Source of the DNA: a virus
Direction: 5' to 3' (one strand)
DNA length: 25,768 nt
IMG/VR virus record: IMGVR_UViG_3300042463_000558
Location: 1 to 25,768 of that record
Shown: positions 1 to 25,768 of the stretch, piece after piece
Layout of the letters: every line of letters starts with the position of its first letter
How positions within the stretch are numbered: the stretch's first letter is position 1
Translations under genes and position numbers: made by a program
The notes under the pieces: generated by a model
Database searches by the model: none
Told to the model about the DNA's origin: nothing
Seen by the model: the letters and a program-made list of their open reading frames with translations, nothing else

Positions 1-2
1 TC

Positions 3-794
3 TACCGCAACAACAAAGAAGATGGCGAGTATTATGTGCAGTTCACCGCTGAGGTCATTGAGCAGATTCACACCAAGTTCATGGCCGACCTCAAAAATCG
101 TGACATCTTCAACCTGGAGCATGACACTGATAAGAAGGTGCCAGCCTACATCCTAGAAACATGGATTGTGGACAACCCAAACCAAGACAAAGCATTCAGC
201 ACATTTGGCATCGAGGTACCGAAAGGCACTCTCATGTTGACTGTTCAGGTGACTGACCCAGAATACTACAACAAATTGGTTGAAGATGGTCAAGTCGGAT
301 TCTCCATCGAGGGCTTTCTTGGTCTTAAATTATCGGAACAAATTAAACTAAATAACATGAACAAGTTACCAGATGGAGAATATCTTGTTGAGGACAAAAT
401 CTATGTCGTAAAAGACGGCGAGGTTGTTGAAATCAAAGAGATGGAAAAAGAAGAGCCAACCGCTGAAGTGGTTGAGGAAGAGATGGCAGCAGAGCCAGTA
501 GCTATGGAAGATACAACAGTCGAGGAGACAGTGACTGAAGATTCAACCATCACTGACGAAGAGATGGCCATCGACCCGACAGCAGATGCAGAGGCTATTC
601 TTGCAATCGTCTTGCCAGTTATTGAGGAGCGTGAGAAGGCATTAATCGCAATGCTTGCAGACCTTCGCAATCAAATGGAAGAGATGTACAACGAAAAAGA
701 AGTTGAAGTTGAGGCAACAGACAATAAAACAAAAATGTCAGTGCAAGCCAAATTCAGCGCAGTTAGTAAATTTTTAAACCTAAATAACCAATAA
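3..794 (+). CDS. Prohead serine protease, XkdF-like (S78-type), with acidic scaffold-like C-terminus; 5' partial
   Basis: Capsid maturation protease that would cleave scaffold and capsid precursors inside the prohead. The frame is open to the left edge, so the true start lies outside; the GTG at 36 is internal to a frame reading YRNNKEDGEYYVQF. From the first visible codon, the family signature NLEHD...ETWIVDNPN (catalytic His about residue 40) is followed by VPKGTLMLTVQVTD and GFSIEGF (nucleophile Ser about residue 101), as in XkdF/Peptidase_S78_2 proteases. After about residue 150 the protein becomes a very acidic linker rich in Glu and Thr, then a predicted helical coiled region (EEREKALIAMLADLRNQMEE) and a basic tail. 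No separate scaffold gene lies before the capsid gene, so I infer that this tail acts as a fused scaffold (delta) domain. Only 13 nt separate it from the capsid gene. Confidence 0.85.
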   Translation, partial: YRNNKEDGEYYVQFTAEVIEQIHTKFMADLKNRDIFNLEHDTDKKVPAYILETWIVDNPNQDKAFSTFGIEVPKGTLMLTVQVTDPEYYNKLVEDGQVGFSIEGFLGLKLSEQIKLNNMNKLPDGEYLVEDKIYVVKDGEVVEIKEMEKEEPTAEVVEEEMAAEPVAMEDTTVEETVTEDSTITDEEMAIDPTADAEAILAIVLPVIEEREKALIAMLADLRNQMEEMYNEKEVEVEATDNKTKMSVQAKFSAVSKFLNLNNQ

Positions 795-807
795 AAAACA
801 AACCAAA

Positions 808-1740
808 ATGAGCAGAAAATTAAGATTCGACTTGGACATTGACGCATCAGCGTTATTGCAAGCAAACAGCGAGGCATTCTATTCTCGTGCGTATTTGAAT
901 GAGGAAACGGTTGACAACTACCGCACACTTCCTGGTGTCAAATATAAGACAAAAATTTCGACCGTAACATTCGGACAGGTCCTCCAGGCAGAGAACTGCG
1001 GATGGAATGCAAGCGATGACGACCTCTCATCTGTTGAAATCGATGTATGTGGATTGTCAGCTATGGCTGAAATCTGCCAATTCAATTTGGAGCAGTCATT
1101 CGTATCTCTTCAAATGACAAAAGGTTCAAATGGTGACTTCACTGTTGCATCTTTCATGGATTTCTACTGGAATGAAATGGCGAAAACAATCGCTGAGAAC
1201 ATCGAAAAACTTCGTTGGTTAGGTGATACAACTTCATTGGTACCAGCACTCGCATTGTGTGACGGTTATGTAAAAGGATTGCTTGCTGATTCAGCTGTGA
1301 TTGATATCGCTTCACCAGTTGCGATCACTCCATCAAATGTTCTTGCTAAATTGGCTTTAGTTTACGCTGCTATCCCAGCTGCTGTAATCGCTAACCAAGA
1401 AGATTTGAGAATCTATGTATCAACTCCAGTTGCTACGGCTTACCGTGCTGCTGTTGCTGCTGCCAACACTCAAGCCAACTTGACTCAAGCATTAGATTTC
1501 TCTTACTTAGGAATCAAGATGGTATTGTGTCCAGGTATGGGTACAACATCTAAAATTGTTGCTACGTTGAAAGGCAATCTTATATACAGTTTTGATGCTG
1601 AAGGTGATGGTAAAGCATTGCGTGCTATCAACTTAGCTGACACAGTTGCTGAGCCAGTTATCCGCACTCGTGCCAACATGAAAGTTGGTTTCACTCATGT
1701 GAACGGTGGTGAGATTGTATTCTACAACTCTGCATCCTAA
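808..1740 (+). CDS. Major capsid protein, HK97-fold type
   Basis: Main shell protein, 310 aa. It is assigned from its size, its position directly after the capsid protease, and its overall look: a charged N-terminal arm, a central QFNLEQSFVSLQM / FYWNEMAKTIAENIEKLRWLGDT region as in the spine helix and E-loop part of phage capsids, an Ala-rich stretch (PAAVIANQEDLRIYVSTPVA) typical of the A domain, and a C-terminal VIRTRANMKVGFTHVNGGEI region. The start ATG follows an A-rich leader (aaaaacaaaccaaa) with no clear Shine-Dalgarno, as usual in Bacteroidota. A strong hairpin terminator follows at once. No N-terminal cleavage site can be read with certainty. An alternative role is very unlikely given the neighbours. 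Confidence 0.82.
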   Translation: MSRKLRFDLDIDASALLQANSEAFYSRAYLNEETVDNYRTLPGVKYKTKISTVTFGQVLQAENCGWNASDDDLSSVEIDVCGLSAMAEICQFNLEQSFVSLQMTKGSNGDFTVASFMDFYWNEMAKTIAENIEKLRWLGDTTSLVPALALCDGYVKGLLADSAVIDIASPVAITPSNVLAKLALVYAAIPAAVIANQEDLRIYVSTPVATAYRAAVAAANTQANLTQALDFSYLGIKMVLCPGMGTTSKIVATLKGNLIYSFDAEGDGKALRAINLADTVAEPVIRTRANMKVGFTHVNGGEIVFYNSAS

Positions 1741-1748
1741 TATATTTC

Positions 1749-1775
1749 GGGGGGTGAAATTCCCCCCTTTTTTTT
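1749..1775 (+). terminator. Intrinsic terminator after capsid gene
   Basis: A six-G/six-C stem (1749-1754 with 1762-1767) closes a 7-nt loop TGAAATT and is followed by eight T. It lies 8 nt after the capsid stop codon. It probably ends or partly attenuates the head transcript, which would lower tail tube expression relative to capsid. Confidence 0.9.
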
Positions 1776-1797
1776 AAACTGATAAATCAAAAAAATT

Positions 1798-2319
1798 ATG
1801 GCTTGTGAAGCTTTAGAAACAATCGTCAAATCATGCGACAACAATAGTGGTGGCATTGAAAAGATTTGGATTAATCAGCAAGACAACATTGCGTCATTCA
1901 CTTTGGATGCAACCAACACATGGACAATCGATGCAATCACTTTAGCAGTTGGTGCTCCTGACTATACTCCATTCGAGATACGTCGTAACACTGGAAGCTA
2001 TGTTGAAGATGCTGCAATTGACCTTGTGAATGGTTCATCTTATGTGACTGCAACAATCTCATTGATGTTCCACCGCCGTGACCAAGACAAATCTCAAGCA
2101 ATCAAAATCTTGGGTGCTGGTCAGCAATACCTCAACGCAATCGTGAAGGATATGAACGGAAAGTACTGGTACTTCCCTTACCTTCAATTGAGCGCAGTTG
2201 GTGAAGGTTCTGGTACAACTCGTGCAGATGGTAGCAAATATTCTGTGACATTGATCGCAGAGAATGACTTCCTTGCATACGAGATTGAAGCAGCTGCTGT
2301 CAATGCTGTCATTGCATAA
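1798..2319 (+). CDS. Probable major tail tube protein
   Basis: A 173-aa protein with predicted beta-rich composition, isolated between two terminators, which is usual for highly expressed virion proteins. It reads MACEALETIVKSCDNN at the N-terminus, has an ATISLMFHRRDQDKS strand region, and ends in a SKYSVTLIAENDFLAYEI block. Repeated beta strands plus a terminal strand with an 'ENDFLAYEI'-like ending fit the tail tube (gpV/Hcp-like) fold seen in Bacteroidota siphophages. The assignment rests on size, position after the capsid gene and beta-rich character; no catalytic motif exists to confirm it. It could instead be a head decoration protein. The ATG is preceded by an A-rich leader (aatcaaaaaaatt). 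Confidence 0.55.
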   Translation: MACEALETIVKSCDNNSGGIEKIWINQQDNIASFTLDATNTWTIDAITLAVGAPDYTPFEIRRNTGSYVEDAAIDLVNGSSYVTATISLMFHRRDQDKSQAIKILGAGQQYLNAIVKDMNGKYWYFPYLQLSAVGEGSGTTRADGSKYSVTLIAENDFLAYEIEAAAVNAVIA

Positions 2320-2340
2320 TCTGAATTAAACTACTTAAAG

Positions 2341-2367
2341 AGCCATCCAATCGGGTGGCTTTTTTTG
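2341..2367 (+). terminator. Intrinsic terminator after tail tube gene
   Basis: AGCCATCC (2341-2348) pairs with GGGTGGCT (2353-2360), with one T-G wobble, around a 4-nt loop; TTTTTT follows (2361-2366). It isolates the 173-aa gene as its own transcript end. Confidence 0.88.
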
Positions 2368-2381
2368 TTTATGAACATTTT

Positions 2382-2401
2382 TTGACCTATTTGCAATATA
2401 A
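2382..2401 (+). promoter_or_regulatory. Late leader motif TGAC...TTTGCAATATAA (copy 1)
   Basis: TGAC-CTA-TTTGCAATATAA lies just upstream of the 113-aa gene and just after a terminator, where a new promoter would be expected. The 12-mer TTTGCAATATAA recurs at 18583-18594, again preceded by TGAC and again just before a small structural gene. The match is seen directly; a promoter or leader role is inferred. Confidence 0.4.
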
Positions 2402-2406
2402 CTATA

Positions 2407-2748
2407 ATGATATACATTAATAAAGGAGAGGTGAATTCGATTGTGCTGACGCTCACAGAGGTGTCAACACTTACTTCACCATATTATTTGTTCGTTTTTC
2501 AGAACGAAATGAATCCAACATCCGACCCGATTCTCTTCACAGCACCAGATGACTCCGACTATCCAGAGAGATTCAATCTCTTTTATTTGGATGAGCCGGT
2601 TGATGTCGAGCTAACGAAGGGACAATATACATACAGCGTTTATGAATCAACCATACCTCCAACAGAAATCAGTGACACCACTGGAGTGGTCATTGAAGAG
2701 GGCAGAATGGTTGTCAGTGGCGCATCAACATCATCAATTTACGATTAA
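2407..2748 (+). CDS. Small beta-rich structural protein, function unknown
   Basis: A 113-aa protein opening with MIYINKGEVNSIVLTLTE and containing PYYLFVFQNE, a GQYTYSVYES strand and VVIEEGRMVVSG near the end. The pattern of alternating hydrophobic residues suggests a beta-sandwich. I recognise this type as a small protein common near head and neck genes of Bacteroidota phages, but no function is established that I can name. Its gene is 2 nt upstream of the portal gene, so the two are probably co-transcribed from the leader at 2382-2401. It could be a minor head, neck or fibre-attachment protein. Confidence 0.6.
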   Translation: MIYINKGEVNSIVLTLTEVSTLTSPYYLFVFQNEMNPTSDPILFTAPDDSDYPERFNLFYLDEPVDVELTKGQYTYSVYESTIPPTEISDTTGVVIEEGRMVVSGASTSSIYD

Positions 2749-2750
2749 TC

Positions 2751-4079
2751 ATGGGCATATTTGACCGATTCAGAACAGCACAGCAAAAAGCACCCGAGAT
2801 GGTTGAAGGGTATCAATCCTTTTCAACACCATTCCTCAACATTGGTGCTGGCAATTTATCTCTGCCATATGTAAATGGTAGAAACCAAACCACTGGATGG
2901 ATTCCATTTGGCGATTCAAATCTTTTTCCAAGCGTATTGAATCAGTTGGTATACTCATCGCCTCTGCATGGTTCCATCGTGGACTACAAAACCAACGCCG
3001 TAGTTGGTGGAGGAATTGAGCTTAAAACAACTACAACCACACCTCAAGAGCTTCTTGAATTGTACACATTCGAAAAAAAATCTCGATTAAAAAAGACAGT
3101 CAGAATCACAACCGAGCAATTGATTGTGCACAATCGTGTATACTTCAAGCTGTACTTCGATGATAAGATGAAGCTTACTCGAATGGAGAATGTATCTCCA
3201 GACAAGGTGAGAAGAGGTAGAGACCCACAAAACTATTTTGTGTGTGATGATTGGAGCAGCCGCATTGATGTGATGACAATAAAAAAATATCACCCAACGT
3301 GCACTGATCGTTGTCAGTTGTTTGTGTATGAGGTCGAGTGCTTGGGCCAAGAGTGGTATCCGCTGCCAAAATACACGAGTTGTTTAAATTTTGCATATCT
3401 CTCGGGCGAACTTTCGTACTTCGCAAAGAGTAACATTCAGAATAGTGTTTTCCCTTCATTTGCCATGATGTTCCCTAAGAGACCACAGAGCGAAGAGGAG
3501 AAAAACGTCTTGAGAAACACGATAGACAAGATGAAGGGAGCCGCCAACTCGGGCAAAGCTGTCGCATTTTTTGCCAACTCACAAGACCAGCTCCCGAAGA
3601 TTGAGAGCATTCCAACCAATCAAAATGACAAGATGTTCCAGGAAGCATCTGGACTCAACACAGAGCAAATCTGTTTTGCCCATACCATCGACCCTATCTT
3701 GATGGGTGTCCGCACCACTGGCTCACTTGGTTCTGGTAGCGATATCAAGCAAGCATATGTCATTTTTGAAAAGAATGTCGTGATGCCACTCAGAGAGCAA
3801 GTGGTTGACATCTTCAATGATATCCTTCGCATTGCCAAAATCAACGCAGATTTCACAATCAACAACTTCCAAATCATCAATGAGACCATCGTTGAAATCG
3901 AAGGAGATGCAAGCAAGACATCTGACGCACTTAACTCACTCAGCCCATTGGTTGCTACCAAAGTACTGGAGCAGATGACACCAAACGAGGTCAGAGCACT
4001 CGCATCACTTCCACCGATACCAGGTGGTGACATCACTCAAGCTCAAGCAGCAGCACAATCTCAAACACCTCAAGCGTAA
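2751..4079 (+). CDS. Portal protein
   Basis: A 442-aa protein that would form the dodecameric ring at the unique head vertex through which DNA passes. It shows the usual portal order: an N-terminal region with WIPFGDSNLFPSVLNQLVYS and SPLHGSIVDYKTNAVVGGG (the clip/wing start common in SPP1/HK97-type portals), a central beta region with VSPDKVRRGRD, a stem region with PSFAMMFPKRPQSEEEKN, and a helical crown with DPILMGVRTTGSLGSGSD followed by QAYVIFEKNVVMPLREQVVD. The C-terminus is Ala/Gln-rich. The stop codon overlaps the next gene's start (TAATG). Its position after, not before, capsid and tube genes is unusual, and it is about 13 kb from TerL. Confidence 0.9.
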   Translation: MGIFDRFRTAQQKAPEMVEGYQSFSTPFLNIGAGNLSLPYVNGRNQTTGWIPFGDSNLFPSVLNQLVYSSPLHGSIVDYKTNAVVGGGIELKTTTTTPQELLELYTFEKKSRLKKTVRITTEQLIVHNRVYFKLYFDDKMKLTRMENVSPDKVRRGRDPQNYFVCDDWSSRIDVMTIKKYHPTCTDRCQLFVYEVECLGQEWYPLPKYTSCLNFAYLSGELSYFAKSNIQNSVFPSFAMMFPKRPQSEEEKNVLRNTIDKMKGAANSGKAVAFFANSQDQLPKIESIPTNQNDKMFQEASGLNTEQICFAHTIDPILMGVRTTGSLGSGSDIKQAYVIFEKNVVMPLREQVVDIFNDILRIAKINADFTINNFQIINETIVEIEGDASKTSDALNSLSPLVATKVLEQMTPNEVRALASLPPIPGGDITQAQAAAQSQTPQA

Positions 4080-4645
4080 TGTTGTACTTTATCACAGAAT
4101 CTTATCTCAAGACCAACACACCCATCACAGCAAATGTGGATGTGACTGATGTGTTCCCCTATGTAGCCACTCAAGCACAGCTCCGAGTGATGCCGATATT
4201 GGGCACCGTATTCTACAACCATTTGCTTGAGGCATACAACGATCAAACGTTGACACCTGAAGAGGAGCAGCTTGTGTTGTTCATTCAGCCGGTCATCGCA
4301 TGGAGGTCTGCTGAAGATGCTGTATTTGGTTTGACCTATCAGCTCAAGAATAAAGGACTCCAACAGCAGAGCGGTGACTACTCGCAGCCAGTAGGTCGCA
4401 GTGAGGTTGCATTCGGCATGGAGCACTTCGCACAGAAAGCATCATTCTTTGAGATGCGCCTCATCAGATACCTGGTGAAAAACAGAGCAGAATATCCTAT
4501 CTTCATAAGCCATGAAAATCGTGACACCGACCTTCGCCCACAAATTGAGTGCGTGCAGTGCATCGGTGATTGCTTCATGAATGGTGTGTGGAATTGTGGA
4601 TATCCACGCAATAACGGATATAACAATCAAATGCTTGTCATCTGA
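4079..4645 (+). CDS. Head-tail adaptor/neck protein, DUF6712-like
   Basis: A 188-aa protein starting YFITESYLKTNTPITANVD, followed by a helical segment with VATQAQLRVMPILGTVFYNHL and a second one with EEEQLVLFIQPVIAWRSAED. This layout (short N-terminal strand, then helices) is what I recognise from the DUF6712 family found beside Bacteroidota phage portals, and it resembles head completion or adaptor proteins that bind the portal ring. The C-terminus is Cys-rich for a phage protein (IECVQCIGDCFMNGVWNC), which is odd and might bind metal or form disulfides. It starts within the portal stop codon and its own stop overlaps the holin start (TGATG), so translation is coupled on both sides. Confidence 0.65.
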   Translation: MLYFITESYLKTNTPITANVDVTDVFPYVATQAQLRVMPILGTVFYNHLLEAYNDQTLTPEEEQLVLFIQPVIAWRSAEDAVFGLTYQLKNKGLQQQSGDYSQPVGRSEVAFGMEHFAQKASFFEMRLIRYLVKNRAEYPIFISHENRDTDLRPQIECVQCIGDCFMNGVWNCGYPRNNGYNNQMLVI

Positions 4646-5070
4646 TGAAAAACAGCCTATTCATTTTGACCGCTTCATTCCTAACAATACTCGCACCAGT
4701 ACAACCAATGGTGTTGATTGCAATTCTTGCCATATTCATTGACACCATATTCGGAGTATGGCGCAGCGTAAAAAAAGGAGGCTGGCAAGCATTCAAATCT
4801 CGCAGACTATCTGATACAATGGGCAAGTCATTGCTTTATTGTGGTGGGATTGTATTCACATTCCTAATCGAGAAGTATATCGCTGGTGATATCATCTCTC
4901 ACTTCATCTCTGTGGAGCTCATCATGACAAAATTTGTGGCTTTCTTTTGCGTGATAGTGGAAGTCAAAAGCATAAACGAATCATATGAAAGCGTGACCGG
5001 AAAGAACATACTCGCTGCGATGCGTAAATTCGTCACACGATCAAAAGCCGAGCTTGACAACTGGAAGTAA
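4645..5070 (+). CDS. Holin (phage holin family, class with 3-4 membrane segments)
   Basis: A 141-aa inner membrane protein that would form the lesion letting endolysin reach the cell wall. Hydrophobic segments lie at about residues 4-17, 20-37, 62-78 and 92-107, separated by short charged loops; IDTIFGVWRSVKKGGWQAF is the typical loop after the second segment in TcdE/phi29-like holins (toxin secretion/phage lysis holin family). The C-terminus is basic and soluble (AMRKFVTRSKAELDNWK). It lies directly upstream of the amidase and spanin genes, completing a lysis cassette. It begins at an ATG sharing one base with the previous stop. Confidence 0.85.
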   Translation: MKNSLFILTASFLTILAPVQPMVLIAILAIFIDTIFGVWRSVKKGGWQAFKSRRLSDTMGKSLLYCGGIVFTFLIEKYIAGDIISHFISVELIMTKFVAFFCVIVEVKSINESYESVTGKNILAAMRKFVTRSKAELDNWK

Positions 5071-5107
5071 CTCCACTCGACTGCTCACTAACTGAACACC
5101 GAGAATC

Positions 5108-5135
5108 CCCCGATGATACTGTTGTCGGGGTTTAT
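5108..5135 (+). terminator. Probable weak terminator between holin and endolysin genes
   Basis: CCCCGA (5108-5113) pairs with TCGGGG (5125-5130) around an 11-nt loop and is followed by TTTATT. The T-run is short, so read-through into the endolysin gene is likely. Confidence 0.55.
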
Positions 5136-5169
5136 TAAAGTCCAGTTTATTGGACAAAAAACTTGACAA

Positions 5170-5817
5170 ATGGAATTAGATATCTCAAAAATCAAGCAAG
5201 TCAGACTTAAAGAGTCGCAGTATTTTGCAGAGGATTCACCCAAGAATCAAATCTATTTGCATCACACTGCTGGCAACGGCAATGCGGAGGCAGTCAGTAG
5301 GTATTGGAATGGCACCAGCGACAGAGTAGCAACTGCTTTTGTGGTTGGTCAAGATGGATTGATTGTGCAGTGCTTCAGCTCCAAGCATTGGGCATGGCAT
5401 TTGGGTATCAGTAAATCAGAATTTAAAGGTCAAGGTGCGCCATATCAAAATCTTGACAAGACATCTGTTGGAATCGAGGTCTGTAATTGGGGATACCTCA
5501 AAGAAAAGGATGGTAAATTTTACAACTATGTTGGTGCTCGTGTGCCTGAATCAATGGTCACCACTTTGGACGTACCATACAAAGGCTTCAAGCATTGGTA
5601 CAAATATACAGATGCTCAAATCGAAAGCACTCGACAATTGGTTGTGTATTTGTGCAAGACCTATGGCATACCGAATGAATATAGAGAGCAGATATTCTCA
5701 CTTGACAAGGATGCATTCATGGGCACTCCTGGCATATATACTCACAATTCGGTCAGAAAGGACAAGAGTGACATCTATCCATGCCCTCGAATGATTGAAA
5801 TGCTAAAGAGCTTATGA
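5170..5817 (+). CDS. Endolysin, N-acetylmuramoyl-L-alanine amidase (Amidase_2)
   Basis: A 215-aa zinc amidase that would cut the bond between N-acetylmuramic acid and the stem peptide of peptidoglycan. The Amidase_2 fold fills the protein: QIYLHHTAG (His31/His32 with the first zinc ligand), a VVGQDGLIVQCF strand, HWAWHLG (residues 73-79), SVGIEVCNWG (99-108), and GIYTHNSVRKDKSDIYPCP with His192 and Cys205 as likely second and third zinc ligands. There is no separate cell-wall-binding domain and no signal peptide, consistent with release through the upstream holin. The stop overlaps the spanin start as ATGA, so translation is coupled. Confidence 0.92.
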   Translation: MELDISKIKQVRLKESQYFAEDSPKNQIYLHHTAGNGNAEAVSRYWNGTSDRVATAFVVGQDGLIVQCFSSKHWAWHLGISKSEFKGQGAPYQNLDKTSVGIEVCNWGYLKEKDGKFYNYVGARVPESMVTTLDVPYKGFKHWYKYTDAQIESTRQLVVYLCKTYGIPNEYREQIFSLDKDAFMGTPGIYTHNSVRKDKSDIYPCPRMIEMLKSL

Positions 5818-6236
5818 GAAATTTAGTCACCATTCTGTCACTAATTGTGACAATATTTGCGACATCTTGCACCGCCAACTATCATGTGCGCAAAGCAATA
5901 AAGAAAGGATATCGCTGCGACAGCGTAGCTGATACAATTCGCATCACTTCAGTGGACTCTTTTCCCGTGATTGTAGACAATAAGATTGTGTATGAATACT
6001 ATCACACCACCAAGGATACAATCGTGCGCTATAAGACGTCTTTTGTGCCCTTGACAAAATACCAGGAGCGCATTCATTACAAGCTCAAGCGTGACACCAT
6101 TCGCCAGGTGCAGAAGATAGAGGTGGCAAAGTACAAATCACAGAAAGAAAAGCCCGTTTTTTGGGTGCTGATTCTTGGCTTTTTGGTTGGTATGGGTACC
6201 ATGTACCTCTTCAGATATTCTAAAAATAATATATGA
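5814..6236 (+). CDS. Probable unimolecular spanin (lipoprotein with C-terminal membrane anchor)
   Basis: A 140-aa protein with a lipoprotein signal (hydrophobic residues 4-15, then ATSC with Cys19 as the lipid site) and a second hydrophobic segment near the C-terminus (about residues 115-133, VFWVLILGFLVGMGTMYLF). An outer membrane lipid anchor plus an inner membrane helix joined by a periplasmic linker is the defining layout of unimolecular spanins such as T1 gp11, which fuse the two membranes in the last step of lysis. The linker is rich in strand-forming Thr/Val/Tyr and Lys/Arg. It sits directly after the endolysin gene, overlapping by ATGA, and itself overlaps the next gene by ATGA. The topology is seen in the sequence; the spanin role is inferred from it and from the context. 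Confidence 0.7.
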   Translation: MRNLVTILSLIVTIFATSCTANYHVRKAIKKGYRCDSVADTIRITSVDSFPVIVDNKIVYEYYHTTKDTIVRYKTSFVPLTKYQERIHYKLKRDTIRQVQKIEVAKYKSQKEKPVFWVLILGFLVGMGTMYLFRYSKNNI

Positions 6237-7111
6237 TTGTAAAAAAACACGCCAAGAACATCCACGAGATACAACTCGATGGCAGCTTGGTGAAGATAGC
6301 GATGCTGTCAGACCTCCATTGGGATAATCCAAAAAGTGATTGGAAGATTCTCAAGCGTGACCTCGACTATTGCCTTGAAAACAAAATCCCCGTGATGATT
6401 AATGGCGATATGTTTTGCCTCATGCAAGGGAAGGGTGATCGTAGAGGAAACAAGTCAGACATCCGACCAGAGCACAACAATGCAAAGTACCTCGACTCAG
6501 TGGTTGAGACAGCTGTTGAATGGTTTCTTCCCTATGCTCACATTCTGACTGTTATCGGATACGGCAATCATGAGACCGCAATCATCAAGCACCAAGAGAC
6601 CGACCTCCTTCAGCGATTCGTTGACCTTCTCAACTACAAAGCTGGGAGCAATGTGTTCACGGGAGGATATGGTGGATGGCTTATCGTGAAGCAGCTATTC
6701 AACGGCAATGTGCAGATGAGCACCAAAATCAAATACTTTCACGGCTCAGGTGGTGGAGGTGTAGTCACCAAGGGAGCACTCAACTTGACTCGTGCTCTTG
6801 AGATGTATGAGGACTTTGATGTGTTCACTATGGGCCACATTCACGAGAATGCTGCCAGAAACGATGTGCGTGACACTGTTACCTTCCATGCAAAGACTGG
6901 ATATCGTCACCATCATAAAGACATCCATCTCATGCTCACTGGTACCTATAAGGAAGAGTATGGTGATGGCTCCAAAGGATGGCACGTTGAGCGTGGTGCT
7001 CCAGTGAAGCCAACTGGAGGGCGCATCCTTGTCATTGAATGCAAAAGATATGAGGAGGATAAAATGAAAAAAAGCTCAAAGAGTATCGACTCAATGAAAT
7101 TTCCTTTGTAA
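6233..7111 (+). CDS. Calcineurin-like metallophosphoesterase
   Basis: A 292-aa enzyme of the dinuclear-metal phosphoesterase superfamily. All motifs are present in order: SDLHWD (Asp27, His29), INGDMF (Asp59), YGNHET (Asn112, His113), YFHGSGGG (His170) and MGHIHEN (His202, His204). The substrate cannot be read from sequence; relatives act on nucleic acids, nucleotides or phosphoproteins. The Gly-rich loop after His170 and the cluster RHHHKD (about residues 225-230) are notable. It is the last gene before two tandem terminators and overlaps the spanin gene by ATGA, so it is transcribed with the lysis cassette although it has no obvious role in lysis. Some Bacteroidota phages carry a similar gene near structural genes. 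Confidence 0.88.
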   Translation: MIVKKHAKNIHEIQLDGSLVKIAMLSDLHWDNPKSDWKILKRDLDYCLENKIPVMINGDMFCLMQGKGDRRGNKSDIRPEHNNAKYLDSVVETAVEWFLPYAHILTVIGYGNHETAIIKHQETDLLQRFVDLLNYKAGSNVFTGGYGGWLIVKQLFNGNVQMSTKIKYFHGSGGGGVVTKGALNLTRALEMYEDFDVFTMGHIHENAARNDVRDTVTFHAKTGYRHHHKDIHLMLTGTYKEEYGDGSKGWHVERGAPVKPTGGRILVIECKRYEEDKMKKSSKSIDSMKFPL

Positions 7112-7119
7112 CTTAGTGC

Positions 7120-7134
7120 CGTATTCATAATACG
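7120..7134. repeat. Perfect 6-bp inverted repeat
   Basis: CGTATT-CAT-AATACG just after the phosphoesterase stop codon. It may be a small RNA hairpin or a protein site; no T-run follows it, so it is not itself a terminator. Confidence 0.5.
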
Positions 7135-7142
7135 TTGTTTTG

Positions 7143-7169
7143 GGGAGCTTTCGGGCTCCCTTTTTTTTT
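7143..7169 (+). terminator. Intrinsic terminator, first of a tandem pair
   Basis: GGGAGC (7143-7148) pairs with GCTCCC (7155-7160) around TTTCGG, followed by nine T. It ends the head-lysis transcript. Confidence 0.92.
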
Positions 7170-7220
7170 ATATTTGTACTACTTTAGTAATTCCAAAACA
7201 AAGTAAATCAGATTTGATTG

Positions 7221-7248
7221 CCCCATTCTATACGGATGGGGTTTTTTT
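7221..7248 (+). terminator. Intrinsic terminator, second of a tandem pair
   Basis: CCCCAT (7221-7226) pairs with ATGGGG (7236-7241) around a 9-nt loop, followed by seven T. Together with the terminator about 60 nt upstream it insulates the early region from late transcription. Confidence 0.9.
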
Positions 7249-7354
7249 GTTTATTATATTATACCTAATCGGGTATATTCCGACTAAACTCACAATATAT
7301 TGCACCTTTTAGGGTACAATTAAGCGTATTTCACCAGCATTAAGTGTTTTGAAT

Positions 7355-7413
7355 GTCACAAAATCAGGGTAAAACCTGACGAAAATTGTAACAAAATCAG
7401 GGTAAAACCTTAC
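7355..7413. repeat. Direct repeat pair, 26 nt, spaced 33 nt start to start
   Basis: Copies at 7355-7380 and 7388-7413 differ at two positions and share the core ACAAAATCAGGGTAAAACCT. The first copy contains TCAGG...CCTGA, a short inverted repeat. The 33-nt start-to-start distance is close to three helical turns, which would place bound proteins on the same face. They lie about 50 nt upstream of the early promoter and look like operators. Confidence 0.7.
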
Positions 7414-7460
7414 ACTCTAAAAATAAATGTGAAAAAAAATAAAAAATTTGTTTACAAAAG

Positions 7461-7491
7461 TTTGCAGATATGCAAAAGAGGTGTATCTTTG
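7461..7491 (+). promoter_or_regulatory. Early promoter, Bacteroidota-type, with overlapping palindrome
   Basis: TTTG (7461-7464), a 19-nt spacer and TATCTTTG (7484-7491) match the Bacteroidota primary sigma consensus TTTG-N19-21-TAnnTTTG exactly. The palindrome TTTGCA-GATA-TGCAAA (7461-7476) covers the -33 element, so a bound regulator would block polymerase. Transcription would start near 7498, about 29 nt before the first small early gene. Confidence 0.85.
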
Positions 7492-7526
7492 TAAGGTCAA
7501 TAAGGCACAACAATAAAACAAACGAT

Positions 7527-7709
7527 ATGAAAACTTTAGTAACTGAAATCGAAAACTTACACACTGGCAAAGTAGAAACAAGCAAATCTTATGTCTTAGG
7601 TGTAAACACTAAAGAGCAAGAACAATCGCACTTGCAAAAATTAACAAATCAAATGTCTAAGATGCACTTAACAACCGACTACAAACTTTCACGAGTATAT
7701 TTTATCTAA
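7527..7709 (+). CDS. Small early protein, unknown function
   Basis: A 60-aa protein starting MKTLVTEIENLHTGKVETSK. I chose the ATG at 7527 because the upstream in-frame ATG at 7470 lies inside the promoter, before the expected transcription start; the chosen start has an A-rich leader. The protein is hydrophilic with basic and acidic residues mixed, has no membrane segment and no motif I recognise. As the first gene of the early transcript it is a candidate host-takeover or regulatory protein, an inference from position only. Confidence 0.6.
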   Translation: MKTLVTEIENLHTGKVETSKSYVLGVNTKEQEQSHLQKLTNQMSKMHLTTDYKLSRVYFI

Positions 7710-7727
7710 TCATCAAAACAATTTATT

Positions 7728-7913
7728 ATGGACAAACAACAAATTATCGACCTAATCAAAGCCACAGAGGCTGAACTCTACAAGGAGCTGCTTGAATGTT
7801 ATGAGTATCGTGACGCAAGAGATGCAAAAGATTTGGCTATATTCAGAGCATCAGCTGCTTGGTTTTCTGTTAATCAACTACTTGAAAAAATCGAAGAGAA
7901 TGAAAACAATTAA
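7728..7913 (+). CDS. Small acidic helical early protein, unknown function
   Basis: A 61-aa protein (MDKQQIIDLIKATEAELYKE...) predicted almost wholly alpha-helical, with regularly spaced Leu, Glu and Lys, so it may form a short coiled coil. Leader is A-rich (aaacaatttatt). Its end overlaps the next gene's start by 14 nt in another frame, implying coupled translation. Function not recognised. Confidence 0.6.
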   Translation: MDKQQIIDLIKATEAELYKELLECYEYRDARDAKDLAIFRASAAWFSVNQLLEKIEENENN

Positions 7914-8139
7914 ATTTCTATTCACTGACCTCAACCAAGATGAGCGTCAGTTCCTTGGTGGTGCAGCTGTCATGATTGCTGGACTCGCATTCTTATTTTG
8001 GTTGACAACAACCGTATCAAGACCAGTCTTAGACCATCCAAGCATCGACCCACAAATCTATCAAGAGCAGAGCTATGAGCTCCCAGCTTCATACGATAAA
8101 TATGTAAACAGAATCTACAATGAAAAATATGGAAAATAA
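7900..8139 (+). CDS. Small single-span membrane protein, unknown function
   Basis: A 79-aa protein with one hydrophobic segment (about residues 19-37, LGGAAVMIAGLAFLFWLTT) after a short charged N-terminus (MKTIKFLFTDLNQDERQF), followed by an extracytoplasmic Pro/Tyr-rich tail. The start at 7900 is preferred over longer in-frame options because it gives an ordinary N-terminus and a small overlap with the preceding gene. Possible roles include superinfection exclusion, which early phage membrane proteins often carry out, but nothing in the sequence proves it. Confidence 0.55.
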   Translation: MKTIKFLFTDLNQDERQFLGGAAVMIAGLAFLFWLTTTVSRPVLDHPSIDPQIYQEQSYELPASYDKYVNRIYNEKYGK

Positions 8140-8440
8140 GTATTGGTTTGCAGAGGAATCATCGAATGCCTCAGCCAACAGCATAATCGTTGATGTGTAC
8201 ACTCGCCAGGATGATGAGCACATCGGCACAATTCAACTAATTTACAGCTTTGATAAAAGAAACAACTATGAAGATTGGAAAATTGACACAACAGAATGGC
8301 ATAAAGACCTCACCCTTAAAGAGTGCGATGAGGCAATGCAAGAACTTATTGACAGCGCAACCGAGAACTTCCACGAGTTCGCCTTCGAATGCTACAACTA
8401 TGACCCAAGAGAGGATGATGACGAGTGGTGGTGCATTTAG
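8120..8440 (+). CDS. Acidic early protein, unknown function
   Basis: A 106-aa, strongly acidic protein with aromatic residues: NKYWFAEESSNASANSI near the start, DDEHIGTIQLIYSF in the middle and a C-terminus of Asp/Glu and Trp (DPREDDDEWWCI). A second ATG lies nine bases downstream of the chosen one (8129) and may be the real start. The high negative charge is seen in some anti-restriction and DNA-mimic proteins, but this is only a resemblance in charge. It overlaps the preceding gene by 20 nt. Confidence 0.6.
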   Translation: MKNMENKYWFAEESSNASANSIIVDVYTRQDDEHIGTIQLIYSFDKRNNYEDWKIDTTEWHKDLTLKECDEAMQELIDSATENFHEFAFECYNYDPREDDDEWWCI

Positions 8441-8525
8441 TCACTACCAGCGCAACCGATTCTGGACATCATTCAACCACGATCTATACAACAGAATATG
8501 TGAAATCAAAATGCAAGAGATATGA
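8415..8525 (+). CDS. Possible very small gene, 36 aa
   Basis: An open frame from ATG 8415 (a second ATG follows at 8418) reads MMTSGGAFSHYQRNRFWTSF and ends at TGA 8523-8525, overlapping the next start as ATGA. The overlap style matches the real genes here and otherwise 81 nt would be non-coding. The peptide is basic and rich in aromatic residues. Evidence is limited to spacing, so this is tentative. Confidence 0.35.
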   Translation: MMTSGGAFSHYQRNRFWTSFNHDLYNRICEIKMQEI

Positions 8526-8668
8526 GATTCAAACTTACCTACCACATCGGGCTCGCAGTAGTGCAAGAGTGGATATTCACCAGCAAGTCATTGGCATACT
8601 GGAAAAAGATGGACCTGATTGAGACCGGTCGATATAATGATGGTAAATTCAAAGTGACACCGGTATGA
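8522..8668 (+). CDS. Small basic protein, 48 aa, unknown function
   Basis: A 48-aa frame starting MRFKLTYHIGLAVVQEWIFT and continuing SKSLAYWKKMDLIETGRYND before a short basic end. Its stop overlaps the next gene's start as ATGA (8665-8668), and it fills an otherwise empty stretch. The SLAYWKKMDLIETGRYNDGKF segment looks like the recognition helix and wing of a small winged-helix domain, which would fit the HTH genes that follow, but the protein is too short to be sure. Confidence 0.55.
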   Translation: MRFKLTYHIGLAVVQEWIFTSKSLAYWKKMDLIETGRYNDGKFKVTPV

Positions 8669-8853
8669 ATCAGCATCGAATCATGAGAGTCATCAAGCTG
8701 ATGGAATTTCTCAAGCAGAAGCCAAGACCAGTGCAAGCGATGGTCAGATATCTTGGAATCAGTGAGCGTTCAGTTTACCGATACCTCAAGATGTATGAGC
8801 AGCTCGGCTATCAATTAACCAAAGACAACCATAAAAAATACTTTTTAAAATGA
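8665..8853 (+). CDS. Small winged-helix/HTH DNA-binding regulator
   Basis: A 62-aa protein made of a single HTH: IMRVIKLMEFLKQKPRPVQ (helix 1), AMVRYLGISERSVYRYLKMYEQ (helix-turn-helix, recognition helix about residues 34-44) and LGYQLTKDNHKKYFL (wing). This arrangement is that of the HTH_11/WYL-type N-terminal domain, without the effector domain. It may bind the palindrome or repeats in the control region upstream, an inference from proximity. It overlaps both neighbours by ATGA. Confidence 0.75.
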   Translation: MNQHRIMRVIKLMEFLKQKPRPVQAMVRYLGISERSVYRYLKMYEQLGYQLTKDNHKKYFLK

Positions 8854-9260
8854 CTAAAACAATGCAAGAGATTCTCACTGAAGTGAATCAAGAAATCGTA
8901 AAAAATGACCTTAACTTCACACCTGGTGCAGACAACCGTGCACGTCACAAAGTGTATCAGCGTTACTACTTATTTTTATTCCTTCGCACTCATCGACTAA
9001 CACTGGAGGAGATAGCCAAGATATTTGGAATGGACCATTCAACAGTCGTGTATGGATTGAAGCAAGCCAATATCATGAAAAGAGACCGTTTATTCCTTCG
9101 CATGACCGATGATTTGCGTCAGAAATTCGAGCAATACACAGCTATGGACTATTTGGTTGAGAGAAATCTGATGCTTGATGTGCTCCAGTGTGGCTCATTT
9201 TGGGAGATGAGAAAGCTCCAGGAAGATATTAAAAAAGGGCTGTATGGTGTGACGATATGA
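8850..9260 (+). CDS. DnaA domain IV-like DNA-binding protein, candidate replication initiator
   Basis: A 136-aa protein whose central region (about residues 28-96) resembles the C-terminal DNA-binding domain of bacterial DnaA: a basic helix ARHKVYQRYYLFLFLRTH, then LTLEEIAKIFGMDHSTVVYG with the core MDHSTVVYGLKQA (residues 61-73). This matches the DnaA signature GRDHSTVLHACRK, whose residues contact the DnaA box. The AAA+ ATPase domain of DnaA is absent. A 40-residue C-terminal extension follows (YLVERNLMLDVLQCGSFWEM). Its gene ends inside a copy of GTGACGAT, and four copies of the complement ATCGTCAC follow within 180 nt. I infer a phage initiator or origin regulator; a plain transcription factor is the alternative. 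Confidence 0.7.
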   Translation: MTKTMQEILTEVNQEIVKNDLNFTPGADNRARHKVYQRYYLFLFLRTHRLTLEEIAKIFGMDHSTVVYGLKQANIMKRDRLFLRMTDDLRQKFEQYTAMDYLVERNLMLDVLQCGSFWEMRKLQEDIKKGLYGVTI

Positions 9261-9434
9261 CGGATTCTCTATTGTACCGATTACTGGAGTAATGGCAAAC
9301 AAAATAAGAGCAAAAAATTTTTGAGAGCGTCATCGTCACGCAAAAACGTTAAGTTGCACAATATCAGAATTTTAACCCTTAAGATTTGCAAATTTATCGT
9401 CACGCATCGTCACAAAACACCCATTTATCGTCAC
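9249..9434. repeat. Iteron-like repeat cluster, ATCGTCAC
   Basis: Four direct copies of ATCGTCAC at 9332-9339, 9396-9403, 9406-9413 and 9427-9434, and one inverted copy GTGACGAT at 9249-9256 inside the end of the preceding gene. The last three start 10 and 21 nt apart, one and two helical turns. Two copies read TTATCGTCACG, recalling the DnaA box TTATNCACA. They are probably protein-binding sites. Confidence 0.75.
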
Positions 9435-9471
9435 GAAATGCGTATATTTACACCCCACAAAACAACATTTT
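9261..9471 (+). other. Candidate replication origin and primase-helicase leader
   Basis: A 211-nt gap without a gene. It contains the ATCGTCAC cluster, AT-rich runs (AAAATAAGAGCAAAAAATTTTT near 9300, AATTTTAACCCTTAAGATTTG near 9367) suited to unwinding, and a promoter-like module at its right end. It lies between the DnaA-like gene and the primase-helicase gene, the usual place for an origin. Origin function is inferred. Confidence 0.5.
9436..9452 (+). promoter_or_regulatory. Promoter-like module AAATGCGTATATTTACA (copy 1)
   Basis: The 17-mer AAATGCGTATATTTACA recurs unchanged at 12552-12568, again 17-19 nt before a start codon and followed by CAAAACAACA. TATATTTA resembles the Bacteroidota -7 box. 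No clear TTTG -33 element is seen for this copy; an ATCGTCAC site overlaps the -33 area instead, hinting at control by the repeat-binding protein. Confidence 0.5.
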
Positions 9472-11871
9472 ATGAAAGTTTCAATCTTTAAATCACTCTT
9501 TAACATTAAAGAGACCCCTTTTGAATTGTCCATTCAGGAGGTATACAACCGCATCAGACTCGGCAATCCTGAGCTCATCAAAAAGGTGTCAACCATACGA
9601 TCACTGGAGAAGGCTGACCCCGAGCATGACCGCCTCAAGTCGTCACTGAATGCCATCATGTTCAATGGTACCTTCACCGAGCGAAATGACAGCAGCTTGG
9701 TTGAGCATTCTGGTCTGTGCATTCTGGACTTCGACCAATATCCAACCAAGAAGCTGATGATGGAGGAAAGGAAGCGGCTGATTGCTGACCCCCATGTGAT
9801 GATGGTGTTCACATCGCCATCTGGAAATGGGCTGAAAGCAGTCATCAGAATCCCAAAGTCAGACAAGGTAGAGCACAAGCGCAGATTCACTGCATTCGGC
9901 AAGTACTTCGATAGCGAATACTTTGATGTCAAGAACAGCAACGTCAGCCGTGTGTGCTTTGAATCCTATGACCCTGACATATACTTCAATGAGTTCTGCC
10001 AGGTGTTCGAAGGAATCGAGCAAGACCAGGGCTTCAGCTACACCGAGCGCACTCCTATCTGCATCCTATCCGATGAGGACAAAATCATCAGCCTCATTGA
10101 GCGATTCGACCATGGATGTCAATTCGAGGAAGGTAGTCGCAATGAATTTGTGTTCAAATTGGCAGCTGTGCTCTGCGAGTATGGCATCTCAAAGGATACA
10201 GCAGAACAGTACATCTGGACCAAGTATGCTCAAGGCTCCAGCTTCAGCGAGCAAGAGATGGTCACAACCATTCGCTCGGCTTACAAAAAAGCCTCATACG
10301 GCATCAAATACTTCGAGGATAAAGATACCTTCCAAAGGGTACGTCAAAAGCTAAAGAGCGGCATCGCTGACGATGATATCAAGAAACAACTGAATGTGCG
10401 AGAGGATGTCATTGAGGACATCAAGAAAGAGATTCAGACTGGTGATGATATTTTCTGGTCGGTCAATGAGAAAGGCACGATCACAATCAAGCCATCCAAC
10501 TACTCTGAATTTCTGGTCAAGAACGGATTCAATAAGTACTATCCAGAGAATGCAGAGAAGCCAACCTTTGTCAGAGTCAAAGAGAACAAGGTCAAGATAT
10601 CATCGGCTGAACAAATCAAGGACTTTGTGCTGAACTATCTGCAAAGCAAGGGTGAGATGGATGTCTGGAACTACTGCTCCAGGAATGCATTCCTATTCAA
10701 TGAGAACTTCATAAATATGATTGATAGCATCAACATACTGATGCTTCAGGATAGCAAGAGCTCCTCATATATCCCATTCAAGAATGGAGTGGCAAAGATA
10801 TCCAAGAATAAAGTGGAGCTGAAGAGCTACATCGATGTCGATGGATACATTTGGGAGAATCAAATCATCGAGCGAGATTTCACTATGTTGGATGACTGCA
10901 CCAATGACTTCCAAGATTTTGTCAGCAAGGTGTCAGCAGATGATAGAGGCAGAATCAATGCGCTTGAGACAACACTCGGCTACTTGATGCACACATTCAA
11001 GGATAAGACTGACCAGAAAGCAATCATCTTCAATGACCAAGAAATCGATGACAACCCGAATGGAGGGTCAGGCAAATCACTCATGCTGGCAGCGCTCGGC
11101 AATCTGCGCAGAGTTGTCAAGATTGATGGCAAGAGCTTCAATCCATCCAAGTCTGATTTCGTTTATCAGCGAGTCAACCTGGATACGCAGATTCTGGCAT
11201 TCGATGATGTGCGTAAAGCATTCGACTTCGAGCAGCTATTCAGCCTCATCACAGAAGGAATCACCGTCAACAGAAAGAATAAGGATGAGATATTTATCCC
11301 ATTCAATCGCTCGCCAAAGATTGTCATCACCACCAACTATGTCATCAGTGGTGCTGGCTCTTCTCATGATCGCAGAAGGCATGAGCTTGAATTCTATCAG
11401 TACTTCCATAGCAAGCGCAGCCCACTCGATGAGTATGGTCGCCTATTATTCGACTCCTGGGGTGATGAGGATTGGTTGAAATTCGACAACTACATGGTCA
11501 AGAACCTTCAGAAGTACCTGACAAATGGATTGATGAAAGCCATCAGCATCAACGCAGATGCCAAGCGATTCATCCAGGCAACGTGCAAGGATTTCTTTGA
11601 TTGGGTGGAGGAAGGAAACCTCGCTCTCGATGTGTACCACTACAACGGCACCAAGATTCAGGAATTCACCTCCGAATTCACCTCATTCAAAGAGCTCGAG
11701 CCACGCAGATTCCTCAAATGGGTGCAGTCGTATGCTGATTACAAAGGACACAACATCACTAAAGGCCGAAATCACAACGGCAGATACTTCCTTCTCGAGT
11801 CAGGAACTCCCAAACCGACTCCAGAATCTGATGATATTTGGGATGAACTTAACGAAAAAGCGAAGCAATGA
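9472..11871 (+). CDS. Primase-helicase: VirE-N/BT4734-type primase fused to SF3 helicase
   Basis: A 799-aa replication protein. The N-terminal part looks like an archaeo-eukaryotic-type primase of the VirE-N/BT4734 group: HSGLCILDFDQ with the metal-binding pair Asp86/Asp88, FTSPSGNGLKAVIRI (residues 113-127) and SRVCFESYDPDIYFN (159-173). A helical PriCT-like segment follows (about 200-280). The C-terminal part is a superfamily 3 helicase: Walker A NGGSGKS (Gly531-Ser536), Walker B ILAFDD (Asp578/Asp579) and motif C PKIVITTNY (615-623) with a downstream Arg-rich SSHDRRRHELEF. The last 150 residues resemble a winged-helix end. It would prime and unwind DNA at the fork. It starts 19 nt after a promoter-like module and its stop overlaps the next gene by ATGA. 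Confidence 0.88.
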   Translation: MKVSIFKSLFNIKETPFELSIQEVYNRIRLGNPELIKKVSTIRSLEKADPEHDRLKSSLNAIMFNGTFTERNDSSLVEHSGLCILDFDQYPTKKLMMEERKRLIADPHVMMVFTSPSGNGLKAVIRIPKSDKVEHKRRFTAFGKYFDSEYFDVKNSNVSRVCFESYDPDIYFNEFCQVFEGIEQDQGFSYTERTPICILSDEDKIISLIERFDHGCQFEEGSRNEFVFKLAAVLCEYGISKDTAEQYIWTKYAQGSSFSEQEMVTTIRSAYKKASYGIKYFEDKDTFQRVRQKLKSGIADDDIKKQLNVREDVIEDIKKEIQTGDDIFWSVNEKGTITIKPSNYSEFLVKNGFNKYYPENAEKPTFVRVKENKVKISSAEQIKDFVLNYLQSKGEMDVWNYCSRNAFLFNENFINMIDSINILMLQDSKSSSYIPFKNGVAKISKNKVELKSYIDVDGYIWENQIIERDFTMLDDCTNDFQDFVSKVSADDRGRINALETTLGYLMHTFKDKTDQKAIIFNDQEIDDNPNGGSGKSLMLAALGNLRRVVKIDGKSFNPSKSDFVYQRVNLDTQILAFDDVRKAFDFEQLFSLITEGITVNRKNKDEIFIPFNRSPKIVITTNYVISGAGSSHDRRRHELEFYQYFHSKRSPLDEYGRLLFDSWGDEDWLKFDNYMVKNLQKYLTNGLMKAISINADAKRFIQATCKDFFDWVEEGNLALDVYHYNGTKIQEFTSEFTSFKELEPRRFLKWVQSYADYKGHNITKGRNHNGRYFLLESGTPKPTPESDDIWDELNEKAKQ

Positions 11872-12098
11872 AAAAGACAGCACTCGACTGGTTTCTAACT
11901 GAATTCAAAAAAGAAGTTTGGTTTGAGCCAGATTCAGAACTTGATATATGGATAAAGGAATTGATACCAAAAGCCAAAGAAATGGAGAAAAAAGAAAAGC
12001 TAACAAGGCAGCTATTCATCGGAAAGGTTGTGGAAATTATTGGCTTTGAAAAAACACTTGAGCTATTGAAAGAATCTGAAAAAACAATAAACCAATGA
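11868..12098 (+). CDS. Small helical charged protein, unknown function
   Basis: A 76-aa protein, mostly charged helix: KKTALDWFLTEFKKEV at the start and IPKAKEMEKKEKLTRQLFIG in the middle. Proteins with an 'ALDWF...AKEMEK' pattern are common small genes in Bacteroidota phages and have no known role that I can name. It overlaps both neighbours by ATGA and so is translated together with the replication genes. Confidence 0.65.
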   Translation: MKKTALDWFLTEFKKEVWFEPDSELDIWIKELIPKAKEMEKKEKLTRQLFIGKVVEIIGFEKTLELLKESEKTINQ

Positions 12099-12553
12099 CA
12101 CGACAACACCGACAACTACTAAAAGACCTCCAGCTCAAGCACAAGATGGAGAAATATCCAAGCATCCCACCGCACCTGATTGCCCTGGACCAATGGAATG
12201 ACAACGGAGCCAATGCACTGACCAAGTCAATCATCGGATTCCTTCAATTCAATAACTGCCAAGCGGAGCGCATCAACACGATGGGAGTCTATCGAAAGAA
12301 ATACCGCACTGATGGAGTCGCCATCGGTGGGCAGTGGACCAAGGGAACCGGCACACCAGGTTCGGCAGATATCTCCGCCACGATCAAGGGCCGCTCAGTC
12401 AAGATTGAGGTCAAGTATGGCAAGGATAGACAGTCTGATGCACAGAAAGCATACCAGAAAGCCATCGAAGAGGCTGGTGGTGTGTACATTATTGCACGAG
12501 ATTTTGAAGGATTCTTGAATTTTTATGAGCAGTTTTGCGAATCAATCAAATAA
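12095..12553 (+). CDS. VRR-NUC-like nuclease (PD-(D/E)XK fold)
   Basis: A 152-aa protein whose C-terminal half carries the nuclease pattern GTPGSADISATIKGRSVKIE: Asp92 followed by the E-V-K triad (Glu105, Lys107) and a downstream helix SDAQKAYQKAIEEAGG, ending VYIIARDFEGFLNFY. This is the usual layout of VRR-NUC domains, small endonucleases often replacing Holliday junction resolvases in phages. The N-terminal helix (ANALTKSIIGFLQFNNCQAE) includes Glu60, a likely further active-site residue. Role in resolving or trimming recombination intermediates is inferred from the ERF and exonuclease genes downstream. Confidence 0.75.
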   Translation: MTRQHRQLLKDLQLKHKMEKYPSIPPHLIALDQWNDNGANALTKSIIGFLQFNNCQAERINTMGVYRKKYRTDGVAIGGQWTKGTGTPGSADISATIKGRSVKIEVKYGKDRQSDAQKAYQKAIEEAGGVYIIARDFEGFLNFYEQFCESIK

Positions 12554-12568
12554 ATGCGTATATTTACA
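12534..12568 (+). promoter_or_regulatory. Promoter before ERF gene, with repeat module (copy 2)
   Basis: TTTG (12534-12537), a 21-nt spacer and TATATTTA (12559-12566) fit the Bacteroidota promoter with one mismatch. The module AAATGCGTATATTTACA (12552-12568) is identical to 9436-9452. It overlaps the end of the nuclease gene and ends 17 nt before ATG 12586. Confidence 0.65.
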
Positions 12569-12585
12569 ATTCAAAACAACAATTT

Positions 12586-13104
12586 ATGACTACAAAGAAA
12601 GCAGAGCCAATGAACATTTGGCAAAAATTACACGCTGCCAAGCAGCAGATTGGAAAGGTTGCAAAGAATGCAACGAATCCTCATTTCAAAAAGAGCTATG
12701 CTGACATCAATGCGCTGCTCACAACAGTGGAGCCAATCCTTCACGAGCATGGACTGCTTCTATTGCAGCCAGTGGTGGGCAATGATGTGGTGACTCGTAT
12801 CATCGACATCGATTCTGGTGAGGTCATCGAGTCATTCATGAGCCTTCCAGTCATCACAGACCCACAAAAGGTGCTTGCTGCTGTCACTTACTTCAGAAGA
12901 GGTACATTGCAGTCACTGCTCTCACTTCAAGCTGTGGATGATGATGGCAACACAGCAGCAGCTGCGCCTCAAGGCAAGCCAACGATCACAGATGACCGCT
13001 TCAAGAAAGCACTCGAATCAATCGAAGCTGGCAAGTACACCGCAGAACAGTTGAACTCCAACTATGCACTCACTGAAGTACAACTCAAAATGCTCGCACT
13101 ATGA
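12586..13104 (+). CDS. ERF-family single-strand annealing protein
   Basis: A 172-aa recombinase that would anneal complementary single strands during phage recombination and end repair. Family features are clear: NIWQKLHAAKQQIGKVAKNA, then NPHFKKSYADINALLTTVEP, HGLLLLQPV, and the hallmark AAVTYFRRGTLQSLLSLQAV followed by DDDGN (residues 118-122). The C-terminal tail is Ala/Pro-rich and then helical, as in ERF proteins with a variable tail. I chose ATG 12586 because the in-frame ATG at 12535 lies within the promoter. It overlaps the exonuclease gene by ATGA, forming a two-gene annealing/exonuclease unit like lambda Red. Confidence 0.88.
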   Translation: MTTKKAEPMNIWQKLHAAKQQIGKVAKNATNPHFKKSYADINALLTTVEPILHEHGLLLLQPVVGNDVVTRIIDIDSGEVIESFMSLPVITDPQKVLAAVTYFRRGTLQSLLSLQAVDDDGNTAAAAPQGKPTITDDRFKKALESIEAGKYTAEQLNSNYALTEVQLKMLAL

Positions 13105-13718
13105 AATGGCATCCATCGCAAATCGGTAAACTGATGACCAATGGCAGAGCCAAGGACAGCATGGGAGAAACAGCTAAGAGCTACATCAAGGAATGTGCTA
13201 AGCAAGATTTCTATAACTACACCACAGAACTGAACAACAAATATATCTGGAAGGGTAGAGAGCAAGAGCTGGAGTCAATCAACCTCATCAACTCAGTGAG
13301 ATTCACTGACTATGTCAAGAATGAAGTGACCATCGAGAATGACTATCTCATTGGCACTGCTGATATCATCATCGAGCAGCGAGTCATTGACGTCAAAACA
13401 TCCTGGTCCTTGGATACATTCCCAGCACTTGTGGAAGATGCAGTCAATCCACTCTATGAATGGCAGCTCAGAGCATACATGATGCTATATGACAAGCCAT
13501 GTGCTGAGCTCATCTACTGCATGGTGACTACCTGGGATGAATTCCTCAACGAATACGAGAATCTTCAGCTTCATAGAGTTGACCATATCAATCCTGAGAA
13601 GCGCATCACAGCACTCTGGTACGACAGAGATGAGGACATCGAGGCTAAGATGGTTGCTCGCCTTAAAGAAGCATCCGATCTATATCATGAATATTACGAA
13701 CAACTAAATAACAAGTAA
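13101..13718 (+). CDS. PD-(D/E)XK exonuclease, partner of the ERF protein
   Basis: A 205-aa nuclease of the YqaJ/RecE-like group. Active-site candidates are Glu56 in WKGREQELES, Asp88 in YLIGTADIII, Asp97 and Lys99 in VIDVKTSWS and Gln122 in YEWQLRAYMMLYD; the GTAD...DVKTSW...QLRAYM order is diagnostic for this fold. The likely role is 5'-end resection producing single strands for the upstream ERF protein. Overlaps ERF by ATGA; an ssDNA-binding protein gene follows after 3 nt. Confidence 0.85.
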   Translation: MKWHPSQIGKLMTNGRAKDSMGETAKSYIKECAKQDFYNYTTELNNKYIWKGREQELESINLINSVRFTDYVKNEVTIENDYLIGTADIIIEQRVIDVKTSWSLDTFPALVEDAVNPLYEWQLRAYMMLYDKPCAELIYCMVTTWDEFLNEYENLQLHRVDHINPEKRITALWYDRDEDIEAKMVARLKEASDLYHEYYEQLNNK

Positions 13719-13721
13719 ACA

Positions 13722-14048
13722 ATGGAAGAGCTAAAAGCAAAAGGCACCATTCACCACCTTGGTGAAGCCAAACAAGTGAGTGACAAGATGAACATCAGAG
13801 AGTTCGTTCTCTCAATCGGTGACAAGTATCCACAGCTGGTACAATTTCAAGCTGTCAATGAGCGAGTGATGTTCCTTGACAATGCAACACCAGGTATGGA
13901 ATGTGAGGTCAAGTTCGACTTGAGAGGTCGTGAGTACAACGGCAGATATTATGTCAGCCTCAATGCTTGGGATATCCGCATCGCAAAACCAGCAGCAGCA
14001 CCATCAAAACCAATCTCAGATGAAATCGATGACGATTTACCTTTCTGA
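13722..14048 (+). CDS. DUF3127-type single-stranded DNA-binding protein
   Basis: A 108-aa OB-fold protein. The core reads MNIREFVLSIGDKYPQLVQF, then VKFDLRGREYNGRYYVSLNAW, the pattern of DUF3127, a family of Bacteroidota SSB-like proteins. The C-terminus is a short Ala/Pro linker ending in the acidic tip DDDLPF, the SSB protein-interaction motif that recruits replication and repair enzymes. Its place beside the exonuclease and ERF genes supports a role in coating single strands during replication and recombination. Confidence 0.88.
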   Translation: MEELKAKGTIHHLGEAKQVSDKMNIREFVLSIGDKYPQLVQFQAVNERVMFLDNATPGMECEVKFDLRGREYNGRYYVSLNAWDIRIAKPAAAPSKPISDEIDDDLPF

Positions 14049-14229
14049 TGGGGAGAATATTCGGGACTTCATCTACAAAGAGTTGAGGTCCCGACTCTCA
14101 AGCAGATACAAGATGACTCACCTGGCTGAGGATATGAACCTAAATTACTACACCGTCAACCGATTTATGAGAGGCAATGGGGTGGGAGATGAGTTCTACA
14201 TTCAAGCCTTCAACTTCCTAATGAAATGA
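14029..14229 (+). CDS. Small helix-turn-helix protein
   Basis: A 66-aa protein with a helix-turn-helix-like core, YKMTHLAEDMNLNYYTVNRF, then a short helix (GDEFYIQAFNFLMK). The spacing of hydrophobic residues and the 'LAEDMNLNYYTVNRFM' segment fit an XRE/Cro-type recognition unit. An alternative ATG at 14020 adds three residues. It begins inside the end of the SSB-like gene in another frame and ends with an ATGA overlap. It may be a Cro-like regulator, though nothing in the sequence identifies its operator. Confidence 0.62.
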   Translation: MTIYLSDGENIRDFIYKELRSRLSSRYKMTHLAEDMNLNYYTVNRFMRGNGVGDEFYIQAFNFLMK

Positions 14230-14414
14230 GATACTTCATCGGATATATTGGCACCAGGAATGAGGGACTTGACAACATCGTGAAGCGATTGGAGGACCTA
14301 TTGAATGAACTCAAGGGATGCTCTTATTGCATAGTACTAACTTTTTCGGATGAAGTTCACATATCCGAAGTAACACCAGAGGAATTCTATGAGCAAACCG
14401 CAGCACTTAACTGA
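14226..14414 (+). CDS. Small protein, unknown function
   Basis: A 62-aa alpha/beta protein: RYFIGYIGTRNEGLDNIVKR, then a helix NELKGCSYCIVLTF with a buried strand, ending SEVTPEEFYEQTAALN. I recognise no family. It overlaps the HTH gene by ATGA and the next gene by 26 nt in another frame. Confidence 0.55.
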   Translation: MRYFIGYIGTRNEGLDNIVKRLEDLLNELKGCSYCIVLTFSDEVHISEVTPEEFYEQTAALN

Positions 14415-14646
14415 CCCAATCGTAATCAAGGTACTGGCAAAGTATTCTGAGCGCAGCCAGCTCGGAATCGAGAAATATGGGCGCACTTTAGATCGTGATG
14501 ACCTGAGCCTCACCGATTGGTTGAATCATCTCCAGGAGGAATTGATGGATGCCACGCTTTACATTGAGAAGCTCAAAGCAGATTTGAAGCAAGCACAAAA
14601 GGCAGCTTTAATTGAGTTAAGCAACATGGACAAATATAAGGGGTAA
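14389..14646 (+). CDS. MazG-like nucleotide pyrophosphohydrolase-like protein
   Basis: An 85-aa helical protein with RSQLGIEKYGRTLDRDDLSL followed by WLNHLQEELMDATLYIEKL. The EELMD segment matches the metal-binding EExxD/E motif of all-alpha NTP pyrophosphatases (MazG/dUTPase-like), and the 'GIEKYG..L.RDDLS..DWLNHLQEE.MDA.LY.EKL' layout is widespread in phages. It could adjust nucleotide pools or alarmones, but only part of the catalytic set is visible, so activity is uncertain. It is the last gene before a terminator-ended non-coding stretch. Confidence 0.6.
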   Translation: MSKPQHLTDPIVIKVLAKYSERSQLGIEKYGRTLDRDDLSLTDWLNHLQEELMDATLYIEKLKADLKQAQKAALIELSNMDKYKG

Positions 14647-14679
14647 AAATTGCCACATAACTTAAAACGAAATGTAAAA

Positions 14680-14771
14680 CAAATGCCGTAGACGTGCGGA
14701 ACGTAGCCTGCCGAGTAAGTCGGTTCTCATCGTAGGGAGATAGGTTAGCCTTCCGAGAAAAAGGCTTTTTT
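14680..14771 (+). ncRNA. Candidate structured RNA or leader ending in a terminator
   Basis: The 144 nt between 14647 and 14790 hold no gene but are GC-richer than other gaps from about 14684. A hairpin CCGA-GTAAG-TCGG (14711-14723) lies between segments repeating CGTAG (near 14687, 14702 and 14731), and the stretch ends in a strong terminator. This could be a small phage RNA or an attenuator. No tRNA cloverleaf or known riboswitch was recognised. Confidence 0.35.
14747..14771 (+). terminator. Intrinsic terminator after replication genes
   Basis: AGCCTT (14747-14752) pairs exactly with AAGGCT (14761-14766) around an 8-nt loop; the stem ends in a run of T through 14771. Confidence 0.88.
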
Positions 14772-14790
14772 AAACTAAACAACAAGAAAA

Positions 14791-14949
14791 ATGAAAATAG
14801 AAATAACACACTACGGCAACAAAGCGAGCTATGAGTTCGACCACGAGGATGTGGAGCTTGAAGATTTGGTTTATCACCTTGAAAGGCTGATAAGACTAAC
14901 GGGATACTCATTCGATGGAACATTAGAAATAGTAAACGACGAACAATGA
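14791..14949 (+). CDS. Small acidic protein, 52 aa, unknown function
   Basis: A 52-aa frame: MKIEITHYGNKASYEFDHED then a helix VELEDLVYHLERLIRLTGYS and a final strand. The start has an A-rich leader (aacaacaagaaaa) just after the terminator and the stop overlaps the next start (ATGA). The strand-helix-strand layout with a conserved-looking 'LEDLVYHLERLIRLTGYSFDG' block is typical of small Bacteroidota phage genes. Function unknown. Confidence 0.65.
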   Translation: MKIEITHYGNKASYEFDHEDVELEDLVYHLERLIRLTGYSFDGTLEIVNDEQ

Positions 14950-15050
14950 AACCCGACAAAGAATACTGCGCAGCACTCGCCACGATGATACTCGTGACCA
15001 CAGTGGCTATCATATTGATTTTTAAACTTATCTTTGAGCTATGGAACTGA
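14946..15050 (+). CDS. Tiny single-span membrane protein, 34 aa
   Basis: A 34-aa peptide MKPDKEYCAALATMILVTTV followed by AIILIFKLIFELWN, with one membrane segment (about residues 9-30). It starts within an ATGA overlap and ends 10 nt inside the next gene. Support comes from its coherent membrane pattern and tight overlaps at both ends. Role unknown. Confidence 0.5.
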   Translation: MKPDKEYCAALATMILVTTVAIILIFKLIFELWN

Positions 15051-15292
15051 TACTATCATATCTTGCACTCGGGTGGCTCATTGCTAACTTCGAGCCTCTG
15101 CACTGGGTGATTGACCTTCTATTCATGAAGGTACTGCCAAAAGGCAAGCTCGGTGATTACATTCATGCTGGCTTTGGTTGCTGGAAGTGCACCTCATTTT
15201 GGACTGCTTTGATACTTTCAGGCAATATATATACGGCAGCAATCACAGCGATGGTCGCCTACATCATCAGCGAATGGATAGAGAGCAAATAG
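15041..15292 (+). CDS. Small membrane protein with CWKC motif (DUF1360-like)
   Basis: An 83-aa protein with hydrophobic segments at about residues 3-15, 20-32 and 52-78 and the signature GFGCWKCTSFWTALILSG, a Cys-x-x-Cys followed by aromatic residues at a membrane boundary. This resembles DUF1360-type phage proteins (CxxC-xxFW). Function of that family is not established. It overlaps both neighbours by about 10-19 nt. Confidence 0.62.
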   Translation: MELILSYLALGWLIANFEPLHWVIDLLFMKVLPKGKLGDYIHAGFGCWKCTSFWTALILSGNIYTAAITAMVAYIISEWIESK

Positions 15293-15474
15293 ATTATATC
15301 ACATCAGTCAAGGCAATGCCTGAGGAAGAGCGATACAGCAAGAGAACGCTGAACGTGCTCAAGCGCATCAAGGTCGCAGAGACCGGGCAGCCTGACCGTG
15401 AATGCTTCTGCTCTCAGCTGAGGCGCAAAATCTGGTACAAGGAATTCATCAACTGGTATGAAGGCAACTCTTGA
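15274..15474 (+). CDS. Small basic phage protein, unknown function
   Basis: A 66-aa protein starting MDREQIDYITSVKAMPEEER and ending CFCSQLRRKIWYKEFINWYE plus GNS. The Cys-x-Cys pair followed by basic and aromatic residues is a pattern I associate with short Bacteroidota phage proteins lying before sigma-like genes; no function is known to me. ATG 15274 was chosen because longer in-frame options lie inside the membrane protein gene. Its end overlaps the next gene by 17 nt. Confidence 0.6.
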   Translation: MDREQIDYITSVKAMPEEERYSKRTLNVLKRIKVAETGQPDRECFCSQLRRKIWYKEFINWYEGNS

Positions 15475-16000
15475 CCGATACATATCGTCCCACTATGAGG
15501 AGCTGTATCGCTATACCAGGTATTTCTGCTCCAAGTACAATCCGAAGCTAACTATCGACACGGTCATCTCCAACGCATATCTACACTGCATCGAAATCAA
15601 TGACAATACAGAGGATGTCGGCAAGGTCAAGAGCTATATCCTCAACTCAATCAAGCGTCAAGTCATTTGGAAGAACGTCAACAGCTTCAAGGATGAGCGA
15701 ATCATGGCATCAGAACTCGCAGTTCCGGACACTTTCGATGATGGGGAGGACCTCAACTACAAAATAGCAATCGAACAGCAATACCAGGGATGGAAGTCAT
15801 CGGTGGACATCTACCGAGATGGGCTGACAGACAACGTCAAGATTGCAGTGGCCAAGGCATACTTCGACAAGGGCCTCACAACGGCACGATCTATGGCACA
15901 ATATTTCAACATACCAGTGACATCAGCTCACTACCTAATCGCAGACATAAAAAATACACTTAAAACCATACACTATGAAAATAAAAGACCTAATCAATGA
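15458..16000 (+). CDS. Sigma-70-family-like protein, candidate late transcription factor
   Basis: A 180-aa protein laid out like a small (ECF-type) sigma factor. Residues 8-72 look like region 2: HYEELYRYTRYFCSKYNPK, TIDTVISNAYLHCIEI (compare AEDLVQETFLRAW) and VKSYILNSIKRQVIWKNVN (compare the WLYRIARNLAID block). A linker follows, and residues 139-170 look like region 4: GLTTARSMAQYFNIPVTSAH with recognition helix, then IADIKNTLKTIH. It lies just before the packaging and tail genes, where a late gene switch would be expected. Similarity is at the pattern level only; a plain HTH protein remains possible. Confidence 0.6.
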   Translation: MKATLDRYISSHYEELYRYTRYFCSKYNPKLTIDTVISNAYLHCIEINDNTEDVGKVKSYILNSIKRQVIWKNVNSFKDERIMASELAVPDTFDDGEDLNYKIAIEQQYQGWKSSVDIYRDGLTDNVKIAVAKAYFDKGLTTARSMAQYFNIPVTSAHYLIADIKNTLKTIHYENKRPNQ

Positions 16001-16178
16001 AATAATGAACTATTTTATTAAGAATACATTTGACAAAATCATGTATTCCTTGCTGCTTATAATCACTGCTATACTATTATGGCTGGAGCAATACGACTTT
16101 GTTTTGCAGGAATTAGGACTCGGCATAATAACAGTGATATTTTATCAAATAATCAAACGCAAAATCAATAAACCATGA
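15975..16178 (+). CDS. Small two-span membrane protein, unknown function
   Basis: A 67-aa protein with hydrophobic segments at about residues 23-37 and 44-58 (IMYSLLLIITAILLWLEQ; LGLGIITVIFYQII), short loop between them and a basic C-terminus KRKINKP. It starts inside the sigma-like gene and ends with an ATGA overlap. Its first codons match those of the next gene (ATGAAAATAAAAGA), probably a shared favourable translation start rather than homology. Confidence 0.55.
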   Translation: MKIKDLINEIMNYFIKNTFDKIMYSLLLIITAILLWLEQYDFVLQELGLGIITVIFYQIIKRKINKP

Positions 16179-16465
16179 AAATAAAAGATGAATACAAGGG
16201 CAAGACTATCGTCAAGAACACCACGCTCGGAAACATGACAATCGTTGTTGACAATATAGATGTGAACAGATACCGACACTATGTGAGCATCGGATTCGGC
16301 TATTTGTTCGAAGAAGAGAACGTCAGCACAACTGCACCAGAACAGTGCATTCGATATGAAGGCATCGAAGCAGATGAGCAGACTGAAGCTCCAGCACCAA
16401 CACCAAAACCAACACGAAAAAGAAAAACCAATGCCAAAGCCAACACCAAACGAAACCAAGGATGA
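16175..16465 (+). CDS. Small protein with basic Pro/Lys-rich tail
   Basis: A 96-aa protein: a beta-rich N-terminal part (KGKTIVKNTTLGNMTIVVDN, then HYVSIGFGYLFEEEN) and a disordered tail rich in Pro, Lys and Arg (APAPTPKPTRKRKTNAKANT). The 'YKGKTIVKNTTLGNMT' start is a recurrent small phage protein pattern, perhaps a head-associated or DNA-contacting protein given the basic tail. Its end overlaps the next gene by 35 nt in another frame. Confidence 0.55.
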   Translation: MKIKDEYKGKTIVKNTTLGNMTIVVDNIDVNRYRHYVSIGFGYLFEEENVSTTAPEQCIRYEGIEADEQTEAPAPTPKPTRKRKTNAKANTKRNQG

Positions 16466-16907
16466 TTTTCTCTCTCGCTGCATGGGCGATGAGAAGGCAC
16501 TCCAGGACTTTCCTGAGAATGACCAGCGATATGCTGTGTGCAATTCCTTGTGGGATGAGTCAAGAATGACCGCACTATCAAAGTACAGAGAAGCATTCGC
16601 AGAGAAAAGCTACTCAGACTATCCCGATTCGGTGCGCAACAATGCACGCAGAGGCATCGAGCTCAACAAAGAACTCGGCAACAAGTGCGCCACACAAGTC
16701 GGTAAGGTCAGAGGACAGCAACTCGCAAATCAAGAGCCCATTTCAGTGGATACAATCAAAAGGATGTATTCATACCTATCGAGAGCAGAGGTCTACTATG
16801 ACAACGCTGCACCTGAGGACTGCGGATATGTTTCATTCCTTCTGTGGGGTGGCAAAACGGGCAAGGATTGGGCAGAAAGCAAACTTAAAGGCTTAGGATT
16901 GATATAA
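16431..16907 (+). CDS. Protease-associated domain protein of the capsid/packaging region
   Basis: A 158-aa protein with two parts familiar from larger phage prohead protease proteins: an N-terminal DDFLSRCMGDEKALQDFPEN ...QRYAVCNSLWDE segment, and YSDYPDSVRNNARRGIELNK with CATQVGKVRGQQLANQ, IKRMYSYLSRAEVYYD and CGYVSFLLWGGKTGKDWAES. In many phages these segments occur in the same polypeptide as an XkdF-like protease; here they form a separate gene. No protease motif is present, so its role is probably structural or DNA-associated. ATG 16431 was chosen because the upstream ATG at 16356 would add a His/Gln-rich stretch overlapping the previous gene. The stop shares one base with the TerS start (TAATG). 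Confidence 0.65.
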   Translation: MPKPTPNETKDDFLSRCMGDEKALQDFPENDQRYAVCNSLWDESRMTALSKYREAFAEKSYSDYPDSVRNNARRGIELNKELGNKCATQVGKVRGQQLANQEPISVDTIKRMYSYLSRAEVYYDNAAPEDCGYVSFLLWGGKTGKDWAESKLKGLGLI

Positions 16908-17329
16908 TGGGAAGAGTAAAACACATAGAAACACCTGAAGATATGTGGCAACTCTTTGTTGAGTTCCGCAAATGGGTCAAAGACAATCCGAGATACCAGT
17001 ATCAGCTCTCAAATAAGACTGGAGAGCCTGTGCCGGTACCGCTCGAGAGACCACTTACAATGGTTGGATTCCGTTCATGGGCAGCAGAGAAGCATAAGAG
17101 CGTGGAAGATTACTTTGCGAATAGCGAGGGGAGATATTCAGCTTACGCCACAATCTGTCGCACGATAGAGGCAACCATCAAGCAAGACCAAATCGAGGGA
17201 GGCATGGCTGGGCAGTACAACCCTTCCATCACTCAGCGACTGAATGGTCTGACTGAAAAGACTGACATCACATCTGGAGGGCAAAGCATCTCCGAGGTGA
17301 AGGTGAACATAATTAGACCTACTGAATAG
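16907..17329 (+). CDS. Terminase small subunit (P22 gp3-like)
   Basis: A 140-aa protein that would recognise packaging sites on concatemeric phage DNA and regulate TerL. Landmarks are TPEDMWQLFVEFRKWVKDNP, RPLTMVGFRSWAAEKHKSVE with an HTH-like segment, and DQIEGGMAGQYNPSITQRLN followed by LTEKTD, the central oligomerisation motif of gp3-type small subunits. It lies directly upstream of TerL. P22-type relatives package by headful from a pac site, which may lie within this gene or the hairpin after it. Confidence 0.82.
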   Translation: MGRVKHIETPEDMWQLFVEFRKWVKDNPRYQYQLSNKTGEPVPVPLERPLTMVGFRSWAAEKHKSVEDYFANSEGRYSAYATICRTIEATIKQDQIEGGMAGQYNPSITQRLNGLTEKTDITSGGQSISEVKVNIIRPTE

Positions 17330-17338
17330 TATTATTGC

Positions 17339-17346
17339 TATATTTG
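17339..17346 (+). promoter_or_regulatory. Possible late promoter -7 box before terminase large subunit
   Basis: TATATTTG matches TAnnTTTG exactly, but no good TTTG element sits 19-21 nt upstream (nearest TTAG at 17313-17316, 22 nt away). It may need an alternative sigma or activator, such as the upstream sigma-like protein. Confidence 0.35.
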
Positions 17347-17347
17347 T

Positions 17348-17387
17348 GGGAAGTGGCTATATGAGAGAAATACTCGTATAGCATCCC
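17348..17387. repeat. Long imperfect hairpin between TerS and TerL genes
   Basis: GCTATATGAG (17356-17365) pairs with CTCGTATAGC (17373-17382), ten pairs with one T-G wobble, around AGAAATA. Outer GGGA/TCCC (17348-17351/17384-17387) extend it across a small internal loop. No T-run follows, so it is not a terminator. Confidence 0.6.
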
Positions 17388-17406
17388 TATTGCCTAAACT
17401 TGACCT

Positions 17407-18567
17407 ATGGCTGAAATCTCAATCGACAGCACTGTCATCTTCGAAAAGAACTACACTGCATTGGCTGACCCTGGTGTGCGCTTCATCATCAATGAGGGTG
17501 GAAGCCGCTCGAGCAAGACCTACTCGCTCTGCCAAATGATCGTGGTGTACTGCTTGCAGAATCCTGGCAATGTGGTCAGCATCGTGCGCAAGACATTCCC
17601 AGCTCTGAGGGCAACGGTGATGCGTGACTTCTTTGAAATTATGAAGGAGATGGGCATCTATGAGGTAACCAGTCACAACAAGTCTGAGCACATCTACACC
17701 TTCCCGAATGGAAGCATCGTTGAATTCTTTTCAGTCGATGATGAGCAAAAAATACGCGGTAGAAAGAGACATCTCGGCTGGTGCAATGAAGCCAATGAGC
17801 TGTGGTTTGAGGATTTTCAGCAGCTCAACATGAGGACCGAGCACAAGCTCATCTTCGACTACAATCCGAGTGAGTCAGCATCATGGCTGTACGAGCTGCC
17901 GATGGATGAGAGCATCATCATCAAGTCAACGTACAAAGACAACCCATTCCTTCCTGACAGCATCAAGCGACAGATTGAGGACCTCAAGCGCACCGATGAG
18001 TCGCTGTATCAAATCTATGCGCTCGGTGAGAAGGCCATCAGCAAGAGCAACATCTACTCGAATTGGTCATTCGTGAAGCATCGCCCGGCAAGGTTCGTCA
18101 ACTTTGTCTATGGGCTTGACTTCGGATACAATCACCCGACTGCCCTGATGCGAGTCTACTGGTGCGATAATGATATCTACATCGAGCCGGTGATATATGA
18201 GAGCTACCTCACCACGACCAACCTCATCGACAAGATGGGCGACCTTGGCATCGAGAAGCACGTCACAATCGTGGCTGACTATGCTCGCCCTGAAATCATT
18301 GCCGAGATGAACAACGCTGGCTATGACGTGCAGAACGCCAACAAGGTGGTCAAGAAGGGCATCGACAACATCAAGACCTTTGGAGTGGTGTGCGAGGATG
18401 AGCCACGCATCAAGAAGGAATACGAAAACTACAAGTGGAAAAAGGTTGGTGACATCATAACCGATGAACCCGTGAAGCTGTTCGATGATGCCATGGATGC
18501 CGTCCGATACGCTGCCACGCACATACGCCAGGAGTACTATACCGATGACAGCTATTTCGCCTTCTAA
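17407..18567 (+). CDS. Terminase large subunit (PBSX/Terminase_3 type)
   Basis: A 386-aa packaging motor and nuclease. ATPase: Walker A GGSRSSKT (residues 31-38), the coupling/adenine segment SIVRKTFPALRATV, Walker B LGWCNEANE with catalytic Glu128. Nuclease: Asp238 in VYGLDFGYNHP, Asp291 in TIVADYARPE, and Asp361/Asp364 in LFDDAMDAVRYA, the three acidic clusters of the RNase H-like fold. The EYENYKWKK segment precedes the last cluster, as in PBSX-like TerL. The portal it must dock to is encoded about 13 kb to the left. Confidence 0.95.
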   Translation: MAEISIDSTVIFEKNYTALADPGVRFIINEGGSRSSKTYSLCQMIVVYCLQNPGNVVSIVRKTFPALRATVMRDFFEIMKEMGIYEVTSHNKSEHIYTFPNGSIVEFFSVDDEQKIRGRKRHLGWCNEANELWFEDFQQLNMRTEHKLIFDYNPSESASWLYELPMDESIIIKSTYKDNPFLPDSIKRQIEDLKRTDESLYQIYALGEKAISKSNIYSNWSFVKHRPARFVNFVYGLDFGYNHPTALMRVYWCDNDIYIEPVIYESYLTTTNLIDKMGDLGIEKHVTIVADYARPEIIAEMNNAGYDVQNANKVVKKGIDNIKTFGVVCEDEPRIKKEYENYKWKKVGDIITDEPVKLFDDAMDAVRYAATHIRQEYYTDDSYFAF

Positions 18568-18578
18568 ACATTTGGCTG

Positions 18579-18594
18579 ACAATTTGCAATATAA
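18579..18594 (+). promoter_or_regulatory. Late leader motif TGAC...TTTGCAATATAA (copy 2)
   Basis: Second copy of the motif at 2382-2401: here TGAC-AA-TTTGCAATATAA, nine nt before the next ATG. Position shortly after TerL suggests a new transcript start or a translation-enhancing leader. Confidence 0.4.
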
Positions 18595-18603
18595 AGAAAA
18601 ACA

Positions 18604-18876
18604 ATGGGAACAAATCTAATGGGCGAACTTGTCGCCGACATGGGCACATACATTGCCAACAACACAACCGAAGTAACTAACACCATCGACGCTATTGTCG
18701 TGCTTGAGGATACTGTATTCACCTCAATCAAAGTGGCTGGCACTGATGTCAAGTCAACGTACATCGCAGCGACTGGAACTGCCGTGAAAGCTGGTGCAAT
18801 CATCACACCGATCAACAACCTTCAGTTCAGCGGAGTGAAACTTGCAAGTGGTTCGGTTGCGTTAGTACTTGGATAA
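18604..18876 (+). CDS. Small structural protein, possible head or tail decoration
   Basis: A 90-aa beta-rich protein (MGTNLMGELVADMGTYIANN, then TSIKVAGTDVKSTYIAATGT and GAIITPINNLQFSGVKLASG). Alternating hydrophobic and small residues and a Gly/Ala/Thr/Val bias suggest a small beta-sandwich, as in decoration or fibre-base proteins. Its stop codon overlaps the next start, linking it to the spike-like protein that follows, so it may form the base or trimer partner of that spike. Family not recognised. Confidence 0.55.
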   Translation: MGTNLMGELVADMGTYIANNTTEVTNTIDAIVVLEDTVFTSIKVAGTDVKSTYIAATGTAVKAGAIITPINNLQFSGVKLASGSVALVLG

Positions 18877-20240
18877 TGTACGGCTTCGGATATTCACTTT
18901 ATAACCGCACTCCGTTCTTGGGTGGTGGTGGCGGATTTGACCCAGCTGCTCAGGCATACTTTGCGGCAACGGGCATCACTGGAGTAACGCAGCAAACTGC
19001 AATCAACAACTTAGTCAAAGGCCTCAAGACCGATGGCATTTGGTCGAAAATGAAGGCTGTGTATCCGTTTGTTACTGATAATAGGAATTTACTTGGATAT
19101 ACAGAACAATTTGAAAATGGTTATTGGCAGAAGTATTTGACAACAGTTACCGCAAATGCTACAACTGCTCCAAATGGCACATCTACTGCCGATATTGTTT
19201 TAGATAACGCAACAAATGATATACATTCAATATATGTAGGTCAAACAGTTTCAGCAGGTACATACACTTGGTCAGTATATGCTAAAAAACAAAATTTAAA
19301 TTATTTATATATTACTGCATATACAGGTGCTTATAATAGGACTTGGTTCAATTTAAATAATGGAACTATCGGCACTAATGCGGCAGGAAATACTGCTGCA
19401 ATAGAAAGTATTGGTAATGGGTGGTATCGCTGTTCAGTTTCAAGGACTTACACTTCAGGAACATTTTCATATGAACTTGGATTGAGTAATGCAGATAATG
19501 TATATCAATATGCAGGTAATGGAACAAATGGTGTTTATTTATGGGGCGCACAACTCGAACTCGGAAGTTTATCAACATACCAACCAATCGCAACAACACA
19601 ACAAGCATTCATTGCATCACAATTCAAATTCAACCTTGTCAATCCTGTTGACTCAGACGCTGCTTTCAGATTAGTATTCAACGGAGGATGGACGCATTCA
19701 AGTAATGGAGCTACTCCTAATGGAACTAATGGATATGCTGATACTAAATTTGTGCCGAATACACAATTGACATTAAATAGCGCAAGTTTTTCAGCTTATT
19801 CCCGAAATAATTTTACACCTGTAATCGACCAAAGTTGGGGTTGTTCAAGCAACAGTTCTAATTTACCACTTTTTGCTCAATCATTTGACCCTACAAAATA
19901 TATAAGGTCTTTTATGTATTCATACCTTACCCCTGATGCTATGATAAGCGCAACAGGGATAGATTTTTCAGGTTTATTTACAACAACAAGAACGGCAGCT
20001 AATAATGCTAAATTGTTTAGAAACACTACTCAATTAGCAGCAGTAACTACTCAAGCACAAACAACTCAACCAACGAATAATTTCTTTTTTGGAGCATTTA
20101 ATGGTGGGCCTGGTATAAGTAATTATAGTAATTTTCAATATGCTTTTGCTCATATCGGAAATGGCCTAACCGACACCGAAGCAGCTAACCTATACACCCG
20201 AGTTCAAGCATACCAAACCGCACTTTCAAGAAACGTATAA
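18876..20240 (+). CDS. Head-spike/receptor-binding-like protein with inserted carbohydrate-binding-type domain
   Basis: A 454-aa protein in three parts. Residues 1-70 are a Gly-rich N-terminus with AAQAYFAATGITGVTQQTA and GLKTDGIWSKMKAVYPFV, probably for attachment. About residues 71-235 form a jelly-roll domain of the phage head-spike type: NLLGYTEQFENGYWQK, ANATTAPNGTSTADIVLD, GTYTWSVYAKKQ, NGWYRCSVSRTY, NGVYLWGAQLELGSLSTYQP. The rest (QFKFNLVNPVDSDAAFRLVF onward) resembles a LamG-like lectin sheet and ends AFAHIGNGLTDTEAANLYTR. DNA for the two outer domains' middle part is very AT-rich compared with the N-terminal part, suggesting recent exchange. Role in host surface binding is inferred; no enzyme motif is seen. 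Confidence 0.68.
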   Translation: MYGFGYSLYNRTPFLGGGGGFDPAAQAYFAATGITGVTQQTAINNLVKGLKTDGIWSKMKAVYPFVTDNRNLLGYTEQFENGYWQKYLTTVTANATTAPNGTSTADIVLDNATNDIHSIYVGQTVSAGTYTWSVYAKKQNLNYLYITAYTGAYNRTWFNLNNGTIGTNAAGNTAAIESIGNGWYRCSVSRTYTSGTFSYELGLSNADNVYQYAGNGTNGVYLWGAQLELGSLSTYQPIATTQQAFIASQFKFNLVNPVDSDAAFRLVFNGGWTHSSNGATPNGTNGYADTKFVPNTQLTLNSASFSAYSRNNFTPVIDQSWGCSSNSSNLPLFAQSFDPTKYIRSFMYSYLTPDAMISATGIDFSGLFTTTRTAANNAKLFRNTTQLAAVTTQAQTTQPTNNFFFGAFNGGPGISNYSNFQYAFAHIGNGLTDTEAANLYTRVQAYQTALSRNV

Positions 20241-20488
20241 TGAAATTAGCAGACATCACAACCGAAGATATCACCACCTTGGTCGGACTATTGACTGAGG
20301 TGCAAAAAGACGAATTAGTCGGAGTTTACTACTCTGCTGATTCTATCTACAACCCTATTCAAGATATAGACAACAATTGGGTCATCTCAGTAGAGGAGAT
20401 GCTTTACACGACCAATCCTGAGACGTTATGGGTGAAAGACCTTGAGTTGATTGAGTACAAACCGAAACCATCACCAAGCCCTTTCTAA
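20240..20488 (+). CDS. Small acidic protein, possible spike chaperone, unknown function
   Basis: An 82-aa acidic protein: MKLADITTEDITTLVGLLTE, a VQKDELVGVYYSADSIYNPI segment and a Pro/Lys-rich end YKPKPSPSPF. Small acidic genes right after receptor-binding genes often encode assembly chaperones, but only position suggests this here. Its ATG overlaps the end of the spike gene and its stop directly abuts the next ATG. Confidence 0.55.
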   Translation: MKLADITTEDITTLVGLLTEVQKDELVGVYYSADSIYNPIQDIDNNWVISVEEMLYTTNPETLWVKDLELIEYKPKPSPSPF

Positions 20489-21934
20489 ATGGCACAAACA
20501 ACCATAGCATCACCGCAGACGTTCAGCCCAGCGTACAACCCATTGAAGTTCATCGTTGACTCAACCAACAAAGCGAAGGCTGGCTTCCGCTACATTTTCG
20601 ATGTGTATGCTGCTGGCACTGCAACCAAGATTGCGGAGTACAAAGTGCTCCCAACCTTTGGCACTGGCTATGGCGAGGAGGACCTATCCAAGCTGCTCCA
20701 GAGCAAAGTAAGCTGGGACCTTGACAGCATCAACACAGCGAGTTATGGCGCACCGAATTCGTACTACAATTATGATGTGTTCATTGGCGAGGAGTATGTC
20801 TATGAGGTAGCCTATACGAGCAGCTTAACGAATGCGAGTGGCAGCGTGCAAATAAACGTGACCAACTCATTCGCTGCTGGAGACCAGGTCATCATCACAC
20901 AAGCTGATGGTGGAGTGGCCAACCCACAGCTCGAAGGACTGCACACTGTGGTCAGCGCAACGGGCTCGGCATTCGTTGTCAATGTAAACTGGTCCACGAT
21001 CACGAGCGCAACAATCGATGGCTCGGTGAGCTACGCTGACAAGCGCAAGACCATCATCAGAGACATCACTGAGCTCGATGATTACACTGTGTTCAACGGA
21101 GCTTTCCGATGGGATGAGTGGACAGCATACGACAATCTCGACTTCAAGCTCAACGCACCAACTTCAAGATGGCTGACCAATCAACCGACATCATTCCAGT
21201 GCACGCTCGGCCAAGACCTATGGCTCAACCTACGCAACCCGAAAGGCACTGACCGCATCATCTTCCAGAACAGCAACGGAGCTTCATTCTACAAGGTGCC
21301 AAGCTCAATGGATGACATCCTTCAAGTGGCTGTTGGTCCGAACAACTACGGCACATTGGTCGGCACGGGCTCACTCATCGACAACACTGTTGAGTGGTAC
21401 GATGTATTCTTTGGCAACGGCTCAACGCTACCACAGCAAGACTCGGTCAAGTACCGCATCTACCTCGACAGACGTCCATCAATCAGCGAGCATGAGCTGC
21501 TATTCCTGGACCGACTCGGCTCATGGTCATCATTCTCATTTCAGCTGCGTGCATACGAGCGTGGAGATGTTAGCCGTGATATGTACAACAGAGATGTGGT
21601 CGGCTACGTCAATGCATCAGACGAGTGGACCTATACAACAGAGGACTTCGGCTTCAATACATTCAACATCAATGTCATCAAACGCATGGACCTCAACACC
21701 AACTGGATGACTCAAGAGATGGCGACCTACTTCGAGGAGCTGGTCACATCGCCTCAAGTATTCATCAAGTCGGTGAGCTACACTTGTGGTGATGACTTAA
21801 CCCCATCAAGCAGCAGCTATCAGCCCGTCATCGTGGAAAACAACGCATACGAGATGCTAAACCAACGCAATAAGAACTTGATGCGCCACTCAATCACCGT
21901 GCGCTTCGCAAACCAGGACAATATAAATGGTTAG
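20489..21934 (+). CDS. Tail/baseplate structural protein
   Basis: A 481-aa beta-rich protein. Landmarks are FSPAYNPLKFIVDSTNKAKA at the start, DYTVFNGAFRWDEWTAYD in the middle, HELLFLDRLGSWSSFSFQLR and YTTEDFGFNTFNINVIKRMD later, and a closing strand NLMRHSITVRFANQDN. Proteins with a 'FLDRLGSWSSFSF' block occur in tail modules of Bacteroidota siphophages; a distal tail or baseplate protein is likely. Residues around 105-175 (SGSVQINVTNSFAAGDQVII) may be an inserted Ig-like or carbohydrate-binding domain. Overlaps the next gene by 8 nt. Confidence 0.6.
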   Translation: MAQTTIASPQTFSPAYNPLKFIVDSTNKAKAGFRYIFDVYAAGTATKIAEYKVLPTFGTGYGEEDLSKLLQSKVSWDLDSINTASYGAPNSYYNYDVFIGEEYVYEVAYTSSLTNASGSVQINVTNSFAAGDQVIITQADGGVANPQLEGLHTVVSATGSAFVVNVNWSTITSATIDGSVSYADKRKTIIRDITELDDYTVFNGAFRWDEWTAYDNLDFKLNAPTSRWLTNQPTSFQCTLGQDLWLNLRNPKGTDRIIFQNSNGASFYKVPSSMDDILQVAVGPNNYGTLVGTGSLIDNTVEWYDVFFGNGSTLPQQDSVKYRIYLDRRPSISEHELLFLDRLGSWSSFSFQLRAYERGDVSRDMYNRDVVGYVNASDEWTYTTEDFGFNTFNINVIKRMDLNTNWMTQEMATYFEELVTSPQVFIKSVSYTCGDDLTPSSSSYQPVIVENNAYEMLNQRNKNLMRHSITVRFANQDNING

Positions 21935-24611
21935 AATACAACTCGAGAATGGATTCCTCGATGTGAAGGAGGGAACTGTCTTTCCTTTGAACTTCGCAGT
22001 CGGGGACATCCGTGACCTCACCAAGCGCAGCGGAGCATTCTCCAAGACTATCACCTTGGTTGGTAGCAAGAACAACAACGAGCTGCTCAACCACTACTAT
22101 GATGTAAACATTCAAGCTGGCACCTTCGACATCAACGCACTCACAAAGTGCAGCGTGATTCAGAACAACGTGCCAATCATGGAGGATGCGCTGCTTCAGT
22201 TGCTATCGGTCAACAAGAATCAACAGACCGATGCCTATGAACAAGCTGTCGAGTATGAGGTCCTTATCAAGGACACGAGAGTCGAATTCTTTACAGCTAT
22301 CGCCAACAAAGACCTAACTGACCTGGATTTCACTGACCTCAACCACACCTTCTCTGCTGCTGACATCGTGGCCACATTTGACAACACGATCACTGACGGA
22401 TTCAAGTATGTGTTGCCATACGATACTGACAACATCTACAACGTGCGCCAGATGAAGCCAGCCATCTACGCCAAGACATACTTTGACCGCATCTTCGCCA
22501 CTGCTGGCTTCCAATACGAGTGGAGTGACCTGGCTGCTGCTCGCTTCGACAAGCTGTTGATTCCTTACAATGGTGACAGCAACACATTCGACACAGCTGA
22601 TTATTTGGTTGAGGAACAGAACTCAACTCCATTCACTGCATCAGTTGCTTCGACATCAGCCAACAACTACCGAGAAGATGCTACTGGATGGACTGAAATC
22701 ACTGACGTGCAAGGCTCATTCAATCCAACAACTGGTGAGTTCACTGTGCCCATCTCAACCAATGCTGCTGCTGGTGAGGCTTACATCATGGAATATCAGA
22801 TTGACTATGAATTCCAAATCGACAACACCAACGCAACGGTTGTGCTCAACTCATTGTCACCATTCAAGGCAACTCCAGTCATTGGATTCAGTATACTCGG
22901 ATACAATGGTCAGTTCTCGAATCTATCAGCAGAGCAAGTCATCAACCAGGGCAGTATCATTCCAGTTGGAGTCACTGCTCTGACCAGCGGAATTGTTACA
23001 GGTAGTGTTGCTCTCTTGAGTGATGGAACTGTCCCAGCAACGTTGACCGCTGCTCAAGTAGCCAACATCGTGGTGGGATGGCAGAATGGATACTGCCAAT
23101 TCACTGGTGCACTGCCAGTCAACGTGGAATTGATAGTCAACTCGGTGCGTATCAAGATTACTCCGACAGCCAACATCCAAGTGATTGGTGGCATCCTGGA
23201 CATCAACCAATATGTGCCACTCAAAATCAAGCAGAGCGACTATGTGAAGTCCATCTTCCAAATGTACAACCTCTACGCTGACACAGATGTGGACCAACCA
23301 AACAAGTTTATCCTTCGCCATCGTGACGAATACTATGACAGCGGAGTAGAGAAGGATTGGTCGCAGAAGCTAATGAAGGACAGAGAGCAGAATCTCATCT
23401 TCCTTCCTGACCTATCAAGCAAGAAGCTAAAGCTCACATACAAGGCCGACACCGATTCACCGAATGTGGTCTACACACAGATGACTGACGAGATTTATGG
23501 TCAGCTCGAGTACACCTTTGACAACGAGTATGTGAAGGATACCGACACCAAAGAACTCATCTTCTCACCCACTCCAGTGGTTGCCACTTCATTCGATGCT
23601 TATGTGCCATCACTGAATGGTGAAGCACCAAAGACCAACATCCGTATCTTGTATGATGGTGGTGAGCAGACGTGCGGCTCATGGGACCTCATTGAGTACG
23701 GCACAACGGGTGAGCTCGGTATCAGTACCTATCCGATGATTGGCCACTTCGATAATGCGCTCACACCTACATTCGACATCAACTTCGCAACGTGCGATTA
23801 CTACTACTATACACCGAGCACACTGACTGCGAACAACCTCTACAATCTGTATTGGAGAAGGACAGTCAACCAGATAAACGTCGGCAAGATGTTGGTGGCT
23901 TACTTCCATTTGACAGAAGCTGACATTCAGACGCTCAAGCTCAATGACAAGATTCGCATCGACAACTCATGGTGGAACATCAACAAGGTCATCGACTATG
24001 ATGCCAATGCAGAGGTACCGACCAAGGTGGAACTCATCAGCATCGATACTGAGATTGACCTCGCTCCATTCGTAACGAATCCAGGCACACCCGTCTCACC
24101 ACCAATCACTGCATCATCACATGACACAAATCTTGCCACACGATCAGTGGAAGCAAATGTCAACCTTTCGGGCATGGATGTCATCGTGCGTGGTGAGGGA
24201 AACAACATCGGTGATGGTCTGCGTGGCTTGGTCATCGGTGACAACAAAACACTCCAGGAGGATGGAATCATCACGCCTCGAATCAATGGAGCGGCTGCTG
24301 TGGCGCAGACTTATGTGGCACTACTAACGCAGAGCGGTACTGATGCACCAACTGCTTCTGTATTGGCTGACAACATCGGAGTAATCACCTGGACTCGCAC
24401 CAATGTGGGTCAATATCTCGGCACTCCTATCAGCCCATTCGATGCTCTAAACACTTTCGTCATAATCGGCAATGTAGAACATGACTACATTGCTACTGCC
24501 TACGTCAACAGCGATGGCAACATTGTGGTGCACACAACCAAAACACAGAATCATGCACACACTGATTCACAATTAAGAAATTCACCAATAGAAGTCAGAA
24601 TATATGGCTAA
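21927..24611 (+). CDS. Large tail protein, probable baseplate hub or tail-associated adhesin
   Basis: An 894-aa protein opening with VRIQLENGFLDVKEGTVFPL, then NFAVGDIRDLTKRSGAFSKT, an N-terminal pattern I recognise from large tail proteins of Bacteroidota phages. The middle has beta-rich repeats around residues 240-430 and a KQSDYVKSIFQMYNLYADTD helix-strand unit resembling hub or tail-tip domains. The final 130 residues (VNLSGMDVIVRGEGNNIGDG onward) form a separate beta domain with Gly-rich turns. No hydrolase motif was recognised. It lies between a tail protein and the tape measure gene, overlapping the latter by 8 nt. Confidence 0.6.
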   Translation: MVRIQLENGFLDVKEGTVFPLNFAVGDIRDLTKRSGAFSKTITLVGSKNNNELLNHYYDVNIQAGTFDINALTKCSVIQNNVPIMEDALLQLLSVNKNQQTDAYEQAVEYEVLIKDTRVEFFTAIANKDLTDLDFTDLNHTFSAADIVATFDNTITDGFKYVLPYDTDNIYNVRQMKPAIYAKTYFDRIFATAGFQYEWSDLAAARFDKLLIPYNGDSNTFDTADYLVEEQNSTPFTASVASTSANNYREDATGWTEITDVQGSFNPTTGEFTVPISTNAAAGEAYIMEYQIDYEFQIDNTNATVVLNSLSPFKATPVIGFSILGYNGQFSNLSAEQVINQGSIIPVGVTALTSGIVTGSVALLSDGTVPATLTAAQVANIVVGWQNGYCQFTGALPVNVELIVNSVRIKITPTANIQVIGGILDINQYVPLKIKQSDYVKSIFQMYNLYADTDVDQPNKFILRHRDEYYDSGVEKDWSQKLMKDREQNLIFLPDLSSKKLKLTYKADTDSPNVVYTQMTDEIYGQLEYTFDNEYVKDTDTKELIFSPTPVVATSFDAYVPSLNGEAPKTNIRILYDGGEQTCGSWDLIEYGTTGELGISTYPMIGHFDNALTPTFDINFATCDYYYYTPSTLTANNLYNLYWRRTVNQINVGKMLVAYFHLTEADIQTLKLNDKIRIDNSWWNINKVIDYDANAEVPTKVELISIDTEIDLAPFVTNPGTPVSPPITASSHDTNLATRSVEANVNLSGMDVIVRGEGNNIGDGLRGLVIGDNKTLQEDGIITPRINGAAAVAQTYVALLTQSGTDAPTASVLADNIGVITWTRTNVGQYLGTPISPFDALNTFVIIGNVEHDYIATAYVNSDGNIVVHTTKTQNHAHTDSQLRNSPIEVRIYG

Positions 24612-25768
24612 TGAAATAGAAATTCCTCTCAAGCTCTCAGGTGTTCAATCACTCAAGGCAGAGCTCCGTTCACTCAAGGCAGCCATTGCTGAAGCATCTG
24701 ACCCGGCACAAATGGAGATGCTCTCCAGAAGAGCTGGTGAGGTAGCGGATAAAATTAAGGATGCCAATGATGCTGTCAATGTGTTTGCATCTGGTTCGAA
24801 ATTCGAACAAATCAGCAACTCATTTGGTGGCATCCGTGACTCATTGATGTCACTCGACTTCGAAGAGGCATCTGATAAAGCCAAAGTATTCAGCAAGACT
24901 CTCGGTGGATTGAATGCCGCTGACATCAGCAAATCAATGAAGGGCCTTACAAGCACCATCACAACAATGGGTGGCGCATTTGTTAAGCTCGGAGCGCAGA
25001 TTCTTGTGAATCCAATCTTCTTATTGGTTGCAGTCATCACCGCAATCGTGGTTGCAGTAGTTATGTTCCTCAAAAAGATTGGTGTACTTGATAAGATATT
25101 CAATGCCATCACTGCGGCACTCAAGCCACTCATTGATGGATTCAAGCAACTGACTGAATGGTTGGGATTGAGCACTGCCGCATCTGATGAAGCTGCTGAA
25201 AAAGTTCAGAAAAACAATGAGAAGATTGCTGAATCATCCAAGAAAAGAGTTGAGCAGCAAACAAAATCAATTGACCAAGAAATTCAACTTGCTCAGTCGC
25301 TTGGCAAGGACACTGAAAAACTTGAAATCAACAAGACAAAAGTCACTGAGAGAGAAGCAAAACTAAGAGTAAAAGAAGCAGAAAAAGGTCTCAAGGACTT
25401 AAAAAAGAAAACGGGCAAGCTCGCAGATGAAGAGCGTGAGCGACTCAAGAAGCAAGTGCAAGATGAGAATGCAATCATCAAGCAAGCTCGAGTTGACCGT
25501 CAGGTTATTCTCAACAAGGCACAATCTGAAGAGAAGCAAAAGCAAGCGGAGGAAGATAAGAAAGCAGCAGAGGAAGCTAAAGCTAAAGCAGTTGAGGCAG
25601 CCAAGAAATATAAGGAAGGTAAGGCAGCAATTCAAGCAGAGATTGCAGCAGCCAACAAGCTGGTCATTGATTCTGGCAAGACTCAACAGCAAAGAGAGAT
25701 TGATGATATCAAGGCTAAATATGATGCTCTCATCAAGGAAGCTAAAAAATACAAGCAAGATGTCACAG
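24604..25768 (+). CDS. Tail tape measure protein, 3' partial
   Basis: The frame opens with MANEIEIPLKLSGVQSLKAE and is still open at the right edge (388 codons seen). It shows tape measure features: N-terminal heptad-like helices (LRSLKAAIAEASDPAQMEML), a hydrophobic segment about residues 138-157 (LVNPIFLLVAVITAIVVAVV) of the kind that inserts into the host membrane, and a long charged coiled coil rich in Glu, Lys and Ala (about 195-370). Such a protein sets tail length, supporting a siphovirus-like long tail. Its start overlaps the preceding stop by 8 nt (ATGGCTAA). Confidence 0.78.
   Translation, partial: MANEIEIPLKLSGVQSLKAELRSLKAAIAEASDPAQMEMLSRRAGEVADKIKDANDAVNVFASGSKFEQISNSFGGIRDSLMSLDFEEASDKAKVFSKTLGGLNAADISKSMKGLTSTITTMGGAFVKLGAQILVNPIFLLVAVITAIVVAVVMFLKKIGVLDKIFNAITAALKPLIDGFKQLTEWLGLSTAASDEAAEKVQKNNEKIAESSKKRVEQQTKSIDQEIQLAQSLGKDTEKLEINKTKVTEREAKLRVKEAEKGLKDLKKKTGKLADEERERLKKQVQDENAIIKQARVDRQVILNKAQSEEKQKQAEEDKKAAEEAKAKAVEAAKKYKEGKAAIQAEIAAANKLVIDSGKTQQQREIDDIKAKYDALIKEAKKYKQDVT

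Follow-up and report, generated by a model that had tools for sequence, protein, structure and literature searches.

Lambdoid-type phages have immunity regions with variable operators. In Bacteroidota, the Bacteroides promoter consensus combines TAnnTTTG at -7 with TTTG near -33 (PMC7366714), and in Flavobacterium psychrophilum the TAnnTTTG box of sigma-A is placed at -12 to -5 (PMC9723704). Searches of an open-access literature collection turned up nothing on how Flavobacterium phages regulate their early genes. We analyzed an IMG/VR virus contig of 25,768 b, referred to over its whole length as the window, which carries head, portal, terminase, tail and amidase genes as well as a replication block (PHROGs scans). 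The region studied here has no DNA match among GenBank phage records, and the primase-like protein is at most 39% identical to those of Flavobacterium, Nonlabens, Polaribacter and Bacteroides phages. As the named relatives are this distant, we can only infer the host, a flavobacterium-like member of the Bacteroidota. About 100 related loci were gathered through the primase and DnaA-like proteins, and further loci through promoter patterns and through the metallophosphoesterase (MPE) gene, the end of which lies just upstream of the promoter region. Extraction of the sequence between the MPE gene and the first early gene did not depend on the presence of the promoter motif. Counts of arms and alignment columns refer to 47 distinct 151-nt contexts with promoter haplotypes A, B and C (10, 30 and 7, respectively).

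An earlier note on this DNA had described an exact Bacteroidota promoter at 7461-7491, and this description holds: TTTG-N19-TATCTTTG matches both Bacteroidota sigma-A boxes exactly, with a 19-nt spacer between the -33 element TTTG (7461-7464, + strand) and the -7 element TATCTTTG (TAnnTTTG; 7484-7491, + strand), both read directly from the sequence. It is the single match to TTTG-N17-21-TAnnTTTG on either strand of the window, where dinucleotide shuffles give a chance expectation of 0.12 for N19 and 0.57 for N17-21. When the intergenic region is shuffled, an N19 match arises in only 0.1% of cases. The transcription start would be expected at about 7496-7498, with the placement of the sigma-A box at -12 to -5 (PMC9723704) pointing to about 7496. 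An A-rich, UP-element-like stretch precedes the promoter (7425-7460, + strand), and its A-run and TGTT are kept in haplotypes A, B and C. The promoter sits 3' of two intrinsic terminators on the + strand, one closing the upstream gene block (7142-7168) and the other at 7220-7248, and 5' of the + strand early and replication genes. From 7500 up to 14747, no terminator-like site was found on the + strand. Altogether, 7461-7491 is very probably a real host-type promoter. We propose that it would be the main early promoter, read by the host primary sigma factor, and that the small early ORFs and the replication genes, encoded on the + strand, would be expressed from it.

Two further features lie farther along the window. 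A 144-nt non-coding gap (14647-14790) contains a GC-rich stretch that ends in a terminator-like hairpin (14747-14766); Rfam gave no match, including in this gap, which is a probable early transcript end or small RNA. Before the terminase genes, a 180-aa protein (15458-16000) has no useful family match. The low-confidence model of its structure (pLDDT 63) is similar to ECF sigma factors (Foldseek E 0.03), and the protein could be a late-gene sigma factor.

Six promoter haplotypes, A to F, were found at the same genomic position in the relatives. The window carries haplotype A (TTTG CAGATATGCAAAAGAGGTG TATCTTTG). Haplotype B reads TGAA, GTAA or GAAA at the -33 box, followed by CATATnTGCAAATGTTGCG TATATTCG, and haplotype C reads TTTG CAGATATGAAAC... 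TAnnTTCG, with variants. Haplotypes D (TTTG TTAATAACGATTAAGTGTA TATATTTG) and E (TTTG GTAGGTTAGAAATAGTACA TATATTTG) share their -7 element, and haplotype F (TTTG CATAAATGAAACCTTTTG TATCTTTG) has an 18-nt spacer. The -33 TTTG is found in A, D, E and F and in 6/7 C contexts. TAnnTT[T/C]G stands at the same place in nearly all relatives, with TAATTTCA in some C promoters.

These haplotypes appear to move between phages together with the sequence that follows them. The nearest relative of the window, L084, is ~95-99% identical on both sides of the region, yet it has a B promoter and lacks both the window's 5' leader (7492-7526, + strand) and its first early-operon ORF (7527-7709, + strand; 60 aa, no family match), the altered stretch running from ~7462 to 7713. 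The same ORF is missing in L082. On the tree of the upstream gene, haplotype A requires at least 5 changes, 5 of them forced by well-supported branches, and on the primase tree 6 changes, of which 4 are forced by well-supported branches. The swap in L084 and the repeated changes on both trees lead us to conclude, with high confidence, that promoter, leader and first ORF are exchanged as a cassette, probably by recombination.

We also screened ORFs up to 9 kb downstream for linkage to haplotype A. Only the 60-aa first ORF is clearly linked (5/8 A against 0/18 B loci, p 0.0009; it also occurs in 2/7 C loci), and the next matches reach p 0.03-0.04 without multiple-testing correction. A regulator gene covarying with haplotype A was rejected on this basis, the one clear linkage being to this ORF without family match. 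The ORF occupies a variable cargo slot: across relatives, the position corresponding to window 7492-7727 is filled by unrelated small ORFs (MKTLVTEIENLH..., MKTINYKGFEV..., MKTFKISFQDING..., MKTYFFIYEDAEG..., MTTQQQNT...), and one and the same slot-ORF family can follow promoters of different haplotypes (A, C, D and E). In L161 and L162, the 7527 gene is found in another context.

The earlier note had further reported a perfect palindrome over the -33 element, TTTGCA-GATA-TGCAAA (7461-7476, + strand). Its 6-nt arms are perfect; the GATA center is asymmetric, with G opposite A, and 7/8 pairs match overall. Inverted repeats of this size occur at chance level: the window contains 5 with 6-nt arms and a 4-nt gap against 7.9 expected, the intergenic region contains 1 (P ~0.24), and a degenerate form of the palindrome (up to 3 mismatches) is found once against 3.3 expected. 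The promoter therefore exceeds the chance expectation, and the dyad by itself does not. Conservation in relatives, the lack of which the note itself had named as refuting, was not found. The full dyad is confined to haplotype A (10/10) and missing in B, C, D, E and F, including the near-twin L084. The left arm TTTGCA is present in A (10/10) and C (6/7) and in none of the 30 B contexts; the right arm TGCAAA is present in A (10/10) and B (30/30) and in none of the 7 C contexts. As either arm persists where the other is missing, the conserved unit is something other than the 16-bp dyad in its reported form, and a role as a dedicated operator is improbable.

The chance-level frequency of the dyad, its disappearance between near-identical phages and the independent retention of its arms all agree with a simple explanation, which we regard as a real possibility: the region may be a plain strong early promoter without any operator, in which the haplotype-A dyad is accidental, the -33 TTTG standing next to an AT-rich spacer where TGCAAA occurs by chance. 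Any conservation in the spacer would then reflect descent or contact with the host RNA polymerase.

What this explanation accounts for less well is a shorter element inside the spacer. The core CAnATnTGnAA (7465-7475, + strand; CAGATATG in the window) includes CAnATnTG (7465-7472), which is itself symmetric about an axis at 7468/7469 shared with the reported palindrome. CAnATnTG is kept in 46/47 A, B and C contexts; by column, the C, A, A, T, T, A and A of the core are invariant in 47/47 contexts and the G is kept in 46/47, while the three n positions, the remaining spacer and, in B, the -33 box vary. In each near-complete genome scanned, the core is all but confined to the promoter. Haplotype F keeps its outer bases (CA....TG). 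By contrast, the D and E promoters occupy this position as perfect TTTG-N19-TATATTTG sequences but lack the core, which argues that the host polymerase does not need it. This pattern speaks for binding by a factor peculiar to the A, B, C and possibly F phages, and we tentatively regard the core as a candidate regulator site. Of the claim that a site lies over the -33 box and spacer, what stands is this shorter symmetric core, which is conserved and co-occurs with a small HTH gene, and not the 16-bp dyad. Against the regulator-site reading, the core is short and is represented by few independent promoter lineages (A, B, C and F), the outer half-sites of B and C are asymmetric, so that the symmetry of the core may be accidental, and some of the conservation may be due to common descent.

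The best candidate for binding the core is HTH14029 (14029-14229, + strand; 66 aa), one of two small HTH genes that had been pointed out nearby. Its AF2 model (pLDDT 93.7) has helices at residues 11-22, 29-36, 40-47 and 54-65 and predicts an XRE/lambda-repressor-like fold. The top Foldseek matches are mostly XRE-like regulators and the MuB N-domain; those to the MuB N-domain, HipB and C.Esp1396I have probabilities of 0.87-0.98 and TM up to 0.68, with weak E values of 0.2-0.3. By sequence, HTH_3 gave no match and the best Pfam profile was DUF7726 (E 0.028), so the HTH assignment of this gene stands on its predicted fold and not on a sequence family. Every A, B, C or F genome that was scanned over its full length has the gene (53% identical in F). 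The D and E records, among them three of 29-30 kb, yielded no such gene. The core is thus present with HTH14029 and lost without it, a co-occurrence that is confounded by exchange of the whole replication module in D and E: these phages share structural genes with the others (TerL 78-79%, portal 71%, MPE 82-84%), their primase, SSB and HTH14029 were not detected, and their recombination genes are different ones. L268-L271 (G018, G019) combine the same structural genes with different early promoters and a replaced replication module, in which primase, SSB and HTH14029 were not detected and the ERF and exonuclease are other ones, at ~31% identity. The HTH14029 gene also lies 6.5 kb away from the promoter. 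That HTH14029 acts as the regulator at the core is possible but less likely than not.

The promoter match, the cassette exchange, the conserved core and the HTH fold prediction come directly from the sequence, whereas transcription, binding, repression and the identity of the regulator are inferred. Our preferred account, offered tentatively, is that of a host sigma-A early promoter in a probably virulent phage, with the spacer core as the candidate site of a feedback regulator. CAnATnTG and the AA to its right are kept while the outer arms, -33 box and flanks change. The core would be bound by a small phage regulator from the same operon, with HTH14029 as the best candidate, and the bound regulator would cover the -33 box and spacer and shut down the early promoter, in a Cro-like negative feedback. 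The more specific version, a minimal loop in which the 66-aa XRE-like protein recognizes the 2-fold CAnATnTG and cassettes are traded around a fixed core, is rather unlikely as stated.

We further considered whether the region mainly serves as a replication origin or activator site, with a DnaA-C-like protein on upstream repeats and the promoter core as part of the complex. A third small HTH protein, overlooked by the earlier note, is encoded at 8850-9260 (+ strand; 136 aa) and resembles the DnaA C-terminus (Bac_DnaA_C E 7.3e-6, below the curated cut-off); A and B loci share it in conserved form, and it diverges in many C genomes as well as in the D/E genomes. Two 27-nt direct repeats with the core AGGGTAAAACCT lie at 7354-7380 and 7387-7413 (+ strand). 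This pair, 33 nt apart, comprises the only copies in each relative that has them and is always upstream of the early promoter. The repeats, together with small inverted repeats upstream, are the proposed DnaA-C-like sites, and both their placement solely upstream of this promoter and the presence of a DnaA-C-like gene across A, B and C loci speak for an origin. On the other hand, the repeats are single in G004, G010 and G011, missing in G009 (all A/B relatives) and absent in C records, though the DnaA-C-like gene remains. A second array, four iteron-like copies of (C/T)ATCGTCAC at 9331-9434, lies in the 211-nt gap directly preceding the primase-helicase gene, and GC skew around the region gives no clear origin signal. 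Both observations weigh against the origin reading, which we consider improbable. The paired AGGGTAAAACCT repeats were also examined as a palindromic operator and rejected, as the outer pair does not covary (15/41 copies complementary).

The earlier note had read the region as a genetic switch. In the lysogenic sense, a repressor on the 16-bp palindrome would maintain the prophage state, in line with the overlap of the haplotype-A dyad with the -33 box and with the XRE-like HTH protein. However, the dyad is not conserved, and tyrosine and serine recombinases (PF00589, PF00239) as well as HTH_3 (PF01381) were found in 0/18 records (those of the window and 17 relatives; 12 records measure 28.5-30.4 kb), with working controls (matching in 14/14 and 10/14 for the recombinase searches). 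There is no plausible minus-strand gene for a divergent repressor beside the promoter. A search of 84,980 bacterial and archaeal species genomes returned no relative of the MPE gene and no close prophage; one distant primase (45%) was found in a Flavobacteriaceae MAG contig. The phage appears to be a virulent freshwater phage of a Bacteroidota host. A lysogeny switch is thus unlikely, to the point that we give it very little credence, and negative feedback on early transcription would be a more natural role for an operator here.

The second small HTH gene pointed out earlier, HTH8665 (8665-8853, + strand; 62 aa), is an HTH_11-like protein with sequence-family support (Pfam HTH_11 E 1.8e-5). 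As the cognate regulator of the haplotype-A dyad, it has in its favor this match and its position in the same early operon, 1.2 kb downstream, but it can be set aside as highly improbable: it occurs in 3/7 A loci versus 7/26 others (Fisher p 0.65; 4/8 A, 4/18 B and 2/7 C in a wider set), is missing from about half of the A phages and from the near-twin L084, and several phages that have B or C promoters encode it at 92-100% identity.

If the feedback reading of the conserved core is true, the strength of the -33 box and the first cargo gene can vary without loss of feedback. Near-identical neighborhoods that differ by their promoter cassette form a natural experiment, and together with a single conserved candidate regulator they make a simple binding or reporter test possible. 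Haplotypes A-F can also serve as a library of natural promoters, ready for use in Flavobacterium-type hosts.

Compared with known systems, the trading of promoter haplotypes as units between close relatives recalls the immunity regions of lambdoid-type phages, with the difference that here no repressor gene travels with the haplotype and no integration genes were found. The promoter has the same -33 TTTG and -7 TAnnTTTG as Bacteroidota sigma-A/sigma-ABfr promoters (PMC7366714, PMC9723704), from which it differs in being phage-borne and in having a conserved spacer core that is absent from the D/E promoters of related phages. Finally, while HTH14029 has no detectable sequence relation (no HTH_3) to the XRE regulators of the Cro type or the C proteins of restriction-modification systems, and its gene is far from the candidate site, it resembles them as a small all-helical protein with a predicted fold near C.Esp1396I, HipB and the MuB N-domain, and the candidate site overlaps the promoter.

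Follow-up and report, generated by a model that had tools for sequence, protein, structure and literature searches.

The gene at positions 18876-20240 of an IMG/VR virus record (25,768 bases; this whole stretch of DNA is called the window below) was initially described as a mosaic spike or receptor-binding gene that had recently gained an AT-rich domain, with a possible change of host range. Is a domain really inserted in this gene, does its composition date its arrival, and on which part of the virion would the protein stand? Our answer, to which we give a probability of roughly 0.62, is that its product is an adhesin of the virion, most probably a head spike fibre, made of a lectin with an optional nested domain, whose cores would be exchangeable independently of each other and which, together with the downstream gene p82, would form a mobile cassette.

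The fibre gene and its predicted domains

Around the fibre, the gene order is large terminase, p90, fibre, p82 and p481, and a weak tape-measure match lies at the end of the window. The features used below are:

2751-4079: portal protein
5170-5817: amidase
9472-11871: primase-like ORF
16907-17329: terminase small subunit
17407-18567: terminase large subunit
18604..18876, + strand: p90 (90 aa), directly upstream of the fibre, its stop codon overlapping the fibre start codon
18876-20240, + strand: fibre gene, ORF of 454 aa
18876..18926, + strand: candidate docking peptide MYGFGYSLYN..., residues 1-17, hydrophobic residues alternating with small ones
18939..19073, + strand: helical linker and first lectin strand (...WSKMKAVYPFV), residues 22-66
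19074..19613, + strand: inserted head-spike-fibre domain, residues 67-246, a CBM-like beta sandwich predicted to be nested in the lectin domain
19536-19610, + strand: joint A, last part of the insert
19611..19751, + strand: joint B, residues 246-292, conserved DNA separating two variable cores
19752..20153, + strand: variable core of the C-terminal ConA/LamG-like lectin domain, residues 293-426, AT-rich, not inserted
20154..20237, + strand: conserved C-terminal end of the fibre, residues 427-454, a conserved column block in the alignment
20240..20488, + strand: p82 (82 aa), directly downstream of the fibre
20489-21934: p481, conserved ORF of 481 aa

The preliminary description recognized a head-spike-type domain in this gene, and the profile search bears it out: residues 70-244 match NCBIfam NF048003.1 "phage head spike fiber domain" (GTA_spike_fiber; E 3.5e-31, 109.1 bits for a cutoff of 36) over model positions 7-177 of 182. 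A PHROGs family named "tail protein" (PHROG 5939, E 7.7e-25) covers the insert residues as well. No Pfam family, ConA/LamG-like lectin domain included, matched the fibre at E 1 or better, and a PDB sequence search with the fibre profile returned nothing at E 1. The limits proposed for the insert, YPFVTDN on one side and QFKFNLVNPVDSD on the other, were right, since the alignment with insert-less relatives, which read YPFV-GGTAsTH-KfNLkdPrD at this site, places the insert at residues 67-246.

Structure prediction was carried out on the whole fibre (AlphaFold2, mean pLDDT 72, pTM 0.63) and on the insert-less relative L025 alone (pTM 0.81). In the window model, the linker is predicted to form two helices (23-32 and 37-52) and a strand (59-63), and the insert is a discrete domain within the lectin fold that matches phage tail fibres, namely those of phages Pa193 (9b45; Z 18.2, rmsd 2.7, 164 aligned) and E217 (8env_K; Z 16.2, rmsd 3.0, 163 aligned). 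The remainder of the fibre (about 54-66 and 247-454) resembles a ConA/LamG-like lectin, with domain 4 of the arabinanase 5hon as match (Z 14.7, rmsd 2.9, 185 aligned). The L025 model is one ConA-like domain that includes the KAIYP strand (5hon, Z 15.0, rmsd 2.9, 178 aligned, 52..254), and over its length (6..267) it also resembles the tailspike of cyanophage Pan3 (9vyh_p; Z 13.7, rmsd 4.9, 211 aligned). Because the insert-less protein, modelled alone, folds as the same lectin, first strand included, the insert is predicted to be nested in the lectin domain, in the loop that follows the first strand KAVYPFV, and not to be a bead on a string. Among open-access full texts, no paper describing a head-spike-fibre domain nested in a lectin was found.

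Neighbouring genes and position in the virion

Relatives were taken from 180 loci obtained by IMG/VR scans with the fibre, p481 and terminase. In these phages p82 travels with the fibre: it follows 71 of the 76 lectin-domain ORFs that have enough downstream DNA in the loci retrieved with the fibre, and a lectin-domain ORF precedes it in 57 of the 60 loci retrieved with p82. It is 85-98% identical at the amino acid level in L002, L005, L006, L008, L009, L010, L011 and L012; in those with a portal match (L005, L009 and L012), the portal is only 20-22% identical to that of the window. In L005, L011, L012 and L013, the fibre and p82 lie between homologues of the window genes 4079-4642 and 4645-5067, which adjoin in the window, so that the cassette is found at two genomic addresses. 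At the address used in the window, kin with 91-97% terminase identity have other fibre classes, most of them with their own small downstream gene. We propose that p82 is a tip protein or a cognate assembly chaperone, the latter role being one that we infer.

Several other arrangements were observed at these loci. L074 encodes at the same address, after a p90 homologue, a 203-aa protein ending in YLAVRTF (5154-5765), which may be akin to the C-type-lectin-like variable proteins. In L131, a 191-aa ORF (8585-9157), possibly related to GIY-YIG endonucleases, lies between the fibre gene and its small partner gene and could be a mobile element active at the fibre locus. In L030, L054, L101, L143, L153 and others, one or two copies of the spike domain are also found in fibres of another architecture (start MSLLD.ASL); such fibres lie directly downstream of terminase/p90, in phages whose terminases are about 89-94% identical.

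As to the position of the fibre in the particle, we favor a glycan-binding head spike over a tail fibre by roughly two to one. The competing explanation, a serious one even if less probable, is that the same body stands at the tail tip and that p90 and p82 are tail proteins. The insert domain is found in proteins annotated as tail fibres, which makes a tail location possible: besides the name of PHROG 5939, relatives go under the names tail fibre or minor tail protein in several phage records, and the best solved matches of the insert are tail fibres. Furthermore, the gene lies between the terminase and genes leading to a tape-measure-like ORF, and the presence in kin of a different fibre class at the same address would also suit a tail fibre. 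However, the curated name of the insert domain points to the capsid, and so do the genes found upstream of some relatives: in L008, L010, L192, L210 and L328, the gene directly before the fibre belongs to the curated "spike base protein, RCAP_Rcc01079 family" (63-71 bits, cutoff 28). These five base-bearing loci had been picked for look-alike sequences, and the other five of the 10 proteins compared, p90 of the window included, gave no match; the base profile is found in 5 loci only, the other upstream genes being unrelated or missing.

The candidate homology between p90 and Rcc01079 was rejected, as neither NCBIfam (0 matches) nor the profile comparison with the Rcc01079 family (probability 0.2) lent it sequence support. 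Against PDB sequences, no more than two rows at chance level (E 1) were obtained with the p90 profile. Since p90 has neither an NCBIfam match nor similarity to the Rcc01079 profile, its role is one that we infer by analogy, and we propose that it may be the spike base holding the fibre. A loose family of p90 proteins (ending in ...SGSVxxxL/Y) precedes many related fibres. In L021 (5713-6771), a p90-like domain is maybe fused ahead of an insert-less fibre (profile comparison on a single sequence, probability 78, E 1.8e-5); this is a lead, and such a fusion would fit p90 as the base of the fibre.

The N-terminal alternation pattern also speaks against the tail. Three hydrophobic residues alternating with two small ones were found in 17 of 62 distinct fibre N-termini and in 16 of 929 controls, with a pattern that was chosen after inspecting the sequences, with a crude start-codon rule, and that 45 of the 62 N-termini do not show. 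By context, it occurs in 10 of 21 fibres behind p90-like proteins, in 3 of 5 behind Rcc01079-type bases and in 4 of 36 elsewhere. At the sequence level, the N-termini of many relatives would thus resemble the capsid-docking peptide of RcGTA. The N-terminus of the window fibre, MYGFGYSLYN, fits loosely this pattern, itself chosen after inspection, and the alignment shows that the candidate docking peptide is not conserved beyond the window's own lineage.

Presence, composition and proposed exchange of the two cores

Five contigs besides the window form its nearest relatives, with terminases 98-100% identical and neighbouring proteins 98-100% identical. Four of these six contigs, window included, carry the insert and two do not: it is present in L107, L105 and the L106 contig, and the fibres of L103 and L104 (267-270 aa) are devoid of it. 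In L105 and L106, the module with the insert is followed by a second, insert-less linker and lectin module, which in L106 is cut by the contig end. Terminase and p481 trees group the window, L103, L104, L105 and L107 in one supported clade where carriers and non-carriers are mixed; L106 was left out, as its locus does not extend over the two anchors. The insert is also absent from L025, L026 and all insert-less modules. Aligned with relatives that lack it, the fibre matches at both ends of the insert, and two contigs lack the latter although their terminase and downstream tail-gene proteins are at least 99% identical, which confirms that the gene is mosaic and the insert a true one.

In the distinct proteins of all fetched loci, 157 linker-to-lectin junctions were examined: 122 are empty (at most 20 residues) and 35 hold an NF048003-type insert, with no other insert and no intermediate length among the 157, these counts not being frequencies in nature because searching with an insert-bearing fibre favors insert carriers. 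All 35 inserts lie at the same junction and have similar edges, mostly TDN.N at the start and ..YQPI.TT.......Q.K.NL at the end. At the sequence level, this common junction and these similar edges point to one old insertion event followed by spread, the insert-less form being probably ancestral. More distant lectin relatives (L013-L024) have the insert-less form.

Tandem fibres were also observed, in which an insert-bearing module and a second, usually insert-less module share one ORF (L105, L002, L010 and L106, and also L190, L202 and L211-L213; 10 distinct proteins). In L210, both tandem modules have the insert. L190 has two complete fibre genes of this type close together (287-2671 and 3692-6067).

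The explanation first put forward, a recent acquisition of the domain, which would have come in a single step from an AT-rich donor, is one that we consider unlikely. The base counts on which it was built are exact (on recount, 34 G/C of 60 at 18901-18960 and 13 of 60 at 19261-19320), and the AT-rich stretch, said to extend to about 20150, runs from about 19074 to 20153. By segment, GC is 0.495 (18876-19073), 0.346 (19074-19613), 0.391 (19614-19751), 0.343 (19752-20153) and 0.476 (20154-20237). Only 0.85% of the 1080-nt windows of the record are as AT-rich (GC 0.351 or less); the other such place, near 7060, has the record minimum (0.340). This second dip, at 7000-7750 (GC 0.30-0.33), contains no long ORF and the lowest GC of the record, and is probably an intergenic or regulatory region ahead of the replication genes. 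The insert is therefore indeed AT-rich relative to its flanks, as a recent gain would have it, but the stretch is not a single AT-rich insert: its second part is the un-inserted lectin core (residues 293-426), which is equally AT-rich.

Composition was rejected as a sign of recent gain, since the un-inserted core and the insert-less relatives have the same GC: 0.343 for the lectin core of the window, 0.311 and 0.343 for those of the insert-less conspecifics L025 and L026, and a mean of 0.328 both in the 35 insert-bearing and in the 115 insert-less modules. The GC of the insert (mean 0.358, sd 0.026, 35 modules) does not track that of the rest of the locus (rho 0.18, p 0.31), that of the lectin core does so weakly (rho 0.27 in insert-bearing and 0.25 in insert-less modules), and that of the linker does (rho 0.72 and 0.48, respectively). 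The insert is below background GC in 24 of 35 modules, and the lectin core in 31 of 35 insert-bearing and 101 of 115 insert-less ones. In genomes whose GC ranges from about 31 to 47%, both cores thus stay at about 33-36% and resemble a gene pool whose composition is its own. Relatives that share both the domain and its composition had been named as the sign that the domain is ancestral, and such relatives do exist; they argue in part against a recent gain, because the AT-rich core also occurs in insert-less relatives and the GC of the insert is independent of the genome. In this fibre family, AT-rich DNA inside the fibre gene is no evidence of recent import.

The two contigs that lack the insert in the midst of flanking proteins 99% or more identical would agree with a recent gain. 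However, between the window and these two insert-less relatives the whole fibre gene differs, linker (71%) and lectin core (22% aa) included, which indicates that a segment of the gene was replaced, rather than a domain cleanly inserted. Furthermore, two other close contigs examined in full have the insert with different cores, the GC of the insert is the same across phages of 35-46% GC, and the single junction of all 35 inserts argues for the old event described above.

The exchange of cores that we favor instead agrees with the distribution of identities along the gene. Compared with its conspecifics, the window has an insert core 34-38% and a lectin core 22-26% identical; compared with L002, a phage of 36% GC that resembles the window in the fibre and p82 only and whose flanks share nothing detectable with it, the values are 46% and 58%. 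From p90 to the end of the first third of the fibre, L103 and L104 show 97.7% identity; they have nothing detectable in common in the lectin core, and match again at the fibre end (91.5%). Joint B and the fibre end with p82 keep 80-92% nucleotide identity across phages with otherwise unrelated DNA, and blastn alignments with other phages run on without a break from the C-terminal end into p82 (80-91% nt). Since the cores are divergent and the joint DNA is common to phages whose flanks are unrelated, the two cores have the appearance of exchangeable alleles set between conserved joints.

Synonymous sites were used to examine the joints, by counting identical codons at identical residues with a segment-specific expectation in 518 pairs of insert-bearing modules without detectable flank similarity. 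In these 518 non-independent pairs, the observed and expected codon identities are 0.560 vs 0.462 for joint B, 0.583 vs 0.516 for joint A, 0.517 vs 0.464 for the end, 0.447 vs 0.406 for the linker, 0.501 vs 0.491 for the insert core and 0.527 vs 0.510 for the lectin core. An apparent excess in the cores under whole-gene codon usage (e.g. 0.501 vs 0.440) was discarded, as it nearly vanished with segment-specific usage; that of joint B stayed. At p<1e-4, there are 48 pairs of 518 for joint B, compared to none for the insert core, one for the lectin core, three for the linker and seven for the end (the pairs being non-independent); in 45 of the 48 joint-B pairs both cores have p>0.01, and 20 of the 35 modules take part. 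Most of the 518 pairs show no synonymous excess, and insert-less modules have almost none at joint B (0.472 vs 0.446, whole-gene expectation). The small linker excess and the near absence of excess at the insert-less joint B limit recent joint sharing to a subset (20 of 35). In a set of nine backgrounds the joint signal was much stronger (0.686 vs 0.434) because those rows lie near the window, and the wider set was relied on. At the level of codons, these data suggest to us that some of the phages recombine through joint B, the cores being exchanged on either side.

Very fast vertical divergence under selection, without any exchange and with cores evolving faster than joints, is slightly less probable still than a recent gain. 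Receptor-binding surfaces are known to evolve fast, and most joint pairs in the wider sample are near synonymous saturation, as this explanation would require. It is however difficult to reconcile with a lectin core of the window closest to that of L002 (58%, unrelated flanks), vs 22-26% in conspecifics, with the clean edges between L103 and L104, and with a synonymous excess of joint B across unrelated flanks that the cores do not share. Finally, joint B might carry a DNA or RNA signal (e.g. a recombinase site) rather than recent shared ancestry, as its concentrated excess in phages with unrelated flanks could suggest, but this is the least probable of all, since insert-less modules with the same joint protein motif show little excess.

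Wider reading and comparison with known systems

According to the head spike reading that we prefer, the short N-terminal peptide would dock, on the model of RcGTA, into a small base protein carried by the capsid, here p90, and the helical linker would lead to the ConA/LamG-like lectin domain, with the optional CBM-like head spike fibre domain plugged into the loop after its first strand. Both domains would bind bacterial surface glycans. The cores would be replaced independently by recombination, presumably homologous, in the surrounding conserved stretches (linker, joint B, C-terminal end with p82), and whole cassettes of fibre and p82 would move between unrelated phages. The change of host range through the insert that was initially suggested is plausible. 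If the cores do exchange separately at fixed joints, host recognition would change one sugar-binding unit at a time, and docking and assembly would stay intact. This reading also suggests where unannotated p90-like proteins belong.

The terminase of the window is at most 35% identical to those of phage records, the best match being a Thermoanaerobacterium phage, followed by Bacteroides and Parabacteroides phages; a host among Bacteroidota is a guess. None of 50,697 phage records matches p481, which is encoded in 78 IMG/VR loci, so that the group seems to have no isolates among those records. A profile search of genome contigs with the fibre alignment gave one weak locus. More tentatively, many otherwise unrelated and mostly uncultured phages might have in common a head-spike kit. 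It would comprise a single lectin body, in which a sugar-binding domain may or may not be nested, and a cognate small partner gene, a swappable N-terminal plug fitting at least two unrelated base proteins, and conserved DNA joints within the gene through which each core could be swapped without the other and without regard to the genome. The AT-rich cores would be a circulating pool, with a composition decoupled from that of the genomes carrying them.

Recent domain shuffling is a general phenomenon in phage fibres and spikes (PMC10684548); unlike this general mosaicism of receptor-binding proteins, the edges in the window lie at particular conserved joints of one gene and the insert at one site. 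In Alteromonas phages A5 and V22, a tail fibre and chaperone unit is common to distantly related phages (PMC10579305). As for the fibre and p82, a fibre and a small downstream partner gene move there as a unit, but the likeness is one of gene arrangement, the partner being a chaperone of 195-240 aa compared to 82 aa for p82. The tail fibres of the Pseudomonas phages E217 and Pa193 provide the best solved fold matches to the insert; that of E217 has carbohydrate-binding and lectin domains, and this phage uses the O-antigen (PMC10329688). However, these are long multi-domain tail fibres, in which the domain is a bead on a string and is not nested in a lectin.

Closer to the window are the evolved distal tail proteins (evoDit) of lactococcal skunaviruses, in which a sugar-binding domain within a structural protein is present or absent in close relatives and its insertion was shown to enable the phages to adsorb to hosts bearing EPS (PMC10688798). 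Insert-less relatives of the window fibre likewise align at both ends. The evoDit system differs by its phage group and by its host protein, a Dit ring and not a lectin fibre, and the part of PMC10688798 used here does not describe in-gene swapping of two cores. The RcGTA head spike consists of the base Rcc01079 and the head fibre Rcc01080, the latter binding capsule polysaccharide (PMC7296036, PMC10218006). It has in common with the window an insert of the same NF048003 family, with five relatives of the window fibre a base-then-fibre gene pair, and with many relatives a candidate docking peptide at the N-terminus, in which hydrophobic and small residues alternate. Unlike in RcGTA, p90 of the window is no recognizable member of the Rcc01079 family, and the head-spike domain is optional and, in the predicted structures, nested in a ConA/LamG-like lectin. 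Overall, the nearest published analogues of this locus are the RcGTA head spikes and the evolved Dit insertions.
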